This document shows, in pieces, positions 1-64,000 of a stretch of DNA of 64,000 nt. Under the pieces are notes generated by a model. The model was not told where the DNA came from. It ran no database searches and saw only the letters and a list, made by a program, of their open reading frames with translations. Positions within the stretch are counted from its first letter, which is position 1; each line of letters begins with the position of its first letter. The translations under genes were made by a program, and so were the position numbers. This stretch comes from Gammaproteobacteria bacterium (GTDB lineage Bacteria; Pseudomonadota; Gammaproteobacteria; Pseudomonadales; Halieaceae): positions 186,001-250,000 of the forward strand of contig JANSYN010000007.1 of assembly GCA_024742415.1 (NCBI GenBank), written 5' to 3'.

Positions 1-1
1 G

Positions 2-601
2 CAGGCGCTGCCCGGTGTCGAGGTGAGCGAGTTCGAAGCGGTGGCCATCACCGAGGCTGTGATTGACTGGATTGATGTTGATGGCACCGTGCTGGCCGAC
101 GGCGCCGAGGACGATTACTATGCGGCGATTGCTCCGGGATACCGTGTTGCCAACCGCCCGATGTCCAGCGTTAGTGAGTTGCGTGCTGTGGCTAATGTTA
201 CCCCCGAGATCTACGCGGTGCTGCAGCACCTGGTAACCGTCTGGCCACAGCAGCCTGAGCCGTTGAACATTCACACGGCGCCGGAGATTCTCCTGCGTTC
301 CATCAATGCCGATGACGACCTCACGCCGCTTTCCGAGGCGGACGGACAGACCCTGGTCGAGCAGCGGCAGGAGCTGGGCTTTGCGGACAAACAGGAGTTT
401 GGCAAGAACCCGGTGTTCAATGGCAAGAGCGTCAGTGGTGCCATGGCATTGTTGGGTGAGAGCTCGTCTTACTTCATGCTGCATGCCTGGGTGGAACTTG
501 CCGACAGGAACATGCACTTGTACAGTGTGCTGGAGCGCAGAGATCGGCGGGTGAGAACCATTGCACGGGCCGGCGGCAGTTTGCAGGGCGCTTCATTATA
601 A
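2..601 (+). CDS. gspK: Type II secretion minor pseudopilin GspK, C-terminal part
   Basis: The reading frame is open from the window edge and ends at TAA 599-601, so about 199 C-terminal residues of GspK are present and the N-terminal prepilin signal lies upstream. GspK belongs to the trimeric tip (GspI-J-K) of the T2SS pseudopilus in the periplasm. Visible family signatures are AVIDWIDVDG early on, the stretch MSSVSELRAVANVTPEIY typical of the GspK alpha domain, and LNIHTAPEILLRSI near the middle. The gspL, gspM and gspN genes follow in the usual order, which supports the call. The 125-bp gap before gspL is longer than usual for this operon. Confidence 0.93.
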   Translation, partial: QALPGVEVSEFEAVAITEAVIDWIDVDGTVLADGAEDDYYAAIAPGYRVANRPMSSVSELRAVANVTPEIYAVLQHLVTVWPQQPEPLNIHTAPEILLRSINADDDLTPLSEADGQTLVEQRQELGFADKQEFGKNPVFNGKSVSGAMALLGESSSYFMLHAWVELADRNMHLYSVLERRDRRVRTIARAGGSLQGASL

Positions 602-726
602 GGGTGTCGGCTTTGGGGGTGCCCGGGCGCATGCCGCCTTCAAGCGGGCGCGCTCGGTGTGGCTTTTGACGCGCAGCGTGCGCACAGTGCTACCATGGCG
701 CGCTTGAATATTTCGGGGTACGCAGT

Positions 727-1929
727 TTGCAGGACATAACCGCAGTTCGGCTGGTGGACGATCGCCTCGCCTGGTATCCACCGGGTGCCAGCGACGAGCC
801 GCGTTGGCTGGACGATGACAGTGGCAAGGCGCAGTTGCGCGCGGCACTGGCGCAGCGACGCAGTGGCGTCTGCTTCGCTGCCCCCGGTGCCGATGCCCGC
901 CTGATGACTCTGCCGATTACCCGGGCAGAAAAAAAACACATCGCCAAATCGCTGCCCTTCACCCTGGAAGAGCAGGTCGCCGCAGATATCGATGAACTGC
1001 ATTTTGCCCACGCCGCGCTGGGCAAGGAGCAGCTCGCAGTGGCTATCTGCTCACGGGATAAGATGTCCCAGTGGCGTGAACTGCTCGAGGAATTTCCAGG
1101 CATCAACCGCTGGTCGCCCGAGCCCCTGTTGCTGCCGTGGCAGGAAGGCCAGTGGTGCCTGGTGATCGAGGGCGACGCGGTGATCGTGCGCAACGGCCGT
1201 TGCGAGGGCTGTTCCATAGAGCGCGCGCTACTGCCGGTGGTGCTCAGTGCGCTGCTGGCAGAGGGTGAGGTACCCGAGGCCGTGATTGTCTATGGCGAGG
1301 ACCAGGAAGAGGATCTCGCACTGCTGCCGGAAGCCGTGCGCGAACTGGCCCAGTGGCGCAAGGGCAACCTGTATTCCGCCCTGCTGCTGAGTGCCGACGT
1401 CGACGTCAATTTGAACCTGCTGCAGGGTGACTATGCAGCGCGGCTGCCGCTTCGCAAATGGTGGTTGCAGTGGCGCTCGGTGGCGGTGGTGTTTGCTGCT
1501 GCCTTTGCCTTGCAGTTGCTGGCCGTATTTCTGGACTTGCGCCAGTTGCAGGCGCACAACCTGAGCTTGCGCGCGGCCATTGAACAGAGCTACCGCACGG
1601 CGTTTCCGCGCGGCCAGATTGTTGAGGCAGAGGTGCAGTTGCAGCGCCAGCTTGCCGCGTTGCGCGGTACGCCACAAACCAGCGGCTTTGTCAGCCTGGT
1701 CGACAGGGTGGGGCAGGCCATAGCGACCATGCCCGATACAACCATCGCCACCATGAACTACAACGACAAAACGCACGAGATGCGCCTGAATATCATCGCC
1801 GCAGATTTTGAAAGCGTTGAGAGGCTACGCGTATTGATTAACGAGGCGGGGTTAAACGCGGTCATGGAAAGCAGCAACGCTCAGGGCGACAAAGTGCGCG
1901 CGCGCCTGCGGGTAGGAGGCAGCGCATGA
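727..1929 (+). CDS. gspL: Type II secretion inner-membrane protein GspL
   Basis: A 400-residue protein matching GspL length. The cytoplasmic actin-like domain covers about residues 1-240 and recruits the GspE ATPase. It ends with the family-typical NLLQGDYA at 230-237. One membrane helix lies at about 251-269, followed by a periplasmic ferredoxin-like domain (TTIATMNYNDKTHEMRLNI) that pairs with GspM. The start is TTG; a GGGG run about 8-10 bases upstream is the only ribosome-binding-like element, and no ATG fits the frame. The end overlaps the gspM start by four bases (ATGA), indicating translational coupling. Confidence 0.93.
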   Translation: MQDITAVRLVDDRLAWYPPGASDEPRWLDDDSGKAQLRAALAQRRSGVCFAAPGADARLMTLPITRAEKKHIAKSLPFTLEEQVAADIDELHFAHAALGKEQLAVAICSRDKMSQWRELLEEFPGINRWSPEPLLLPWQEGQWCLVIEGDAVIVRNGRCEGCSIERALLPVVLSALLAEGEVPEAVIVYGEDQEEDLALLPEAVRELAQWRKGNLYSALLLSADVDVNLNLLQGDYAARLPLRKWWLQWRSVAVVFAAAFALQLLAVFLDLRQLQAHNLSLRAAIEQSYRTAFPRGQIVEAEVQLQRQLAALRGTPQTSGFVSLVDRVGQAIATMPDTTIATMNYNDKTHEMRLNIIAADFESVERLRVLINEAGLNAVMESSNAQGDKVRARLRVGGSA

Positions 1930-2399
1930 AGGACTGGTTGGCAAGTCTGAACCAGCGTGAGCAGCTCAGCCTGCTGGTGTTGGGCGTCGCGCTGGCACTG
2001 TATGTGTTGTACCTGCTGGTGTGGTCGCCATTGGATGAACGCCGCGATGCACTGGCACAGCAAAATGCAGCGCTGGCGCAGTCGCTGACGCGCGTGGATG
2101 CGATGGCCTCAGAGGTCATCCAGTTGCGCAGTACCGGGGCGAACCCCGGCGCCAGACGCAACCTTACCGCATTGATTAACCAGTCTACCCGCCAGCAGGA
2201 TCTGCCGGTGAGCCGGTTACAGCCGAACTCGCGCGGTGAAATACAAGTGCGCCTGGAGAGTGCCGCCTTCGACGATTTGCTCAAATGGCTGTACGACATG
2301 GAGTTCAAAGAGGGCCTGCTGGTGAAGGAGCTTTCTGTCACCCAGGCCGGTGCGGTCGGTCGTGTCAACGCGACGGTGCGCGTTGCGCAGGCGGGCTAG
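1926..2399 (+). CDS. gspM: Type II secretion inner-membrane protein GspM
   Basis: A 157-residue protein with a short cytoplasmic N-terminus, one membrane helix at about residues 14-33, then a coiled-coil-prone stretch rich in Ala, Gln and Leu and a small periplasmic ferredoxin-like domain. This is the GspM layout; GspM partners GspL in the inner-membrane platform. The start codon overlaps the gspL stop (ATGA). The segment FDDLLKWLYDMEFKEGLLVKEL is the conserved C-terminal portion. Length and order in the operon agree with the family. Confidence 0.92.
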   Translation: MKDWLASLNQREQLSLLVLGVALALYVLYLLVWSPLDERRDALAQQNAALAQSLTRVDAMASEVIQLRSTGANPGARRNLTALINQSTRQQDLPVSRLQPNSRGEIQVRLESAAFDDLLKWLYDMEFKEGLLVKELSVTQAGAVGRVNATVRVAQAG

Positions 2400-2491
2400 C
2401 ATTTTGCCTGCCACTGTTTGCCCGGGCTTGTGTCGCAGGTTGGCCCGCCTCGCTGTCGCCATAGTTCAACGTTAAAAGGATTGTATCTGTC

Positions 2492-3238
2492 GTGTTGTCT
2501 CGCATAGGGATAGGCGCAATATTGATTGTCGTACTGGCTGCGGCGCTGCTGAGCGCTGCCCCCGCGCGTCTGCTGGCCCTGGTCTTGCCGGAGGACCAGG
2601 TGTCGCTGCAGGGCCTGGATGGCACAGTGTGGCAAGGCAGTGCCAGTCGCTGCGTGCTGCAATTACCCCAGGGGAATCTGCACCTTGGCGCCATTCGCTG
2701 GAGCCTGTCACCCCTGTCGCTGTTGCGTCTGGCACCCCAGGTCACCCTGAACAGCCAATGGGGCGCGCAACGCATCAATGGCGAACTGGTGCTGCGCGGC
2801 GCGCGCGATGTCGATGTCAGGCAACTGGAGATGGAGGTCGCAGCGCAGCTGGTGCAGCGTTTTGCGCCGTTGGCGATAGACGGTAATGTGTCATTGCAGG
2901 TGCAGCAGCTGTCTGTGCGCGATGGCCTGCCTGCGAGCGCCAACGGGCGCATGGTGTGGCAGGACGGCGGCTTTCGTTCACCGCGCGGCCGTGTACCGTT
3001 GGGCACCTATGCACTGCAATTCGAGCAACCGCCAGGCGAGGCGCTGCGCGGGCAGGTGATCACACTGGCCGGAGACCTGCAGGCGGAGGGTGAAGTGGCG
3101 CTCAGTGGCAGGCAGTATCGCATTGATGTACTGGTCAGCAGTGCCGGGGAGTTTGACCCCCAGCTCAAGCAGGCACTGAGCCTCATGGCGACACCCGAAG
3201 GCCCCAACTACCGCTTGCGCCTCGAGGCAGGTTTTTGA
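2492..3238 (+). CDS. gspN: Type II secretion protein GspN
   Basis: A 248-residue protein with an N-terminal membrane anchor (IGAILIVVLAAALLSAAPARLLAL) followed by a beta-rich domain. The stretch LEGLDGTVW-like (here LQGLDGTVWQGSA) and WSLSPLSLLRLAP are typical of GspN. GspN is an accessory, non-universal T2SS component associated with the inner membrane. The start is GTG 2492, chosen because AAAGGA lies about 11 bases upstream; TTG 2495 would remove one residue. It is last in the operon, 92 bp after gspM. Confidence 0.9.
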   Translation: MLSRIGIGAILIVVLAAALLSAAPARLLALVLPEDQVSLQGLDGTVWQGSASRCVLQLPQGNLHLGAIRWSLSPLSLLRLAPQVTLNSQWGAQRINGELVLRGARDVDVRQLEMEVAAQLVQRFAPLAIDGNVSLQVQQLSVRDGLPASANGRMVWQDGGFRSPRGRVPLGTYALQFEQPPGEALRGQVITLAGDLQAEGEVALSGRQYRIDVLVSSAGEFDPQLKQALSLMATPEGPNYRLRLEAGF

Positions 3239-3325
3239 CAATCTCTGGCTTGCGCACCCATCATAAGGTTCAAATTGTTAGGCAAATCGCAAGCCCGGAT
3301 CAGATGAGCACCTACCAGATTCGCG

Positions 3326-3331
3326 TATAAT
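3326..3331 (+). promoter_or_regulatory. Perfect -10 hexamer before the rubredoxin gene
   Basis: TATAAT stands 54 bases upstream of the rubredoxin ATG inside the gap after gspN. The expected -35 position holds GATGAG, a poor match, so an activator or an extended recognition element would be needed. It is offered as a candidate promoter only. Confidence 0.4.
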
Positions 3332-3384
3332 TTTGGCGGGCGCGCGAGCGTAGTGAGAGTTAACCCATCCTAGAGACGAGCACC

Positions 3385-3564
3385 ATGAGTGAGACTGATT
3401 TCCAGAAGTATGAATGTGTGATTTGCGGATTCATCTATGACGAGGCGCTGGGTCTGCCCGATGATGGCATTCCTGCGGGTACCCGGTGGGCCGACGTGCC
3501 GGATGACTGGGAGTGCCCCGACTGCGGTATTTCCAAGTCGGATTTTGACTTATACGAAGAGTAA
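3385..3564 (+). CDS. rubA: Rubredoxin
   Basis: A complete 59-residue small electron carrier. Two iron-binding CxxC pairs are present, CVIC at residues 11-14 and CPDC at 44-47, with the classic rubredoxin context [15 protein letters not shown] and DWECPDC. The four cysteines bind one iron tetrahedrally. Rubredoxins of this kind pass electrons to alkane hydroxylases, rubrerythrin or oxygen-detoxifying flavoproteins. No partner gene is adjacent, so the partner here is unknown. The protein is acidic, as is usual. The ATG start follows an untranslated leader of about 50 bases from the candidate -10 element, without a strong Shine-Dalgarno sequence. Confidence 0.95.
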
Positions 3565-3814
3565 CGCCCCGGCTTGGGCCTGTTATCCCCTTGCTTCCCG
3601 GCGCCACTGTCACTGCGCGCAGCGGTGGGTTGCCTGTGCGGCGGGGCCGCTGCCCCGGGCCCCGTGTAGGGCAATGCGGTAGTGGCGGTGTGCGCGAACA
3701 GTGCGCCAATCTGTTGCGCGCGGCCTGTCCAAAAGCGCCGCCCGCCCGGAGATACCCGATGAACAGCCCACCAACCCCCATGAGCCACCTCCGTGATGAC
3801 AGCCGTTGAATAGC

Positions 3815-5614
3815 ATGGCCAAGGGTGCCGCTGCCCGCCTGCAGGCCGTGCGCGCGCTCATGGCGCAGCGCGGTTATCATGCCCTGCTGGTGCCGCGCGC
3901 CGACGAGTTCCTTGGCGAGTATATTCCGGCGCGCAATGAACGCCTGCACTGGCTGACCGGTTTCACGGGCTCGGCAGGTATGGCGGTGGTACTGGCCGAG
4001 TCTGCGGCCATGTTTGTTGATGGCCGCTACACCGTACAAGTGCGCCGCGAGGTCGCTGCCGAGCTGTTTAGTTATCACCATTTGATTGACGAGCCAGCAC
4101 TGGACTGGTTGTGTGCACAGTTGCCGGCAGGGACAACCGTTGCCTGCGACCCGCGGCTGCACCACTACCAATGGTTTGAGCAGGCCGCACAGCAGTTGAC
4201 CGACGCCGGCATCACGCTTGAAACCGATGCCGACAACCTGATCGACGCCTGCTGGACAGATCGTCCCGCCGCCGAACTAAACCGCGCGCTGCTGCATGAC
4301 ACGGCTTTTAGCGGCGAATCCGCGCAGTCCAAGCGGCAACGCATCGCGCAGGACGTCGCGCGGCGTGGCTGCGATGCCGCGTTGATTTTCGCGCTGGATT
4401 CAGTGAGCTGGTTACTCAACGTACGCGGTACCGACATGCCGCAGCTGCCGGTACTGAGCGCAGCGGCACTGCTCCTGGCTAACGGCGACGTACAATTGTT
4501 CTGTGACCCGCAGGTGTTGCCGGAGGGGTTTGCCGCACATGTGGGTGCGGGCGTCAGCGTGCATGCTGCGCACTGCCTGGGCGAGTGCGTATCGGCCCTG
4601 TCAGGCAAAAAGGTCCTGGTGGATCCGCTCACTGCGAATGCCTGGACGCACCAAACGCTGCTGGCGGTGGGCGTGACGATCGTCGCCGGCACTGACCCTG
4701 TGATCCTGCCAAAAGCCTGCAAAAATGCGGTTGAACTTCGCGGCGCGGCCAATGCGCACCGGCGTGATGCGGTGGCCGTCGTGCGTTTTCTGGCCTGGCT
4801 GGATGGTGAAGTCGCCGCTGGTCGCCTGCACAACGAGGCCGTGCTGGCCGAGCACTTGCTGCAACTGCGCGCCCGGGGCGAGTTTTTCCATGCCTCATCC
4901 TTTGACACCATCTCTGCTGCCGGCGCCAATGCGGCGCTGTGTCACTACAACCACCGCAATGTCACCACGCCTGCGGTACTGCCCATGAATAGCGTGTATC
5001 TGTGTGACAGCGGCGCGCAATATTACGATGGCACGACCGACATTACCCGTACCGTGGCCATTGGTGATCCCGACGCCGAGGTGTGCCGCCTGTTTACGCT
5101 GGTCCTCAAGGGCCATATCGCCCTGGCCCGGGCGCGGTTTCCGGCGGGCACCACAGGTCGGCAGCTGGACGCACTGGCGCGCCAGTTTCTGTGGCGCGCG
5201 GGTTTTGATTATGACCACGGCACAGGCCACGGCGTGGGGTCGTTCCTGTCCGTACACGAGGGCCCCCAACGGATTGCCAAGGCCGCCGCGGACGTGGCGC
5301 TGCAACCGGGCATGATCGTCAGCAATGAACCTGGCTACTACCGCGACGGCGCCTTCGGCATGCGCTGTGAAAACCTCGTGGTGGTGCGTGAGTGCGAGCA
5401 GGTCGGCGCCGAGTCGCCCATGCTGGAGTTTCACACCTTGAGCACAGTCCCCTTTGATGTGCGCCTGCTCGAGGCGGCGCTACTGGGCCGCGCGGAACTT
5501 GACTGGCTAAATACCTACCACGCGCGCGTCTGGGAGGAAGTCAGCCCCTTGCTGGCCACGGAAGATCGTCAGTGGTTGCGCCAGGCCACGCGGCCACTGC
5601 CTGTGGCTGGCTGA
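3815..5614 (+). CDS. Xaa-Pro aminopeptidase, M24B family, long AMPP1-type
   Basis: About 599 residues, the length of the cytosolic eukaryotic-type aminopeptidase P (creatinase fold) rather than the 440-residue E. coli PepP. It removes an N-terminal residue preceding proline. Two creatinase N-like domains come first (ERLHWLTGFTGSAGMAVV is typical). The C-terminal pita-bread domain carries the dinuclear metal site: CDSGAQYYDGTTDITRT, HGTGHGVGSFLSVHEGP, EPGYYRDGAFGMRCEN. All recognisable metal ligands (Asp, Asp, His, Glu, Glu) are present. The ATG at 3815 is used; an in-frame TTG at 3806 would add three residues. Neither has a clear ribosome binding site. Confidence 0.93.
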   Translation: MAKGAAARLQAVRALMAQRGYHALLVPRADEFLGEYIPARNERLHWLTGFTGSAGMAVVLAESAAMFVDGRYTVQVRREVAAELFSYHHLIDEPALDWLCAQLPAGTTVACDPRLHHYQWFEQAAQQLTDAGITLETDADNLIDACWTDRPAAELNRALLHDTAFSGESAQSKRQRIAQDVARRGCDAALIFALDSVSWLLNVRGTDMPQLPVLSAAALLLANGDVQLFCDPQVLPEGFAAHVGAGVSVHAAHCLGECVSALSGKKVLVDPLTANAWTHQTLLAVGVTIVAGTDPVILPKACKNAVELRGAANAHRRDAVAVVRFLAWLDGEVAAGRLHNEAVLAEHLLQLRARGEFFHASSFDTISAAGANAALCHYNHRNVTTPAVLPMNSVYLCDSGAQYYDGTTDITRTVAIGDPDAEVCRLFTLVLKGHIALARARFPAGTTGRQLDALARQFLWRAGFDYDHGTGHGVGSFLSVHEGPQRIAKAAADVALQPGMIVSNEPGYYRDGAFGMRCENLVVVRECEQVGAESPMLEFHTLSTVPFDVRLLEAALLGRAELDWLNTYHARVWEEVSPLLATEDRQWLRQATRPLPVAG

Positions 5615-5774
5615 GGGTTGCAGTGTAACCAGGCGTTACCCAGTGGCCTGGAGCAGGCTTTACCGGCGTGAACCCGCCCGCGCCCAGTGGGTAAGTCATG
5701 GCGCAACTGCCTGATTATGCGCATAAATTTGTGTAGACTGGCGCCTATAACGATAAGTTCTTTGGGAGAATCAC

Positions 5775-7124
5775 ATGGCAGCGGGCGGCGCACACTGGTC
5801 TTCACGTTTCGCGTTCCTGATGGCGTCAGTCGGGTTTGCCGTAGGCCTTGGCAACATCTGGCGTTTTCCCTACGTTACCGGTGAGAACGGCGGTGCGGCA
5901 TTTGTCCTGATCTACCTTGGCTGCGCCTTTGCCATTGGCGTGCCAATCCTCATGGCTGAAGTCCTCATCGGCAGGCGCGGGCAGGGCAGCCCGCCCGCGG
6001 CGATGGCCACACTGGCGCAAAAGCACAAGCGCACCCGCAACTGGGGTGTTGTCGGTGGCATGGGCTTGCTGGCGGCCTATACCATCGAGATCGTGTACGC
6101 GGTCGTGGTGGGCTGGGTGCTGTGGTACCTGTTCAAGGCGTTGACCACGGGCTTTGTCGGCATCGATGGTGCGGTGGCAGAGGCGCAGTTTGCCGCAGTA
6201 CTGGACAACAACATCGGGATGCTGGCCTGGACGCTGATTGGCCTTGCCATTACCGGGGCGATTATCTATGCCGGCGTAAAAGACGGCATTGAGCGCGCGG
6301 TCACAGTAATGATGCCGGTCATGTTCATGCTGCTGGTGGGCCTGGCCATCTACAATGTATTCGCCGGCGGGTTCGAGGACGCCCTGGCCTGGCTGTTTAC
6401 TCCGGACTTCAGCAAGATCGGCTTTGCCACCGTGCTGGCGGCCATTGGCCAGGCCTTCTTCTCCCTGGGCGTCGCCATGGCCGGCATGATGGTGTATGGC
6501 TCCTACCTGCCACGCTCGATCTCCATCACCAACTCTGTTCTTATCATTGTGCTGGTCGATACCGGCGTCGCCCTGCTTGCCGGGCTTGTCGTGTTCCCCG
6601 CCGTGTTCCATCACGGGCTGGACCCGGCGGCGGGTGCGGGTTTGATTTTCCAGACGCTGCCGGTGGCCTTCGCACAGATGCCCGGCGGTTACCTGTTTAG
6701 CATCTTGTTCTTCCTGATGCTGTCGGTGGCGGGTATTACCTCGATGGTCGGTCTGGTGGAGTCCGTGACAGCCTGGGTGGAAGAGCGCTTCAATCTGCCG
6801 CGGCACAAGAGCGCGCTGCTTGTTGTGGGCTCGATCGCGCTGTTCAGCGTGTTGTCGATCTTGTCCTACAACGTGATTGATGAACTGCGCATTGGCGGGC
6901 GCAACTTTAACGATGCAATGGATTATTTTTCGAACCAGATACTGCTGCCGCTCGGTGGCCTGTTTATCGCGGTGTTTGCCGGCTGGGCGATGTCGCGCGA
7001 GTCCACCCGCGATGAGTTGACCACGCTGGGGCCGCACGCCTTTGCGGTGTGGCATTTCCTGATTCGATTTGTGGTGCCGCCGGCGATTGCCGTCATCTTC
7101 GTGATGGGCGTGCTCGACACCTGA
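5775..7124 (+). CDS. Sodium-dependent transporter, NSS/SNF family
   Basis: A 449-residue inner-membrane protein with about 11-12 hydrophobic helices. The first helix has the NSS signature FAVGLGNIWRFPYVTGENGG, which forms part of the substrate and sodium sites (compare LeuT, MhsT, Tyt1). It should import an amino acid or similar amine with sodium; the substrate cannot be read from sequence. The ATG is preceded by GGGAGA at 5763-5768. The gene stands alone and is convergent with the cardiolipin synthase gene, 18 bp away. Confidence 0.92.
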   Translation: MAAGGAHWSSRFAFLMASVGFAVGLGNIWRFPYVTGENGGAAFVLIYLGCAFAIGVPILMAEVLIGRRGQGSPPAAMATLAQKHKRTRNWGVVGGMGLLAAYTIEIVYAVVVGWVLWYLFKALTTGFVGIDGAVAEAQFAAVLDNNIGMLAWTLIGLAITGAIIYAGVKDGIERAVTVMMPVMFMLLVGLAIYNVFAGGFEDALAWLFTPDFSKIGFATVLAAIGQAFFSLGVAMAGMMVYGSYLPRSISITNSVLIIVLVDTGVALLAGLVVFPAVFHHGLDPAAGAGLIFQTLPVAFAQMPGGYLFSILFFLMLSVAGITSMVGLVESVTAWVEERFNLPRHKSALLVVGSIALFSVLSILSYNVIDELRIGGRNFNDAMDYFSNQILLPLGGLFIAVFAGWAMSRESTRDELTTLGPHAFAVWHFLIRFVVPPAIAVIFVMGVLDT

Positions 7125-7142
7125 CGCGCCCGGCCTGCGGGT

Positions 7143-8585
7143 TTACAGTACCGGTGCGAGCAGCCGCGCGGCGCTGGTCGCCAGCGTAAACCAGATCGAC
7201 TTGTTCTTTATTTCCTGGTCGCTGACCTGGCGGCACTGTGCCATATCCTGCTCGAGCATGCTTTCAACCTCGCTGGCAAAGGCGCGGTCTTCGATCAGCA
7301 GGGTAATTTCAAAATTCAGGCGGAACGAGCGATTGTCAAAGTTGGCGGTACCGACGCCGGCGATCTCATCGTCCAGCAGAAAAACCTTCTGGTGCATAAA
7401 GCCGGGCAGGTAGCGATAGATCTTGATACCAAAGGGCAGAAGCTGGCTGACGAAGGACCAGTTCGCCAGCCCGACCAGCACCGCGTCCGTGCGCTCCGGA
7501 ATGATCACGCGAACGTCCACGCCGCGCAGGGCCGCCAACTGCAGTGCCGACATAATCGCGTTGTCGGGCACGAAGTAGGGGCTGGCAATCCAGATGCGCT
7601 TCCTGGCGGCAAAGATCACCTGGTGATACATCAGGCCGGCCTCCTCGTACTCGCTCGCAGGGTCAGACGGGAAGACCAGCACGTTACTTGCGCCGTCGCT
7701 GGTGGGCATGGAATGAATCTGCAAATTGAGGTTGGTGCGCGTTGCCCAGTGCCAGTCGGTAGCAAAGGCCAGCATTGCACCCAGCACCGCCGGGCCGCGG
7801 ATGCTGACGTGCGTGTCGCGCCACGGCGCCATGGGCGACTCAAACCCCAGGTACTCGTTGCCCACGTTGTGGCCGCCAACCCAGGCCTCTTTGCCATCGA
7901 CGACCACGACCTTGCGGTGGTTGCGAAAGTTCAACTGGAAGCGATTGCGCCGGCCCTGGGTGGTATTGAAGCTGGTGACTTTCACCCCGGCGGTACACAG
8001 CGCTTTGTGCAGCGCGGTATTGTGAAAACCGGAGCTGCCGATCTCATCGTAGAGGAAGAAAACATCCACACCCTCGCGTGCTTTATCGATGAGGATTTTA
8101 CCCAGGCGATTGCCGAGGTCGTCATCACGCACAATATAGAACTGGAACAGAATGAACTGCCTGGCGCGGCGCAGGCCCAGTGCAATGCTGGTAAAGGTCT
8201 GTGTGCCGTCGATCAGCAGTGTGACGTGATTTCCGCTGGTCGCCGGCATACGCGCCAGCCTGAACAGTGAGGTGTACAGGGGTGTGTCGGAGTCGGTCTT
8301 GACCAGGTGTTTTTCGATGAAGTCGCTGGTCTGGTCGATCAGGCGGGTCGCCTGCGCCTCGACGGTGTCGCGCTCTTCGAGGTAACCATCGAAGCGGCTG
8401 CGTCCAAACACCAGGTACGCGGGCACCGCAATGGGGGGCATGGCGAGCAGGGAGATAACCCAGGCAATGGAGCCCTGTGCGGTGCGCGCCTTGAGTATTG
8501 CCTCCAGGGCAGAGGGAATGGCCAGCACGTAGGTCAATGCCAGTGCGACGGCGCCGAAGATAACAAGGTAACCGGGCAAGTCCAT
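7143..8585 (-). CDS. cls: Cardiolipin synthase (phospholipase D superfamily)
   Basis: A 480-residue protein with the full bacterial Cls layout. Two N-terminal membrane helices (about residues 5-23 and 38-60) lead to two PLD catalytic motifs: HRKVVVVDGKEAWVGGHN starting at residue 223 and HQKVFLLDDEIAGVGTANFD starting at 398. Both keep His, Lys and Asp. The enzyme condenses two phosphatidylglycerols, or PG with another phospholipid, into cardiolipin at the inner membrane. SPYFVPDNAI before the second motif is also typical. The start is ATG. It lies downstream of the acyl-CoA dehydrogenase pair on the same strand with 103 bp between, probably a separate unit. Confidence 0.94.
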   Translation of the reverse strand: MDLPGYLVIFGAVALALTYVLAIPSALEAILKARTAQGSIAWVISLLAMPPIAVPAYLVFGRSRFDGYLEERDTVEAQATRLIDQTSDFIEKHLVKTDSDTPLYTSLFRLARMPATSGNHVTLLIDGTQTFTSIALGLRRARQFILFQFYIVRDDDLGNRLGKILIDKAREGVDVFFLYDEIGSSGFHNTALHKALCTAGVKVTSFNTTQGRRNRFQLNFRNHRKVVVVDGKEAWVGGHNVGNEYLGFESPMAPWRDTHVSIRGPAVLGAMLAFATDWHWATRTNLNLQIHSMPTSDGASNVLVFPSDPASEYEEAGLMYHQVIFAARKRIWIASPYFVPDNAIMSALQLAALRGVDVRVIIPERTDAVLVGLANWSFVSQLLPFGIKIYRYLPGFMHQKVFLLDDEIAGVGTANFDNRSFRLNFEITLLIEDRAFASEVESMLEQDMAQCRQVSDQEIKNKSIWFTLATSAARLLAPVL

Positions 8586-8688
8586 GTACGGGATCCCTGG
8601 GCTGCGTTGCTTCTATTGTGCGCCAAACGGGCGTGTTTGTCTTAGCGCCACGCTGCCCGCGGCAGGCATGGCCATCTCGTTCGCGCGT

Positions 8689-9912
8689 TCAGCTGGGACC
8701 GGTAGGGATATCCTTGAAGGCCATGCCCTTGTCTGCCCGTGGTTCCTGCGGCAGCCCCAGAACCTGTTCGGCGATGATATTGCGCATGACCTCGTCCGTG
8801 CCTCCGGCCAGGCGCACGCCCGGTGAGAACAGGACTGAATCCTGAAAGTGCGCCCGCTGTGGGCTGAACTGCGCCTCCTGGATGATGCCTGCCTGCCCGA
8901 ACAGCTGGCAGCAGAAATTGGCGATCTCCTGGTTCATTACCGCACCCACCAGTTTGCCCAGGGATGCCTCGGCGCCGGCGATGCCACCTTTGGCCACGGC
9001 GGTGATCATGCGCTTGTTGGCAGACTGCAGCCCGGCATACTGCGAGTACCAGGTGGCCAGGCGGTCCCGCACAATGGGGTCGTTGGCAACAGGCTCGCCG
9101 TTAAGCTCAAGGCTTCTGACCATATCCAGGAATTGCGGGAAACCCGTGGGCTGCACACCGCTGATGGCCAGTCGTTCACTCATCAACACGGTGAGCGCGC
9201 CGGTCCAGCCGCCGCCGACCTCGCCCAGGCGATAGTGGTCGGGCACGACGGCATCGTGGAAGAACACCTCGTTAAAGTGCTGGCCGCCGTCCATTTGCTT
9301 GATGGGGCGTACTTCGACGCCGGGCTGGCGCATGTCGATCATGAACAGGGTCAGGCCTTTGTACTTGGATACCGTGGGGTCGGTGCGCGTCAGAACCACG
9401 CCGAAATCCGAATAGAGGGCGCCGGATGTCCAGATTTTCTGTCCGTTGAGCTTCCAGTTGTCGCCGTCGCGTTCGGCGCGCGTGCGCAGCCCGGCAACGT
9501 CTGAGCCCGCGCTGGGCTCGCTGAACAACTGGCACCACACGTCTTCTGCGCTGGCCATGCGCGGCAGCAATTCGCGGCGCGTCTCCTCCGGGGCAAAGTG
9601 CATGATGGCCGGGCCGCAGTTGCCAATGCCAATCACAAACTGGGCATCGCGCGTTCGATAGTTCTGTACTTCCTGAGCCCACACGACGTCGTGCAGTGAC
9701 GTCAGCCCCGCACCGCCGTATTCCTTCGGCCAGGTCAGGCAGGCGAAGCCGGCATCGGCCTTTTTCTTGTACCAGGCCTTGCCCTCGAGGTGGGCCGCTT
9801 CGCCTTCCATGCCCATGTGCAGGTTGTCGGTGCGGCGCTCGGCATTGGCGTCAAGCCAGGCGCGGGCCTCCCTGCGAAAGGCCGCCAGTTCCGGGGTATC
9901 TTCAAAATCCAT
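8689..9912 (-). CDS. Acyl-CoA dehydrogenase, large-subunit type
   Basis: A 407-residue flavoenzyme of the acyl-CoA dehydrogenase family. It has the FAD/acyl-binding segments QLFSEPSAGSDVAGLRTRAERDGD and NGQKIWTSGAL and a C-terminal GGTDEVMRNIIAEQVLGLP, where flavin-contacting residues lie. The start ATG at 9912 is set by GAGGAG about 9 bases upstream; a longer frame to 9966 would run into the neighbouring gene. It follows a second, shorter dehydrogenase by 11 bp on the same strand. Such unequal pairs often form heteromeric FadE-type complexes acting on steroid or branched acyl side chains; that is inference here. Confidence 0.92.
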   Translation of the reverse strand: MDFEDTPELAAFRREARAWLDANAERRTDNLHMGMEGEAAHLEGKAWYKKKADAGFACLTWPKEYGGAGLTSLHDVVWAQEVQNYRTRDAQFVIGIGNCGPAIMHFAPEETRRELLPRMASAEDVWCQLFSEPSAGSDVAGLRTRAERDGDNWKLNGQKIWTSGALYSDFGVVLTRTDPTVSKYKGLTLFMIDMRQPGVEVRPIKQMDGGQHFNEVFFHDAVVPDHYRLGEVGGGWTGALTVLMSERLAISGVQPTGFPQFLDMVRSLELNGEPVANDPIVRDRLATWYSQYAGLQSANKRMITAVAKGGIAGAEASLGKLVGAVMNQEIANFCCQLFGQAGIIQEAQFSPQRAHFQDSVLFSPGVRLAGGTDEVMRNIIAEQVLGLPQEPRADKGMAFKDIPTGPS

Positions 9913-9923
9913 TGGGTTTCTCC

Positions 9924-11024
9924 TCAGGCCGCTTGCAGCAGTCGCGTTGCGACGTGTTGTTTCCACTGGTGCTGCGTGCCGATTGTGCTCGATAGCAACT
10001 GCGCCCTGCGGTAGTACAGATGGCAGTCAAATTCCCAGGTAAACCCCATGCCGCCGTGCGCCTGGATGTTTTCCTTACTGATGTAGTAGTACGCGTCGCC
10101 GGCGCTCACGCGCGCCGTGGCCGCCGCCAGTGGCAGGTCGGGTGCGTCACAAGCCAGCGCGCAGGCGCCGTAGTAGGCGTTGGCGCGGGCCAGTTCGAGG
10201 GCGACGAACATATCGGCAAACTTGTGTTTGATGGCCTGGAACGAGGCGACCGGCCGACCAAAGGCGTAGCGTTCCTTGGTGTAGGCGATGCCGCTTTCCA
10301 TGGCGGCCTCGCAGCCACCGAGTTGCTCGAACGCCAGCAGCACGGCTGCACGATCGAGCAGTTCGGCCAGCGCCGGGGCGCCCACGCTACCATTGCCCAG
10401 CGCCTGGGCGGTAGCGTTGTGCATTGTAATACTGGCATGGCCGCGCGAGGGGTCGAGCGTCTGCAGTGTCTGGCGGTGCACGCCGTCCTGCTGCAGGTCG
10501 ACCAGGTACAGGCACAGTTCGCCGTCTGTGTCGTTCGCAGTGACCAGCGCGAAGTGGGCGCTGCCTCCGTCAGGTACCGGCAACTTGGTGCCGTTGATAA
10601 CGTCGCCTGTCACGCTGGAGGCGACTGCGTCGGCTCCCAGGCCCTCACTGTGCGCCAGCGTGCCGATCAGCTCGCCCGCGGCCAGCCTGGGCAGGTAGTG
10701 TTCCTGCTGCGCCTGGCTGCCCCAGGTTTTTATGGCCTCACTGGCCAGGTAAACGCTCGAAGAAAACGGCACCGGTGCCAGGGCGCGCCCGAGTTCCTGC
10801 GCCACGACGCACAGTTCGAGGTAGCCCAGGCCAAGGCCACCGTGCGCCTCGGGCAGGGCCATTGCGGTCCAGCCCAGGTCGACGATCTTTTGCCACAGCG
10901 GCTCATGGTAGGCCACATCGGTATCCAGTACCGAGCGCACGACGTCCGCGCTGCATTCCTGGCTGAGGAAATTACGGGCCTGTTCGCGAATAAATAGCTG
11001 ATCTTCGGAAAACTCGAAATTCAT
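9924..11024 (-). CDS. Acyl-CoA dehydrogenase, small-subunit type
   Basis: A 366-residue acyl-CoA dehydrogenase homologue opening with MNFEFSEDQLFIREQARNFL and ending with the IQAHGGMGFTWEFDCHLYYRRA region that contacts FAD and substrate. Compared with the downstream partner it has a weaker central FAD-binding motif (SEGLGADAVASSVTGDVINGTK), as seen in the small subunits of alpha2-beta2 acyl-CoA dehydrogenases. The two genes are 11 bp apart and surely cotranscribed. A perfect -10 hexamer lies about 60 bases upstream. Confidence 0.9.
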   Translation of the reverse strand: MNFEFSEDQLFIREQARNFLSQECSADVVRSVLDTDVAYHEPLWQKIVDLGWTAMALPEAHGGLGLGYLELCVVAQELGRALAPVPFSSSVYLASEAIKTWGSQAQQEHYLPRLAAGELIGTLAHSEGLGADAVASSVTGDVINGTKLPVPDGGSAHFALVTANDTDGELCLYLVDLQQDGVHRQTLQTLDPSRGHASITMHNATAQALGNGSVGAPALAELLDRAAVLLAFEQLGGCEAAMESGIAYTKERYAFGRPVASFQAIKHKFADMFVALELARANAYYGACALACDAPDLPLAAATARVSAGDAYYYISKENIQAHGGMGFTWEFDCHLYYRRAQLLSSTIGTQHQWKQHVATRLLQAA

Positions 11025-11082
11025 GTTGCTCGCTCTTGGTCATTGGGGCAGCAGCCGGTGTCGGGCTGTAAGCGGGGTGGGC

Positions 11083-11088
11083 ATTATA
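11083..11088 (-). promoter_or_regulatory. Candidate -10 element of the acyl-CoA dehydrogenase pair
   Basis: Read on the minus strand this is a perfect TATAAT about 60 bases before the start of the small-subunit gene. No good -35 hexamer sits 16-18 bases further upstream; the nearest TTGACC is 22 bases away. Confidence 0.4.
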
Positions 11089-11112
11089 GAAAAAGGGTAG
11101 CGTGCACGGGGG

Positions 11113-12045
11113 TCAATAAGTTGGACTGATCGTCGAAACCTCCGCCATTGCCGGTGTCAGCAGATTGTCGCGCAAACGGCTGACATCCTGGTCTGTGAGG
11201 CCCAATCCCTCGCGCACGTAGTTGTCAAAGCTGCCCCAGTGCGCGTCGATCTCCTCGAAGGCGGCGGTCAGCCAGGCTTCCTCGACACCCATGAGCACCG
11301 CGAGCTTGTCAGCGGCTTCCTCGCCCTTGAACAGGCGCAGCATCATTAGCGTGGACTTCCTGGACTCCAGCGCAGGCGCCTGGCTGGCCAGGTAGTCACG
11401 CATGACGGTGGCCTGGTCGACCCCCAGGATGCGCAGCAAAACTGCCGCGGCAAAGCCGGTGCGATCTTTACCTGCCGAGCAGTGCCACAGTACAGGCGCG
11501 CCCTCTGCGGCAATGATTTCCTGCATGAAGAGGCTGAACTGCGGCGTGAATTCGGTCGCGAACTGGCGATTCCCGGCGATCATCGTGGCGTCGGGATCAA
11601 AGCCCTCGAAGTTGCCGGTCTCTACACGTTCGAAAATCTCGCTGACCAGCGTGGCGTTGCCCTCGTCCAGCGTGGGTATTTCCACGACCCTGAAGGGCAC
11701 CGGGTCGGGCAGGTGATTGGGTTCTTCTTCTTTTTCCTGAGTGGAGCGGAAGTCGATGAGCGTGCGTAGCTGCAGTGCCTGCAGTGCCTGCAGGTCTGAA
11801 GCGGTGGCATGCGCCAACGTGCCGGTGCGGTACAAAAGGCCCCATTTAACCTGCCTGCCGTCGGTGGTGGGATAACCTCCCAGGTCGCGAAAGTTGTCGA
11901 TGCCCTGGAAGTTGAGCAGGCGGTGTGCCTCGCGCTGCTGCGCAGGAATCTGCGCGGGAATGACGACCGGCGGAGGCGGAACAAACTGGATGATTGCAAT
12001 GGTGAGCAGCAGTGCGCCACCGGCCCAGGCTAACAGGCGTTTCAT
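11113..12045 (-). CDS. Membrane-anchored or secreted tyrosine/serine phosphatase (Y_phosphatase3-like)
   Basis: A 310-residue protein with an N-terminal hydrophobic segment (about residues 4-22) followed by proline-rich linker and a cysteine-phosphatase domain. The P-loop HCSAGKDRTG occupies residues 188-197 with the nucleophile Cys189 and Arg195. The motif FRDLGGYPTTDGRQVKWGLLYR is diagnostic of the PtpA/MptpB-like family that acts on phosphotyrosine and phosphoinositides. It probably works in the periplasm. The start ATG 12045 is chosen by the upstream AGGAAAGAG; the open frame continues further upstream, but that part lies in a divergent promoter region. Substrate unknown. Confidence 0.88.
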   Translation of the reverse strand: MKRLLAWAGGALLLTIAIIQFVPPPPVVIPAQIPAQQREAHRLLNFQGIDNFRDLGGYPTTDGRQVKWGLLYRTGTLAHATASDLQALQALQLRTLIDFRSTQEKEEEPNHLPDPVPFRVVEIPTLDEGNATLVSEIFERVETGNFEGFDPDATMIAGNRQFATEFTPQFSLFMQEIIAAEGAPVLWHCSAGKDRTGFAAAVLLRILGVDQATVMRDYLASQAPALESRKSTLMMLRLFKGEEAADKLAVLMGVEEAWLTAAFEEIDAHWGSFDNYVREGLGLTDQDVSRLRDNLLTPAMAEVSTISPTY

Positions 12046-12187
12046 GGTTTCTCTTTCCTCTCTTGTCTCCACAGCCGCGGTCAGTGGGTAGTCGCTGTGC
12101 GGCCTGTTTTGCGCACAATCCGGGCGGGCGTTTGTATCCAGCGTGCGCGTGTCGAACGGCGCAGGATAACACTTTCGCCGTGGGCGG

Positions 12188-12216
12188 GTGACAGGGGGCC
12201 TGCGATTGCTGATAAT
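12188..12216 (+). promoter_or_regulatory. Sigma70-type promoter of the solute-binding protein gene
   Basis: GTGACA at 12188-12193 and GATAAT at 12211-12216 each match the consensus at five of six positions and are separated by exactly 17 bases. The downstream ATG is at 12262. It is the best housekeeping-type promoter seen in the window. Confidence 0.6.
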
Positions 12217-12261
12217 CTGCTCCCTCCGGTTTAATCCACTGAGCACAGAAGGACACCTCCC

Positions 12262-13014
12262 ATGCTGAACAGGTTTTTCACCCTGGTGCTGGCGATAGCG
12301 CTTTGCAGCGCAGCCCAGGCCGAGCAGACGCTGCGTCTGATGGCCAACACCTCGCCACCCTATGCCGATAGCAAGCTCCCGGAACAGGGCCTGGCGCTGG
12401 AGTTGGTGAAGCATGTTTTTGCGCGTACGCCGTACCAGGCAGACATTGGCATTGAAAGCTGGTCGCGTTCCCTTGAAGGTGCGCAGATCGGTGTGTACGA
12501 CGGTCTTGCCGCCGTCTGGTATTCGCCAGAGCGAGAGCAGGACCTGTTGTTCAGTGAGCCCTACCTCAGCAGTGACCTGGTGATACTGAAGCGACGCGCA
12601 GACCAGCGCCGCTACACGAGGCTGGGCGAACTCGCAGGCAGCCGGCTCGGGGTGCGTGCAGACTATGCCTATGGGATAGACTTCTCGCAGGTGCCCGACC
12701 TGCAACTGGTGCAGGAAAACCACCTTATCCAGAATCTGCTGCGTCTGCAAAACGGTTCGGTGGATTTTGTGATTGGCGATCGCCGTACCGTGAACCAGCA
12801 GCTGCATGAGTTTCTCAAGGATCGCATCACCGATTTCTCGGTGACTGCCATCGAGCTCCCACGCGTGTCGCGCCATGTGGCTGTCAGTCGGTCCATGGCT
12901 AACGCAGAGCAGGTGATCAGCGCATTCAATGCCGCCCTGGCGCAGGCGCGTGAAGACGGCTCACACAAGGCCATCGTAAGGAAGTGGGACGAACGCTACC
13001 GCGGGCTCAACTAG
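12262..13014 (+). CDS. Periplasmic solute-binding protein, SBP_bac_3 type
   Basis: A 250-residue protein with a Sec signal peptide (MLNRFFTLVLAIALCSAAQA, cleavage likely after residue 20) and an extracellular solute-binding family 3 domain: LRLMANTSPPYAD near the N-terminus, LGELAGSRLGVRADYAYG at the domain hinge and the C-terminal IVRKWDERY. Such proteins usually deliver amino acids to an ABC transporter, but no permease or ATPase is adjacent. Stand-alone copies are common in marine gammaproteobacteria and may act as sensors. The ligand is unknown. AGAAGGA lies 12-18 bases before the ATG. Confidence 0.88.
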   Translation: MLNRFFTLVLAIALCSAAQAEQTLRLMANTSPPYADSKLPEQGLALELVKHVFARTPYQADIGIESWSRSLEGAQIGVYDGLAAVWYSPEREQDLLFSEPYLSSDLVILKRRADQRRYTRLGELAGSRLGVRADYAYGIDFSQVPDLQLVQENHLIQNLLRLQNGSVDFVIGDRRTVNQQLHEFLKDRITDFSVTAIELPRVSRHVAVSRSMANAEQVISAFNAALAQAREDGSHKAIVRKWDERYRGLN

Positions 13015-13102
13015 TCGCGCGGCGCCACAGCAGGCCAGCCCTGCAGGCGTGGTCTACACTGTTTTGCAAGTTGGTAAACTGGAATCTGAAGGAGTGAAAC
13101 CT

Positions 13103-14674
13103 ATGTTGCATCACTTTGTGTCTCGCGCGCGAGCAAGCGCCCTGCGAGGACTGGCAAGCACGGTACTGGCGGCCGCGGGCTTGCTGTGCTTGCCGCTGGT
13201 CCACGCGGCGGAAAAGCCCAATATCCTGGTGATCTGGGGTGATGATATCGGCTATTGGAATATCAGCCGCTATAGCCTGGGGATGATGGGCTACCCCACC
13301 CCCAATATTGACCGCATTGCCAATGAAGGCATGATCTTCACTGACTATTACGGTGAGCAAAGCTGTACTGCCGGTCGATCGGCGTTTATCACCGGGCAGC
13401 ACCCCGTTCGCACGGGCCTGACCAAAGTCGGTATTCCGGGTTCGCCCATTGGTATACAGCCGGAAGACCCCACCCTGGCGGCCATGCTCAAGCCGCACGG
13501 CTATGCCACTGGCCAATTCGGAAAAAACCACCTGGGGGATCGCGACGAGTTCCTGCCGACCAATCACGGCTTCGATGAGTTCTTTGGCAATCTCTACCAC
13601 CTCAATGCCGAAGAAGCGCCTGAAGATCCCGATTACCCCAAGAGCGCAAACTTTCGCAAGCAGTTTGGCCCGCGCGGTGTCATTCGCAGCTTTGCCGATG
13701 GACGTATCGAGGATAGCGGCCCACTCACCCGCAAGCGCATGGAAACCGTCGATGAAGAATTCCTGGCGGCTGCACTGAAATTCATGGATCAGGCCCATGC
13801 CGACGGCAAGCCTTTCTTTGTGTGGTTCAACTCAACCCGCATGCACTATTACACCCACGTCAAAGACAGTGTGCGCGGTATTTCCGGACAGGGGTTCTAT
13901 AACGACGGCATGGTTGAGCACGATGGGCATGTGGGTCAGCTCCTGAACAAGCTCGATGACCTGGGTGTTGCAGACAATACCATCGTCATTTATTCCACCG
14001 ACAACGGCCCGCACTATAACCAATGGCCCGATGCGGCGATCTCACCGTTTCGCGGCGAGAAAAACACCAACTGGGAGGGCGGCTTTCGTGTGCCGGCCAT
14101 GGTGCGCTGGCCAGGCACGGTAGCGCCCGGCCGCGTCAGTAATCAGGTCATGTCGCACCTGGACTGGGTGCCCACGCTCATGGCTGCCGTTGGCGAAGCC
14201 TCCATCGTTGCCGACCTGAAGAAGGGCAAGCAGATTGGCAGCAAGACCTTCAAGGTGCATCTGGACGGTTACAATTTCATGCCGTTCCTGGCGGGTCAGC
14301 AAGAGAATGCACCGCGCCGTGAGTTTTTCTACTTCAGCGACGATGGTCTGCTCACAGCAACGCGCATCGGCGACTGGAAGCTGGTGTTTGCCGAGCAGCG
14401 TGCCAACCGCTTTGATGTGTGGCGCGACCCCTTTGTACCGCTGCGCATACCGAAAATTTTTCATCTGCGGCGTGATCCTTTTGAGCGCGCCGATACCGAC
14501 TCCAACAGCTATAACCTGTGGTGGGATAAAAAAGTGGCATCCGTCGGGATGCTCGGTGTGAGCGCTGTCACACAGTTTGTGGGCAGCCTGCAGCAGTTTC
14601 CGCCGCGTCAGCGTCCGGGGTCGTTCAGTGTCGACCAGATAATGGAATTGATCTACAAGCCCCCCATGCCGTGA
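13103..14674 (+). CDS. Secreted sulfatase / arylsulfatase
   Basis: A 523-residue precursor with a signal peptide ending near VHAA (residue 36). The mature part begins with the sulfatase core PNILVIWGDDIG, where Asp47 and Asp48 bind calcium. The formylglycine motif is CTAGR at residues 88-92, a variant of CxPxR with Ala in place of Pro, in the context EQSCTAGRSAFITGQ; this variant is common in one arylsulfatase subgroup. STDNGPHYNQWPD supplies further metal ligands. Modification of Cys88 needs a formylglycine-generating enzyme, not present here. AAGGAG about 8 bases upstream sets the ATG at 13103. It probably desulfates an aromatic or steroid sulfate ester in the periplasm (inference). Confidence 0.92.
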   Translation: MLHHFVSRARASALRGLASTVLAAAGLLCLPLVHAAEKPNILVIWGDDIGYWNISRYSLGMMGYPTPNIDRIANEGMIFTDYYGEQSCTAGRSAFITGQHPVRTGLTKVGIPGSPIGIQPEDPTLAAMLKPHGYATGQFGKNHLGDRDEFLPTNHGFDEFFGNLYHLNAEEAPEDPDYPKSANFRKQFGPRGVIRSFADGRIEDSGPLTRKRMETVDEEFLAAALKFMDQAHADGKPFFVWFNSTRMHYYTHVKDSVRGISGQGFYNDGMVEHDGHVGQLLNKLDDLGVADNTIVIYSTDNGPHYNQWPDAAISPFRGEKNTNWEGGFRVPAMVRWPGTVAPGRVSNQVMSHLDWVPTLMAAVGEASIVADLKKGKQIGSKTFKVHLDGYNFMPFLAGQQENAPRREFFYFSDDGLLTATRIGDWKLVFAEQRANRFDVWRDPFVPLRIPKIFHLRRDPFERADTDSNSYNLWWDKKVASVGMLGVSAVTQFVGSLQQFPPRQRPGSFSVDQIMELIYKPPMP

Positions 14675-14713
14675 TGCATGGGCCCGGCGTATGCCGGCCT
14701 GGTGCTGGCGTAG

Positions 14714-15871
14714 ATGGCGCGCATGGTTGACGGGGTAACAGTCGACGCTGCTGCGCTTGGCGTTGATCACACCCAGTTGCAGCGCCTTGTACAGCGCGTG
14801 CAGCGTGCGCTCGATACCTCGCCGCTGCCCTCGGTGCAGTTTGCGCTCGCCAAGGATAATGCGCTGGTCCTGTTCGAAACGCTTGGCAACCAGACGAACG
14901 ACACGCGCTACCTGGTGTATTCCTGCACCAAGCCTCTGGTTGCTGCGGCTTGCTGGAAACTCATGGGTGAGGGCTTGCTGGACATCCACGCCACTGTCAG
15001 TCGTTATCTTCCCGTCTTTGGGGGTGGTGGTAAGGAACGGGTTACCGTGGAGCAGTTGTTGTGCCATAGCAGTGGCTTTCCCAATGCCACGCTCGGGCCC
15101 CCACATTGGTGGGACTCAACATCACGTCTGGCACAGATGGCGCACTGGGAACTCGAATGGACGCCGGGCACGCAAGTGGTGTACCACCCCCTCTCAGCCT
15201 GGTGGGTACTGGCCGAAATCATCTCTGCGGTCAGTGGCGTGGATTATCGCCGCTATATCCAGCAGGCCATCCTGCAGCCCTGCGGATTGCGCAAACTGCG
15301 CCTGGGCGTGCCCCGGGATGAGGGTGACGACATCGCTGCGGTAGCCTATGTTGGTGAGCCTCCTGATGCACAGGAACTGCGCGCGCTGTTTGGCCGTGAA
15401 GTGCAGTGGCCGGCCGACCAGGATGCGTTTTACCTGTCCTTCAATGAACCCGACGTGCGGGCATTGGGTCTGCCCGGTGGGGGTGCTGTCTCCACTGCCG
15501 CCGATATGGCCCTGTTTTACCAGGCACTGCTGCACAATGCGGACGAGATCTGGGAGCGAGCAACACTGGCGCAGGTGATCGGCAAAGTCTATTGCGATGT
15601 GCCAGACCCGCACAGCGGTGCGCCTGCGCATCGCGGGCTGGGTGTGGTGGTCGCCGGTGATGATCGTTTCAAAATCAATCGGGGTATGGGAGAGAAAGTC
15701 TCGGCCCAGGCGTTCGGGCACCAGGGTGTGGGCGGGCAGGTCGCCTGGGGAGACCCACAATCCGGCCTGTCATTTTGCCTGCTGACCAACGGGCTCGATG
15801 CCAACCTGTTGCGCTCGACGCGCCTGTGCACAGCGGCCAGTAACCTTGCCGCAAGTTGCCTGCTGGCCTGA
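14714..15871 (+). CDS. Serine hydrolase of the beta-lactamase / class C esterase family
   Basis: A 385-residue protein with the class C beta-lactamase/EstB fold. The catalytic SxxK motif is SCTK in YLVYSCTKPLVAA, and VTVEQLLCHSSGFP is the conserved following segment. The Tyr motif is YHPLSAWWV, and the C-terminal HQGVGGQVAWGDPQSGLSFCLLTN replaces KTG. No signal peptide is evident, so it is likely a cytoplasmic esterase or lactonase. It starts 40 bp after the sulfatase gene and may be cotranscribed with it. An alternative ATG is at 14723. Substrate unknown. Confidence 0.88.
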   Translation: MARMVDGVTVDAAALGVDHTQLQRLVQRVQRALDTSPLPSVQFALAKDNALVLFETLGNQTNDTRYLVYSCTKPLVAAACWKLMGEGLLDIHATVSRYLPVFGGGGKERVTVEQLLCHSSGFPNATLGPPHWWDSTSRLAQMAHWELEWTPGTQVVYHPLSAWWVLAEIISAVSGVDYRRYIQQAILQPCGLRKLRLGVPRDEGDDIAAVAYVGEPPDAQELRALFGREVQWPADQDAFYLSFNEPDVRALGLPGGGAVSTAADMALFYQALLHNADEIWERATLAQVIGKVYCDVPDPHSGAPAHRGLGVVVAGDDRFKINRGMGEKVSAQAFGHQGVGGQVAWGDPQSGLSFCLLTNGLDANLLRSTRLCTAASNLAASCLLA

Positions 15872-15981
15872 TGCGCCGCGCGGCCTGAGCGTCCTGCACT
15901 TGCCCTTGGCCGCGACCGTGGCGCTGCGCAGGCAGTGATCAGCTGACAAGTAATCACCAACCACTGACCACGCCGTAGCGC

Positions 15982-17202
15982 TTACAGGCTTCCCACCACC
16001 CCGGCAGCCAGCAGGCGCTCGATGTCCTGCTCAGAATAGCCCGCATCGACGAGGATTTCCCTGCTGTGCTCACCCAGGCGCGGTGGGTGCCGGCGCAACG
16101 AGGCGGGTGTGTCCGACAGGTGACCGGGATAGCGGATGTAGCGCATGGTGCCAATGTCCGGATGCTCGGCGTCAAACACCGTACGGTTGTGCTTTACCTG
16201 GGGGTCGTCGGCGAATTCACGCACGGTATTGACGCGTCCGAAGGGCACGCCATGCGCATCCAGCCTGGCCAGTACATCGTCCGTTGAGAAGCGGCTGATG
16301 ACGGCTTCGATCGCGTCCAGCCACGGTTTGAAGTTGCCGACGCGCTCGCCCAGCGTTGCCATGCCCGGTGTTGCCAGCAGTTCCTCGCATTCCAGCGCCT
16401 TGCACAGGCCCTGGAAGTGATTGTCCTGCAATGCCATGCCAACGATGTAGCCGTCGGTGGTCGCAAAGGTGCGCAACACTGCCAGCGGCGCCGGGTCCGG
16501 GAGATCACTGGGAATAAAGCTGTCAACGGGCATCATGTCGGGCAGCGAGTTTGCCGCCCAGGCATCGATCATGGGGACGTCCACACGCTGCCCCTTGCCG
16601 GTGCCGCCGGGGCGATCGCGCGCGTACAGTGCGGCAACCGCCACGCCCGCCGCGGTGATTGCCGTGGTTTTATCAACAATCGCCGACTGTATCAGCATGG
16701 GCTTTTCCCCAAAAGGCATGCCCTGGATGAAGCAGCCGCCCACCAACCCCTGCGCGATGGGGTCGTAGGCGGGCCGATTGGAGTAAGGTCCGCTGGGGCC
16801 AAAGCCGGTGATGGACAGGTAAATCAAGCGATCATTCACGGCGCGCAGTTCCTCGTAGCCAAAGCCGACGCGATCCGGTACGCCACCGCGGAAATTTTCC
16901 ACGACGATGTCTGCGGTCTCGGCAAGTTTTTTCACGACAGCGATGCCTTCTGCGCTTTTCAGATCCAGCGCGATACTGCGCTTGTTGCGATTGAGCTGCG
17001 CATAGAAGCCGGTGAGCCCGTCTTTCTGCGGCGGGGCCAGCCAGCGTGCAATTTCACCGTGGGTGGGCTCTATCTTGATGACCTCGGCGCCCAGGTCGCC
17101 CAGTTGCTGGCCACACAGGGGCCCCGTGATCATTGAAGTAATATCCAGAACACGAATGCCCTTGAGGGGGCCCTCGGCGGGTTCATTGAGCTTAACGTCC
17201 AT
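15982..17202 (-). CDS. Family III CoA transferase (CaiB/BaiF type)
   Basis: A 406-residue protein with the complete family III layout: LKGIRVLDITSMITGPLCGQQLGDLGAEVIKIE at the start (the Rossmann-like CoA site), NRNKRSIALDLKSAEG, and VENFRGGVPDRVGFGYEEL. The catalytic aspartate region is seen as AYDPIAQGLVGG. These enzymes move CoA between carboxylic acids without free CoA release. AlphaMethylacyl-CoA racemases share the fold, but the motif order and length fit a transferase better. It is single on the minus strand, convergent with the serine hydrolase gene. Confidence 0.91.
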   Translation of the reverse strand: MDVKLNEPAEGPLKGIRVLDITSMITGPLCGQQLGDLGAEVIKIEPTHGEIARWLAPPQKDGLTGFYAQLNRNKRSIALDLKSAEGIAVVKKLAETADIVVENFRGGVPDRVGFGYEELRAVNDRLIYLSITGFGPSGPYSNRPAYDPIAQGLVGGCFIQGMPFGEKPMLIQSAIVDKTTAITAAGVAVAALYARDRPGGTGKGQRVDVPMIDAWAANSLPDMMPVDSFIPSDLPDPAPLAVLRTFATTDGYIVGMALQDNHFQGLCKALECEELLATPGMATLGERVGNFKPWLDAIEAVISRFSTDDVLARLDAHGVPFGRVNTVREFADDPQVKHNRTVFDAEHPDIGTMRYIRYPGHLSDTPASLRRHPPRLGEHSREILVDAGYSEQDIERLLAAGVVGSL

Positions 17203-17318
17203 GCGTTCCTCCAGTGTGATTGCGGTTGCGTACGTGGGCGGGGTCGTGTTGCGGGTAAGGTGCGACGCGCAGCAGCGGTGGTTTGGATAAGGTCGTCGGT
17301 TCGTTAGTCATTGCTGCA

Positions 17319-18989
17319 TCAGGCCAGCGCCTGCACTTGCATCGGGTTGAGCCAGCACGAGTGCACACCAAAGGGTACGCGCTGGGGAATGGGCAGGCGC
17401 GAGACTTCAGTCATGGTGGCGGCATCCAGTATGAGCAGTTCGGCCTGATCAGCGCCCATCAGCAGCTCCAGTAGATAGCCGTCATCCTCGACCGGACTGG
17501 CGTTGCTGTCGTTCTGTGAATCGCTGCCGCTGTTGGTAGCGCGTGGCACAAACAGTGCCTCGCCCCCGTAGAACGCGCCATAGTCAAAATAGGCGACCTC
17601 GCGCTCGTCGATCATGTCGTACTTCAATACGCCCTTGGCCATCATGCCTTCCTTCTGTTCATCGAGCAGGTAGGCGTAGCGGCTGGGTCTGCCCAGGAAG
17701 GCGGTATTGAAACTGGGTCTTTCGTAGAAGTGATCGAGCAGTATGCGGTCTTCGGTCACGCGCCCGTCGTCGATGTTCAGCCGCCACTTGTTGAACGTGG
17801 TATGCGGCTCCTGCGGATTGTGAATGGGGATGTTTGACGGATAGCTGCGAAAAACGGGGGCAAACAGCACAATGTCGGTGCCGCCGTCTGCACGCTTTTC
17901 TTCCCAACCATTGACCACATGCCACAGGTGGCCGGGTTGCCCGGTTGTAAACCAGCGCACGGCGTCACCGTCCTGGTGGTCGCGGCGAATCACGCCCCAG
18001 CGCATAGGGTAACCCGCATCGAAGACCATGGGGCTTTGCTCGGGGCCAAACAATGCTTTGGGATTGAAGCGCAGGGACAGGTCTGGAAAGACCAGGTAGT
18101 TTTCTGTCAGGAAATAGTCGTGCAGAAAAGCCAGCGCCGGTTTTTGTTGATCGATAACACTGTGCGCAACGAGTCGCCCTTCGTGCACGCGCGAGTGGCG
18201 TAACTTGCCCTGTTGGAACTCGGTACTGAAGGTGTACCAGTCGCCGGTGGACGGGTCGATCTTGGGGTGTGCGGTAAAGGGTGAGTCGAGTTTGCCGTCG
18301 AAAGTCTCGAAATGGCCTTCACCGCTCAGGCGCAGTTCCCCGTCCTCCAGGCGCGTATCCAGCGCAAACGGATAGCCCGTCTCCTGCAGGCAGTACAGTT
18401 TGCCGTGGTGGTACTGGATGGCCGTGGTGGAGTTGCCGCTTTCCAGCACATCGAGTTTTGGCAGCACGCCAAAGCGCTGTTTCATTGCAGTAATCACCAT
18501 CCGTGCCAAACCCGCCTTGCCGCCACCGGCGAGGTCGCCAAAGTGCAGGTACTGGTCGGCGCCTGCGGCCTGTTCAATCTGGTAGCGCGGTGTTTTGACG
18601 TACTGGTTGGAGTAGCAGGCCTTGCCATTGCTGATGCTGATCTGGTGCAGCATGCCGGCGCCATTGAACATGTGGTAGCGGCCGCGCGTCTGGGCGAACT
18701 GCAAGTTGGTGCCGTTGCGCAGGTAGACACCGTTGAGATCAGCCGGTAGCGGGCGACTCGGTTGCAGCGCCTGTGACGCGCACAGCGTGTGCTGCGGCTT
18801 GAAGCCCGGCGCATTGTAGGGACTTTCGCGATTGTAACGCTCCACATCCAGTGCCCGGTAGGCGCGCTCATCGGCCCATGACAGCAGCGGGCCTGGCACC
18901 AGCTTCAGCAGTATCAACACCAGCAGCGGGAGCGCGATAAACAGCGTGACAAATACAACGAGCAGGAACGTGAGCAGGCTGGCCAACAT
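17319..18989 (-). CDS. Carotenoid oxygenase (RPE65/CCD family), membrane-anchored
   Basis: About 556 residues. An N-terminal hydrophobic helix (LLTFLLVVFVTLFIALPLL) precedes the seven-bladed propeller. Family motifs include LNGVYLRNGTN, HMFNGAGMLH, AHPKIDPSTGDW, FLHDYFLTENYLVFPD and the C-terminal FGVHSCWL, which together supply the four iron-binding histidines. It uses Fe(II) and O2 to cleave a carotenoid, apocarotenoid or lignostilbene-like double bond. The ATG at 18989 is preceded by GGGGG; an in-frame TTG at 19010 adds seven residues. No carotenoid synthesis gene is nearby. The substrate is open. Confidence 0.9.
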   Translation of the reverse strand: MLASLLTFLLVVFVTLFIALPLLVLILLKLVPGPLLSWADERAYRALDVERYNRESPYNAPGFKPQHTLCASQALQPSRPLPADLNGVYLRNGTNLQFAQTRGRYHMFNGAGMLHQISISNGKACYSNQYVKTPRYQIEQAAGADQYLHFGDLAGGGKAGLARMVITAMKQRFGVLPKLDVLESGNSTTAIQYHHGKLYCLQETGYPFALDTRLEDGELRLSGEGHFETFDGKLDSPFTAHPKIDPSTGDWYTFSTEFQQGKLRHSRVHEGRLVAHSVIDQQKPALAFLHDYFLTENYLVFPDLSLRFNPKALFGPEQSPMVFDAGYPMRWGVIRRDHQDGDAVRWFTTGQPGHLWHVVNGWEEKRADGGTDIVLFAPVFRSYPSNIPIHNPQEPHTTFNKWRLNIDDGRVTEDRILLDHFYERPSFNTAFLGRPSRYAYLLDEQKEGMMAKGVLKYDMIDEREVAYFDYGAFYGGEALFVPRATNSGSDSQNDSNASPVEDDGYLLELLMGADQAELLILDAATMTEVSRLPIPQRVPFGVHSCWLNPMQVQALA

Positions 18990-19322
18990 AACAGGAGCAC
19001 CCCCGGACAATGAAGCCCCATCTTACTGGGACTTTGCAGTGTGGTCATCGAAAAGCGCTGCACGCGATGGTGAAAAGTCACCGCGCCCAGTGCGCGTAGC
19101 CGGCGGATTGATTGTAGTCAATGAGCTGTGCGGCGCTTTCTGTCACACTGCCGGGCGGGCGCTGCCGACGCCAGCACCGCTGCGTTTTTCGTTGCGGTCG
19201 CGGTACACTGGCACCGTATGAGGGTGTTGATTGCGCAATTGTGAGTTGCATTGTGTCGCCACCTTGATGCGCTTTGCTCCCGCTTCAGCGGCGCGCGTGC
19301 CAACAACAACGGAGACCAGGCT
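18990..19322. other. Divergent intergenic region between two iron oxygenase genes
   Basis: No gene is seen in these 333 bases. They hold two small symmetric elements: an inverted repeat with arms GGTGA/TCACC and a 4-base spacer at 19069-19082, and the palindrome ATTGCGCAAT at 19230-19239. Both could be operators for the flanking divergent genes. No strong -35/-10 pair was found by eye. Confidence 0.4.
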
Positions 19323-20387
19323 ATGGTTCAACAGTTCGCTGCCACGGCGGCGGTAGACAGGGCATTGGGCGAGTCACAGGCTTTGCTGGAAGCAGGGCAA
19401 GTCCGCCAGGCCATTACCGTGCTCGAGCAGGCCGGGCGGCAAACGTTACACCCGGCGATTGCCCAGCGCCTGGTGGATGTGCGTGTTGAGGCCTTTGGCC
19501 GGATGTCCTGGCCTGATGCGCCGCCGCAATGGCCGCCGCCGCATGACGGGCGTTACGCCCACGAACAGGGGTTTCCCGAGATCGACCTGGCACAGCTGGA
19601 CGTCGGGGCACTCAAGGCCGGTGTTTTTGGCAAAGGCGGGCTGATCGTACGCGGGCTGATGCCGCCGGATGTCGTGACGACCATGCGCGGGAATATCGAT
19701 CGGACCCTGGAGGCCCGCCGCCAGGCGGTGATGGCGCAAACCACGCCCGACACCGCGGTGTGGTTCAATCGTTCCGAAAAAGTCCGCGGCGGCCCGGTGC
19801 AACTGGACAAGGACAACAGCAATCGCTACTCCAACTCCGGTTCAGTGTGGTGTGCCGATTCGCCGGTGATGTCACTGGCTCTGACTCAGTTCTACCGCGA
19901 CCTTGGATTGCCCCAACTGCTTGCGCAGTATTTTGGAGAGGCGGCGGTGCTGTCGGTGCGCAAATGGGTGCTGCGCTGTATTACGCCCAATAATGGCAGC
20001 GAGGCCGGCTGGCACCAGGATGGTCGCTTTCTCGGTGACCCGGATATTCGTACGGTAAACCTGTGGATCGCTCTGACGGACTGTGGCTCGGGGGCCGCTG
20101 CGCCGGGTATCGAACTGGTCGGTGAAAACAACGGTACGCTGTATGCAACCGGTACAGCCGGCGCCGATTTTGACTGGACGGTGTCACAGGCGGTCGTTGA
20201 CGAGGTCACCAGAACCCATCCCACGGCAGTGCCCGCCTTTCGCGCGGGGGATGCGATCTTCTTCGATCATTTCAACCTGCACCGCACGGCCTTTGGCACC
20301 GACCACACCAGGAATCGCTATGCCATAGAGTCCTGGTTTTTCGCAGGTTCCAGTGCGCCGCACAAACAACAGCCGCTGGTGCTGTAG
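19323..20387 (+). CDS. Phytanoyl-CoA dioxygenase (PhyH)-like Fe(II)/2-oxoglutarate oxygenase
   Basis: A 354-residue protein. The double-stranded beta-helix carries the iron triad His231, Asp233 (WHQDG) and His320 (FNLHRT), with Arg332 placed to bind 2-oxoglutarate. The first 60 residues look like one helical TPR-type repeat, which is extra to the minimal fold. The family hydroxylates alpha positions of branched acyl-CoAs or diverse small molecules. GGAGAC at 19312-19317 sets the ATG at 19323. It is divergent from the carotenoid oxygenase gene. Substrate unknown. Confidence 0.86.
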   Translation: MVQQFAATAAVDRALGESQALLEAGQVRQAITVLEQAGRQTLHPAIAQRLVDVRVEAFGRMSWPDAPPQWPPPHDGRYAHEQGFPEIDLAQLDVGALKAGVFGKGGLIVRGLMPPDVVTTMRGNIDRTLEARRQAVMAQTTPDTAVWFNRSEKVRGGPVQLDKDNSNRYSNSGSVWCADSPVMSLALTQFYRDLGLPQLLAQYFGEAAVLSVRKWVLRCITPNNGSEAGWHQDGRFLGDPDIRTVNLWIALTDCGSGAAAPGIELVGENNGTLYATGTAGADFDWTVSQAVVDEVTRTHPTAVPAFRAGDAIFFDHFNLHRTAFGTDHTRNRYAIESWFFAGSSAPHKQQPLVL

Positions 20388-20425
20388 CCTGACACAGGCC
20401 GTGCAGGCGCTTGGTCGGCACAATA

Positions 20426-20439
20426 TGACCGGCTGGTCA
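20426..20439. promoter_or_regulatory. TetR-type inverted repeat before the PQQ dehydrogenase operon
   Basis: TGACC and GGTCA form a perfect inverted repeat around GGCT, 53 bases upstream of the quinoprotein gene. GACCGGnnGGTC-like boxes are common operators of TetR-family repressors of lipid and xenobiotic genes. Function is inferred from symmetry and position only. Confidence 0.5.
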
Positions 20440-20491
20440 GTTTCTGGAATGTGGAGTAGGATGTGGATCTCTGCACGGTGAGGATTCCAGT

Positions 20492-22459
20492 TTGCGCGTC
20501 ATTTTCGGCCCGGTTGTTCGCCCCCTCCTTGCCATTGCATGTGTGTGTGCCAGCCTCGGCGCCTGCAAGTCGGTCGGTCTGGATGCCGTGCCCCAGGGGC
20601 AAGTGGCCGATTGGCCCGCTTACGGCGCAACGCCTGGCGGCACGCACTTCTCGAGCGCCACGCAGATCACCCCGGACAACGTTGCCGCGCTCGAGATCGC
20701 CTGGGAGCACCGCTCGGGCGATGTGCGCCAGGGCCTGGCGAGCATGGAAGAGGGCGATCCCGGGGTGTCACAAAGCTCCTTTCAGGCCACGCCCATTGTG
20801 ATCGGGGAGCGGCTGTTCTACTGCTCTCCCTTCAATCGCATCTTTGCCCTGAACGCCGAGACCGGTGAGGAAATCTGGTCTTTCGACCCGGGCGTTAATA
20901 TGGACGACACGCCCGTCTTACCCAACTGCCGTGGCGTAAGCCATTGGACCTCCGGCCGCGACGGGATGTGTGAGAGCCGTATTATTGCGGGCACCTTCGA
21001 TGCGCGTATTCTTGCGCTCGACGCTCGCACCGGCAAACCCTGTGCCGATTTTGGCGACGGTGGGCAAATCGATACCTCGCGCGGGCTGGCCGCGCACCAG
21101 CCGGCCGAGTACGGCATTACCTCACCGCCGGCAATACTGGGCGACAAGCTCATTACCGGGTCGATGGTGCTGGACAACCAGCGCACCGATTCGCCCGGCG
21201 GGATCGTGCGCGCCTACCACGTGCGCAGTGGTGAGTTGCTGTGGGTGTTCAACCCCGTGCCGCCGGGAATGCCACAGAAGAATGCCGACGGCACCTGGCT
21301 GTCCGGCACCACCAACGTGTGGTCGATCATTGCCGTGGATGCCGAACATGATCTGGTCTACCTGCCCACGGGTAACACGACGCCCGATTATTTTGGTGGC
21401 CACCGCAAGGGGCTGGATTACTACTCGAGCTCCGTTGTGGCGCTGCACGGCAGCAGCGGCGAGGTTGCCTGGCACCAGCAACTGGTGCATCACGACATCT
21501 GGGATTACGACACGCCGGCGCAGCCCACGCTGGTCGACCTGGCGATGGACGGTGCGTCCGTGCCCGCATTGATACAGGTGACCAAGATGGGCCTGACATT
21601 TGCCTTTAACCGCGTAACCGGCGAGCCCCTGTGGCCGATTGAAGAGCGCGCGGTACCGCAGACAGGCCAGGTGGAGCAGGAGTACCTGTCGGCCACGCAA
21701 CCTTTTCCCACGCATATTCCGGCGCTGCTGAAGCCGCGCCTCGCGCCGGAAGATGCCTGGGGCCTGACGCCCTGGGACAGGGGAGCCTGTGAAAAGCTGA
21801 TCAGGGAGATGGAATACGAGGGCCTGTATACCCCGCCCTCCACAAAGGGCACCATCAGCTTCCCGCCCAATACCGGTGGCAGTAACTGGGGGTCGCCCGC
21901 CATTGACCCTCGCACTGGCGTCATGGTCGTCTTTACCACGCGTGTGCCGGGATACATCAAGTTGATTCCGCGCGCAGAATGTGAAGGCAACATGCAACCA
22001 CAGGAAGGAACGCCCTACTGTGTGGACACCTCGTTCCTGCGCTCGCCGCTGGGATTGCCCTGTGTCGCGCCGCCCTGGGGGACGCTGGATGCGATCGACC
22101 TTGTCGCCGGCAAGCAGCTATGGAGTGTGCCGCTGGGCACTACGCGCTACATGGCGCCTTTCCCGTTCTGGTGGATCGAGGGCTTACCGGGGCTGGCCGC
22201 GCCGATGATGACCAGCACCGGCCTGGTTTTCTCCGGCATCTCCAACGACCATACGCTGCGTGCCTTTGACCAGCGCAGCGGTGAGCAGCTCTGGCAGGCG
22301 GATCTTCCCACCGCGGGCAATGCCCTGCCGATGACCTACCAGGTGAAGCCCGGTGGTCGGCAGTTTGTGGTGATCGCTGCAGGAGGGCATTGGGCCGGTG
22401 GCAGTCCACCTGGTGATCACCTGATTGCATTTGCGTTGCCATCTGCACAAGATGATTGA
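20492..22459 (+). CDS. PQQ-dependent dehydrogenase, periplasmic lipoprotein (glucose-dehydrogenase-like)
   Basis: A 655-residue precursor with a lipoprotein signal ending LGAC, so it should be anchored by a lipidated cysteine near residue 25. The rest is an eight-bladed quinoprotein propeller resembling the catalytic domain of membrane glucose and quinate dehydrogenases: WPAYGATPGGTHFSSATQI, ITPDNVAALEIAWEHRSGD, DAWGLTPWDRGACEKLI, NTGGSNWGSPAIDP. It should oxidise an alcohol or sugar with PQQ and pass electrons to quinone or a cytochrome. The start is TTG with GTGAGGA about 8 bases upstream. It heads an operon of small secreted and membrane proteins. Confidence 0.91.
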   Translation: MRVIFGPVVRPLLAIACVCASLGACKSVGLDAVPQGQVADWPAYGATPGGTHFSSATQITPDNVAALEIAWEHRSGDVRQGLASMEEGDPGVSQSSFQATPIVIGERLFYCSPFNRIFALNAETGEEIWSFDPGVNMDDTPVLPNCRGVSHWTSGRDGMCESRIIAGTFDARILALDARTGKPCADFGDGGQIDTSRGLAAHQPAEYGITSPPAILGDKLITGSMVLDNQRTDSPGGIVRAYHVRSGELLWVFNPVPPGMPQKNADGTWLSGTTNVWSIIAVDAEHDLVYLPTGNTTPDYFGGHRKGLDYYSSSVVALHGSSGEVAWHQQLVHHDIWDYDTPAQPTLVDLAMDGASVPALIQVTKMGLTFAFNRVTGEPLWPIEERAVPQTGQVEQEYLSATQPFPTHIPALLKPRLAPEDAWGLTPWDRGACEKLIREMEYEGLYTPPSTKGTISFPPNTGGSNWGSPAIDPRTGVMVVFTTRVPGYIKLIPRAECEGNMQPQEGTPYCVDTSFLRSPLGLPCVAPPWGTLDAIDLVAGKQLWSVPLGTTRYMAPFPFWWIEGLPGLAAPMMTSTGLVFSGISNDHTLRAFDQRSGEQLWQADLPTAGNALPMTYQVKPGGRQFVVIAAGGHWAGGSPPGDHLIAFALPSAQDD

Positions 22460-22571
22460 GCCGGGTACTGATGGGTATCGGCGCCGGGCCCACGCCGTGC
22501 GGCAGCATAATCGCCGGGTATTGGGCAGGGATGACATGCGCAACCGAAGTCAGAAGCGAAAGGACAATACT

Positions 22572-23456
22572 ATGATCAGAACGCAATCGTTGACACCCCG
22601 GATGCTGCAGGCTGCGCTGGCCGTGCTGGTGCTGCTCACGGGGCAGGGCGCCGCGCAGGCGGCTGATGAGGCCGCCGCGCCGGCTGCGCAGTATGAGCCT
22701 CCCCGCACCGCCGACGGCAAGCCGGACTTCAGCGGCGTGTGGCAGGTGCTCAATACGGCTAACCATTCTCTTGAGGCGCATACCGGTCGCGCCGCGCAGG
22801 TGATGCGCGAGGGCCCGGTAGTGCCGGTGCCCGCGAAGGAACTGGTGGCGCTGGGCGCGGTGGGTGCACTGCCGCCCAGCATCGGTGTGGTGGAGGGTGA
22901 GACGATTCCCTATAAAGAGAGCGCGCTGGCCAGGCGCGAAGAGAATCGCAGGAACTGGATCACCGCAGACCCGGAGGTGCGCTGCTACCTGCCCGGAATA
23001 CCGCGCGCAACGTACATGCCTTTCCCCTTTCGTATTGCCCACAACAAGGATGCGCTCCTGTTCTCCTATGCCTATGCAGGAGCCGTGCGCAACGTGGCGC
23101 TCAGTGACCCTGGCCCTGCGCCGCTGGATTCCTGGATGGGACAATCCTGGGCGCGCTGGGAGGGCGACACGCTGGTGATTGAAACGACAGGCCTGAATGA
23201 TCGCACCTGGTTTGATCGCGCAGGAAACTACCACTCGGACAAACTCAAGGTGACCGAGCGCTTTACACGTACCTCCGAGCACACCATCGACTACAGTGCG
23301 ACCATGGATGACCCGGAAGTGTTCACGCGTCCGTGGACAATCCGCATGCCGCTCTATCGACGGGTAGGGGCGGACGCCACCATGCTGCAGTTCAACTGCG
23401 TCGAATATGTGGAGGAGTTGATGTACGGACACCTGCGCAAAGAACCTCTGGACTGA
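22572..23456 (+). CDS. Secreted protein of the PDFSGVW / WEGDTLV family
   Basis: A 294-residue precursor with a signal peptide (cleavage near AQAAD, residue 31). It carries TADGKPDFSGVWQVL near the start, DPEVRCYLPGIPRATYMPFPF in the middle and ARWEGDTLVIETTGLNDRTWFD toward the end. I recognise this as a family of uncharacterised secreted proteins, often in multiple copies next to PQQ dehydrogenases or TonB receptors. Function is not established. It begins 112 bp after the quinoprotein and 13 bp before a paralogue. The start 22572 is chosen because the signal peptide begins there. Confidence 0.75.
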   Translation: MIRTQSLTPRMLQAALAVLVLLTGQGAAQAADEAAAPAAQYEPPRTADGKPDFSGVWQVLNTANHSLEAHTGRAAQVMREGPVVPVPAKELVALGAVGALPPSIGVVEGETIPYKESALARREENRRNWITADPEVRCYLPGIPRATYMPFPFRIAHNKDALLFSYAYAGAVRNVALSDPGPAPLDSWMGQSWARWEGDTLVIETTGLNDRTWFDRAGNYHSDKLKVTERFTRTSEHTIDYSATMDDPEVFTRPWTIRMPLYRRVGADATMLQFNCVEYVEELMYGHLRKEPLD

Positions 23457-23469
23457 GGAGCCGCTGACC

Positions 23470-24444
23470 ATGAAAACGCTAACGATGCGCCTGGGGCTGT
23501 TGGCATGCCTGGCCTTCCCGTGCACGGTGACCGCTGACGACTGGCAACTGCCGCGCATGCCCTGGGGCGACCCTGACCTGCAGGGAATCTGGACCAGCGC
23601 GACCACTACGGCGCTGACCCGACCAGACGAAATCGATACGCTGGTGCTTACCGAGGCCCAGGCTGCGCATATCGAAAAGCTCGGTGAAGAGGCGCTGGCG
23701 AGCATCGATGACCTGCCCGAGGGCGACCTCGTGGCCGGAGAGAACGTTGGCGGTTACAACGCCGCATGGCTGGACCCAGGCACCCGCGTACTGCGTGTGC
23801 GCGGGCAGCCGCGCAGCTCCATTATCGTGGATCCCGACGATGGCCAGGTCCCCTACACACTGCTGGCCAGGGGCAAGTTTTACTGGAGCCTCGGGCGCAT
23901 GATGATGCGCGAGAACAACCCTGAAGAGCGCCCCAATGGCGAGCGCTGCACGGTGGGGTTCGGCTCTACCGGCGGTCCACCGATGTTGCCGGTGTTGTAT
24001 AACAACAACTACCAGTTCGTGCAGAACAAAGACACCATCTCTATTTTGGTGGAAATGAACCACAACGTGCGCACAGTGCGCATGAACGCCCAGCCGCTGC
24101 CCAGTGCCGTGCAGCCCTGGTTGGGAGATTCCATTGGTCACTGGGAGGGCGACACGCTGGTCGTCACGACCACCCAGTTCCACCCGCAGCAAAGCCTGCG
24201 CCTGGCGATCAAGCACCAGTTGATGATGGCGTCGGACACCGTGGTGGAAGAGCGCTTTACGCGCCTGGCAGAAGATGAAATCCTGTACACCTTCACCGTG
24301 ACAGATCCCAATATCTACAAGCAACCCTGGCGTGGTGAAATGACGCTGCGATCCACGCAGGGTCCGATCTACGAATACGCCTGCCATGAAGGCAATTATG
24401 CGCTGCCTAATATTTTGTCCGGTGCGCGCCAGGAAGAGGAGTAA
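23470..24444 (+). CDS. Secreted protein, paralogue of the preceding gene
   Basis: A 324-residue precursor with a signal peptide (MKTLTMRLGLLACLAFPCTVTA). It shares with its upstream neighbour the elements DPDLQGIW, RPNGERCTVGF (cysteine in the same relative place) and SIGHWEGDTLVVTTTQF, followed by VVEERFTRLAEDEILYTFTVTDP and a C-terminal YEYACHEGN. The two proteins are clearly related but diverged, so this is an old tandem duplication. GAGGAG overlapping the previous stop gives strong coupling. Function unknown; the genetic linkage suggests a periplasmic partner of the PQQ enzyme. Confidence 0.75.
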   Translation: MKTLTMRLGLLACLAFPCTVTADDWQLPRMPWGDPDLQGIWTSATTTALTRPDEIDTLVLTEAQAAHIEKLGEEALASIDDLPEGDLVAGENVGGYNAAWLDPGTRVLRVRGQPRSSIIVDPDDGQVPYTLLARGKFYWSLGRMMMRENNPEERPNGERCTVGFGSTGGPPMLPVLYNNNYQFVQNKDTISILVEMNHNVRTVRMNAQPLPSAVQPWLGDSIGHWEGDTLVVTTTQFHPQQSLRLAIKHQLMMASDTVVEERFTRLAEDEILYTFTVTDPNIYKQPWRGEMTLRSTQGPIYEYACHEGNYALPNILSGARQEEE

Positions 24445-24449
24445 GCACA

Positions 24450-24890
24450 ATGTTTCTTGTAAGAGTGATGATGGCGGTCACCCTGCCGCTCGCCGCTTTG
24501 CTGTCCTGGCAGGCCTGGGGTCACCACGCGTTTTCTGCCGAGTTTGACAAGGACGCGCCGGTCACACTGGAAGGCAAGGTCACGAAAGTGGAGTGGATTA
24601 ATCCTCATGCGTGGATACACCTTGATGTCGTAGGTGAAGACGGCAGCAGCGTGGCGTGGATGGTAGAGGGCGGCACGCCCAACACACTTTTGCGTTCGGG
24701 CATTCACAAGAATTCCCTGCCGATCGGCAGTGAGATACGCGTACGCGGCTATGAAGCCAAGGACAAGCGCTGCCAGCCGGCCTGCAAGGCCAACGGGCGC
24801 GACCTGGTGTTTGCAGACGGGCGCAGGGTGTTTATGGGGTCTTCCGGCACCGGCGCCCCGAAAGACGGCTCCGACCCGCGCGAGCGCTAG
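24450..24890 (+). CDS. DUF6152-like small secreted protein
   Basis: A 146-residue precursor. The signal peptide ends near QAWGHHAFSAEF, and the mature protein opens with the HHAFSAEFDKD motif typical of the DUF6152 family, followed by the small beta-barrel sequence VTLEGKVTKVEWINPHAWIHLDV. The paired histidines and the NPHAW motif suggest metal binding, but no role is known. GAGGAG in the end of the previous gene lies 9-14 bases before the ATG, so the genes are coupled (5 bp apart). Two cysteines occur in CQPAC. Confidence 0.78.
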   Translation: MFLVRVMMAVTLPLAALLSWQAWGHHAFSAEFDKDAPVTLEGKVTKVEWINPHAWIHLDVVGEDGSSVAWMVEGGTPNTLLRSGIHKNSLPIGSEIRVRGYEAKDKRCQPACKANGRDLVFADGRRVFMGSSGTGAPKDGSDPRER

Positions 24891-24953
24891 CCGCGGTGAC
24901 TGCCTGCATGACCTTGTCGTTGCCATTGCGCAGCCGCTAGTACGCAAGCTGCC

Positions 24954-25523
24954 GTGAACGCGCTCATTTACGATTTCGCACGCTGGCTCGATACGCATGC
25001 CTGGAGTACTGGCCTGCACGAGTCCTACTACATGTACAACTGGATCGAGTCCACCCATGTGCTGGCGCTGATGCTGAGCCTGGGTATGCTGTTCCTGATT
25101 GACTTGCGCATGCTCGGGCTGGCACTGCCGCAGGTGCCGGCCACAACCATTGCCCAGCGGCTCAATGTGCCCATGCTGGCCGGTTTCAGCGTGATGATCA
25201 TTACCGGCCTGTTACTGTTCTATGCCATTCCCGTGCGCACCTCGCAAAGCTTGTGGTTTCGCATCAAGGTGGTGTTGCTGGTTGCCGCTGCGCTTAATGC
25301 CTGGCTGTTCCACCGCCGTCTGCGCGCTGCCGGCGGCGGCTGGGATGCTGCGCCCAGGGCGCCATTGCCTTTGCGCGTTGGCGCTGCACTGTCGCTGCTG
25401 TTCTGGGCACTGATTGTGATGTGTGGCCGCTTTATCGCCTACGATTGGTTCGACTGTAATGCTGATCCCGCACCACTGATTGGCGCGCTGGCCGGGTGTG
25501 TGCCCGGCCAGGAACAGTTCTAG
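24954..25523 (+). CDS. DUF6644-like inner-membrane protein, copy 1
   Basis: A 189-residue protein with about four to five membrane helices. The second helix carries NWIESTHVLALMLSLGMLF with one buried His, followed by DLRMLGLAL; a third segment has LWFRIKVVLL. The last part has GRFIAYDWFDCN. The next gene encodes a diverged copy with the same H...D(L/G)R.LGL...W(F)(R/K).K pattern. I assign it to the DUF6644-type family with moderate certainty. The start is GTG. Function unknown; a haem or quinone role with the PQQ enzyme is conjecture. Confidence 0.72.
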   Translation: MNALIYDFARWLDTHAWSTGLHESYYMYNWIESTHVLALMLSLGMLFLIDLRMLGLALPQVPATTIAQRLNVPMLAGFSVMIITGLLLFYAIPVRTSQSLWFRIKVVLLVAAALNAWLFHRRLRAAGGGWDAAPRAPLPLRVGAALSLLFWALIVMCGRFIAYDWFDCNADPAPLIGALAGCVPGQEQF

Positions 25524-25531
25524 GGCCGCCC

Positions 25532-26107
25532 GTGTCAGTACTGGTTGCCTATAAACGTACCTGCCTGCTGTTACTGGTGATGGCGCTAGGTATTGCCTTT
25601 GCCGTGACTGACTTGCGGGTGGCAACCTGGCATGCGCTGTTGCCGCTGTTTGAGTGGATGGAAACCACGCCAATGGGCGTTGTCGGCAAAACCTGGGGCG
25701 CGGTGTTCGCGCTGGTACAGACTGTTCACCTGCTCGCGATGGCGCTGCTCGGTGGAGCCGTGCTGGCCGCCGATGGCCGCCTGCTCGGGCTGGTGTTGAC
25801 CGACCAGCCCCTGCAACAGGTGCAGGCGCAGTGCCATAGAGTCTGGCTGCTGGGTTTACTGCTTGTGGTGGCCAGCGGCCTTTTTATGGCCTGCGGCGTT
25901 GCGTTGAAGGTCTACTACCTGGAGGTCTTCTGGTTCAAGATGCTGGCGCTGACCGCAGGCGTACTGTTCCAGTGGTTTGTTCGGCGACCACTGGTGGACC
26001 ATTATGGAGCGGTCTCACAGGGCAGCCTGCGGCTGGTCGCCGTGGCCTCGCTGGTGATCTGGTTTTCAGTTGCGGCCACCGGCCGCTGGATCGGGTTTTC
26101 CGGTTAG
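25532..26107 (+). CDS. DUF6644-like inner-membrane protein, copy 2
   Basis: A 191-residue protein with about five membrane helices, starting at GTG 25532, 8 bp after the previous stop. It repeats the features of its neighbour: VQTVHLLAMALLGGAVLAADGR followed by LLGLVL, then VFWFKMLAL, then ATGRWIGF at the end. The shared His, Asp-Gly/Leu-Arg and Trp-Phe-Lys positions mark a tandem duplication. A longer GTG start at 25496 would overlap the previous gene and is less likely. No function is known. Confidence 0.7.
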   Translation: MSVLVAYKRTCLLLLVMALGIAFAVTDLRVATWHALLPLFEWMETTPMGVVGKTWGAVFALVQTVHLLAMALLGGAVLAADGRLLGLVLTDQPLQQVQAQCHRVWLLGLLLVVASGLFMACGVALKVYYLEVFWFKMLALTAGVLFQWFVRRPLVDHYGAVSQGSLRLVAVASLVIWFSVAATGRWIGFSG

Positions 26108-26109
26108 GG

Positions 26110-26229
26110 ATGCACTTGGCGCTGTATTTGGGAATGTGTTTGGGAATGTGCCCGCGAATGTGCACGCGAATGTCCGTGGGGATGCACCCAGAGGCGAACC
26201 GTGATTTGAACGACAGGAGCTTACAGTGA
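26110..26229 (+). CDS. Possible 39-residue Met/Cys-rich repeat peptide
   Basis: An ATG frame beginning 2 bp after the preceding stop and ending in a TGA that overlaps the GTG start of the next small frame by four bases (GTGA). It contains five copies of a four-residue unit: LGMC, LGMC, PRMC, TRMS, VGMH. These correspond to 12-nt imperfect DNA repeats, so copy changes keep the frame. Clustered Met, Cys and His suggest soft-metal binding. No Shine-Dalgarno at normal spacing is seen; translation would rely on reinitiation. It may not be expressed. Confidence 0.35.
   Translation: MHLALYLGMCLGMCPRMCTRMSVGMHPEANRDLNDRSLQ
26131..26190 (+). repeat. Five imperfect 12-bp tandem repeats
   Basis: The core GGGAATGTG or GCGAATGTG recurs every 12 bases, with the last copy diverged to GGGGATGCA. 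The repeats encode the LGMC-type units of the small peptide frame. Confidence 0.7.
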
Positions 26230-26387
26230 ACGCATCGGCGCAGGCGCCTGCAAACAGGGCCACCGCGGCACGGGATGTACAGCTGGCCGCGCTGCTGGCA
26301 TCAGCCGGTGTGCTGGTCGCGGCGGCAATGTACTGGTGGGGCGAGATTCAATCGGTGCTGGAACTGTTGGAGATGGCCTACGGCTAG
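26226..26387 (+). CDS. Small single-helix membrane protein, 53 residues
   Basis: Starts at GTG with AGGAGC at 26215-26220, a good ribosome binding site, and ends with TAG 26385-26387. The protein has a charged N-terminus, one membrane helix (LAALLASAGVLVAAAMYWW, about residues 20-38) and a short acidic tail ending ELLEMAYG. It is the last plus-strand gene of the PQQ/DUF6644 operon and overlaps the previous small frame by four bases. The helix and site make it more credible than most frames of this size. Function unknown, perhaps a subunit of the membrane pair upstream. Confidence 0.55.
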   Translation: MNASAQAPANRATAARDVQLAALLASAGVLVAAAMYWWGEIQSVLELLEMAYG

Positions 26388-26413
26388 ACGCTGCTTGCAA
26401 TGGGCGACTGACG

Positions 26414-27034
26414 CTAGGGCTTTTGCTGCTCCCCGGCCTTCTGCGCGGCGGGATCAACCTGGCCAGTAGCGCTCACCCGGGCAGGGTTTGTCGGGGCAAA
26501 TGCATAGGTAAACTCGCGCCCGTCGCGAAACTCCCTGGCCTGTTCGAAATAGCCGTTGGTCTGCAGTGTCAGCGTTGCGTTTTGCTGTGTGCGGTTTTGC
26601 CAGAACCAGCCGTGCAGGCCGGTGAATACGGCGTGATAGCTGCCCGCCGCTTGCCGTTTCCTGGACTTATCGAAAGTCTCCGCGTAGCCGGGCGCAGCAC
26701 CATCAGGTTCTGCGTGGAGCTCAGCCACCAGTTCGGCGCTGCTTTGCCATTGGAACAACAGGACATCGCCGGATTGCAGGCGGTACTTGAATTCCACAGA
26801 TTCAAAAGGCGCCAGGTGGAACGTTCTTCGGTCCTGCTGCCAGGGCCCCACTTGCGCTACCAGCGCTGTACTTTTTTCCGTGGCTAATCCGGTGAGCCCC
26901 AGGGCTTTGCCACTGCCTAGTGGATCCCACCCGTATTCCGCCGGCAGCACTACAGTGACCAGCAGCGCAAGTGCAGCCGCCAGGGCTGCGCCGCTGGCGA
27001 CCAGGACCTTCTGCCGATTGACTGTGCGGTTCAT
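26414..27034 (-). CDS. Membrane-anchored periplasmic protein of metal-resistance loci
   Basis: A 206-residue protein with one N-terminal helix (VASGAALAAALALLVTVVLPAEYGWDP) and a periplasmic beta domain. The sequences LPAEYGWDPLGSGKALGLT and GLHGWFWQNRTQQNATLTLQT match what databases call transmembrane anchor proteins, found next to HupE/UreJ and cation-efflux genes. Here too it follows a HupE gene by 52 bp. ATG start. The molecular role is not known; periplasmic metal handling is likely from context. Confidence 0.75.
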   Translation of the reverse strand: MNRTVNRQKVLVASGAALAAALALLVTVVLPAEYGWDPLGSGKALGLTGLATEKSTALVAQVGPWQQDRRTFHLAPFESVEFKYRLQSGDVLLFQWQSSAELVAELHAEPDGAAPGYAETFDKSRKRQAAGSYHAVFTGLHGWFWQNRTQQNATLTLQTNGYFEQAREFRDGREFTYAFAPTNPARVSATGQVDPAAQKAGEQQKP

Positions 27035-27086
27035 TGCCAGACCATCCCTTGTGTAAGCCTGTTCCCGATCCCTGTCATCGCGCTGG

Positions 27087-27824
27087 TCACGCGAAAACGT
27101 AGGCTGCTATTTGACGGCCGGTCAGTATGAAGCCCAGGCACATCAACACGGCATTGGCGGCAAAAGCAGAGGTGCCGAAAGAGCGGCTGCTGCGCCACAG
27201 CAGCAGTACATAGGCGATAGCGGTCAGCGCAAGGATCTGCCCCAATTCTACGCCAATATTGAAACTCATGAGGTTGGTCAACAGCCCGTCGCCGCCGCTG
27301 ATGTAGCCCTGCAGCTTGGTCGCCAGGCCGAGGCCGTGACACAGGCCAAACACGAGAACGGCCAGGTGCGTGCTCGGCTGCAGGCCAAGAACATGCTTGA
27401 AACCACCCAGGTTCTCAAAGGCCTTGTACACGATAGACAGGCCGATCACGGCATCGACGAGATGTACATTCACTTGCCAGTTAAACCACACGCCGAGCAT
27501 CAGCGTGATGCTGTGGCCGAGGGTAAACAGCGTGATGTAGGTGATGATATCGCTGGCACGAGACAGGAGAAAAATGACCCCGAGCAGGAACAGCAAATGA
27601 TCCAGCCCGGTAAGCATGTGCTTTGCGCCCAGGTAGAGAAACGGCCCGACGGCCGGCCCCGAGAGGCTTTGCACATAAGCGGCGTTGTCCGCTGAAAGAT
27701 CGTGTGCCGTGGCCTGGACTGCACACATCACCAGCAGCAGTGGCAACGCGCCGCGTGCCCAACGCAGTCGTGCGGTGGCCGCACGTACACACTGCGGGAG
27801 GGTGCAAGCCGGCGCAACGTTCAC
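27087..27824 (-). CDS. HupE/UreJ family membrane protein
   Basis: A 245-residue protein. A long signal-like N-terminus (cleavage near ATAHDLS) precedes about six membrane helices. The family marks are HMLTGLDHLLFLLGV, TLGHSITLML and LVFGLCHGLGLATKL, each with conserved histidines that form the proposed metal path. HupE/UreJ proteins move nickel or cobalt across the inner membrane; this secondary branch occurs with heavy-metal genes. The start is GTG, 35 bp after a cytochrome gene and 52 bp before the anchor protein gene, all on one strand. Confidence 0.85.
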   Translation of the reverse strand: MNVAPACTLPQCVRAATARLRWARGALPLLLVMCAVQATAHDLSADNAAYVQSLSGPAVGPFLYLGAKHMLTGLDHLLFLLGVIFLLSRASDIITYITLFTLGHSITLMLGVWFNWQVNVHLVDAVIGLSIVYKAFENLGGFKHVLGLQPSTHLAVLVFGLCHGLGLATKLQGYISGGDGLLTNLMSFNIGVELGQILALTAIAYVLLLWRSSRSFGTSAFAANAVLMCLGFILTGRQIAAYVFA

Positions 27825-27859
27825 GCGCGTGGCCTGCCTGGTGATGCGCGTTGCAACGC

Positions 27860-28378
27860 CTACCGGCTCGCCCCGTCACCGTACTGGTCGAAGGCCGCCT
27901 CGCCGCCCGCGGCGGCTTCGCGCCCCTTGACCCAATACTGGTCATGGCAGGCCTTGCAGACCTGGTAGATACGTCCGCCGGCATCAAACAGTGCATCAGG
28001 ATCCTGCGCCGTCGCCGCTGCGATGGCCAGTTCACCGGTGTCGATCAGGCCGCGCGAGTATTCCTGCCAGTCATCGCCCATGGAACGTCCGGGCATCATC
28101 ATGAGGTTGCCGCTTTCGGCAATGATGGCCGCTGCGTGGATGATCTTGTCCCAGCCCTCGTCGGTCGTCGGGTGCAATTCGCGGCTGCCGTCGGCAGTGA
28201 TGATGGTTCCCGCGTTGTCCCAGATGACATCGGCGGCGGGATCCAGTATCCAGCCCATCATCTGCTGTACATTGGCCAGGGGACGATACTCAGCCGCTGG
28301 CGGTGCATCACCAGGCGGGGTACCACAGGCCGCGAGGGTGGCCATGAGCAAGGCCGTCAGGGCAGTGTGTTTTGGCAT
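27860..28378 (-). CDS. Cytochrome c-556/c-prime-like lipoprotein
   Basis: A 172-residue precursor. The lipobox LAAC ends at Cys18. The mature part is helical with the haem motif CKACH at residues 141-145 close to the C-terminus, as in cytochrome c-prime and c-556. Met40 or Met41 in the first helix is positioned to be the axial ligand, which would make it the low-spin c-556 type. It is the first gene of the operon with HupE and the anchor protein. A role in electron transfer to the nearby PQQ enzyme is possible but the genes are on opposite strands. Confidence 0.82.
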   Translation of the reverse strand: MPKHTALTALLMATLAACGTPPGDAPPAAEYRPLANVQQMMGWILDPAADVIWDNAGTIITADGSRELHPTTDEGWDKIIHAAAIIAESGNLMMMPGRSMGDDWQEYSRGLIDTGELAIAAATAQDPDALFDAGGRIYQVCKACHDQYWVKGREAAAGGEAAFDQYGDGASR

Positions 28379-28423
28379 TGCGCGTCTCCGGGTGGTTGCA
28401 GTTCCAACGGCATGTTAGCAGAA

Positions 28424-31400
28424 CTACTGTCGCCTGCGTTTGCGCAAACGTGCCGCCCCACCCAGGCCAACCAGTACGCTCAGTATGATAAGGCCCAGTG
28501 TCGGCAAGGTGGGCACTTCCTTGGGACGGAAGCTGTTGATCAGCCGGGTGATGTTGTTTTCCGGCGTCGGGTCGGCGCCGTTATTGCCATCGTCGTTGGT
28601 GCGCGCAACGTTTTCAATCTTGCTGCCGCGGGGTTCGCGAACGACCTGTACAGCGAACTTCAATACGCCGCCCTGGCCGGCTCCCAGGTCACCGACCAGC
28701 GCCGTACACACCGTGCCTCCCGGTGAGCGTGGCGGGCACGACCACGTTGTGGGCAGGCTGGCACCGCGCGCAAACTCGGTACCACGCGGCACGGTTTCAC
28801 GCACCACGGCGCCAGTGGCATCCTGGTTGCCCACGTTGCGGTAGGTCAGCTCGTAAGTAATGGTCTGGTCCACTTTGACAAAACCGGCGTCATTGATTTT
28901 GAGAATGGTCAGGTCAGGATTGGCGATGATCGGTGTGACGTCGCTGTCCTGGTCGTTGACGACAACGCCCAGGCCGTTGTTGCCATCATCCCTGATGCGG
29001 GCGGTATTGTTAATGAAGTCCGCGCCCGCTGCGGCCGGGGTCAGTACGCGTAGCCCAAATTGTGCGGTCTGGGCGCTGGCGCCGGGAACAAGATCACCGA
29101 CCAGTGTCTGGCAGGTGGTGCCCGACAGACTGCCGTCGGCGCAATCCCAGTTGGTGTTGCCGCTGGCGGCATCGCTGAACGTCGTGTGCAGTGGCACGGT
29201 TTCGTCGATGACCACACCCGTGGCGACCTGGTTGCCGAGGTTGCGATACGTCAGGGTATAGAAGAAGGTCTGGCCGGGCACCACACTTTGTCCGCCATCG
29301 TCCTTGAGAATCTCCAGCACGGGCGCTGCGACCAGGGGTGTGGTTTCCAGGTCATCATCGACCGAGGGGATCACGGGCGCGTTCGAGTCATTCTCGCGGC
29401 CGTCATCCGCAATAGAAACGGTATTGGTGATTTCGCTGACACCACTGGGCACGAACGTATCCACGAGTACGGCAAAAATGATATCGGCACTGCTGCCGCC
29501 GCTCAGGTCGCCCACGGTGAAGCGGCAGGTGTCACCCGCCGCGCCGCCGGCATCGCAGACCCAGCCTGGCGTGCTCGCATTGGCCTCGAATGTGGTGAAG
29601 TCCGGCACGGTTTCCGTAATCACCACGCCGGTGGCATCCTGGTTGCCAGCGTTGCCGTACTGCAGGTTGTAGCTCAGCACGGAACCGGGGCTGCTAAAGA
29701 GCACGCCGTCCATTTTGTCGATGGTCATGATGGGGTCAGCGACAAGCGGTACGATGGTTGCGTCGTCGTCGGCGGCGGTCGTTGGATCGTCGGATACCAG
29801 CGGAGAGATTTCGGCCGATTCTGCCGCTGCCTGGTTTTCCAACGCCTCGGCGGCGCCGTCAGCGTCGGGGTAGGGTAGCGGTATGCGCACATCGTAGGTC
29901 ACGATGACGGAGCCACCTGCCGCAAGCGCTGCAGATGTGACGCGAATCTGCGTATCGCCGGGGTTATTGCCCGTTACAACCGTGACACTCGCGCCACTGC
30001 CGACCGTGCTGGTGTTCACGCTGCCCACCTGGAACTCGCCGATGCTGTCCGGTGTGTCGGTTATCACAATATCGGTTGCCGGTGCCGCTCCGGTGTTCGC
30101 CAGCGTGAGCGTGTAGGTGACAAGATCGCCGGGTTCAGCCGGATTGCCCGGGGCGATCCACGTTTTTTGCAGCGCCAGTTCAGGTAGTTCCAGCGTATCC
30201 TGGGCCGTGGCGGTGTAGGTACGCTCTGCCGCGTCTGGCCCCGGCAGCGAGGTAGCCTCGGCCGTGGCGGTGTTGGGTATGCTGGTGGGGCCGGGTTGGC
30301 CGTTGTTTTGCAGGCGCAGGCTGAATTCCACTACCAGGTTTTCGCCCGGCAGTAGCACTTCCTCCGGGGTGGGTGGCGTCTGTGCACTGGCGGCGGCGAT
30401 CTCGACCGTGATGTCGTTGCCCGCCACTGACTCGCTGATCGCAAAACCCGGAGGCACGGTGATCGGTACCAGGCTGCCCGGCACCCAGAGGCTGTCACTG
30501 AAAACATCGGTAATAACAGTGTCAAAGGCCGCTGACGTGCCGGTGTTTTCCAGTTCCAGTCGAAGGGTGGCCTCGTCCAGCACAAGGCCGGTGAAGGTCT
30601 TGTTCAGGCTCAGCTGCGGTTCCACAATGAGCACGTCCACGGCGCTGTCGACGGTGATGACATCGGCGATGCCGTCAAACATCAGCTCCACCGTGTTGAG
30701 CAGTCGATCACCGGCCATGTTCGCGGGTTCATCAGGCACCTGTAGTTGCAGCGTGAAAGCGATACTGTCGTTTTGGTCGGTGACCCCATCTGCGAGGTTT
30801 TCCACGGTGCCGTAGAGTACTTCGATTTCAGGGTCCGCCTGCGGCATTGTGATCATGCCCGGCAGTGAGGTGGTGATGTTGTCGCCCACAAAGGCGACGT
30901 TGCCGCTGACCAGCGCGAGCGTGCCGTCGCCGTCCTGCTGGAACGTATCCACCAGTGAAACGTTGGTGCTGGTGCCTTCTGTAAACACGGCGACCAGTTC
31001 ATAGGAGATGACTTCACCGATGGTCGCGACCTGGGCCAACGGATCACTGGGGTCCATGGCGCCCTGCTCGTCGTCATCCAGTGACGTATTGCCCACGCGC
31101 TTGACGACAAAATTGTCGGCGTCGGCAAACAGGCGCGCGCGTGCCATATCGCTGTAGGTACGCGACTGGGGCGAGCCGGGTGCGGACTCCCAATCCAGTG
31201 TCACGTCGTTGCGATACAGCCCGGGCACACCGAGTGCAGGGTCCATTTGCACTTTGAACGAGATTTCACAGGAGCGCGTGGCCAGCGGCAGGGCATCGAC
31301 TGTGAATTCCAGGATGCCGGAAGAGCCGACAGACGGCGTGCTGACCACGGTAAAGCCCGGGCAATCGCTCGCCAGTGGCTCCAGTGGGTCCTCGATCCAG

Positions 31401-34400
31401 AGCATTTCAGGCGCCAGTTCGTCGACGATTTCAAGATTGAATGCCGCGGCTGAAGAGGCCGCGGTGTGCTCGATGACCAGTCTGAAGCGTTCTTCCTGGG
31501 CGGCCTCGGTGAACCCCTCCGGGACACCGTTACCGGTGAGTTTGCGTATGCCCAGCAGTGGCTCCACGATGTTGAACTGCTCAATATCTCCCAGCACGGA
31601 TTCGCTGGTGGTCAGTGTGGCCGTATTTCGCTTGTTGTCGTCCTCGCCGGTGCCGACATTGGCCGCATCATCCAGCACGATGGCGGTGACCTCAAACACA
31701 ATACGGTCCTCGAGGTCAGGCTCGGGGCGGGTGTCTTCAGCGTTGATGATATCGCCCAGCGACCAACTCAAACAGTTGCTGTCGGGCGGTGTACAGGCCG
31801 TTGCAGCATCACCGATACCCAGGCCGCTGCTGAGTTGCAGGTCGCCACCAATGGCGATGATGCGGCTGCTGCCCGGCATGAAGTCCAGGGCAACACCGTC
31901 GCTGGGCAACAAGTCGGTGAGCACGGCATCCAGTGTGGTGCCGTCAGGAAAGTCGGCGGCAATGGTAAACGTGGCTGTTTCGCCAATGGTCAGATCGTTC
32001 TCCGTTGCCAGCGGGCGCTGCGTGGTTTCCGGTATCGATGTGTCTGTCAGGAGCTTGTTCAGGCCGGGCGGGCTGACCAGTACGGTCCACTGGTCAGTGG
32101 TGGCGTAATCGCGATCCTCTGTATCGCCCTGGGTATTGAGGCTGGTCCACGCCAGTTGGGCCTCGTTGACCAGTGTATTGCCGGTAATTGCCGTGCGCGA
32201 CACCAGTGCGCGAAACGCAATGTCACACACGCCCCCTAGCGGGAATGCCGCCCACTGCGCGGAAAAGCCGTTGCCGACTTCCGTTGGCCCGCTGCTCGGT
32301 GGCGTATCGCAAACGCTGCCAATCTGCGCTGAGCCGGGCACCAGTTGCAGGTCTGTCGGCAGCTGGTCAGTCAGGTTGACATCCTGTGCGTCCACGCGCG
32401 AGGCGGCGCTGTGCTGCACACGCACCTGGTAGGTGATCTCGTCACCGGCTTCAACTTCGGACACATCCGCCGACTTGTCGATATCCAGCAGCGGCTCGAC
32501 GATTTCCACCGGTTGTTCTGCGGAGGACTCCAGACCCGGTAAAAAGCGCACGATGGCGCGGTTGGCGTCAAGATCATTGTTCTGGTTTCTCGCGCTGTCC
32601 AGGACTTTGGCGACCACCTCGATGACGATGCGATCGGCGTCGGTTGCGCCGTCGGAGCCGGTGTTGACGACGCGGCCATAATTGAGAACGACTTTGTCGG
32701 CAAAACCGTCGCTGTTGTCATCGCTGATGTCCGCGACGGGGTCGTCATCGCCACCGGGACTGAAGCTGAGGTCGCTTCCTGTGCGCACTGTCCTGGCTGA
32801 GAGTACTTCCAGCAGTGCACCGTTGGTGGGCAGCAGGTCGGTCACTTCCAGTTCGACAGCCCTGGCAGCAGGCAGCGTCACCACAAGCTCAAAGGTCACT
32901 TCTTCACCAATGGTCAGTGATTCGGCGCCTGCGGGTGTGCCGGGAATGGCGTCGGTCTGGGGTTGCGATGTACTGCTGACGGTTTTTTCGATGCCCACGT
33001 CAAACACCTTGAAGAGGTCGCAGCCCTGGCTCAGGTAGGTGTTGGCCGCGCCGCCGGCCGCGTCAGTATCGCCAGTGCGCTCAACAGCGATGGTGTTGTT
33101 CGGTGCTGCGGGCAGCGGCTGGTCAGCGGCCGACAGACTCTGCCACTGCACCTGCGCGCAGTTGTTCAGCGTGATCCCCGCCAGCGGGGTGAAGCGGAAG
33201 TCGCTCTGGAACTCGATGATGCAGACGCCATTGGTGGTCGGCAGCGCCGCCCACTCGATCTCGAGCTTGTCGGAGGTGGTCTCTGCAAGCACATCTACGC
33301 GGGTGGTGGCCGGGCAGTTGGTGAGCGAGACCGACGCCGCGCCACCGGGGATTTCCATGTCCACCGGGAGTTTGTCGGTGAACAGGAGGTCGAAAGCGTC
33401 GCTACCACTGGTGCCGCTATGCGCCAGCTCGATAGTGACCAGCGGCGGTGTGGAGTTGTCGCCGATGTTCGGTGTAAACGTCTTGCTGACGCTGAGCGCA
33501 GGCTCAACAAGCGTGATGGCGGGCGCGCGGTCCTGCACCTGCAACTCTGTCCCGCCGGCAGGCGTCCAGTACCAGCGTGCGCGGTTGCGCAGGCTGATGT
33601 TTGCCACGTTGGCGATCGCGTTGAGAACGCGGGCGCGATAGACGATGGTAAGCGTCTCGTCCGTGGCGTTGTCGCTGTTGCTGTTGGTGACCAGGCCAAA
33701 GCCGCTGGCGAGGTTGGTGGGACCAAACACCAGCTTGCGGTCTGGCCCCGTGGTGCCTCCGCCCTGTGCAAGGTAGCCCAGGTTGTTGTTGAGCACATCG
33801 GCAAACGAGCCTGCATCGGTGGTCAGCGCCGCGGAGCTTGCGGTGATGCTCAGCACCTCGACATGTGCCAGCCCCACATCGAGCAAATCTTCAAACCGTA
33901 CGGCGGGGGACTGCCCCTCAGGCACGGTGATCGCCACCGAGTAGGTCACTACCTCGCCTATGGTGGCCAGCCGGCCATCCATGGCGTAGCCCGGAGCGAT
34001 AGACACTATGGATTTGTCTACCTCGGGCAGTGCGGTTTCGATGACCGCGTCATCTATGCGCGTGGGGAAGCTGCCACCGCCGCCAGGAGTAGATACCCAG
34101 GTGACGCCGGCAGTGTTGGTCAGCCGCTCACCTGGGCTGATATTGCCTTGGAGCGTGCAGGTCAGGCGCAGTAGCGCGGTATCAGCGCCAAAAGGTGCGC
34201 CGCCACTGGGTGGGTTGTCGTCGTTGCCAGGTAGCGGGTCGTCCAGTACAAGGCCCCCTGCGCTCTGCAGGCCACCGGTAAAAGTGAGCGTGTCGCCATT
34301 GCCATTGGTGACTGTCGGCGCCCCGGGGCAGTCCAGCCCGTTCACGGCGGCATCGGTAATGGTGACCGCGTAGGCGGGCTGCCCACCGATGTTCTCTACG

Positions 34401-36454
34401 GTGATCACAAACACGACTTCGTCGAAGGCATCCGCGCCCCGGGCATCGCCCGTTACCAGCGCCTGGCCGGGGTCGGCAGGTGGTGCAGGCGTGATCACCG
34501 CAGCGGGATTGGCAACGGAGAAAACCCCCTTGGTAATCATGAGGTCGGGTGCACCCACGCGCAGCGGTGCGGCCTGCAGGTCGGAGGTGGTCTGGCCGAT
34601 GGCGTTATCGTAGAAGGAGCCATACAGGTTGGTCAGGAACAGGTCGTCCGCGAAGGGCTCACCTGAGACCATGGCGGTCAGTTCAAGGGCCAGGCGAGCA
34701 GGGCCGGTTGTGCTCAGGTCGCCGAAATCGAAACTGACGGAATTCTGCCCCACGTCCACAGACACATCCGGCATGAGTGCGGCAAAGGGCGGCAGCACTG
34801 TCCAGCCATTCACGGTGTCAAAGTCGCGTACGTCAAAGACCGGGCGCGGCAGGTAGTCCACGAAAACAACGTTTGAGGAGTCGCCCGCGGGGATTTCAAG
34901 GTCCAACAGGAAAGTCACCGCTTCGCCGGGCATGACTTCGGTGGGTGGCGGTGGGTTGAGAATGGTCTTTGCAGCTACGTTGGGGGTGATGACGGCGCTG
35001 GCTTGTGAGTCGTTCTGCGCGCTGCCGCCCTCGGTCAGTGTGTACTCCAGTTCGGCAGCGTTGAGCAGTTCATCATTGGCCTGTACCGGCACATTACCGG
35101 GGCCTGCGTAGGTCTGCAGTATGTCAACGCGATAGCGCAACTGGCCATCACTGGCATTGGGCAGGGTGCCACCGAACGCTGCGCCGATGTCCCAGGTCAC
35201 GGTCGTTTCACCGCTACCGGGCCCGGCAACTTCCGCGGCGCTAATTGCGACAGGGCTGCCGTTGACGCGTAACTCTACGGTGCTGTCAAACGCCGTGCCG
35301 TTGGGCAGTATATCGGTAATGATGAAGTCGCTGGCGCCGGAGCCCATACCGGGGTAATCCGTCAACTGGAAGTCGATGGCATAGGTCAGGCTTCCCCCGG
35401 GCAAGGCATCGCCCGTGACCGATTTTTGCATCGCTGCGTGTACTGCCAGTACCTGGCTCTGTGCAAAATCGCTGTAGTCATCGCCCTGGTACTGGTACTC
35501 AATGTCTACCGTGTTTTCGATAAGCTGGCTGTCGTCGACCGCCTCGTCGAGTATGTCGACAATGTAGGCCGGGAAGGTCACCACAAGGTCTGCCTCGCCC
35601 GCCGTGCCGGTGACGGCGCTGCAATCCACAATGAGATCGCCGCCAGAAGCATCGGCGGGTGCATTCGGTGCGTTCGTAACGGCGCAGCCAACACCCAGCG
35701 GAGCGGTGATGTTGATCGGTCCGCCAGTCCATTGCAGCTGTGGTGGCAGGGTGTCGGTCAGGTTTACGTTGTCCAGCGTAACGCCCTGTGAGATATCGAC
35801 ACGCTGCGCATAGGTGAACGTATGGCTGGGGCCTGGCGGTCGTTCGCCTTCGGGCGCGGAATTGGTTTTTTCGACGCGCGCCAGTTGCGGCGTGACTGTG
35901 CTGGTGACCTGGCCGCCACTGATTGCGCCGCTGTCGCCGGTTGGCGTGCTGCCGAATTCAAAGCCCGGTATGACCGAGACTTCCAGCGGCACGTTGATCT
36001 GGGCACCTGCGGCCACAACCACGCAGACGTCCAGTACCAGGGCGGGGCTGGCGGTATCGACCGAGCCCACGGGATAGCGCAGTATGCTGGCGCTGCCGCC
36101 CTCATTGCCGCTGATCGTGTTTTCGGTGATTGGGTCAACGAGTTCGCCACTGGGGCCAAAGGTCCCGATGGGTTCGATGATCGGGGCGATGTTGATAAAG
36201 CTGACGCTGGAGATGGTCACATCGGCGTCGGTAATCCCGACAATGTAGGGCCCGAAGCCGGTGCCGCCGGCGCTGTTGGTGAAGTCGACACTGGCGCAGG
36301 TTTCCTCACCGATCAATGGTTCTGCCGGCAGGCCGGACAGTGTCGCCGTGGGCGACTGCGCAACGGCTAGCGGCGCGAGGATGAGCAGGGCAAGTGCAGT
36401 GAGTAAGGCTCGGCTGCAAGCGCTGCGCTTTGAACGGATAAGGGTTGTGCTCAA
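28424..36454 (-). CDS. Giant secreted DUF11-repeat protein with IPTL-CTERM-like tail
   Basis: About 2,676 residues, the longest gene here. A signal peptide (ACSRALLTALALLILAPLAVAQ) is followed by some 15-20 beta-sandwich modules of roughly 110-160 residues of the DUF11/isopeptide type. Their marks are VTYTLTLANTGAAPATDIVITD, LTDQLPTDLQLVPGS and VTFELVV. The last three modules are most alike (LTYRNLGNQVATGVVIDETVP and close variants, each followed by DDGNNG). The end, VPTLPTLGLIILSVLVGLGG then a basic RLRKRRR, is an IPTL-CTERM sorting signal. It should be exported and displayed as an adhesin or envelope filament. TTG 36454 is chosen for its AAGAGG site; the frame stays open to TTG 36526 through a T10 run. 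Confidence 0.88.
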   Translation of the reverse strand: MSTTLIRSKRSACSRALLTALALLILAPLAVAQSPTATLSGLPAEPLIGEETCASVDFTNSAGGTGFGPYIVGITDADVTISSVSFINIAPIIEPIGTFGPSGELVDPITENTISGNEGGSASILRYPVGSVDTASPALVLDVCVVVAAGAQINVPLEVSVIPGFEFGSTPTGDSGAISGGQVTSTVTPQLARVEKTNSAPEGERPPGPSHTFTYAQRVDISQGVTLDNVNLTDTLPPQLQWTGGPINITAPLGVGCAVTNAPNAPADASGGDLIVDCSAVTGTAGEADLVVTFPAYIVDILDEAVDDSQLIENTVDIEYQYQGDDYSDFAQSQVLAVHAAMQKSVTGDALPGGSLTYAIDFQLTDYPGMGSGASDFIITDILPNGTAFDSTVELRVNGSPVAISAAEVAGPGSGETTVTWDIGAAFGGTLPNASDGQLRYRVDILQTYAGPGNVPVQANDELLNAAELEYTLTEGGSAQNDSQASAVITPNVAAKTILNPPPPTEVMPGEAVTFLLDLEIPAGDSSNVVFVDYLPRPVFDVRDFDTVNGWTVLPPFAALMPDVSVDVGQNSVSFDFGDLSTTGPARLALELTAMVSGEPFADDLFLTNLYGSFYDNAIGQTTSDLQAAPLRVGAPDLMITKGVFSVANPAAVITPAPPADPGQALVTGDARGADAFDEVVFVITVENIGGQPAYAVTITDAAVNGLDCPGAPTVTNGNGDTLTFTGGLQSAGGLVLDDPLPGNDDNPPSGGAPFGADTALLRLTCTLQGNISPGERLTNTAGVTWVSTPGGGGSFPTRIDDAVIETALPEVDKSIVSIAPGYAMDGRLATIGEVVTYSVAITVPEGQSPAVRFEDLLDVGLAHVEVLSITASSAALTTDAGSFADVLNNNLGYLAQGGGTTGPDRKLVFGPTNLASGFGLVTNSNSDNATDETLTIVYRARVLNAIANVANISLRNRARWYWTPAGGTELQVQDRAPAITLVEPALSVSKTFTPNIGDNSTPPLVTIELAHSGTSGSDAFDLLFTDKLPVDMEIPGGAASVSLTNCPATTRVDVLAETTSDKLEIEWAALPTTNGVCIIEFQSDFRFTPLAGITLNNCAQVQWQSLSAADQPLPAAPNNTIAVERTGDTDAAGGAANTYLSQGCDLFKVFDVGIEKTVSSTSQPQTDAIPGTPAGAESLTIGEEVTFELVVTLPAARAVELEVTDLLPTNGALLEVLSARTVRTGSDLSFSPGGDDDPVADISDDNSDGFADKVVLNYGRVVNTGSDGATDADRIVIEVVAKVLDSARNQNNDLDANRAIVRFLPGLESSAEQPVEIVEPLLDIDKSADVSEVEAGDEITYQVRVQHSAASRVDAQDVNLTDQLPTDLQLVPGSAQIGSVCDTPPSSGPTEVGNGFSAQWAAFPLGGVCDIAFRALVSRTAITGNTLVNEAQLAWTSLNTQGDTEDRDYATTDQWTVLVSPPGLNKLLTDTSIPETTQRPLATENDLTIGETATFTIAADFPDGTTLDAVLTDLLPSDGVALDFMPGSSRIIAIGGDLQLSSGLGIGDAATACTPPDSNCLSWSLGDIINAEDTRPEPDLEDRIVFEVTAIVLDDAANVGTGEDDNKRNTATLTTSESVLGDIEQFNIVEPLLGIRKLTGNGVPEGFTEAAQEERFRLVIEHTAASSAAAFNLEIVDELAPEMLWIEDPLEPLASDCPGFTVVSTPSVGSSGILEFTVDALPLATRSCEISFKVQMDPALGVPGLYRNDVTLDWESAPGSPQSRTYSDMARARLFADADNFVVKRVGNTSLDDDEQGAMDPSDPLAQVATIGEVISYELVAVFTEGTSTNVSLVDTFQQDGDGTLALVSGNVAFVGDNITTSLPGMITMPQADPEIEVLYGTVENLADGVTDQNDSIAFTLQLQVPDEPANMAGDRLLNTVELMFDGIADVITVDSAVDVLIVEPQLSLNKTFTGLVLDEATLRLELENTGTSAAFDTVITDVFSDSLWVPGSLVPITVPPGFAISESVAGNDITVEIAAASAQTPPTPEEVLLPGENLVVEFSLRLQNNGQPGPTSIPNTATAEATSLPGPDAAERTYTATAQDTLELPELALQKTWIAPGNPAEPGDLVTYTLTLANTGAAPATDIVITDTPDSIGEFQVGSVNTSTVGSGASVTVVTGNNPGDTQIRVTSAALAAGGSVIVTYDVRIPLPYPDADGAAEALENQAAAESAEISPLVSDDPTTAADDDATIVPLVADPIMTIDKMDGVLFSSPGSVLSYNLQYGNAGNQDATGVVITETVPDFTTFEANASTPGWVCDAGGAAGDTCRFTVGDLSGGSSADIIFAVLVDTFVPSGVSEITNTVSIADDGRENDSNAPVIPSVDDDLETTPLVAAPVLEILKDDGGQSVVPGQTFFYTLTYRNLGNQVATGVVIDETVPLHTTFSDAASGNTNWDCADGSLSGTTCQTLVGDLVPGASAQTAQFGLRVLTPAAAGADFINNTARIRDDGNNGLGVVVNDQDSDVTPIIANPDLTILKINDAGFVKVDQTITYELTYRNVGNQDATGAVVRETVPRGTEFARGASLPTTWSCPPRSPGGTVCTALVGDLGAGQGGVLKFAVQVVREPRGSKIENVARTNDDGNNGADPTPENNITRLINSFRPKEVPTLPTLGLIILSVLVGLGGAARLRKRRRQ

Positions 36455-36895
36455 GGCGTGGGCCTCTTGGTCGGTTGTGGCAGTGCCGGCAGCGGTTGCA
36501 AAAAAAAAACCGACAGCGGTCGTCAAAAAAAGCCGTTAGCGGTTGTCAAAAAAAGCCGTTAGCGGTCGTTAGAAAAAGCCGTTAGCGGTCGTTAGAAAAA
36601 GCCGTTAGCGGTCGTTAAAAAAAGCCGTTAGCGGTCGTTAGAAAAAGCCGTTAGCGGTCGTTAGAAAAAGCCGTTAGCGGTTGTTCAAGACCCCACTGCC
36701 AGACCCTCTCGTCGCAGCACGGTACTGTCAGCGTATGATGTTATTGCCCGGAGACGGCCCGGTCTGCTATCCCCACGGGTGCTCCTTCTGCAGCATCGCG
36801 CGAACTGCGGGCTATATAGTAATACGCGCGGGTGTCGGATACCAAGAATTGCGCGCTTCAAACGTTATCAGATTGTAAATGTGTACTGGCCGCAG
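36455..36895. other. Leader and promoter region of the giant repeat gene
   Basis: No credible gene is seen. Nearest the gene are a run of ten A (36500-36509) and a 23-bp repeat array. Further out, about 36812-36846, lies an AT-rich stretch that on the minus strand reads TTGGTA, 18 bases, TACTAT, the best promoter-like pair here. If it is used, the array is transcribed as part of a leader of about 350 bases. The other flank holds the 3-prime end of the DUF3089 gene. Confidence 0.45.
36487..36689 (-). repeat. 23-bp tandem repeat array, about eight to nine copies
   Basis: Plus-strand units follow GCGGTCGTTA then an A-rich run then GCCGTTA, repeating every 23 bases. The inner copies differ by one or two bases (GTTAG, GTTAA, GTCAA), and the first and last copies are degenerate. 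Read toward the giant gene, each unit gives CCGCTAACGG followed by a T tract, a minimal hairpin plus T run. Unit length is not a multiple of three. It sits directly upstream of the start codon region. Confidence 0.9.
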
Positions 36896-38047
36896 CTAGC
36901 GCGAATGCGCCCGCAGGTATGTGTTTGCGCGCAAAATCGCATTGTTGCGTATGTCCATATAGAACATGGCGTAGTCCAGCCCATGGTAGGAATCCCCCAT
37001 TGAGCCCCTGCGCCCGAAATCGTTGTCTGATTGGTCGGTAATGTACAGGCGGCCGTCGGCACATTCGGCCTCTACATAGTGCGCCAGCGGTGCCCCCAGC
37101 GGTGCAAACTGTACGCCGCGCGCAGCGTCGTCGCCGCTGAACTCGGCGTGGTACTCGCCCGAGGTGCGGACCGCACCCGCATGCTTGTCCTTGCCCACCC
37201 AGGGGCCGTTCTGCTTCCAGCTAAGCGGATTCACGCAGACGATATCCGCGGGCTCCAGTGACCCCTTCCTGGCAACACTGTAGGTGTCCCAGTGCACAAT
37301 GCAGGCCAGTTGATCCGCCGCATTACAGACCGGGATGTCCTGCAGTCCATCAAGGCGATGCGTTTCCATGTAGCCACCAATCAGGAAGGCTGCGACGAGC
37401 TGTTCCCTGAGCGGCGTACCGCTGATTTTCCGGCGCAGCAGTTCGACGCTGTGGTGAGTGCCCTGGCTGTGACTGGCGAGAATGAACGGCCTGCCCTGGT
37501 TGAAGTGTGCAAGGTAGTAATCGAATGCGCGCGCAACGTCCTGGTAGGCAAACCCCAGCACCGCATCGCGCAGTGCGTCGTCATTTTGCATGTAAGTGAA
37601 CATCGACGCCTGTCGATAGCGCGGTGCATACACATTGCAACAGCCGTTGTAGGGGCTGGCCTGGTTTGCCATCATCCAGCGGGTGTTTTCCTCGGTGGAC
37701 GTCTCTGCGTTCATGGAAAAGGTCCAGCTTGAACCTTTCAGGAATCCGGTGGGATGAACAAAAAAGACATCCACCGGCGCTGCGCCCGGCGCAAACGTAT
37801 TGCGCACACCGGCAGGCACGAGGTCAGCGAGGTCGTCGCGGCCTGGCAGTGCGGCCCAGTTCGCGGTGTCTGCATAGTCCGGTTGGGCACCGGGCTGGGC
37901 TGCCGGGTCGAATGGCTTGTCGGGCGCGCCGGTGATCACGTCCCACACGATCTTGACCATGGGGCCGTTGCCGGTGGCATAGAGGGCAGCTGCGCCGACA
38001 GCGGCCAGGAGTATCAGGGTGATGACAACGCGTTTTAACCAGACCAT
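36896..38047 (-). CDS. DUF3089 alpha/beta hydrolase-like protein
   Basis: A 383-residue protein with one N-terminal membrane helix (VVITLILLAAVGAAALYATG) and a DUF3089 domain, which is an alpha/beta hydrolase fold. The nucleophile elbow is SHSQGTHH in RPFILASHSQG. VDVFFVHPTG, NVYAPRYRQA and AFDYYLAHFNQGRPF are family signatures. A periplasm-facing esterase or lipase-like role is likely, with unknown substrate. ATG start with GGGATA upstream. It stands alone, in the same direction as the giant gene. Confidence 0.88.
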   Translation of the reverse strand: MVWLKRVVITLILLAAVGAAALYATGNGPMVKIVWDVITGAPDKPFDPAAQPGAQPDYADTANWAALPGRDDLADLVPAGVRNTFAPGAAPVDVFFVHPTGFLKGSSWTFSMNAETSTEENTRWMMANQASPYNGCCNVYAPRYRQASMFTYMQNDDALRDAVLGFAYQDVARAFDYYLAHFNQGRPFILASHSQGTHHSVELLRRKISGTPLREQLVAAFLIGGYMETHRLDGLQDIPVCNAADQLACIVHWDTYSVARKGSLEPADIVCVNPLSWKQNGPWVGKDKHAGAVRTSGEYHAEFSGDDAARGVQFAPLGAPLAHYVEAECADGRLYITDQSDNDFGRRGSMGDSYHGLDYAMFYMDIRNNAILRANTYLRAHSR

Positions 38048-38067
38048 GTGTTTATCCCGTTATTATT

Positions 38068-38091
38068 GTTGCTGTTGCTGTTGCTGTTGCT
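38068..38091. repeat. Hexanucleotide repeat (GTTGCT)4
   Basis: Four tandem GTTGCT units, 20 bases upstream of the DUF3089 start on the plus-strand coordinate. Such arrays can change length by slippage. Confidence 0.8.
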
Positions 38092-38211
38092 CTAGTAGTC
38101 GTTCCAGTTGTTACCGTGGTTGTAGATGGACTGATGCATGTAGTGGACGATACCTCTGGTGATTGATTTGCTGCGGTTGGTGCCAATCCTCCTCACGAGG
38201 TATTACTGACG

Positions 38212-38252
38212 ATGTTGTCTAGCAGTGTCGTCTAGCAGTGTCGTCTAGCAGT
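38212..38252. repeat. 13-bp tandem repeat, three copies
   Basis: The unit TGTCGTCTAGCAG occurs twice exactly, preceded by a near copy with TTGTCTAGCAG. Confidence 0.8.
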
Positions 38253-38438
38253 ACGTGTTGACGCCAACCCTCGCAAGCGATGATCGCCGGTACGGTCGCG
38301 ATTGCAGCCGGCAGCACAGCGGGTGCAGAGTAGGGCGCCAGAATCGCGCGAGCAGGCAGATGCCTGTGATGCTTCGTGCGTGGTCTGCACACGGTGCATT
38401 ATAGTACAGGCCGATGACTTTTTCGTGTGCCTGTGTGG

Positions 38439-38456
38439 CTTGCGATCGATCGCAAG
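38439..38456. promoter_or_regulatory. Perfect 18-bp palindrome upstream of the DUF6122 gene
   Basis: CTTGCGATCGATCGCAAG is identical to its reverse complement over all 18 bases and ends 38 bases before the ATG at 38495. No T tract follows, so an operator is more likely than a terminator. Confidence 0.6.
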
Positions 38457-38494
38457 GCTAGTATCCAACCTGCCCTGGCAAGAGCCTCGTCACT

Positions 38495-38827
38495 ATGTTC
38501 CATATACTGCTGCATTTCCTGGTGCCCGGCGCCATTGTTGCCGTGTTTTTTCGCAAAAACTGGCAGTTAGCGTACGCGATACTGGTGGCGACCATGCTCG
38601 TCGACCTCGATCATCTGCTGGCGACGCCTGTTTACGACGCAGCGCGCTGCAGCATAGGCTTTCACCCGCTGCACCAACCGGGCTTGATTGCCTTCTACGT
38701 GGCACTGTGTGTCATGCCAAAATTGCCCCGGCTCAGACTGGTGGGGCTGGGATTGTGCGTACACATGGCGCTGGATGCGATAGACTGTCAGGTAACCAGC
38801 GGTATCTGGATGAGTACCCTGCACTGA
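38495..38827 (+). CDS. DUF6122 family membrane protein
   Basis: A 110-residue protein with about three to four membrane helices. The sequence LVPGAIVAVFFRKNWQLAYAILVATMLVDLDHLLATP and RCSIGFHPLHQPGLIAFYV fits the DUF6122 family, with conserved Asp-His pairs (DLDH, FHPLH, CVHMALD). These suggest a membrane metal-dependent hydrolase like the YdjM/LexA-regulated group, but no activity is known. Start ATG; the ribosome binding site is weak. Preceded by the 18-bp palindrome. Confidence 0.8.
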   Translation: MFHILLHFLVPGAIVAVFFRKNWQLAYAILVATMLVDLDHLLATPVYDAARCSIGFHPLHQPGLIAFYVALCVMPKLPRLRLVGLGLCVHMALDAIDCQVTSGIWMSTLH

Positions 38828-38978
38828 CGTATCCGCCCGTGGCAAATGGGTGCCTGTTGCACCCAATGCCGGGTACTGTCATGTGGCCCGGAGTAAAAAT
38901 GCAGGCTCGCTGTGGCCGGTCGTCGGGCCGACTCGGTGGCCCTGCAGGCTGTAAAACCCGTACGAACAGGAGTCGTCC

Positions 38979-39554
38979 ATGCTCACTGCCAAACCTGTAA
39001 CGTTGTGTAACGTTCTGCTGTCGCTGCTGCTGGCCCTCACGACCAGTGCTGCTGTCGTTGCCGTGGCCGACGGCGGCGTCGATCAGGCCAGGCCATCGCG
39101 CGGCGCTGAACTACTGCTGCCGTACAAGCAACAGCTGCAGTCTGCCTTGCTAGGCGGCATGAGCCAGGGTGTCGTCGAAGCTATTGCGGCGTGTCGCCTC
39201 CAGGCGCCTGCGATCGCCCAGTCGTTATCGCACAACACAGTGCAGTTGGGGCGCACCAGCCATCGTCTGCGTAACCCCGAAAACAGCGCGCCCGATTGGG
39301 TGGCACCCCTGTTGCAGGCTTACCTTGCCACGCCTGCCGACAGAGCAGCCAAACAGGTTGCGCTGGACAATAATCGCTCAGGCTATGTTGAGCCTATCGT
39401 GCTGCAACCCATGTGCACTGCCTGCCACGGGCAGGCAATCGCGCCAGAAGTGGCCGAGCGTCTGGCGGCACTGTATCCGCGCGACCAGGCCGTTGGATTC
39501 ATGCCGGGTGAACTGCGCGGTGTTTTCTGGGTAGAGTATGCAGTGGAACCGTGA
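38979..39554 (+). CDS. DUF3365 (Tll0287-like) c-type haem protein
   Basis: A 191-residue precursor with a signal peptide (LLSLLLALTTSAAVVAVA). The haem-binding motif CTACH lies at residues 146-150 in LQPMCTACHGQAI, the place expected for the DUF3365 family, a PAS-like fold with one covalently bound haem. RNPENSAPDWVAPLL and FWVEYAV are further family marks. It acts in the periplasm as a possible redox or gas sensor or electron carrier. AACAGGAG about 10 bases upstream of the ATG is a good binding site. Confidence 0.85.
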   Translation: MLTAKPVTLCNVLLSLLLALTTSAAVVAVADGGVDQARPSRGAELLLPYKQQLQSALLGGMSQGVVEAIAACRLQAPAIAQSLSHNTVQLGRTSHRLRNPENSAPDWVAPLLQAYLATPADRAAKQVALDNNRSGYVEPIVLQPMCTACHGQAIAPEVAERLAALYPRDQAVGFMPGELRGVFWVEYAVEP

Positions 39555-39714
39555 CACCCGGTCGAGGTGTCAGCCCTGTGATTGGCGTACGGTCGAGTGA
39601 AGCGTCGGCAGCCGAAAAGGTCTGCCTGCAGGCACTGGCCGTCGGCAGCCTTTGGCGATCCAACCCGGGGCCGTCGCGCCAGCGGTACACTGTGAACGCG
39701 CACAGGAGTCAGTG

Positions 39715-40083
39715 ATGGTCGCCAGGGTAAAGTTATATCTGCAGCATGATCAACTCGAACAGGAGCTCGAGGCGCGCATCGTGCCGCACCTGGCAAGGGC
39801 GGCACTGGGTGAAAACGACTGGGTATTCTGTGCCGCCGACTTCAACCCAGCGCCGCGCTGGCAGCAGTATGAGGACGCCGAAACTGCATCGCTGATCACC
39901 CTGGGCAGGCAGATTCTGGGCCTGAAAGCCAAACTGGGCGAGCCGGATGAAGGCTCTATCGCCGAACAGCTGTGTGTTTATTGCCGCCTGTGGGCTGCTG
40001 CCCGCGGCGATCACCGCGCGGCTGCACAGACGTTGGCGCAGCGCTTTCTGTCGCAGATTTCTGCTGCGAATCGTGCGCGCTAG
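39715..40083 (+). CDS. Uncharacterised protein, 122 residues
   Basis: Not recognised. A soluble helical protein with two cysteines in LCVYCRLWAA and the run VFCAADFNPAPRWQQY near the middle. CAGGAG at 39702-39707 and the ATG at 39715 define the start; a GTG three bases earlier is an alternative. There is no signal peptide or membrane helix. It lies between the haem protein and a VOC protein, all plus strand, without tight coupling. Coding character is supported by the ribosome site and by codon use similar to its neighbours. Confidence 0.65.
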   Translation: MVARVKLYLQHDQLEQELEARIVPHLARAALGENDWVFCAADFNPAPRWQQYEDAETASLITLGRQILGLKAKLGEPDEGSIAEQLCVYCRLWAAARGDHRAAAQTLAQRFLSQISAANRAR

Positions 40084-40134
40084 CAGGCGCCGCTCGCGGT
40101 TGACCTGGCACCGTTGCAGGGCAAGGAGTCCACA

Positions 40135-40491
40135 ATGAAAATGAATTACTTTGTGTTTGGTACCAATGATCGCGCTGCCGCGGCTGCGTTCTATGATCAA
40201 CTGCTGGCTGATCAGGGGTTCGCCAGGATTCATGAGGACGACAGAATGACGGTCTGGGCGCATGCAGAGTGTATGTTCGCTGTGGCGCAGCCCTACGATG
40301 GTGCGCCGGCGACCAACGGCAATGGCACCATGCTAGGTTGGCAGGTGGAATCCCCCGCGCAGGTCTCGGCGCTTTACGAGCGCGTCATCGCACTGGGTGG
40401 GATTGACGCGGGGGAACCTGGCATTCGCTCTGGAAGGTTCAGTGCCTATGCGCGCGACCTGGACAACAACAAGCTGTGTTTTTTCCATTGA
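40135..40491 (+). CDS. VOC (glyoxalase/bleomycin resistance) superfamily protein
   Basis: A 118-residue single VOC domain: MNYFVFGTNDRAAAAAFYDQLLADQGF at the start and GRFSAYARDLDNNKLCFF at the end, both typical of small glyoxalase-like proteins. Metal ligand positions are only partly visible, so catalysis is uncertain. AAGGAG about 9 bases upstream fixes the ATG at 40135. It is followed 48 bp later by an SDR gene, perhaps in one unit. Confidence 0.85.
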   Translation: MKMNYFVFGTNDRAAAAAFYDQLLADQGFARIHEDDRMTVWAHAECMFAVAQPYDGAPATNGNGTMLGWQVESPAQVSALYERVIALGGIDAGEPGIRSGRFSAYARDLDNNKLCFFH

Positions 40492-40539
40492 TCGTACAGG
40501 CAGGCAAGTAATAACAGGCACCGACGGTGCAGGAGAGGT

Positions 40540-41322
40540 ATGAGCAAAACGCAAGGCAGGGTAGAGGATAAGGTCGCAATTGTTACCGGTGGCGCGCAGG
40601 GCCTGGGAGAAGCTGCAGTAGCGCGGTTGTGTGCAGAGGGCGCCAGTGTGATTGTCTGCGACGCCAATGCCACAGCGGGTGAGCGCACCGCCCACCGGCA
40701 TGGCGCCAGTTTCCTGCCGCTTGACGTGTGCCAGGAGGCGCAGTGGGAGGCGATCATAGCGCAGGTGTTGGCCAGTTACGGCAAGCTCGACGTGCTGGTC
40801 AATAACGCTGGCATTTTCAGTAGCTGCCCCATCGACGAAATGACACTGCAAGCGTTTGAGCGGGTAATCGCGGTGAATCTCACAGGCAGTTTTTTGGGGT
40901 GCAAGCACGCGGTACGCGCGATGAAGCGCAATCCCGAAGGCGTTGGCGGATCTATCATCAACCTGTCTTCGGTAACCGGGCTCAGGGGGCAGGTGGGTGG
41001 CGCTGCCTATGCCTCCTCCAAGGGCGGTGTACGCCTGTTGACCAAGTCGGTTGCGATGGAAAACGCCAGGTACCAGATTCGCTGCAATTCTGTGCACCCC
41101 GGCATCATGCAAACACCTATGTTCGAGGCGATTCTGGACAAGGTGGATGGCGCGCCCGATGCCTTGCGCACGCATATTGGCGATCAAACCCCACTGGGTC
41201 GCGTGGGCAGCGCAGAAGATATCGGCGACATGGTGCTATTTCTTGCCAGTGACGAAAGCCGCTTTGTTACCGGCGCTGAAATGGTCGTCGATGGCGGTGC
41301 AACGGCGGGTCTACCCTATTGA
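40540..41322 (+). CDS. Short-chain dehydrogenase/reductase, classical type
   Basis: A 260-residue classical SDR. The cofactor motif TGGAQGLG occupies residues 16-23, NNAG is at 88-91, and the catalytic set includes Ser143/144, Tyr157 and Lys161 (YASSK). Asp41 after the second strand (IVCDAN) favours NAD(H) over NADP(H). The sequence resembles 3alpha,20beta-hydroxysteroid dehydrogenases and FabG-like enzymes; the substrate is probably a secondary alcohol or ketone. GGAGAGG lies just before the ATG. Confidence 0.92.
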   Translation: MSKTQGRVEDKVAIVTGGAQGLGEAAVARLCAEGASVIVCDANATAGERTAHRHGASFLPLDVCQEAQWEAIIAQVLASYGKLDVLVNNAGIFSSCPIDEMTLQAFERVIAVNLTGSFLGCKHAVRAMKRNPEGVGGSIINLSSVTGLRGQVGGAAYASSKGGVRLLTKSVAMENARYQIRCNSVHPGIMQTPMFEAILDKVDGAPDALRTHIGDQTPLGRVGSAEDIGDMVLFLASDESRFVTGAEMVVDGGATAGLPY

Positions 41323-41437
41323 GTCGCCCCCAGCCCAGCCGCGGGAGGCGCAGGCCGCTCACTGTTATACCCCTGCGTCAGGTGCTCTGCAGATGATGGT
41401 GAAACAGCGGTCCGCGGCGCCCTGCAGTCGATTGGCA

Positions 41438-41860
41438 ATGGCGCCAAAGGGCAACCGTTACAAATCCATGTATCAGGGTTTCCTGCTCGCCGGCGTCTGC
41501 GTGCCGCTACTGTTGGGTTGTGTTCCCCATGTTGTTGTCGACGAACCACAGGCACTGTGCGGTCAGGCGCTGTACGACGCCATAGAGCGTCGCGTCGGCA
41601 CACAGGATGGCCAGGGGCATGGGCCGGATATCGGCACCCTCGAGTGGCGCTCCACGGTGGAGTTTCGACTCGGGCTGCGCGATGATCCCGCCGTGCCTGC
41701 GCTGGATTCCGATCAATGGTGTGTTTTCATTCAGGGTTTTCTCACTGCGCGTACTGAAGTCACGGCGGCCGGGCAGTCGAGTGCCGCAGGCGATGCTGCG
41801 CACGAGGGTGATGGTTCCATGTTTTGTGAAGGCCTTACATGCAGCTCGGCATTGGCGTAG
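41438..41860 (+). CDS. Small lipoprotein of unknown function
   Basis: About 140 residues. A basic N-terminus is followed by a hydrophobic stretch ending LLLGC, a plausible lipobox, then a soluble part with several cysteines (QALCGQAL, WCVFIQ, FCEGLTC). I do not recognise the family. Start choice is uncertain: ATG codons also occur at 41393, 41396 and 41468, all in frame. The last 22 bases overlap the start of the next gene in another frame. Confidence 0.55.
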   Translation: MAPKGNRYKSMYQGFLLAGVCVPLLLGCVPHVVVDEPQALCGQALYDAIERRVGTQDGQGHGPDIGTLEWRSTVEFRLGLRDDPAVPALDSDQWCVFIQGFLTARTEVTAAGQSSAAGDAAHEGDGSMFCEGLTCSSALA

Positions 41861-42921
41861 CTTCATTGTTTCTCCTGGTAGTGACCGCGTTGCCGCTCAG
41901 TCACCATCCGCACTGGCTGGTGCGCAGCGCCGACTTTCCACGGCTGCAGTTTGCATCGCTGGCCCTGGCGCTGTGGCTGGTCGCTGCTGTTGCGCTGCCC
42001 TTTGACTACGCCTGGCACTGGCTGGTGCTGGCCAACGCCACCGTGTGCCTGTGCTGGCAGCTTTGCTGGATACTTCCCTACACGCCGCTGTGGCGCAAAG
42101 AGGTGCTGGCGTCCTCTACCCAAGAGCACGCCGCGCAAATCACTATCCTCACCTGCAACGTGCTAACGTCCAACCGCAACGTGGAAGCTTTGCTGTCGTT
42201 GGTCGCCCGCCATGAACCTGATGTGCTGGTAACACTGGAGTCTGACCAGTGGTGGCAGGACAGGCTCGACGCGCTTGAGCGCACTATGCCCCACAGTATC
42301 AAGTGCCCCCTGGACAACCTCTATGGCATGCACGTGTACTCCAGGCTCCCCCTGGATGAACCCACCATCGAGTTTCTGGTAGAGGACGACGTGCCATCAA
42401 TGCATGCCCTGCTCAGCATGCGTAGCGGCGCGTCTGTTCGCATGCATTTCCTGCACCCGGCGCCACCGAGCCCCACGGAAAATGAGCACTCCTCAGAGCG
42501 CGACGCCGAACTTCTGGTGGTGGCGAAAAGCGTCGCAGGGTGTGCCGACCCTGTCATCGTTACCGGCGATCTCAACGATGTGGCATGGTCTTCGACGACG
42601 CGCATGTTCCGCAAGATCAGCGGCCTGCTGGACCCGCGCGTGGGCAGAGGCATGTTCAACACCTTTCACGCGGGCATTCCCTTGCTGCGCTGGCCGCTGG
42701 ACCATGTTTTTCACAGTGCGCATTTTCGCCTGGCGAAGATAGACCGCCTGCCCTCGATCGGCTCCGATCATTTCCCCCTGCTGGCGCGTTTATCCTTGCA
42801 GCGCGAATCGGTGGATGAGCAGGACAGCATTGCCATGGATGCAGCCGCGCGGGATCGCGCAGACGCCATCGTCCGGGAACAGGGCGTTGCAGTGCGAGAT
42901 GTGCCCGCGCCCGGCGACTGA
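41839..42921 (+). CDS. Endonuclease/exonuclease/phosphatase family membrane protein
   Basis: A 360-residue protein. Three N-terminal membrane helices (about residues 5-20, 37-57 and 60-78) lead to an EEP domain with ITILTCNVLTSNRN, VLVTLESDQWW (metal Glu), VTGDLNDVAWS and SIGSDHFPLLARL, the latter with the catalytic Asp-His. The layout is that of YafD-like inner-membrane EEP proteins. It might hydrolyse a phosphodiester or a phospholipid. GAAGG upstream supports the ATG at 41839, inside the previous gene. Confidence 0.86.
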   Translation: MQLGIGVASLFLLVVTALPLSHHPHWLVRSADFPRLQFASLALALWLVAAVALPFDYAWHWLVLANATVCLCWQLCWILPYTPLWRKEVLASSTQEHAAQITILTCNVLTSNRNVEALLSLVARHEPDVLVTLESDQWWQDRLDALERTMPHSIKCPLDNLYGMHVYSRLPLDEPTIEFLVEDDVPSMHALLSMRSGASVRMHFLHPAPPSPTENEHSSERDAELLVVAKSVAGCADPVIVTGDLNDVAWSSTTRMFRKISGLLDPRVGRGMFNTFHAGIPLLRWPLDHVFHSAHFRLAKIDRLPSIGSDHFPLLARLSLQRESVDEQDSIAMDAAARDRADAIVREQGVAVRDVPAPGD

Positions 42922-43301
42922 GCCTGTGCAGCCGTCATACTGGTGCCTGTCGCGGTCCTTCCACTGCAGCAGCCCCGGGGCCGGTTTAGCGCATGCTGGC
43001 AGTGACAGCGAAATATGGCATGCTAGGCGGCGTAGCGTGCGCGTGCGGTGCAAAACAAGTCTTGCGGGCGGCGGCTGCACTTTTTTGGCCCGGCGTTCAC
43101 CTTCTTCATGCGAGCGCTGATGGGTATTTTTGTGTTGTCTCCCCGAGCGCTGAACGCTGTACGAAGTGAACTGAACTGAACTGAAGTGAAGTGAAGTGAA
43201 GCGAAGTGAAGTGAAGTAAACCGAGGTGATTGGCAGTTTTTCGCGCTCGGGCGTGGCAGCATGCCAACAGCGTATTATTGAAAACATCCAACAGGTGAAT
43301 A
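42922..43301. other. Intergenic region with a pentanucleotide repeat
   Basis: 380 bases without a convincing gene. The main content is a 12-copy pentamer array close to the DUF202 gene. An open minus-strand frame covers this region only because a 5-bp repeat is open in all frames. Candidate promoters are not obvious. Confidence 0.6.
43161..43220. repeat. Pentanucleotide tandem repeat, 12 copies
   Basis: Twelve consecutive 5-bp units, GTGAA or CTGAA with a few variants (ACGAA, GCGAA, GTAAA). The middle holds runs of identical units (three CTGAA, three GTGAA). It ends 81 bases before the DUF202 start codon. Confidence 0.92.
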
Positions 43302-43553
43302 ATGGAAACGCTGCGCGACAAACTGGCGATGGAACGTACCAAACTGGCGAACGAACGCACGTTCCTGGCTTATGTGCGCACCTCACTGTCCCTGATTGCA
43401 GGCGCCGCGGTGTTGTTCCAGTTTTTCTCGGCGTCCGCTTCCTATCAGGCAGTGGGTTGGGCGCTGTGCGTGATGGGTATTGTGATACTGCTGGTGGGGA
43501 GCTATCGCTTCCGAAGCGTGCGTCGCTCGCTGCGCTCAGAGCGGCCTTCCTGA
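43302..43553 (+). CDS. DUF202 (YidH-like) membrane protein
   Basis: An 83-residue protein with an amphipathic start, LAMERTKLANERTFLAYVRTSLSLIAGA, which is the DUF202 signature, and two membrane helices. The tail is basic (RFRSVRRSLRSERPS). E. coli YidH is the known relative; function is unknown. The start ATG follows AACAGGTG. The pentamer array lies just upstream. Confidence 0.9.
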   Translation: METLRDKLAMERTKLANERTFLAYVRTSLSLIAGAAVLFQFFSASASYQAVGWALCVMGIVILLVGSYRFRSVRRSLRSERPS

Positions 43554-43689
43554 ACCACCCATGGCGGCAGGCGTGGCTGCATCGACACGCAGCGTGGCTC
43601 GTGGACACTACGCAGCATTGGGGCGCAGGGTGCCGGTAACCTTGTGCCGGTAGCAGTATAGAGCCCCTGTGTCAGGGCTGGAGGAAAGC

Positions 43690-44010
43690 ATGATCATCGT
43701 ACGGTGGGTATCGAGTGCAAGTGTGGGTCTTGCAGGCCTGCTGCTGGCCGGGTGTGTGCAGCAGGCCGGCCCACTCCCTGTGACCAGTGTCGACTATGCG
43801 TGTGACCGGGGCGGGCCCCTGAGCGTGAGCTTTGACCGTGATCGGGGGCTGGCGTTACTGTCCAGAGGCGGCGAAGTGATCGAACTGCAGGCGCAGCCGG
43901 TTGCATCCGGCTTCAAGTACAGCAATGTGAAGACCACCGTGCGTGGCAAGGGCGATGAACTGATCGTTGAGATCGGTAAGATGTCGCCCATCACGTGTGT
44001 GTCCAGGTAA
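43690..44010 (+). CDS. MliC-like lipoprotein (C-type lysozyme inhibitor family)
   Basis: A 106-residue precursor with lipobox LAGC and a C-terminal MliC-type eight-strand domain: VDYACDRGGPLSVSFD, ALLSRGGEVIELQAQPVASGFKYSN, then VRGKGDELIVEI and a last cysteine in ITCVS. The two cysteines can pair as in MliC. MliC blocks lysozyme by placing Ser and Lys in its active site; here SGFKY carries the Ser-Gly. GGAGGA at 43679-43685 fixes the ATG. It should sit in the outer membrane facing the periplasm. Confidence 0.8.
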   Translation: MIIVRWVSSASVGLAGLLLAGCVQQAGPLPVTSVDYACDRGGPLSVSFDRDRGLALLSRGGEVIELQAQPVASGFKYSNVKTTVRGKGDELIVEIGKMSPITCVSR

Positions 44011-44035
44011 ACAGGACTTTCCACAGGAGAACGTA

Positions 44036-44431
44036 ATGGATTTTGCGCTATACGACACGACGCTCGCCGCCGCCGCGGCGATGGCTGCCCTGATGCTGGT
44101 ACAACTGCTGGTTGCCGACATCATCGGTATCAGGCGCAAACATGAGCCCGGCACCCCAGTGCCCGCCTCGCACGACGATGTCCTGTTTCGCACAACACGC
44201 GCCGTGGGCAACACCAACGAGAGCATCGCCATATTCATACTGCTGGTTGTTCTGGCGATGTTTTCCGGCGCCTCGCCCCAGCTTACGGCCATCGCCAGTT
44301 GGGTTTACGTGATTGGCAGAATGGCTTATACGCTGTGCTATTACTTTGATATTCGCATCATGCGTTCGGTCTTTTTTGGCGTGGCGCTGCTGGCGCTGGT
44401 CGCGCTGCTGGTGATCGCTGTATTTTTCTGA
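44036..44431 (+). CDS. MAPEG family membrane protein
   Basis: A 131-residue protein with four membrane helices. FRTTRAVGNTNESIAIFILLVVLAMFSG has the Arg and Asn-x-x-Glu of the MAPEG family, and IGRMAYTLCYYFDIRIMRSV matches the third and fourth helices. The family includes glutathione-dependent transferases and peroxidases of lipophilic substrates. CAGGAG about 9 bases upstream gives the ATG at 44036; the open frame begins inside the previous gene but that part is not coding. Confidence 0.87.
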   Translation: MDFALYDTTLAAAAAMAALMLVQLLVADIIGIRRKHEPGTPVPASHDDVLFRTTRAVGNTNESIAIFILLVVLAMFSGASPQLTAIASWVYVIGRMAYTLCYYFDIRIMRSVFFGVALLALVALLVIAVFF

Positions 44432-44528
44432 TTACCTGGCACGCAGGCGCCTTGCCAACCGCCAGCGCGTATTGCGCGCCAGGGAAAACCGTTAGAATAT
44501 GCCGGTGCCAGCGAAGTGGAGAAACAGC

Positions 44529-45086
44529 ATGTGGCAAGCGGTGATGCGGCTTGTAGCGGTATTGATTGTCGGTGTTTCGGCAGCGTCCTGCGACAACAGC
44601 ACAACGCGCGATGAGGCGACCGGTCAGGAGGCCGAAGTCAGCGGTCAGCAGTTTAATCTACCGCAGCCTGCTGTGGGCGATCAGGGCGGTCACGGCGCCG
44701 CGGATGACACAGCAGTGGGCGCTGCAACGGCACAGGAACACCACGAGACGCAGGAACTCGCGCCAACGCCTGCCGCTGCCCCGGCAGGGGCTGATGCTGG
44801 TGCGGCGCTATCGCCGTCAGCGGGCAACGCGGTCTTTGACCGTCAGGAACCGCTTGAACTCGATCTGAGCCTGCCGCGAGAGTTAACCGAGGTCGAGGCA
44901 TTTGAGCGTCCGCGCCAGGATGGCCTGTTGCTGCCAGACCTATTCAATGACAGTAACAACAATAACAACAGTGACGCCAAAACGCGTGTGTCGGGCGGAT
45001 TGATTCTCAATGATGTCGAACCAGAGCAGCCGCTCATGGATCGTCTGGGCGGTGCAAAACTGGACGTCAAGGTACCCATCAAGTAA
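44529..45086 (+). CDS. Low-complexity periplasmic lipoprotein, unknown function
   Basis: A 185-residue precursor. The signal ends with the lipobox SAASC, followed by a long Ala, Gln, Pro and acidic region without clear fold, an N/D run (LFNDSNNNNNSD) and a short conserved-looking end (GGLILNDVEPEQPLMDRLGG). I do not recognise it. The composition suggests a flexible periplasmic linker or anchor. GGAGA about 9 bases upstream supports the ATG. Two translational neighbours are separated by more than 90 bp each side. Confidence 0.65.
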   Translation: MWQAVMRLVAVLIVGVSAASCDNSTTRDEATGQEAEVSGQQFNLPQPAVGDQGGHGAADDTAVGAATAQEHHETQELAPTPAAAPAGADAGAALSPSAGNAVFDRQEPLELDLSLPRELTEVEAFERPRQDGLLLPDLFNDSNNNNNSDAKTRVSGGLILNDVEPEQPLMDRLGGAKLDVKVPIK

Positions 45087-45304
45087 TCCTTCAAATCACC
45101 TGTCAGGTAACCCCGGCGCAGCCGCAGCGGTGGTGTTTGCGCCGTCCGGGGTGACTCAGCCCAGCGTGCTGACAGCTCTCGCCAGGCAGGCTTGTCAACA
45201 TGCACCCGGCCTGTGGGGCGGTAAGCTGCAGCCACTGCGCCTCCACTTGATTATCCGGCGATCTACGCCGCATACTGGCCTGCCAACATGCGAGCGGAGC
45301 GCAT

Positions 45305-46492
45305 ATGTTCGGCGACAACCCCAATGACCCGGCGCTGCAGCAGGCCTGGTCTGATTTTTGTGATGAACTCAAAAGCGCTTCGGCGCTGATTTTTCGCGAC
45401 ACAACGCCGGCGCATGATATCGACAGGGCCAAAGGGCTACGCCTGCTGGCGCGCAACGTGTCACTTGCCCTGCAGTTTCACCTTGAAAATACCGATCCCG
45501 ACTTTCCTGAGTTGCTCCACTATTTTGATCCATTGCGCAAGCAGGGCGGCGACAACACGGATGCGCTGTATGTGGGTGCGCCGATCAACGGTAGCAATAC
45601 CTATCGCATCAGCGGGCATCGCGGTGATGCGCGCTACTTTGCCGTCACCGTGCTCGAAGACGGCGCCACGCCCTGGGGTGGCGCTGTGGTCGGTAACCTG
45701 ATCGACAGCGATATCGCGGTGGCTGACGACGGCAAGTTTGAAATCTTTCTTGGCCCGCAACCGCACGCCGGTAACTGGATCAGGACGACCCCGGGAGCAT
45801 GGCGGGTTACCGTCAGGCAGTTCTTTGCCGATTGGGAAAACGAGGCGCCAATGAACGCGCGCATCGATTGCCTTGACGAGCACGAGCACAACCCGGTGCT
45901 GACGCCTGCGCAAGTCATTAGGGGTTTACAGGATTCCGCTGCCTGGGTGAAAAGCTCCACCACATACTGGGCAGACATGCTCGACAAGTGGCAGGTGCAG
46001 CCCAATCGCTTTCTCTCGTACCGGCAGCTGGATGACAATGCGATTGATGCAACACCTGGCGGCGAGCCGCTGATTTGCTACTGGCAGCTGCCCAGGGATG
46101 AAGTCCTGGTGGTGCGTGTGACGCCTCCAGTGGCGGACTACTGGTCAGTGGAGTTCGGTAATTACTGGTGGGAAACCATGGATTATCGCTATCGTCTGTG
46201 CAGCACCAATTGCCATCATGCGGTGCTGGAAGATGACGGTGAGCTGCTGCTGGTTGTGGCACACGATGATCCGGGCCTGCCCAACTGGCTGGACCCTTCG
46301 GGGCACGAGGCCGGCTACATCACGGTACGCTGGATTGGTGCGCAATCGTGCCCGACGCCGCACTGTGAGCAACTGCCTGCCGCGCGCCTGCACGACTACC
46401 TGCCGCACGCCTGCAAAACACTCGATGCAGAAGCGCGCAAGCAGCAGCTGGCGGGGCGACGGCGCGGTATATTGCGCCGCTTCGGCTACTGA
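45305..46492 (+). CDS. DUF1214-like protein, copy 1
   Basis: A 395-residue soluble protein without signal peptide. It shares with the protein encoded at 51081-52190 the motifs GGDNTDALYVGAPINGSNTY, LGPQPHAGNW followed by RQFF, VEFGNYWWETMDYRYR and HDDPGLPNWLDPSGHEAGY, typical of the DUF1214/DUF1254 type C-terminal fold. Function is unproved. The gene precedes an SDR and a sulfotransferase on the same strand. CGGAG before the ATG is a reasonable binding site. Confidence 0.75.
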   Translation: MFGDNPNDPALQQAWSDFCDELKSASALIFRDTTPAHDIDRAKGLRLLARNVSLALQFHLENTDPDFPELLHYFDPLRKQGGDNTDALYVGAPINGSNTYRISGHRGDARYFAVTVLEDGATPWGGAVVGNLIDSDIAVADDGKFEIFLGPQPHAGNWIRTTPGAWRVTVRQFFADWENEAPMNARIDCLDEHEHNPVLTPAQVIRGLQDSAAWVKSSTTYWADMLDKWQVQPNRFLSYRQLDDNAIDATPGGEPLICYWQLPRDEVLVVRVTPPVADYWSVEFGNYWWETMDYRYRLCSTNCHHAVLEDDGELLLVVAHDDPGLPNWLDPSGHEAGYITVRWIGAQSCPTPHCEQLPAARLHDYLPHACKTLDAEARKQQLAGRRRGILRRFGY

Positions 46493-46588
46493 ATCGGTGC
46501 AGCTTGCGGTAAGGCCAGCAGCCCCTCTCGCCGGGACAGTACATCAACCGACAGCAGCGCAACCCACCGGGTTGCACGGAGAGCGCTA

Positions 46589-47422
46589 ATGGATCTTGGA
46601 TTGCAGGGCAAGACGGTGGTGATCACCGGCGGCAGCGGCTACATTGGCCAGGGGCTGGTGCTGGCCTTTGCGCGCGAGGGCGCGAACGTGATCAGTGCCT
46701 CGCGCGACGTCTCTGTTGGTCACGCCCTGACGCAACAGGCGCAAGACGCCAGCCTCGCCGGCTCGGTGCTGGCCGTGGCCACGGATGTCACCGACAGGGC
46801 ATCGGTCGACGCCATGTTGGCGCGCTGCCATGAAGTGTTTGGCCCGGTTGATATACTGGTCAACAACGCCGGTGGCCCCGCACAGGCAGGCCCGTTCGAG
46901 ACGCTTGATCCGCAGGCGCGGCAATGGGAAATCGCTGTAAATGTCGATGGGGTCGTCAACTGCTGCCAGGCGGTTGCCGATGACATGCTCGGGCGTGGCG
47001 CCGGTTCTATTATCAATATATCGTCCAACTGCTCCCTCTCGGGCAAGACTGCAGAAAATCTCGTGCACTACGGTAGCGTCAAGGGCTTTGTGAACTCCCT
47101 GGGCAAATCCCTTGCCTGGGAGTGGGCAGGGAGGGGCGTGCGCGTCAATACGATATCGCCCGCCTGGATTGTGCCCGAGTCTGAACAGAACATTGGCCGG
47201 AACAGTTTCTGGCGACGGCTGGGCTTTTCCCTGATGGGTCGCCCGGAGCAGGCGCAGCAGGACTTTCTTGCAGGCACACTGGAACACATGGACGCGTTGC
47301 CAACGACGCGGCTGGGCCGGGCCGAGGATATTGCCAATATGGCCCTGTTCCTGGCCTCAGACAGGGCCGGTTTCGTTACCGGCCAGTTGATCAGTGTGTC
47401 CGGTGGCGCCTATATGCCCTGA
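46589..47422 (+). CDS. Short-chain dehydrogenase/reductase, second copy
   Basis: A 277-residue classical SDR. The cofactor loop TGGSGYIG is at residues 13-20, NNAGG at 92-96, and the catalytic Tyr161 and Lys165 lie in YGSVK with serines at 145/146. Arg39 following the second strand (SASRD) favours NADP(H). A roughly 25-residue insertion (NSFWRRLGFSLMGRPEQAQQDF) before the C-terminal substrate loop is longer than in FabG and may shape a bulky pocket. GGAGAG upstream. It lies between the DUF1214-like and sulfotransferase genes. Confidence 0.91.
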   Translation: MDLGLQGKTVVITGGSGYIGQGLVLAFAREGANVISASRDVSVGHALTQQAQDASLAGSVLAVATDVTDRASVDAMLARCHEVFGPVDILVNNAGGPAQAGPFETLDPQARQWEIAVNVDGVVNCCQAVADDMLGRGAGSIINISSNCSLSGKTAENLVHYGSVKGFVNSLGKSLAWEWAGRGVRVNTISPAWIVPESEQNIGRNSFWRRLGFSLMGRPEQAQQDFLAGTLEHMDALPTTRLGRAEDIANMALFLASDRAGFVTGQLISVSGGAYMP

Positions 47423-47567
47423 GCCTGACTGATGGTTTAAGGGCACTGTGCGCTGGCAGGACCACTGCGCCGCTGATCCTGATTCACCGCAGCGCCGGGG
47501 CTTGCAGCGCAGGAATCCAGCAACGCGGTGATCGCTTAACGAGAGTATGAACAGGAGTGACAACACA

Positions 47568-48800
47568 ATGTGGACAGCGCCCACGCCTCCCGAGTGGCTG
47601 GAAATCATTAATCGCGAGGGCAGCTATCTGGAACTGTCAGCGGTTGTGCCGCTGGACGAGCAGTCCCTGATCGCGCACGCGCGCCAGCGCACTGGCCTGG
47701 AAGATTTTGGTGATGATCTCTGGCGCGAGCCCTTTGCAGTGTATGTCAGGGCCCTGGAAGAAGAGGCACAGCTCACCCTGATGGGGCGCCTGATGGCACG
47801 CAACGATGTGATCCTGTGGCTGAGCACCCGACTTCAGGTGACTGCCACACTGGCGCGCCATCCGGAAATCCTGCAGCAGGACATTCCTGCGCCCATGTTC
47901 ATCGTGGGTCTGCCGCGTTCGGGCACCTCCATCCTGTTCGAACTGCTCGCACAGGATCCTGCGGCGGGCGTGCCGCTGATGTGGGAAGCCCTGCAGCCCT
48001 GTCCGCCACCGCAGCGCGAGACCTATGCCAGTGATCCGCGGATCGCGCAGGCGCACCAGTTGTTCACGCAGTGGAGCAGGGTGGCCCCGGAGTTTGCCCA
48101 GATGCATGAAATGCGCGGTGATCTTCCGGCAGAGTGTGGCCTGTTGATGGCGCCGACGTTTATCTCCGATCACAACGCCTCCCTGCACCAGACGCCCAGC
48201 TACAGCGCCTGGCTGGCACAGGCAGATTATCTGCCCGTCTACCAGTATCACAAAAGCCTGTTGCAGTTGTTACAGTGGAAAAACCCGCGGCAACGCTGGT
48301 TGCTCAAGGCGCCAGAGCACCAGGTGCACCTGGAGACGCTGTTGCAGGTGTATCCGGACGCGCGCATTGTGCAAACACACCGCGACCCCATCAAGTGTAT
48401 GGCGTCTGCCACGAGTTTGATGGGAACGCTCTACAGTATGCGATCCGACCAGGCGTTTAATGCGCAAATGTTTGAAAACATCATTATGGGGGAGGCCACG
48501 GCAGCGCGACTGAACCGGGTGATCGACCAGCGCGCGGCGGGTGACGTGCCCGCCGCAAACATCGCGGACTCCCGCTACCAGGACCTTATGGATGACCCCA
48601 TGCGTTGCATTGAGGCGATCTATGCGCATTTTGGTATGCCGCTGGAAGCCGCTGCGCGCACAGCGATGCTCGACTACCTGCAGCAGAAGCCACGCGGCAA
48701 GTTTGGTGTGCACCGCTATCAGGTTGATGAGCGCAGAACGACCGAGCGCCGCCTCTTCGAGCGCTATCAGTCAACCTACAACGTACCGGATGAAGTATAG
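47568..48800 (+). CDS. Sulfotransferase family protein (Sulfotransfer_3), copy 1
   Basis: A 410-residue protein. After an N-terminal helical extension of about 105 residues with TGLEDFGDD (42-50) and RLMARND, the PAPS 5-prime-phosphosulfate loop GLPRSGTS lies at 114-121 and the 3-prime-phosphate motif HRDP at 271-274, preceded by LLKAPEH. It probably transfers sulfate from PAPS to a hydroxyl of a small molecule or lipid in the cytoplasm. The start ATG 47568 has AGGAG about 10 bases upstream; ATG 47547 would add seven residues without a good site. Two more genes of the same subfamily lie within 6 kb. Confidence 0.86.
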   Translation: MWTAPTPPEWLEIINREGSYLELSAVVPLDEQSLIAHARQRTGLEDFGDDLWREPFAVYVRALEEEAQLTLMGRLMARNDVILWLSTRLQVTATLARHPEILQQDIPAPMFIVGLPRSGTSILFELLAQDPAAGVPLMWEALQPCPPPQRETYASDPRIAQAHQLFTQWSRVAPEFAQMHEMRGDLPAECGLLMAPTFISDHNASLHQTPSYSAWLAQADYLPVYQYHKSLLQLLQWKNPRQRWLLKAPEHQVHLETLLQVYPDARIVQTHRDPIKCMASATSLMGTLYSMRSDQAFNAQMFENIIMGEATAARLNRVIDQRAAGDVPAANIADSRYQDLMDDPMRCIEAIYAHFGMPLEAAARTAMLDYLQQKPRGKFGVHRYQVDERRTTERRLFERYQSTYNVPDEV

Positions 48801-48950
48801 GCGCTGGCTCGTTGGCGCGTGCAGTTGCCAGGACTCTTGCGCAAAGCGTGCCGTTGCCGGGTGTGCTGCGCGTTGGTGTTGGTGCAAGGTGCCAGCGGCG
48901 GGGAATAAACGCCAGCCTTGCGTTTTCAGTCTCACCGGGCGCGTGGCGCG

Positions 48951-49820
48951 CTAGAAGCGCTGGATAATGTTGCTTGCGTAGTGCTCCATAAAGCGCTTTT
49001 TCTCGTCCAGCGTTGAGCGCTTCTTGCCAAGGCCATACAGAAAAGGCGGTGCCACTGTGCTCTCAAGGCCGTCCTGCTGCAGCCTTGCATACAGGTCATA
49101 ACTGGGCATATCGCTGATGCCCAGCATCGCTTCAAAGGGCAGGTGGTCACGTTGGTACTCTTTGCGTAGCGCAGTGAGCTGCTGTAACAGGGTCTTCACG
49201 TCATCCGGCGCGGTGCCGGCGCCGATGTAGCCGTTGCCGCAGCGCGCGGCGCGGGCAAGGGCTGCCTGTGATGAGCCGCCGATATAAATCGGCGGTGGTT
49301 GCGCGGGAGCGGGGCTAAGTTGCACGCGCGGAAAGTCGAAAAACTCACCGTGATGCTCAACCATCTCGCCCTGCCAGAGTTTATGTAGCACCTCGATACT
49401 TTCGTCAGTAATTTTGCCGCGCTTGTGAAAGTCCACCCCGTAGATAGCGAACTCTTCTTTCATCCAGCCCACGCCGACCCCCAGCACAAACCGCTGATTG
49501 CTGAGTATCGCCAGCGTTGCCGTGGCCCGTGCCACCTCGTGCGGGTTGCGCAAGGGCAAGACATACACGCCGCAGGTAAAGCGCAGGGTTGAGGTCGCCG
49601 CTGCCATGGCAGCGAATATCGCCGTTTGATCCGGGTACTCATCGCTGGCTTCCATGGGCGGCAGGCCGGTATCGGAGTAGGGGTAGTGGGGTGCAATCGA
49701 CTCCGGATACACCGCGTGATCACCGCTCATCAGGCCATGAAAGCCCACTTCTTCGGCAAACCGGGCTATCTCGATAAGCTGGTCTGTCTCGGCCCAGGTA
49801 ATGGCTTGCCAGAATTGCAT
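48951..49820 (-). CDS. LLM-class F420-dependent oxidoreductase (TIGR03619-like)
   Basis: A 289-residue TIM-barrel protein of the luciferase-like monooxygenase family. The sequences LIEIARFAEEVGFHGLMSGDH, LRFTCGVYVLPLRNPHEVARATATL and LGVGVGWMKEEFAIYGVDFHKRG are typical of the F420-dependent class rather than the FMN bacterial luciferases. It would use reduced F420 to reduce or oxidise a carbonyl or enone. No F420 biosynthesis gene is in the window. ATG start; it lies 25 bp upstream of nothing in the same unit, followed by 150 noncoding bases. Confidence 0.87.
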   Translation of the reverse strand: MQFWQAITWAETDQLIEIARFAEEVGFHGLMSGDHAVYPESIAPHYPYSDTGLPPMEASDEYPDQTAIFAAMAAATSTLRFTCGVYVLPLRNPHEVARATATLAILSNQRFVLGVGVGWMKEEFAIYGVDFHKRGKITDESIEVLHKLWQGEMVEHHGEFFDFPRVQLSPAPAQPPPIYIGGSSQAALARAARCGNGYIGAGTAPDDVKTLLQQLTALRKEYQRDHLPFEAMLGISDMPSYDLYARLQQDGLESTVAPPFLYGLGKKRSTLDEKKRFMEHYASNIIQRF

Positions 49821-49845
49821 GATGACTCCTTAACGTAGTGTGCTG

Positions 49846-51081
49846 CTAGAAGGTTTCCCGGGGAATGTTGAAGTGCGCCTCGTAGTTGGAGAACAGTTCG
49901 CGCAGGTGCTCAAGGTCGAGCTGCGTTGCTGCGAGCTCGTACAGGTGCTTGCCGTGTTTGTCTGCCGGGTTGTCATCCAGGAAGCGCTGCATCGACGTCG
50001 CCGCTGCGTCTGATAGCGCCAGGCCAAAGTGGTCGTAGGCCCGGCGCACGGTGCCGACCTGGTCCTGCATAAAATCACGAAAGTACAAATCGACGACTTG
50101 CGCATCCGGCAGTTTACCGGACTGCCGATACGCCACGGTCTTGTCGTATCCCCCGGCAAGGGCCGTCGCATAGTGGGCGGCTACCGTGGGCAGGTGGGCA
50201 TGGTCGGACGACAGCGCCTGCAGCGTAACGGCAAGATTGCTCATGGATATCAGTGTTTTTACAGGATCCCTGTGGGTTTGCACAAACAGTGCGTCGGGAT
50301 ACTCGCGGTGCACGAACTCAAGGTGCCACAAGTGCTGTGGCGATTTCAGTGCCCAGCGCTGCCCCGGGCACTTCCACTGCAGTATCTGCAAAAAGCGCCG
50401 GTGCCATTTGAAGGCCGAACGCATATCATTTTGCATAACCCAGTTGTCGTAGCTGGGCACGCTGAATTGCACATAGAAGATCATCGAGGTGAAATCGTGC
50501 GAGGTCAGCGACACACATTCCTGTGCGCGTTGCGCGCCCATGGGATGCATGCGCTTGAACTCGGGGATCAGCGTGTCGACTCTATCCAGGTCGGCCTGCA
50601 CTTTGGCAATACGTGGATCGGTGTTATAGCTGGCAGACTCCGGTGGCGGTAGCGGGTAGCAGGCCTCCCAGGACAGGGGCACCCGGTTGTCGGTATCCAT
50701 GGCCAGCAGGTCGTGAAAAATAGTCGTGCCGGAGCGCGGCGGCCCCACCACGAACAGCGGCTTCTCGATGGGCTGTTCTTCGATCTCGGGATGGCGCTTG
50801 AGCAGTTCGACCATGCCCAGGCGGTTAGTGAGTGTGCGCAGCAAGTCGCCGCGCGCGATGATGCGGCCCAGCAGCGTCAACCGTGCTTCGGTTTCCAGGC
50901 TGTCCAGCAACATGCGCAGCGGCAGCTCAAAATCGCTGTCGCCAAAATCCTGCAGGCCGCTGTCTTTCCTGGCCTGTTTGAGCAGGCTGTCGAAATCCAG
51001 TTTTACCGGTTGCAGCCCCAGAGTCCGGGCCGCATGTCCAGCGCCGTTCAGCGCCCTTACCGTCAGGGGAAGGCTGGCCAT
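49846..51081 (-). CDS. Sulfotransferase family protein (Sulfotransfer_3), copy 2
   Basis: A 411-residue protein with the same layout as the copy at 47568: helical N-terminus with SGLQDFGDSDF (41-51) and RIIARGD, P-loop GPPRSGTT at 113-120, WALKSPQH at about 243-250 and HRDP at 270-273. GKHLYELAATQLDLEHL near the end is the shared C-terminal tail. The start codon overlaps the DUF1214 stop by one base (TGATG), so translation is coupled. The LLM gene follows 25 bp downstream on the same strand and may belong to the same transcript. Confidence 0.86.
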   Translation of the reverse strand: MASLPLTVRALNGAGHAARTLGLQPVKLDFDSLLKQARKDSGLQDFGDSDFELPLRMLLDSLETEARLTLLGRIIARGDLLRTLTNRLGMVELLKRHPEIEEQPIEKPLFVVGPPRSGTTIFHDLLAMDTDNRVPLSWEACYPLPPPESASYNTDPRIAKVQADLDRVDTLIPEFKRMHPMGAQRAQECVSLTSHDFTSMIFYVQFSVPSYDNWVMQNDMRSAFKWHRRFLQILQWKCPGQRWALKSPQHLWHLEFVHREYPDALFVQTHRDPVKTLISMSNLAVTLQALSSDHAHLPTVAAHYATALAGGYDKTVAYRQSGKLPDAQVVDLYFRDFMQDQVGTVRRAYDHFGLALSDAAATSMQRFLDDNPADKHGKHLYELAATQLDLEHLRELFSNYEAHFNIPRETF

Positions 51082-52190
51082 CAGGCTTGCAGGTCTGCGA
51101 GTTTTACGACCTTGGCGACGGGTGTTTCCACGTCTCCCTTGACCATGAAGAAGCGCCAGAACACCAGTCCAAACAGATTGCCCTCGGTGTCCACCCAGTT
51201 GGGTACACCCGGGTCTTCATGGGCCAGCACGATGGTGAAGCTGCCGTCTGCATCGGTTTGCGTCTGCTTGCGATTGATCGAGACGGGCCGGTCGGCATAG
51301 TTCAGTGTTTGCTGGAACCGGTTCCACAGGCACAGGTTGGCGAAACAGCAGTCCGGCCAGCGACCGTTGATCACCAGGGCTTCATCGGGGTTGATAAAAA
51401 AGGGTGCCATTGAGTAGTGCGCGTCGTAGGCGGCAAAGCCGAAGTCGCCGGGTTTGATCGGCGCCGGGAACGCGTTGGGTGTGAGCGCAACAAAGGGCGG
51501 TGGCTCGGTGTTCGCCATCGGCGGCATTTCCAGTGTTCGGCTGCGCACAACATTGGTGACCCGGCGAATGCCCGCGGCGACCGAGTTGTCCGTTGGTGCC
51601 GGTGTGGGGCTGCTGTTGGTCAGGCACTCAATGCGCATGATCGGTACCAGCGCCGGATCAAGTGCGGCGGCGCGCTCGTTTTCGAAGTAGTGCCGGGTGG
51701 TCAGGCGCGACGTCTCTGGAGTGAGCGCAAGCCAGTTCTGCGCGCGCGGCTCGCCGCCCAGGTAGAGTGTAAAGTTGCCGTTGCTGTCTATCTCCATCTC
51801 TTCATTGTTGATCAGGCCGGCCGTACGCGTCGCCATGTGGCCCTCGGCTGTGCCCTCTTCAATAGTGAGTGAGAAGTAGGAGGCCCCTTGCAGGTTGCCG
51901 CTGAGCATATAGCTGTGATCGGCGCTTAATGGTGCATCGAAATAGATGGCGTCTGGATTGTCACCGGTCAGTTTACGACTCTGTGTTGTAATGCGGCGCA
52001 GGTCCGGGTTGGCGGGATCCTGTTCGAAAAAACCCACCAGGCTCGCCTCGAGAATGTGCATCAGTGCCCGGTGTGATCCCACGATATCCTCTTCAGAGTG
52101 CAGGTTCCACTCGGCGGATGACCAGCGCTCGTCAATTTCTTTCAGGGTGTCGATCAGTTCGTGCAGTGCACGGCGGCTTTGCGTTTGCAT
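51081..52190 (-). CDS. DUF1214-like protein, copy 2
   Basis: A 369-residue soluble protein. It carries GDNPDAIYFDAPLSADHSYML, LGGEPRAQNWLAL followed by RHYFENERA, DCCFANLCLWNRFQQTL and HEDPGVPNWVDTEGNLFGL, lining up with the copy at 45305. The gene has stop and start overlaps with a sulfotransferase on one side (TGATG) and stands 25 bp after a second sulfotransferase on the other. Function is unknown, but the fixed pairing with sulfotransferases argues for a shared reaction path. Confidence 0.77.
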   Translation of the reverse strand: MQTQSRRALHELIDTLKEIDERWSSAEWNLHSEEDIVGSHRALMHILEASLVGFFEQDPANPDLRRITTQSRKLTGDNPDAIYFDAPLSADHSYMLSGNLQGASYFSLTIEEGTAEGHMATRTAGLINNEEMEIDSNGNFTLYLGGEPRAQNWLALTPETSRLTTRHYFENERAAALDPALVPIMRIECLTNSSPTPAPTDNSVAAGIRRVTNVVRSRTLEMPPMANTEPPPFVALTPNAFPAPIKPGDFGFAAYDAHYSMAPFFINPDEALVINGRWPDCCFANLCLWNRFQQTLNYADRPVSINRKQTQTDADGSFTIVLAHEDPGVPNWVDTEGNLFGLVFWRFFMVKGDVETPVAKVVKLADLQA

Positions 52191-52215
52191 GGATGGTCTT
52201 CTCTGTAGGGTTGTT

Positions 52216-53556
52216 TCAGTTGGGAGTATCGTGTGTGGCAGCGCTGGCGGCGTGCGGGTTCTGTGTCTCGTAGGGGATGTTGAAACGCTCGCGATAAAAC
52301 ATCAGCTCGTCATCCACTTGTTCCTTTGTTAACCCGAAATCTGCCAGATGATATTTGTGCGCGCCGTGCTTGTGCTGACTGTTACTGTCCAGCCACTGTC
52401 GCATACCGGTGCGCGCCTGATCCGAAAAAGGCATCTGCAGGAAATCGTAGACGCCCCCGAGTGCCGCCTGCCAATTGGCGGTAATGTCGGCATACAGCAC
52501 GTCATACTGCTGTTCGGGGGTTGAAAGCTCGGCCCGGTCGTGCAGGTTCTTGTGCAGCATGCGCCGGGTCTTCTGTAGCCAGTTCTGGCCTACCGCGTGA
52601 GGGTCAATGGTGTCCACGTCGCGCACCAGGGAGTTCCACGCCATGGAGCAGCAGGAGCCGACCACTTTGATCGGGTCGCGATGCGGGCATATCAGTCTGG
52701 CGTTGGGGAACACGTGCAGCATGGCATCGAGATCCTGCATGTGCTGTGGCGATTTGAGAATCCACGGCTTGTCCTGCGGGTCGCCGCGAAACCACGACAC
52801 CGTCTTGAGCAGTTTGACCATGTACTCGTAGGCGAATTTCTGGTCGTGCGTCATCAGCCACTCTGCGAATTGCGGCAGATCGTTGATTACCTCAAACAGT
52901 TGTGTGGAAAAGGCATACTGCAGCAGCCCGATTTCTTCCTCGACCTCGTGCGTACCCAGCGGGTGGACCGCGCCGATCTGCGGGCTCATGTACAGCACGG
53001 CCTTGAGCGCCTGGTCCAGTTGCGTGATGCGTGGGTCGGTCTTGCCGGCGGCGCGCGCGGCAAAGCTGTCTGCCCTGGGTACAGGGTAGACACTCTCCCA
53101 GGATTGCAGGTGCAGGAACCGGTCGTCCGATGCCAGCAGGCGGTGCAGGCGGGTGGTTCCCGAGCGCGCCAGCCCGACAATCACAATCGGGTCAGGCAGG
53201 CTGCGCTCGAGTATTTCCGGATGACGCTGCCACAGCGCCTCGGCCTCCAGGCGCCCCTGTAGCAGCCGTTCGATGTTTGACCTGGCCAGAAAGCGGCCCA
53301 GCGGGTTCAGCGCGGTGCGATTGGTGTCTTCAACCAGTAGTTGCAGCTGCGTCATGAAGCGATCGTCACCAAAATCACGCAGGCCGGTGTCTTTGCAGGC
53401 TTTTTTCAGCAGCTTTTGTGTGTCCAGCGTGAAGCGCGCCAGGCCAAATGATTGTGCAGAGCGCAGCGCACCATTGAGCAGTTTGATGGGCAGTCGCTGG
53501 TAACTGCTCGCATTGAGCTTCTTTGCCGTTGTTTCTGCGTTGTCACTACTGGCCAT
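52216..53556 (-). CDS. Sulfotransferase family protein (Sulfotransfer_3), copy 3
   Basis: A 446-residue protein, the longest of the three. TGLRDFGDDRF (57-67) and RFLARSN mark the N-terminal extension; the P-loop is GLARSGTT at 128-135 (Ala in place of Pro), WILKSPQH at 265-272 and HRDP at 292-295. HKHGAHKYHLADFGLTKEQV is the conserved tail. It is first in the minus-strand unit and divergent from a TetR regulator, with 87 bp between that hold two inverted repeats. Substrate unknown; the family modifies sterols, phenols and glycolipids. Confidence 0.86.
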   Translation of the reverse strand: MASSDNAETTAKKLNASSYQRLPIKLLNGALRSAQSFGLARFTLDTQKLLKKACKDTGLRDFGDDRFMTQLQLLVEDTNRTALNPLGRFLARSNIERLLQGRLEAEALWQRHPEILERSLPDPIVIVGLARSGTTRLHRLLASDDRFLHLQSWESVYPVPRADSFAARAAGKTDPRITQLDQALKAVLYMSPQIGAVHPLGTHEVEEEIGLLQYAFSTQLFEVINDLPQFAEWLMTHDQKFAYEYMVKLLKTVSWFRGDPQDKPWILKSPQHMQDLDAMLHVFPNARLICPHRDPIKVVGSCCSMAWNSLVRDVDTIDPHAVGQNWLQKTRRMLHKNLHDRAELSTPEQQYDVLYADITANWQAALGGVYDFLQMPFSDQARTGMRQWLDSNSQHKHGAHKYHLADFGLTKEQVDDELMFYRERFNIPYETQNPHAASAATHDTPN

Positions 53557-53588
53557 ACGCTGTTATGTCTCTACTTTACGCGATCGGT

Positions 53589-53618
53589 CATTTTGCAGAA
53601 AATGTCGCATTCCGCGAC
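53589..53618. promoter_or_regulatory. Two adjacent inverted repeats, candidate TetR operators
   Basis: CATTTT/AAAATG with a 4-base spacer (53589-53604) is directly followed by GTCGC/GCGAC with a 5-base spacer (53604-53618). They sit between the divergent sulfotransferase and TetR genes, the standard place for an autoregulated operator. Confidence 0.5.
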
Positions 53619-53643
53619 CGCTTTCTCAAGGACTATTTGGCGC

Positions 53644-54228
53644 ATGCCCGATGTTCAGTCCCCACAGTTCAAATTGATTATCGCCGCTGCCAAGCAGTGT
53701 TATCTCAGCGACGGTATATCCGGCACCGGTATGGCAGAGGTGGCGGCCACAGCCGGTGTGGCGCGTTCAACACTGTATCGCTATTTTGCAGGGCGCGATG
53801 AGTTGCTGATTGCAACGGTGCAGGACGAAATGCTCCAGCTTAATACTTTTCTGCGGCGCAAGCTCGATCGCCTGCCCGATCCAGCAGATCAGCTGGTAGA
53901 GGGCCTGCTCCTGGCTATTCGTGAGATTCCGCGGCGCAAATTGCTCAATGCCGTGTTTGCCTCTGAGCAGGATGTGCGTGCGCGTCATGTGGTGTGGGGC
54001 TCCGACACCATCGTGCGTTTTGGCGAGGAGCTCATGTCACATGTGATCGGGCCCGCCACCAGTGCCCGCCTGCTGCAGGACGAGGTGCCGGCAGAGGTGA
54101 TGATCGAGTGGGTTTATCGCCTGTTACTGTCTTTTCTGACGCTGCCGAGCAACACCTTGAAAAATGAACAGGCGCTGCGCGCTACGCTGCGCGCGTTGCT
54201 GGTGCCGGTGCTGCTGAAGCCGCACTGA
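53644..54228 (+). CDS. TetR-family transcriptional regulator
   Basis: A 194-residue protein. The N-terminal helix-turn-helix is IIAAAKQCYLSDGISGTGMAEVAATAGVARSTLYRYFAGRDELL, with the typical STLYRYF recognition helix. The C-terminal ligand domain is family-divergent. It is divergent from the sulfotransferase/DUF1214/LLM unit and probably represses it until a lipophilic ligand binds. ATG 53644 follows AAGGA by 11 bases; an earlier ATG at 53602 would start within the operator region. Its last 47 bases overlap the convergent oxidoreductase gene. Confidence 0.9.
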   Translation: MPDVQSPQFKLIIAAAKQCYLSDGISGTGMAEVAATAGVARSTLYRYFAGRDELLIATVQDEMLQLNTFLRRKLDRLPDPADQLVEGLLLAIREIPRRKLLNAVFASEQDVRARHVVWGSDTIVRFGEELMSHVIGPATSARLLQDEVPAEVMIEWVYRLLLSFLTLPSNTLKNEQALRATLRALLVPVLLKPH

Positions 54229-55930
54229 GGTCGTCATGGTCTGCATCGCTGTTGCCGCTGTGTGCTGCCGCTGCCAGGATTTCATGGGCGCAGTTGTAGC
54301 CCGGCAGGAAGGTAACGCCCGGCCCCGGGTGGCAGGAGGCGCCGCACAGGTACAGCCCCGGCAGGGGCGTGGTATGACCGGTGCCTTCCACCAGGCAGCG
54401 TTCACCGATCATCTGGTCGGGGTGCAGGAGCCCGTGGGTCCAGTCGCCATTGGTAACGCCCTGCATGCTGGCAAAGTGATCCGACGAGAAAATGGCCTGG
54501 TCGACAATGAGATCGGGAAAGTCCGGCATATGCAGCGCAATATGGTCGATGAGTTTTTCGGCCATCAGGTCGCGCAGTTTGCCGCGTTCAGATTTCGGTG
54601 CCTCACAGGGAAAGTAGAAGCCGTAAGCGCTGGCGATGTGGTACCCCTGTGGTGCAAGCGAAGGGTCAACAACGGTGGGTATCTGGAAGGCCAGTGGCAC
54701 CTGGTCGGGCATTTCGCCGCGCAGGCAGCGCTCGTAACTGCGCTGCAGTTCTTCGGGTTCCAGCACCATGGCGCCGCCAAAACGCGCGCCCGGAATGTGA
54801 TTCAGTTTGTCCAGGTGTCTGGAGTAGCGGGGTAGCCCCCTGAGTTTGAACAGCATGTGCACAAACGCGCCCTGGTGGGTGAAGGCATCGACGCGGGCCT
54901 GGTCATCCACGCCCAGGGGGAAGTCGGCCAGCAATCGATTGAAGGTGGCCTGCTTGTCGAGGTTGGAGACAATCGTAGGGGCGTAGATACGCTGCCCGCG
55001 CTTGGTCTCAACGCCCACGGCGCGACCGTTTTCCACCAGTATGCGCGTGACGGGTTGTTTCAGCCGGACCTCGCCACCCAGTGCCTCTATCTGTTGGGCA
55101 AGGCACTCCGACAAACTGCCCAGCCCACCCTTGACGCGCTGCATGAGCCCCTCAGAACCTTCCTGCGCCATGGTGTAGATCAGGCACAAACCGGAACCGG
55201 GTGTGTAAGGCCCCTTGTAGGTTGCCTGTACCGCAGCAAACGCCATGCTGGCACGCAGCTCCCTGTGTTTGATGGGGTCGGGGAAGAAACGGTCGATGAT
55301 ATCCATCGCTGAGCCCTTAAAGGCCAGTTCAAGATGCTCGCGCTGGGCCGGGGTGCCCGCTTCAGCGATGAGTTCTTCGAGCTTGCGTGGCGCCTTGCGT
55401 GCAGTGAAACGGTCGAGCACGCGAGCCGGGTATTGGCAAAACTTGAGAAACCGCGCGAAGCCAAGCATTGCGCCGGGCCCAAACTGGCGCAGCATATTCA
55501 GCGACAGCTTGACTGGGTTCTTGAAAAAAATCAGCGGGCGCCCCTGCGCCCCCACAAGGTTAACGGCCATCACCGGCAATGGCAGCAATTCAACACCGTG
55601 CGCCTCGAAATCGAAGTAGGCCTTGATCTCGGCTGACAGCGGAAACAGGCAACTGGCCCCGACTTCATTGCGGCAATCCTTGAAGATAGCGCGGGTGCCC
55701 CCCATACCGCCGACGAAATCGTTCTTTTCCAGAAGCAGTACGCGCTGGCCATTGCGCGCCATCACCAGGCCGGTAGCCAGGCCATTGTGACCCGCACCGA
55801 TGATGATGCAGTCGAAGTCGTGGCGTTCCGTGCTGCCTTCTCGGCCCTGGCTGGCATTGGTTGAAATGCCACCTGAAGTGCTGACGGTGTTGCCGTGTTC
55901 TTGCGCCTGTACGCTGTCGGGGCTTGTCAT
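54182..55930 (-). CDS. FAD-dependent oxidoreductase, CrtI/PYROXD2-like
   Basis: A 582-residue protein of the phytoene desaturase-like amine oxidoreductase group. After about 36 unusual N-terminal residues (Ser, Gln, Glu rich), the dinucleotide fold begins: DCIIIGAGHNGLATGLVMARNGQRVLLLEKNDFVGGMGGT. The C-terminal FAD segment is LPGLYLCGASCHPGPGVTFLPGYNCA. The closest known type is PYROXD2 and bacterial homologues, whose substrates are unsettled. GAGAGAGG before the ATG is a strong site. The 3-prime end overlaps the convergent TetR gene by 47 bases. Confidence 0.89.
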   Translation of the reverse strand: MTSPDSVQAQEHGNTVSTSGGISTNASQGREGSTERHDFDCIIIGAGHNGLATGLVMARNGQRVLLLEKNDFVGGMGGTRAIFKDCRNEVGASCLFPLSAEIKAYFDFEAHGVELLPLPVMAVNLVGAQGRPLIFFKNPVKLSLNMLRQFGPGAMLGFARFLKFCQYPARVLDRFTARKAPRKLEELIAEAGTPAQREHLELAFKGSAMDIIDRFFPDPIKHRELRASMAFAAVQATYKGPYTPGSGLCLIYTMAQEGSEGLMQRVKGGLGSLSECLAQQIEALGGEVRLKQPVTRILVENGRAVGVETKRGQRIYAPTIVSNLDKQATFNRLLADFPLGVDDQARVDAFTHQGAFVHMLFKLRGLPRYSRHLDKLNHIPGARFGGAMVLEPEELQRSYERCLRGEMPDQVPLAFQIPTVVDPSLAPQGYHIASAYGFYFPCEAPKSERGKLRDLMAEKLIDHIALHMPDFPDLIVDQAIFSSDHFASMQGVTNGDWTHGLLHPDQMIGERCLVEGTGHTTPLPGLYLCGASCHPGPGVTFLPGYNCAHEILAAAAHSGNSDADHDDLSAASAAPAPATRAA

Positions 55931-56013
55931 GGCTTGGCCTCTCTCGTCGGGATCGCGCCGATGGCATAGGCCGGACGGGCAAGCCTTGCGCGCCAGTGGC
56001 CATCTTGAATCGC

Positions 56014-56044
56014 ATGTCTATAGGACATATTATTTAAATTGTCC
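56014..56044. promoter_or_regulatory. Clustered half-sites in an AT-rich divergent promoter region
   Basis: ATGTC-5 bases-GACAT is followed by GGACA-12 bases-TGTCC using the same GGAC half-site, within an AT-rich stretch (TATTATTTAAATT) in an otherwise GC-rich gap. It lies between the divergent oxidoreductase and kinase genes and looks like an operator with overlapping promoters. Confidence 0.45.
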
Positions 56045-56112
56045 GATGCCAGCAAGCCTCGCGGGAGTGCGCATGGACGACACTTTTTTTCATAACACGG
56101 GGCGCAGGCGGG

Positions 56113-57336
56113 ATGTCCAGGGCAGTGACGGCGGTACAACTGGCCGCATTGGCGGCGCGCGGTGGTGCGCGCGTGCTGCGCGATATACTGGGCGATGTGC
56201 CCGGCTGGAGTATGCCGTATCGCGCGCAGCTCGTTGCGCAACCGCAGCAGCTGTCACGCATGATCAACGCTGCTGCGCTGCCCGCGTGCCAGGGGCCTGT
56301 CAACATTCGTACCGTGACAGTGCAGGATGTGCCCTCGGTCAGCAGCAACTGCCACAACCTGGTGTTATCGCTGGAGCAAGTCGGCGCGCCCATGTTGCCG
56401 CACAGCGTGTTTGTCAAACTGCCGATGGAGTCCCTGGCAACCCACTGGTTTTTTTCCGTCATTAACTCATGGCGGCTGGAATCCCACTTTTTTCGCCATG
56501 TCGCCCCCCATGTACCGCTGCAAACGCCGGTGACCTACGCCACCGCCTGGCAGGGGAGCCGGTTTTTCCTGGTTCAGGAAAACCTCAACGCCAATGACCA
56601 GGTGACGCTGTTTACCAACCCCGACATGCTGCAGGGCCCCTCGCAGAACCAGGTAGCGCTATGCCTGGATGCCTTTGCGCGACTGCACGCAAAACATGTG
56701 CACCTGTCTCCGGCAGAGCGCGAAGCCATATTGCCACTGGAGTATCACCTGTTTCTCTCACCCTCAATGGGGCTCGCCTCACGTAGCCTGAACGCCCTGG
56801 CGCTCTCACCCTGTATGAAGAAGCGCCCCGGCCGCATTCCTGCGGAGGTTGCGGCCGCGTATGAGCAGTCTATCGAGCACTGGGATGTCCTGCTCGAGCA
56901 CTGGTTCAGCGGGCCGCTGTCGCTGCTGCATGGCGACAGCCACCTGGGAAACTTCTATCAGATCGGCGATGAGATGGGCATGCTGGACTGGCAGGCCGCG
57001 CATTGGGGCAAGGGTATTCGCGATGTGCAGTACTTTTTGATCGATGCGATGCCGGCCAGTGAGTTGGCGGCACAGGAACGTGACTGGGTAGACTACTACG
57101 TGCAGCGGCGGGCGGTACACGGCGCGCCGCTGGAGCGCGAGGCGGCCTGGCAGGACTACCGCTCCCTGACATTCCACACCCTGTTTACCATCGTGGTCTC
57201 TATCGGCTTCGGCGCGCTCAATGAGGAGCAGGACGCACTGATGACAGAGCTTCTCGAACGCGCCGTCGCGGCCACGCAACGGGTGGATTATGCCGGCTGG
57301 TTGCGCGATTATCTGGCAAGTCACCCCAACATCTAG
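56113..57336 (+). CDS. APH/EcKinase-like phosphotransferase
   Basis: A 407-residue protein of the aminoglycoside phosphotransferase/choline kinase superfamily. Lys102 (VFVKLP) lies in the nucleotide site; the catalytic loop is HGDSHLGNF (His273, Asp275, Asn280) and the metal Asp292 is in GMLDWQ. WRLESHFFRHVAPHVPLQTPVTY resembles the ecdysteroid-kinase-like branch. It should phosphorylate a hydroxyl of a small molecule. It is followed 20 bp later by a zinc alcohol dehydrogenase, clearly in one unit. Confidence 0.87.
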   Translation: MSRAVTAVQLAALAARGGARVLRDILGDVPGWSMPYRAQLVAQPQQLSRMINAAALPACQGPVNIRTVTVQDVPSVSSNCHNLVLSLEQVGAPMLPHSVFVKLPMESLATHWFFSVINSWRLESHFFRHVAPHVPLQTPVTYATAWQGSRFFLVQENLNANDQVTLFTNPDMLQGPSQNQVALCLDAFARLHAKHVHLSPAEREAILPLEYHLFLSPSMGLASRSLNALALSPCMKKRPGRIPAEVAAAYEQSIEHWDVLLEHWFSGPLSLLHGDSHLGNFYQIGDEMGMLDWQAAHWGKGIRDVQYFLIDAMPASELAAQERDWVDYYVQRRAVHGAPLEREAAWQDYRSLTFHTLFTIVVSIGFGALNEEQDALMTELLERAVAATQRVDYAGWLRDYLASHPNI

Positions 57337-57356
57337 CCGACCAGGAAAACCACGCC

Positions 57357-58295
57357 ATGAAAGCCGTTCGTTGTTGCGACAAACACGTGCACGTTGTTGA
57401 GGTGCCCCCGCCCGCGGGTGAGGGCGTTGTCGTTAATGTGCGCTCCGCGGGCATCTGTGGCTCGGATCTGCATATGCTGGACCTGGGCTTTCCAATACCC
57501 GGGACGCTCGGCCACGAGGTCGCCGGTGTGCTCAAGGATGGCCGCGAGGTGGCCGTAGAGCCGGTAGCGCCCTGCGGCCATTGCGACATGTGCGTTCAGG
57601 GCGACTACTTTTCCTGCCGCAAAGGTCCGGCAGTACTCTTTGGCGTCGGGCTGGACGGCGGTATGGCGCAGCAGATTCTGGTGCCGCCACGGGCCATTGT
57701 GCCGCTACCCAATAATGTGCGCGCCGCAGATGCCTGCCTGGTGGAGCCGCTGGCGGTTGCGGTGCACGGCATCAGTATGCTCAAGCTTACGCCCCAATCG
57801 CGCGTGGCCATCATTGGCGCTGGCGCTGTCGGTCTGGCGGCTACCGCCGTGTTGAGCACGCACCTCAAGACGGTGCATGTGGCTGCGCGCCATGATGCGC
57901 AAAAAGAAGCGGTAGAAAAGCTCGGTGCCGGGCTCGCGCCCGAAGGGGAATACGACGCGGTCATTGAGTGCGCAGGTAATTCTGCGGCAATGGCGCAGGC
58001 GGCGCGGTTATGTAAACCCGGTGGCACCATCATCCTGTTGGCGACCTACTGGGAAGCCGTGACCATGCCGGCCGCCGATATTTCGCTGAAGAGCCTGACG
58101 GTCAAAGGGTCGTTCCTGTACGGCAGCCACGGCCTGGTGCGCGATGTGGAAGTAGCGGCCCAACTGATGGCCGCGCGCCCGGAGTTGAAAGACATTCTGA
58201 TTACGCATCGTATACCACTGGAGGCTGCCCCTGAGGCCTTTGCCATCGCGCGCGATCGCCAGGCCGGTGCGATCAAGGTCGTGCTGGAACCGTGA
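57357..58295 (+). CDS. Zinc-dependent alcohol dehydrogenase (MDR superfamily)
   Basis: A 312-residue medium-chain dehydrogenase, shorter than the usual 340-350. Catalytic zinc ligands are in GICGSDLHM and GHEVAG; the structural zinc set CGHCDMC with a fourth Cys seven residues on (DYFSC) is complete. The Rossmann loop is IGAGAVGLAA. AARHD after the second strand suggests NADP(H). It oxidises or reduces an alcohol; the loss of length is in the cofactor domain. AGGAAA precedes the ATG. Confidence 0.92.
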   Translation: MKAVRCCDKHVHVVEVPPPAGEGVVVNVRSAGICGSDLHMLDLGFPIPGTLGHEVAGVLKDGREVAVEPVAPCGHCDMCVQGDYFSCRKGPAVLFGVGLDGGMAQQILVPPRAIVPLPNNVRAADACLVEPLAVAVHGISMLKLTPQSRVAIIGAGAVGLAATAVLSTHLKTVHVAARHDAQKEAVEKLGAGLAPEGEYDAVIECAGNSAAMAQAARLCKPGGTIILLATYWEAVTMPAADISLKSLTVKGSFLYGSHGLVRDVEVAAQLMAARPELKDILITHRIPLEAAPEAFAIARDRQAGAIKVVLEP

Positions 58296-58393
58296 ATCCT
58301 GTTTACACTTCTTTACCAAAAGCCAACGCACGCTTACGGCTACGAGTGTTCCAATGGTTGGCGGGTGATACACAAATCGACAGGAGATTAACC

Positions 58394-58816
58394 ATGAACA
58401 AGGCATTAACCGGACTATTCGCATTGACGCTTTCGGCAGCCGTTATGGCGCAGCCAGGGGGCGGTCAGCGCGGGGGTATGATGCAGGAGCTGGACCTCAC
58501 CCAGGAACAGCTCGAGCAAATGAAGGTGATTCGTGAAAACGGCGGTAGCCGCGAGGAAATGCATGCGGTGCTGACTCCCGAGCAGCAGGCGCGGGCCGCG
58601 GAGCTGCGCAAGGCCTCTGGCGAACGCCGCGCCAAACGTGTCGACAAGCTCAAGGTAGAATTGGGGTTGAGCGATGAGCAGGCCCAGCAGATGCGTGACA
58701 TCTTCGAGGCCGGTGGCTCCCGTGACGATATACGCGCTGTGATGACGCAGGAGCAGCAGGCGCAGTTTGACCAGATGCGCAAGTCACACAAGGGCGGCGG
58801 CGGAAAACTGCGCTAG
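58394..58816 (+). CDS. Spy/CpxP-like periplasmic protein with an internal duplication
   Basis: A 140-residue precursor with a signal peptide ending VMAQ (residue 20). The mature part has two similar helical halves: LDLTQEQLEQMKVIRENGGS and LGLSDEQAQQMRDIFEAGGS, each followed by (R)(E/D)(E/D)(M/I)xAV(L/M)T.EQQA. The LTxxQ-type motif marks the Spy/CpxP group of envelope chaperones and metal sensors. CAGGAGA lies 8-13 bases before the ATG. It stands alone after the alcohol dehydrogenase, 98 bp away. Confidence 0.82.
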   Translation: MNKALTGLFALTLSAAVMAQPGGGQRGGMMQELDLTQEQLEQMKVIRENGGSREEMHAVLTPEQQARAAELRKASGERRAKRVDKLKVELGLSDEQAQQMRDIFEAGGSRDDIRAVMTQEQQAQFDQMRKSHKGGGGKLR

Positions 58817-58866
58817 GGCGCGATGCACTGCCGCGAACGTTCACGGGCGGCCATCTGTCCCGATGG

Positions 58867-59151
58867 TCAGCCCAGCGCGTCTATCGCCTGTGCCAGGGTG
58901 AAGTCGCGTGCGCTGATGCCTTGCGCATCGTGCGTTGTCAGGTACACCTCCACCCGGTTGTAGACGTTTGACCATTCCGGGTGGTGATCCTGTTTTTCTG
59001 CCAGCAGGGCCACCTGTGTCATAAAGCCAAAGGCTTCCACGAAGGTCCCATAAGTGAACTGGCGATAGAGTTTGTCGTCGCGCAGTTGCCACTGCGGCAA
59101 GGCCCGCAGTTGTTGTTCTATGATGTCGGGTGCAAGTTTGGCGATCGCCAT
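58867..59151 (-). CDS. phhB: 4a-hydroxytetrahydrobiopterin dehydratase (pterin-4a-carbinolamine dehydratase)
   Basis: A 94-residue protein with the family signature [16 protein letters not shown] and LTTHD; the paired His and the later His form the active site. It dehydrates the pterin carbinolamine formed by phenylalanine hydroxylase, or supports molybdopterin use. GGAGAG before the ATG sets the start; the open frame upstream is in the noncoding gap. No phhA is next to it. Confidence 0.95.
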
Positions 59152-59245
59152 GTGGTTTCTCTCCAGACAGAACATGCAGGCGCTAGTGTAGCGAGGCGCT
59201 GCGCTAAATGTCACACTTGCGCATGGCGATTGAACAAGGGCGCTC

Positions 59246-59728
59246 ATGAGTTTGATGCAAACCAACCTGTTCAGGAATGCCCTGGCCTCGCCAGGGGTGG
59301 TCGCCGTGCTCAAGCGCGTTGTGCCGCCACTGGACAGGCTGTTGCTGCGCTGCACGCGCGGCTACGTCAACACTGCCATGCAGCCGGTCGCGCTGTTAAC
59401 AACCCTAGGTGCCAGATCCGGACAGGCGCGGCCTATCGCAACGATGTGCATGCCAGTGAAGGAAGGGTTTTTGCTGGTTGGCTCGAATTGGGGTGCTGAT
59501 CGCGACCCGGCATGGGTGCACAACCTGCGCGCGTCACCCCCTGCGCAGTTCACGTTCCGTGGTTATGTTGGCCCGGTCATTGCGCGCGAGTTGACGGGCA
59601 CTGAGCGCGAACGTCACTGGCAGGCCCTTACCGCGTACAATCCCCAGTACGTCGTGTACCAGAAAGGCACCAGGCGCCTCCTGCCTATAATGTTGCTCGA
59701 GAAAAGCGGCGCTGTGCGGCATTCGTAG
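59246..59728 (+). CDS. Deazaflavin (F420)-dependent nitroreductase family protein (Ddn/DUF385-like)
   Basis: A 160-residue split-barrel protein with the DUF385 signatures [15 protein letters not shown] (T-x-G-x-x-S-G-x-x-R) and [23 protein letters not shown]. The prototype Ddn of mycobacteria uses reduced F420 to reduce quinones and nitroimidazoles. AAGGG before the ATG. It is divergent from the pterin dehydratase gene. Like the LLM enzyme at 48951 it implies access to F420 or a stand-in flavin. Confidence 0.88.
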
Positions 59729-59799
59729 GCCAGGGGTGGCATGGCGCAGCCCGCGTTGCAGTGGCGCCAATGTCCGGGAAAGCGCAAGACGGGTTCTGG

Positions 59800-59825
59800 A
59801 AAATGTGAAACGAAAATGTGAAACG
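59800..59825. repeat. Tandem 13-bp direct repeat
   Basis: AAAATGTGAAACG occurs twice in immediate succession, just before the nested hairpin. Confidence 0.8.
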
Positions 59826-59828
59826 AAA

Positions 59829-59886
59829 CAGTAGCCGCGCCAATGCGCCGGTGGGCATTGGCCGCGCTGTGACCTGCCGGCTACTG
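59829..59886. terminator. Nested hairpin between convergent genes
   Basis: An outer stem CAGTAGCCG/CGGCTACTG (59829-59837 with 59878-59886) encloses an inner stem GCCAATGC/GCATTGGC (59839-59846 with 59855-59862). It lies between convergent genes and could end transcription from both sides, though no T run follows on either strand. Confidence 0.5.
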
Positions 59887-59900
59887 CGTGTGCAGTGGTG

Positions 59901-60239
59901 TCAGGCGCCGATGCTTATGAGTTCGACGGAGTCATTACCTTCACCATCGGACTGAAAGCGGTACTGAACGTCACTGCCCGAAGGCGCGTCTTTCAGCCGG
60001 GTATCAGACGGTAGCTTGAACTCTACCTTCTGGTTGCGGCGTACCGAGCATCGGGACGTATCGTCGTAGCGGCTCACGGAATGGATTTTCACCATTGTCG
60101 CGTCCTGCTCGCCCATCGCCTTGTGTACAACCTTGCCCTCGAGCAGACAGTCTTTTTCCCCTGCGGCGTACGCGTTTTGGGTCGCGGTGCCCGCAATCAG
60201 CAGGGCGCAGATGGTGGCGGCATAAGTTATTGTTTTCAT
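59901..60239 (-). CDS. Small secreted protein, unknown function
   Basis: A 112-residue precursor with a clear signal peptide (cleavage near AYAAG, residue 26) and a beta-rich mature part with cysteines in DCLLEG and RCSVRR that could form one disulfide. I do not recognise the family. AAGGAGG at ideal distance before the ATG is one of the strongest ribosome sites in the window, so high expression is likely. The upstream 100 bases are AT-rich for this genome and probably contain its promoter. Confidence 0.75.
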   Translation of the reverse strand: MKTITYAATICALLIAGTATQNAYAAGEKDCLLEGKVVHKAMGEQDATMVKIHSVSRYDDTSRCSVRRNQKVEFKLPSDTRLKDAPSGSDVQYRFQSDGEGNDSVELISIGA

Positions 60240-60387
60240 GGTGGTTCCTCCTTTTTTGCCAGAATAGCACCGTTATGCAATCTTCCCTAACTTTTCATAA
60301 ATATTTCACATTACTGTAACAAAGATATGCTTTACCCCGGCGCGCTGGGCCCGGTATGCCCTAAAAAGTCCGCGATTGAGGTGGTAA

Positions 60388-60418
60388 TTGTCATCTGGCT
60401 GTCACAGATCTGTAAGAA
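60388..60418 (+). promoter_or_regulatory. Candidate promoter with palindrome
   Basis: TTGTCA at 60388-60393 is followed after about 17-19 bases by TGTAAGAAT. The spacer end carries the perfect 10-bp palindrome ACAGATCTGT (60404-60413). The gene begins at 60488. Confidence 0.35.
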
Positions 60419-60487
60419 TCCGGCCATAAAATGCGGGTTTTGAACTCTTTGCGCCCGTCGGGCGTTGTGTCGCGGAAAAAGCCCTTC

Positions 60488-60847
60488 ATGAAATACATCG
60501 TATCGTTGAGCCTCATAAGTGGTCTGTTGTTCAGCGCGGCGGCGTCGAGCCTGTCGCTGGCCCCTGAGGAATTTGCGGCATCGCGCCAAATGGCCTGCGT
60601 ATTGGCTGAACATTCCCTGGGAACGTTGAATGAAGAGCAGTACGGCAAGGTTGCCAACTCCCTGCTCGATGACTTTGACGAGAGCGAGCAGGAGCAGATA
60701 CTGGCCAAGGCGATTGGCTATTACGATGGACTCATGTTTTCTATCTCCGATAAAGACGATACTGCCATCAACCTGCGCCTGAAGGATTTTGTCGACAGTG
60801 CTACCTGTCAGGGCAGTGGTTATCGCAAGGTCACGCACACGCTGTAA
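60488..60847 (+). CDS. Small secreted protein, unknown function
   Basis: A 119-residue precursor with a signal peptide (MKYIVSLSLISGLLFSAAASS) and a helical acidic mature part containing two cysteines (ACVLAEH and ATCQGS). Not recognised. An ATG at 60431 in the same frame would place a basic stretch before the signal peptide, so 60488 is preferred. A short hairpin CGCCC/GGGCG (60452-60464) lies in the leader. Divergent from the previous small secreted protein with a shared AT-rich control region. Confidence 0.72.
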   Translation: MKYIVSLSLISGLLFSAAASSLSLAPEEFAASRQMACVLAEHSLGTLNEEQYGKVANSLLDDFDESEQEQILAKAIGYYDGLMFSISDKDDTAINLRLKDFVDSATCQGSGYRKVTHTL

Positions 60848-61183
60848 CTGCCCCGATGTAGCGGGGCATAGACCGCCTCGCGAAAAGCCTGAATCGAAGG
60901 CCGCCGCCTTCCCCGTCCCTTTCTGGTTCGACCCGCTTTTTCAAATCAGGAACGACTGCGCGCGCCTGCTCGCTCGCCTTGCCTCTTGGCAGGATACATG
61001 CCTGCACCTGCGCAGCAGTCCTCACGTTTCATAAATCTGCAATAAATTCGTCACGGCTCGTTCATTTGTGGGCTCTAGTATCTGCGCATCAAACCCGAGC
61101 GTGCACTGCGCTGCTGGATGCAACCCTGGCCAGCAAGTCGTGCCCTCGAATGGATCAGGTATCCGCTACAAGGCAACCATTTT
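60848..61183. other. Intergenic region before the TonB receptor gene
   Basis: 336 bases without a credible gene. A 7-bp stem TGCCCCG/CGGGGCA with a 6-base loop (60849-60868) follows the upstream stop codon directly and could terminate that gene, although no T run is present. No clear promoter was found for the receptor gene. Confidence 0.45.
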
Positions 61184-64000
61184 ATGAAGAAAGTCGCGGC
61201 GTTCACGGCCCTGCTGTTATCCACGTTTTCCCTGAACTCTTTCGCCGCCGAGGCCTACTTGTTGCTGTTCCTGGACAAGGCGCCGCTCAAGGGTGCCGCG
61301 GTTACCCTCAACGGTGTGCCGGTGGGAGTGACCGATGAGCGCGGTAGCGCAGAGTTTGAGGTGTCAGCGGGGCAGAACACACTCACCTTGTCCGACGACG
61401 ACATTGAGTTTCCCATCACTTTCAGTGCGGATGAGGGGGAGGAAGTCGAGATACAGGTCACGTTTACCAGCGCCGCGGGCGATGAGCCGGCGGTGGATAT
61501 CCGACGTTTTGGCGCGGGTGACAGCGATACCGGCTTCATTACAGGGCGTGTTACCGATACCGCGGGCAATCCCCTGGCGGGTGCCAGCATCGCCCTGGCG
61601 GGGACAGCCTATGTCGCAACAACCGATGCAGATGGCGTATACGTGCTGGAAGTGCCGCGCGGTGCCTACGACCTCTCGATAAGCGCGCCGGGTTACGACG
61701 CCGTCAGCACCGGCGGTATCCGTGTGATGGCTGGCCTGGGTGTCACCGCCGGTGCCCGCCTGCCCTCAGCCGGGGCGATGGGCACGATTGCCGCGCCACA
61801 GATCGAGGAAGTGTTTGTGCTGGGTGTCTTTGATCCGCAGCAGGATTCTGCCAGCGTGGAGCGCTTTGCCACTTCAATCACCAACGCCATTGATGTCGAG
61901 CAGCTGGAAAGATTTGGCGATAGCGATGTCGCCTCGGCGCTGAACCGGGTCGCAGGCGTTGCCGTGCTGGATGACAAATACGCGACGGTGCGGGGCCTGG
62001 ACGGGCGCTACATTTCAAGTTCCCTGAATGGGCTGTTGATGCCCAGTACTGATCCGCAGCGTCGTGATGTGCAGCTCGATCTTTTCCCGACGGATATTGT
62101 GCAGGGCATTGAGATTCAGAAATCCTATACCCCCGACCAACTGGCAACGACGACCGGCGGTTCCATCAAGATCGTCACCAAGGGCATGCCGGACGAGCAG
62201 ATTCGCAAGGTTGGCGGCAAGGTGGCCTACAACACCGACTTTACCTTCGATGAAGTGCTCAAGTATCGCGGCAGTAACGACGACTGGCTGACCTACGATA
62301 GCGGCTTGCGCGACTTGCCAGGCGGGATACTCGAAGCCACTGACGGCGGTCGCTCGCTCACAGTCTGCGACCCACGGATCGACCCGGTGCGCTGTACTTC
62401 CGAACTGGAAGCGGCCCAGCTGGGCGTCCTTTTCCAGGACGACTACAACGTCAAGTCCAAGGATGCCCTGCCTGATATGGATGTCTCTGCGGTATTCGCC
62501 GACAGGCTGCCGGCGGGCAACAATGAATGGGGTTACTATCTCGCGGGTGCCTATGACCGCTCGACCAGCGATCGTGGTGACGCAGAATTGACCGACCCGC
62601 TGGACATTACCGGTGGTTATAACCGCACCCAGGAAACGACCTCCCTGACCGGCTACCTGGCGCTGGGCTACGAATACGGCGAAGCCAATGAAGTGCTTTC
62701 AAAGACGACTTTCCTGCGCAACGCAGAAGACACCACCCGCGTCGAGCAGGGTGTCGATAACCAGGAAGGCAATGCCAACGAAGAAGTGATCCTGCAGTGG
62801 GTAGAACGCCAGTTCTGGTCGCAGGCCTTTACCGGGCACAATGAATTTCTGTTCGACTCCGGTAGCCATGAGATTGACTGGAGCATCGCCTACTCGAAGA
62901 CCGAACGCGATGAACCGGATCGTCGCACCTACGCTTACCTGAACAATAACCTGAACCTGTCGGCGTTCGAGCGGCGCTGGTCGTTCCTGGATGAAGACAG
63001 CCTCGACTTTGCCACCGATTACGCGCTGAACCTCGACTGGGGCGAAATCAGCACCACGCAGGTCAAAGTCGGCGTGCTCTGGTCAGACAAGGAACGAACC
63101 GTTGACCAGTACCGCTTCGGTGTTACGCCGGGCGCACGTGGCAGTGAAGTTGATTTTGGCATTGACCAGGATCTCGAGACCGAGGTGTTGCCTTACTTTA
63201 ACTTCGCTCTTGATCGTGTGCGCATTCTGCCCCGAACCGCAGACACCGACTCTTACGAATCACAGGAAGAACTGCAGGCCATTTATCTGAATACCAATAC
63301 GGATTTTGGCGAGAACTGGTCGTTCCTGCTTGGCGCGCGCTACGAGGATTTCACCCAGAACCTGGAGTACCCCAATGCGGATACCGACAACAGCGAACTT
63401 TCCTATGACGACTGGTACCCGGCAGCGAACCTGACCTGGCGTCCTACCGAGGCGCTGCAGGTTCGCCTGGGCTATTCACAGACGGTGTCATACCCCGGCC
63501 TGATCGAGCGTTCCGAGGCGCAGTCCTTTGACCCGGATACGGACGATCCTATATTTGGCAACCCGGACCTGGAAGTGTCGCAAATCGATAACCTTGATCT
63601 GCGCGTTGAGTACTACTTCGACGACGGTGGCAGCGTCTCGCTCGCGGTGTTCAGCAAGGACATTGATCAACCCGTGGAGCGCGCAGTACCCGATGCCTCG
63701 GGTTCGTCAGCCGACGGTATCACCTTTGTAAACCAGGAAAGCGCAGAGCTTCTGGGTATCGAACTGGACGGCAATTTTACGCTCCTCGATGAAGACGACT
63801 ACATCTTCTTCGTTGGCGGCAATATTTCCTATATCGATTCAGAAGTGGAACTGTCTGAAGATTCGCTGCGCCTTGAGGGTGAGTCCGGTGACGGGCGAGC
63901 GCTGCAAGGCCAGTCAGAGTGGCTGGGGAACGTACAGTTCGGCTATGACCATTACCCGACCGAGCAGAAGTTTACGCTCCTCATCAACTACTTCGATGAC
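61184..64000 (+). CDS. TonB-dependent outer-membrane receptor, partial (N-terminal 939 residues)
   Basis: The frame opens at ATG 61184 and runs off the window end. A signal peptide (MKKVAAFTALLLSTFSLNSFAA) is followed by two small beta domains: residues about 25-95, and a carboxypeptidase-regulatory-like domain (GFITGRVTDTAGNPLAGASIALAG). A TonB-box-like IEEVFVLGVF comes next, then the plug (DVASALNRVAGVAVLDDKYATVRGLDGRYISSSLNGL) and the start of the beta barrel (SFLLGARYEDF, YSQTVSYPGLIE). The extra N-terminal domain resembles SusC-like and some saccharide or peptide receptors, but the ligand is not readable. AAGG before the ATG. Confidence 0.92.
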   Translation, partial: MKKVAAFTALLLSTFSLNSFAAEAYLLLFLDKAPLKGAAVTLNGVPVGVTDERGSAEFEVSAGQNTLTLSDDDIEFPITFSADEGEEVEIQVTFTSAAGDEPAVDIRRFGAGDSDTGFITGRVTDTAGNPLAGASIALAGTAYVATTDADGVYVLEVPRGAYDLSISAPGYDAVSTGGIRVMAGLGVTAGARLPSAGAMGTIAAPQIEEVFVLGVFDPQQDSASVERFATSITNAIDVEQLERFGDSDVASALNRVAGVAVLDDKYATVRGLDGRYISSSLNGLLMPSTDPQRRDVQLDLFPTDIVQGIEIQKSYTPDQLATTTGGSIKIVTKGMPDEQIRKVGGKVAYNTDFTFDEVLKYRGSNDDWLTYDSGLRDLPGGILEATDGGRSLTVCDPRIDPVRCTSELEAAQLGVLFQDDYNVKSKDALPDMDVSAVFADRLPAGNNEWGYYLAGAYDRSTSDRGDAELTDPLDITGGYNRTQETTSLTGYLALGYEYGEANEVLSKTTFLRNAEDTTRVEQGVDNQEGNANEEVILQWVERQFWSQAFTGHNEFLFDSGSHEIDWSIAYSKTERDEPDRRTYAYLNNNLNLSAFERRWSFLDEDSLDFATDYALNLDWGEISTTQVKVGVLWSDKERTVDQYRFGVTPGARGSEVDFGIDQDLETEVLPYFNFALDRVRILPRTADTDSYESQEELQAIYLNTNTDFGENWSFLLGARYEDFTQNLEYPNADTDNSELSYDDWYPAANLTWRPTEALQVRLGYSQTVSYPGLIERSEAQSFDPDTDDPIFGNPDLEVSQIDNLDLRVEYYFDDGGSVSLAVFSKDIDQPVERAVPDASGSSADGITFVNQESAELLGIELDGNFTLLDEDDYIFFVGGNISYIDSEVELSEDSLRLEGESGDGRALQGQSEWLGNVQFGYDHYPTEQKFTLLINYFDD

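What the first reader, a model, noticed from the sequence alone, without database searches (positions are those of the whole stretch)
45305..54228. Sulfotransferase-DUF1214-LLM-TetR cluster as a candidate undescribed pathway
Seen: three sulfotransferases of one subfamily, two DUF1214-like proteins, an SDR, an F420-type LLM enzyme and a divergent TetR gene lie within 9 kb. One DUF1214 gene is coupled to a sulfotransferase by a TGATG overlap, and a second sulfotransferase lies 25 bp further upstream. The other DUF1214 gene precedes an SDR and a sulfotransferase. Known: Sulfotransfer_3 enzymes sulfate small molecules; TetR regulators often sense lipophilic ligands. Inference: the cluster sulfates or processes a sterol-like or phenolic compound, and DUF1214 proteins have a conserved role beside the sulfotransferases.
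Basis: partly seen in the sequence, partly recalled or inferred. Interest (0 to 1): 0.7.

Follow-up and report, generated by a model that had tools for sequence, protein, structure and literature searches.

The report
Sulfation gene pair in steroid-degrading bacteria
Two copies of a gene pair, a sulfate-adding enzyme and an unstudied partner protein, sit side by side here; the same pair recurs from marine bacteria to mycobacteria, in several lineages close to genes for breaking down steroids such as cholesterol, so it points to a sulfation step whose purpose is not known.

Summary
Observation confirmed: 45305-54228 holds two DUF1214-type genes, three Sulfotransfer_3 genes, an SDR, an LLM oxidoreductase and a divergent TetR gene. 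The predicted recurrence is confirmed for one subfamily, the long duplicated DUF1214 proteins (type structure 6ANS, function unknown): 63 of 80 loci from several phyla have a sulfotransferase directly beside it on the same strand, and 20 of 20 sampled Mycobacteriales loci have one within 1 kb. Of 20 classical DUF1214 loci 1 has one, and it carries the long subfamily. In the host's own family only 9 of 20 do. Partners co-diverge (r 0.73; best permutation 0.18). An APS-kinase motif, pointing to PAPS supply, occurs in 20 of the 80. A sterol link is indirect: in 140 genomes of the host's family the long DUF1214 family and steroid hydroxylase KshA occur together in 90, neither in 40, one alone in 10; the mycobacterial DUF1214-SDR-sulfotransferase operon carries KstR boxes (4 of 4). 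Tat-like, sulfotransferase-less paralogues suggest that the partner acts on its own. Substrate and partner's reaction are unproven; control by this TetR is not shown. No paper in the searched library holds both family names.

The parts
45305..46492 (+). DUFa: long, duplicated DUF1214-type protein, 395 aa (6ANS type)
   Evidence: Pfam PF06742 45.9 bits; 6ANS E 3.4e-59; AlphaFold2 pLDDT 89.3, 6ANS TM 0.84-0.86
46589..47422 (+). SDR oxidoreductase between DUFa and STa
   Evidence: Pfam adh_short/adh_short_C2; 65-68% identical SDR in the same DUF-SDR-ST order in L043, L178, L180, L181
47547..48800 (+). STa: Sulfotransfer_3 enzyme
   Evidence: PF13469 124 bits; PAPS-site residues kept
48951..49820 (-). 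LLM-class (F420/FMN) oxidoreductase, last gene of the STc operon
   Evidence: PF00296 176 bits; TIGR03619 210.9 bits over cut-off 166.9
49846..51081 (-). STb: Sulfotransfer_3 enzyme, starts on the stop codon of DUFb (TGATG)
   Evidence: PF13469 137.5 bits; 2ZQ5 E 2.1e-51; model pLDDT 95, 2ZQ5 STF1 TM 0.80/0.89
51081..52190 (-). DUFb: second long DUF1214-type protein, 369 aa, 29% identical to DUFa
   Evidence: PF06742 46.3 bits
52216..53556 (-). STc: Sulfotransfer_3 enzyme, first gene of STc-DUFb-STb-LLM
   Evidence: PF13469 127.8 bits; beside DUFb in 11 of 11 related regions
53602..54228 (+). TetR-type regulator, divergent from STc (open frame from TTG 53452; ATG at 53602 or 53644)
   Evidence: PF00440 47.6 bits; start judged by eye
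53598..53612 (.). Candidate operator GAAAATGTCGCATTC between STc and TetR (may instead be coding for the first residues of TetR)
   Evidence: core AATGTCNCATT in 4 of the 11 related regions (L046, L047, L048, L050); in the window the only other match with up to 3 mismatches is at 3412
54182..55930 (-). FAD oxidoreductase, CrtO/CrtI-like, convergent with TetR; conserved neighbour
   Evidence: PF01593 59 bits; present in 7 of 11 related regions
56113..57336 (+). EcKL/APH-type small-molecule kinase; conserved neighbour
   Evidence: PF02958 34 bits, PF01636 34 bits; present in 7 of 11 related regions
57357..58295 (+). Zinc alcohol dehydrogenase; conserved neighbour
   Evidence: PF08240, PF16912
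15982..17202 (-). CoA-transferase III; directly beside DUFa in several relatives (L045-L048) but about 28 kb away here
   Evidence: PF02515 356 bits

Best explanation
The window holds two copies of a widespread cytosolic sulfation module: a Sulfotransfer_3 enzyme plus a long, duplicated DUF1214 protein, often with an SDR. The sulfotransferase moves sulfate from PAPS to a hydroxyl group of a polycyclic, steroid-like alcohol; the SDR sets the oxidation state of a ring position; the DUF1214 protein binds and most likely chemically processes the same molecule, before or after sulfation, rather than being a mere subunit of the sulfotransferase. In this genome the modules serve steroid-type catabolism or handling. 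Shown: the genes, the recurrent adjacency, co-divergence, PAPS-site residues, linkage to APS kinase and KshA in some lineages, KstR boxes on the mycobacterial version. Inferred: that the STs are active, the substrate class in this window, the enzymatic role of DUF1214, the order of steps, and that the local TetR senses a related ligand.
For: 63 of 80 cross-phylum loci with ST directly adjacent on the same strand; 4 other STs in 1.33 Mb. 20 of 20 sampled Mycobacteriales loci with ST within 1 kb, 18 on the same strand. Control with classical DUF1214: 1 of 20, and that one is the long subfamily. Distance matrices of partners r = 0.73, best of 2000 permutations 0.18, 89 pairs. GxxRxGT, K, H, HR and S columns kept in all three window STs; nearest solved structures 2ZQ5 STF1 and 2Z6V STF9. 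APS-kinase motif frame in 20 of 80 loci; Pfam APS_kinase in 6 of 79 neighbour proteins, L069 among them, which also has ATP sulfurylase. Presence of the long DUF1214 family and KshA in 140 genomes of the family: both 90, one alone 5 and 5, neither 40; inside one genus 23, 1 and 4, 29; controls PufL odds ratio 0.96 in that genus and PaaA 1.4 overall. KshA near the pair in loci of the host's family, Pseudomonas and Mycobacteriales. KstR boxes (0-1 mismatch) at the DUF start in 4 of 4 DUF-SDR-ST Mycobacteriales loci; published KstR binding upstream of Rv3531c (PMC1995591, passages); [quoted passage not shown] Tat-like N-termini on 6 of 9 ST-less DUFs in the sample from the host's family.
Against: I found no biochemical datum on any DUF1214 protein in the searched library, and no substrate for these STs in the passages read. 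In the host's family only 9 of 20 sampled DUFs have an ST next to them or one gene away. The KshA test counts the whole long DUF1214 family, ST-less copies included, and is not corrected for phylogeny; PaaA also shows a weak link inside one genus (odds ratio 4, p 0.035), and PufL is negatively linked overall (0.15). A KshA-type gene shares the stretch with the DUF1214 gene in only 8 of 158 loci scanned, three of which (L224, L228, L229) I had fetched because of KshA. No KstR-like box lies near these window genes, and 8 of 12 Mycobacteriales loci scanned have none at the DUF start. Other polycyclic alcohols are possible.
Confidence: 0.5

Rival explanations
1. Conjugation and disposal: the ST sulfates toxic or dead-end steroid/terpenoid alcohols to make them soluble for export or storage, and DUF1214 is a lipid-binding carrier or chaperone for the product.
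For: A known bacterial precedent sulfates cholesterol with PAPS (B. thetaiotaomicron Bt_0416; PMC12667688, passages). The DUF1214 model matches only structures of unknown function well (6ANS, VPA0735, VPA0106). Tat-like paralogues exist. In L069 an alkyl-sulfatase-type gene lies near the module.
Against: Among the 25 (of 62) neighbour families shown no transporter family recurs; NhaB occurs once. Many polar columns of DUF1214 are near-invariant, which suggests more than a carrier. Rv3531c is listed as predicted to be required for growth on cholesterol (PMC6429209, passages).
Confidence: 0.25
2. DUF1214 is an obligate subunit or activator of the sulfotransferase and has no activity of its own.
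For: Tight adjacency, TGATG coupling and co-divergence.
Against: Tat-like, ST-less paralogues in the same family; 4 of the 80 loci have no ST although at least 3 kb is held on both sides (about 10 kb in L066, L097, L130; 4.8 and 3.6 kb in L112), and 3 more have one only 2.5-7 kb away.
Confidence: 0.12
3. Biosynthesis: the modules make a sulfated lipid or signal molecule, and the steroid link is by descent of the host lineages only.
For: Linkage to PAPS synthesis; own paralogue L041 has P450-ST-SDR-DUF1214-SDR order.
Against: KshA co-occurrence holds inside one genus; KstR boxes on the mycobacterial operon; CoA-transferase, CoA-ligase and KstD-like neighbours look catabolic.
Confidence: 0.1
4. 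Chance clustering of common families.
For: Sulfotransfer_3 is abundant in the host genome (23 matched stretches).
Against: Control loci 1 of 20 against 63 of 80.
Confidence: 0.02

Closest known systems
Mycobacterial Rv3531c-Rv3530c-Rv3529c operon of the KstR cholesterol regulon (that Rv3529c is STF1, structure 2ZQ5, is recalled)
   Same: DUF1214 - SDR - Sulfotransfer_3 in the same order as DUFa-SDR-STa; L165 has this order beside KshA, its ST matches 2ZQ5 (titled STF1 of M. tuberculosis H37Rv) with 621 bits end to end.
   Different: Window SDR only 28% identical to the L165 SDR; no KstR box here; substrate unknown in both. That Rv3531c itself is DUF1214-like rests on the match in gene order with L165/L159; its own sequence was not read.
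6ANS, uncharacterised protein of Burkholderia cenocepacia
   Same: Same fold and sequence family as DUFa (E 3.4e-59; TM 0.84-0.86).
   Different: Structure only; no function given in the title.
Classical DUF1254/DUF1214 proteins (VPA0735, 2P3Y/3VB9; the DUF1254 part is recalled)
   Same: Share the DUF1214 domain.
   Different: No sulfotransferase in 19 of 20 control loci.
Bt_0416 steroid sulfotransferase of Bacteroides thetaiotaomicron
   Same: PAPS-dependent bacterial steroid sulfation (PMC12667688, passages).
   Different: Sequence not compared here; no DUF1214 partner mentioned in the passages read.
Retinol dehydratase, CurM and OLS sulfotransferase domains
   Same: Sulfotransferase-fold enzymes among the structural matches of STb; sulfate used as leaving group (recalled).
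   Different: Weak structural similarity (TM about 0.3-0.5); elimination not shown here.

Membership tests
PAPS-dependent Sulfotransfer_3 (PF13469) | Whole-domain Pfam match over cut-off | tested here: met
   124, 137.5, 127.8 bits against 27
PAPS-dependent Sulfotransfer_3 (PF13469) | 5'-phosphosulfate loop GxxRxGT and 3'-phosphate Arg/Ser | tested here: met
   present in STa, STb, STc; motif roles recalled
PAPS-dependent Sulfotransfer_3 (PF13469) | Sulfate transfer from PAPS | not testable with these tools
   needs assay
DUF1214 (PF06742) | Pfam match over cut-off | tested here: met
   45.9 and 46.3 bits against 25
Classical DUF1254-DUF1214 proteins | Closest to the VPA0735-type proteins | tested here: not met
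   DUFa: 6ANS E 3.4e-59 against VPA0735 E 0.07; 19 of 20 classical loci not matched by the long-family model
6ANS-type long DUF1214 subfamily | Two repeats of the domain in about 370-395 aa | tested here: met
   hhalign of N against C half E 1.2e-6, probability 90.8
KstR cholesterol regulon-type operon | DUF1214-SDR-ST gene order | tested here: met
   window DUFa-SDR-STa; L159, L165, L170, L171
KstR cholesterol regulon-type operon | KstR box at the promoter | tested here: not met
   none near DUFa or STc; a 2-mismatch site at 51313 lies inside DUFb
Steroid catabolic gene cluster | KshA, KstD or seco-steroid genes in the same cluster | tested here: inconclusive
   none recognised beside these genes in the window (only part of the window frames scanned); 5 KshA_C matches in the genome; in relatives L228/L229 KshA lies about 7 and 11 kb from DUFa-STa
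F420-dependent LLM (TIGR03619) | Model score over cut-off | tested here: met
   210.9 against 166.9
F420-dependent LLM (TIGR03619) | Host makes F420 | tested here: inconclusive
   one CofD-family match, but the same family rings in E. coli

The most novel reading that the evidence does not exclude
The pair is a sulfo-activation unit: the sulfotransferase puts a sulfate on a ring or side-chain hydroxyl of a steroid, and the long DUF1214 protein is a new enzyme class that expels it (elimination, rearrangement or inversion), giving aerobic steroid catabolism a PAPS-driven step that none of the steroid-pathway papers listed mentions.
Probability: 0.13. Interest if true: 0.92.

Novelty: new variant of a known kind. 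Interest (0 to 1): 0.7.

Why it matters
It joins an orphan domain family to a sulfotransferase across several phyla and gives indirect ties of both to steroid catabolism, including a KstR-controlled operon of mycobacteria that is listed as relevant for growth on cholesterol but has no reaction assigned in the passages I read. It tells an experimenter what to co-express, with which cofactor and which substrate class, so the role of this operon and of DUF1214 becomes directly testable. It would also mean that sulfation is part of bacterial steroid breakdown; the 20 papers listed (of 27 found) all show 0 occurrences of 'sulfotransferase'.

Tried and rejected
A DUF1214-sulfotransferase fusion in L117 (one 841-aa frame) was rejected: the C-terminal end of the DUF1214 part is out of register, so it looks like a frameshift that joins two genes. 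The 845-aa frame in L081 is only a long open frame upstream of the DUF1214 gene.

A shared TetR operator for both modules was sought and not found: one candidate site at STc/TetR, none at DUFa within 3 mismatches. The core of the site was found in 4 of 11 related regions, and it may be coding sequence instead. The repeat finder saw no inverted repeat there.

Broad gene-family conservation beyond ST and SDR: clustering of longest frames was spoiled by shadow frames in GC-rich DNA; replaced by a GC3-based caller (on). The SDR beside the pair was found in 35 of 110 pairs with a single-sequence model, so this is a lower bound.

Genome-size or catabolic-breadth effects as cause of the DUF-KshA link: PufL and PaaA controls. 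PaaA is weakly linked inside one genus, so part of the effect may be shared gene loss.

Wide search with DUFb alone in the class of the host: 2 of 275 genomes at E 1e-40, own included.
Full report
OBSERVATION. The operon STc-DUFb-STb-LLM is tighter than described: 25 bp, a one-base TGATG overlap, 25 bp. DUFa-SDR-STa has gaps of 96 and 124 bp (coordinates). DUFa and DUFb are 29% identical; the three STs are 30-40% identical. TetR most likely starts at 53602 or 53644, not at the TTG inside STc.

NEIGHBOURS. I fetched 11 regions because they hold DUF1214 matches, 10 from the same genus and 1 (L053) from another. DUFb and STc are present in 11 of 11, LLM in 11 and STb in 9 (not in L043, L053; in L044 and L051 2.6-3.8 kb lie between STb and LLM); DUFa-STa is on the other side of LLM in 8; TetR-FAD-EcKL is present in 7, while L049 and L050 stop at contig ends and L043 and L053 lack it. 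DUFa-STa is absent from that place in L051 and L052, so the two modules are separable. The SDR is present in 1 of these 11 (L043) but DUFa-SDR-STa recurs in L178, L180 and L181 of other genera.

THE PAIR ELSEWHERE IN THE GENOME. The host genome has 6 matches to a model of DUFa and DUFb. Besides these two I read three further copies: L034 (DUF1214 then ST), L041 (P450, ST, SDR, DUF1214, SDR) and L035 (no ST within the stretch, Tat-like N-terminus). I did not look for the remaining copy.

THE PAIR IN OTHER PHYLA. A sulfotransferase lies directly beside the DUF1214 gene (gap of the matched parts -49 to 157 bp) on the same strand in 63 (60 with DUF1214 first), divergently in 1, 2.5-7 kb off in 3, absent with at least 3 kb held on both sides in 4, and absent with a contig end close by in 9. 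Four other sulfotransferases occur in these 1.33 Mb. By record title the 80 include Gammaproteobacteria, Cupriavidus and Collimonas, Gemmatimonadota, Acidobacteria, Chloroflexi, actinobacteria, Myxococcota and Bacteroidetes. In the order of the Gordonia locus L081 (Mycobacteriales, recalled) 36 of 120 genomes have the family at E 1e-10. Of the match rows listed I fetched 20 loci (7 each from two genomes, 2 from a third, 1 each from four); 20 of 20 have an ST within 1 kb, 18 on the same strand, four of them as DUF1214-SDR-ST.

CONTROLS. Twenty loci of classical DUF1214 proteins, chosen from the rows of a search of 184 genomes of the host's class (several from one genome, and four stretches of 14 kb or less): 1 has a sulfotransferase, and it is the only one whose DUF1214 matches the long family. 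In a sample of 20 long-family loci from the host's own family: 9 have an ST next to it or one gene away, 1 has a weak 41-bit piece, 1 has one about 9 kb off, 9 have none. Of these 9, 6 carry a twin-arginine-like N-terminus (L187-L192), as does L035; I judge by eye that no ST-linked one of this sample does (the crude pattern also flagged L183, L184 and L197, which lack a following hydrophobic stretch). This suggests that the DUF1214 protein can work without the cytosolic ST. Outside the sample, L053 shows a Tat-like copy next to the DUFb-STc pair.

CO-DIVERGENCE. For 89 pairs (of 92; gap under 1.2 kb) the distance matrices of DUF1214 and ST correlate with r = 0.73 (2000 permutations, largest 0.18); for DUF1214 distances over 0.35 r = 0.51. 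A few rows share one ST (L076, L077). Shared species history contributes to this number; paralogous pairs agreeing (L041 with L161; L159, L165, L170, L171 together) argue for partner-specific history.

STRUCTURE. DUFa is modelled well (pLDDT 89.3); its best solved relative is 6ANS, an uncharacterised Burkholderia cenocepacia protein, then VPA0735 and VPA0106, titled without a function. N and C halves are related (hhalign E 1.2e-6): two DUF1214 repeats. Invariant in 51 rows are R46, K79, D86, Y89, Y100, R171, N302, P323, G324, N327, G337 and R342. STb (pLDDT 95) is nearest to 2ZQ5, STF1 of M. tuberculosis, and 2Z6V, STF9 of M. avium. All three window STs keep the phosphosulfate loop, the HR and the S columns, H and E; I take them to be active PAPS-dependent enzymes (inference).

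PAPS LINK. Among 79 neighbour proteins from a hand-picked set of diverse loci (out of 136 references listed), 6 are APS kinases, 4 carry the two CysN-type domains, 1 is an ATP sulfurylase and 1 has a PAPS-reductase-type domain; 19 are SDRs (first 25 of 62 families shown). A loop motif finds an APS-kinase-like frame in 20 of the 80 loci and 1 of the 20 Mycobacteriales loci (one further motif hit, in L071, is a 1057-aa frame that I read as UvrA and dropped). Several are close relatives (Pseudomonas, Cupriavidus), so independent events are fewer. L069 has DUF1214-ST-APS kinase-ATP sulfurylase-SDR, plus an alkyl-sulfatase-type gene and further STs. The host has one APS kinase match, on another contig.

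STEROID LINK. (a) L165 carries DUF1214-SDR-ST beside KshA (PF19298 298 bits); its ST aligns end to end with STF1 (621 bits). This matches the order Rv3526 (kshA, recalled) ... Rv3529c, Rv3530c, Rv3531c. PMC1995591 (passages) marks KstR binding at the motif upstream of Rv3531c; [quoted passage not shown] KstR boxes with 0 or 1 mismatch sit at the DUF1214 start in 4 of 4 DUF1214-SDR-ST loci; the other 8 Mycobacteriales loci scanned have none there. (b) In 140 genomes of the host's family the long DUF1214 family (with or without ST) and KshA_C occur together in 90, neither in 40, DUF1214 alone in 5, KshA alone in 5; in the largest genus (57 genomes, taken as G057-G113) 23, 29, 1 and 4. PufL gives odds ratio 0.96 there and 0.15 over all; PaaA 4.0 there (p 0.035) and 1.4 over all. 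The test ignores phylogeny. (c) In 8 of 158 fetched loci of at least 8 kb (n includes controls and loci without the gene) a KshA-type gene lies in the same stretch as a long DUF1214 gene: L092 and L093 (Pseudomonas), L159 and L165 (Mycobacteriales), L195 and L224 (overlapping, one genome), L228 and L229 (number of loci; L224, L228, L229 were fetched because one search showed KshA on the same contig). Pfam confirms KshA_C in L092, L165, L195, L224, L228, L229. L228 has a KstD-like gene (578 bits, below the equivalog cut-off 789), KshA, a flavin monooxygenase and then DUFa (76%) and STa (75%). The host itself has 5 KshA_C matches.

MECHANISM. Best reading: cytosolic sulfation of a steroid-like alcohol with PAPS, with the DUF1214 protein acting on the same molecule. 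What DUF1214 does is open: carrier, hydrolase, isomerase or a lyase that expels the sulfate. The last has precedents among sulfotransferase-fold enzymes that use sulfate as a leaving group (retinol dehydratase, CurM and OLS domains appear as weak structural matches; their chemistry is recalled), but nothing here tests it.

REGULATION. A site GAAAATGTCGCATTC lies between STc and TetR; its core is found in L046, L047, L048 and L050 (4 of 11 related regions). In the window it overlaps a possible start codon of TetR. No like site lies at DUFa. So regulation of the second module by this TetR is not supported, and regulation of the first is a guess.

LITERATURE. In the held library (CC-licensed PubMed Central papers) no paper holds both DUF1214 and sulfotransferase; DUF1214 occurs in one paper, on eukaryotic genome quality by its title; Rv3529c in 10 and Rv3531c in 5 papers, of which I read passages of PMC6429209 and PMC1995591 only; passages were also read of PMC3141025 and PMC12667688. 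The 20 listed of 27 papers show no occurrence of 'sulfotransferase'. The listings showed nothing on the pair. PF06742 was searched only together with other terms. Subscription journals are not covered, so 'not described' is limited to this.

VERDICT.

Noticed in passing
window 15982-45086: CoA-transferase III (15982-17202) and a beta-lactamase-type gene (14714-15871) lie beside DUFa in relatives L046-L048 but about 28 kb away here; the stretch between holds an RPE65-type carotenoid oxygenase, a PhyH-type gene, a PQQ dehydrogenase and a 2700-aa open frame, so it looks inserted or rearranged.
   Followed up: partly
window 8689-11024: Two adjacent acyl-CoA dehydrogenase genes; the second matches IpdE2 (steroid C/D-ring catabolism, recalled) best, 171 bits but below the cut-off of 450.
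   Followed up: no
L035:7864-9054, L187-L192: ST-less paralogues of the long DUF1214 family with twin-arginine-like N-termini, apparently exported.
   Followed up: partly
L053:8317-10850: A Tat-like DUF1214 gene lies tail to tail with a DUFb-type gene (opposite strands), suggesting periplasmic and cytosolic forms for one compound.
   Followed up: no
L069:5505-16737: DUF1214-ST-APS kinase-ATP sulfurylase-SDR with a metallo-beta-lactamase alkyl-sulfatase-type gene and two further sulfotransferase matches in one stretch: possibly sulfation and desulfation side by side.
   Followed up: partly
window 53602-53650 and L046, L047, L048: Read by eye: in relatives the frame that starts in the conserved AATGTCNCATT site ends after about 17 codons at a TGA overlapping the TetR start; a leader peptide is possible.
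   Followed up: no
L157:7547-8718: Sulfotransferase beside the DUF1214 gene is found as two separate pieces, possibly a pseudogene or sequencing error; described only.
   Followed up: no
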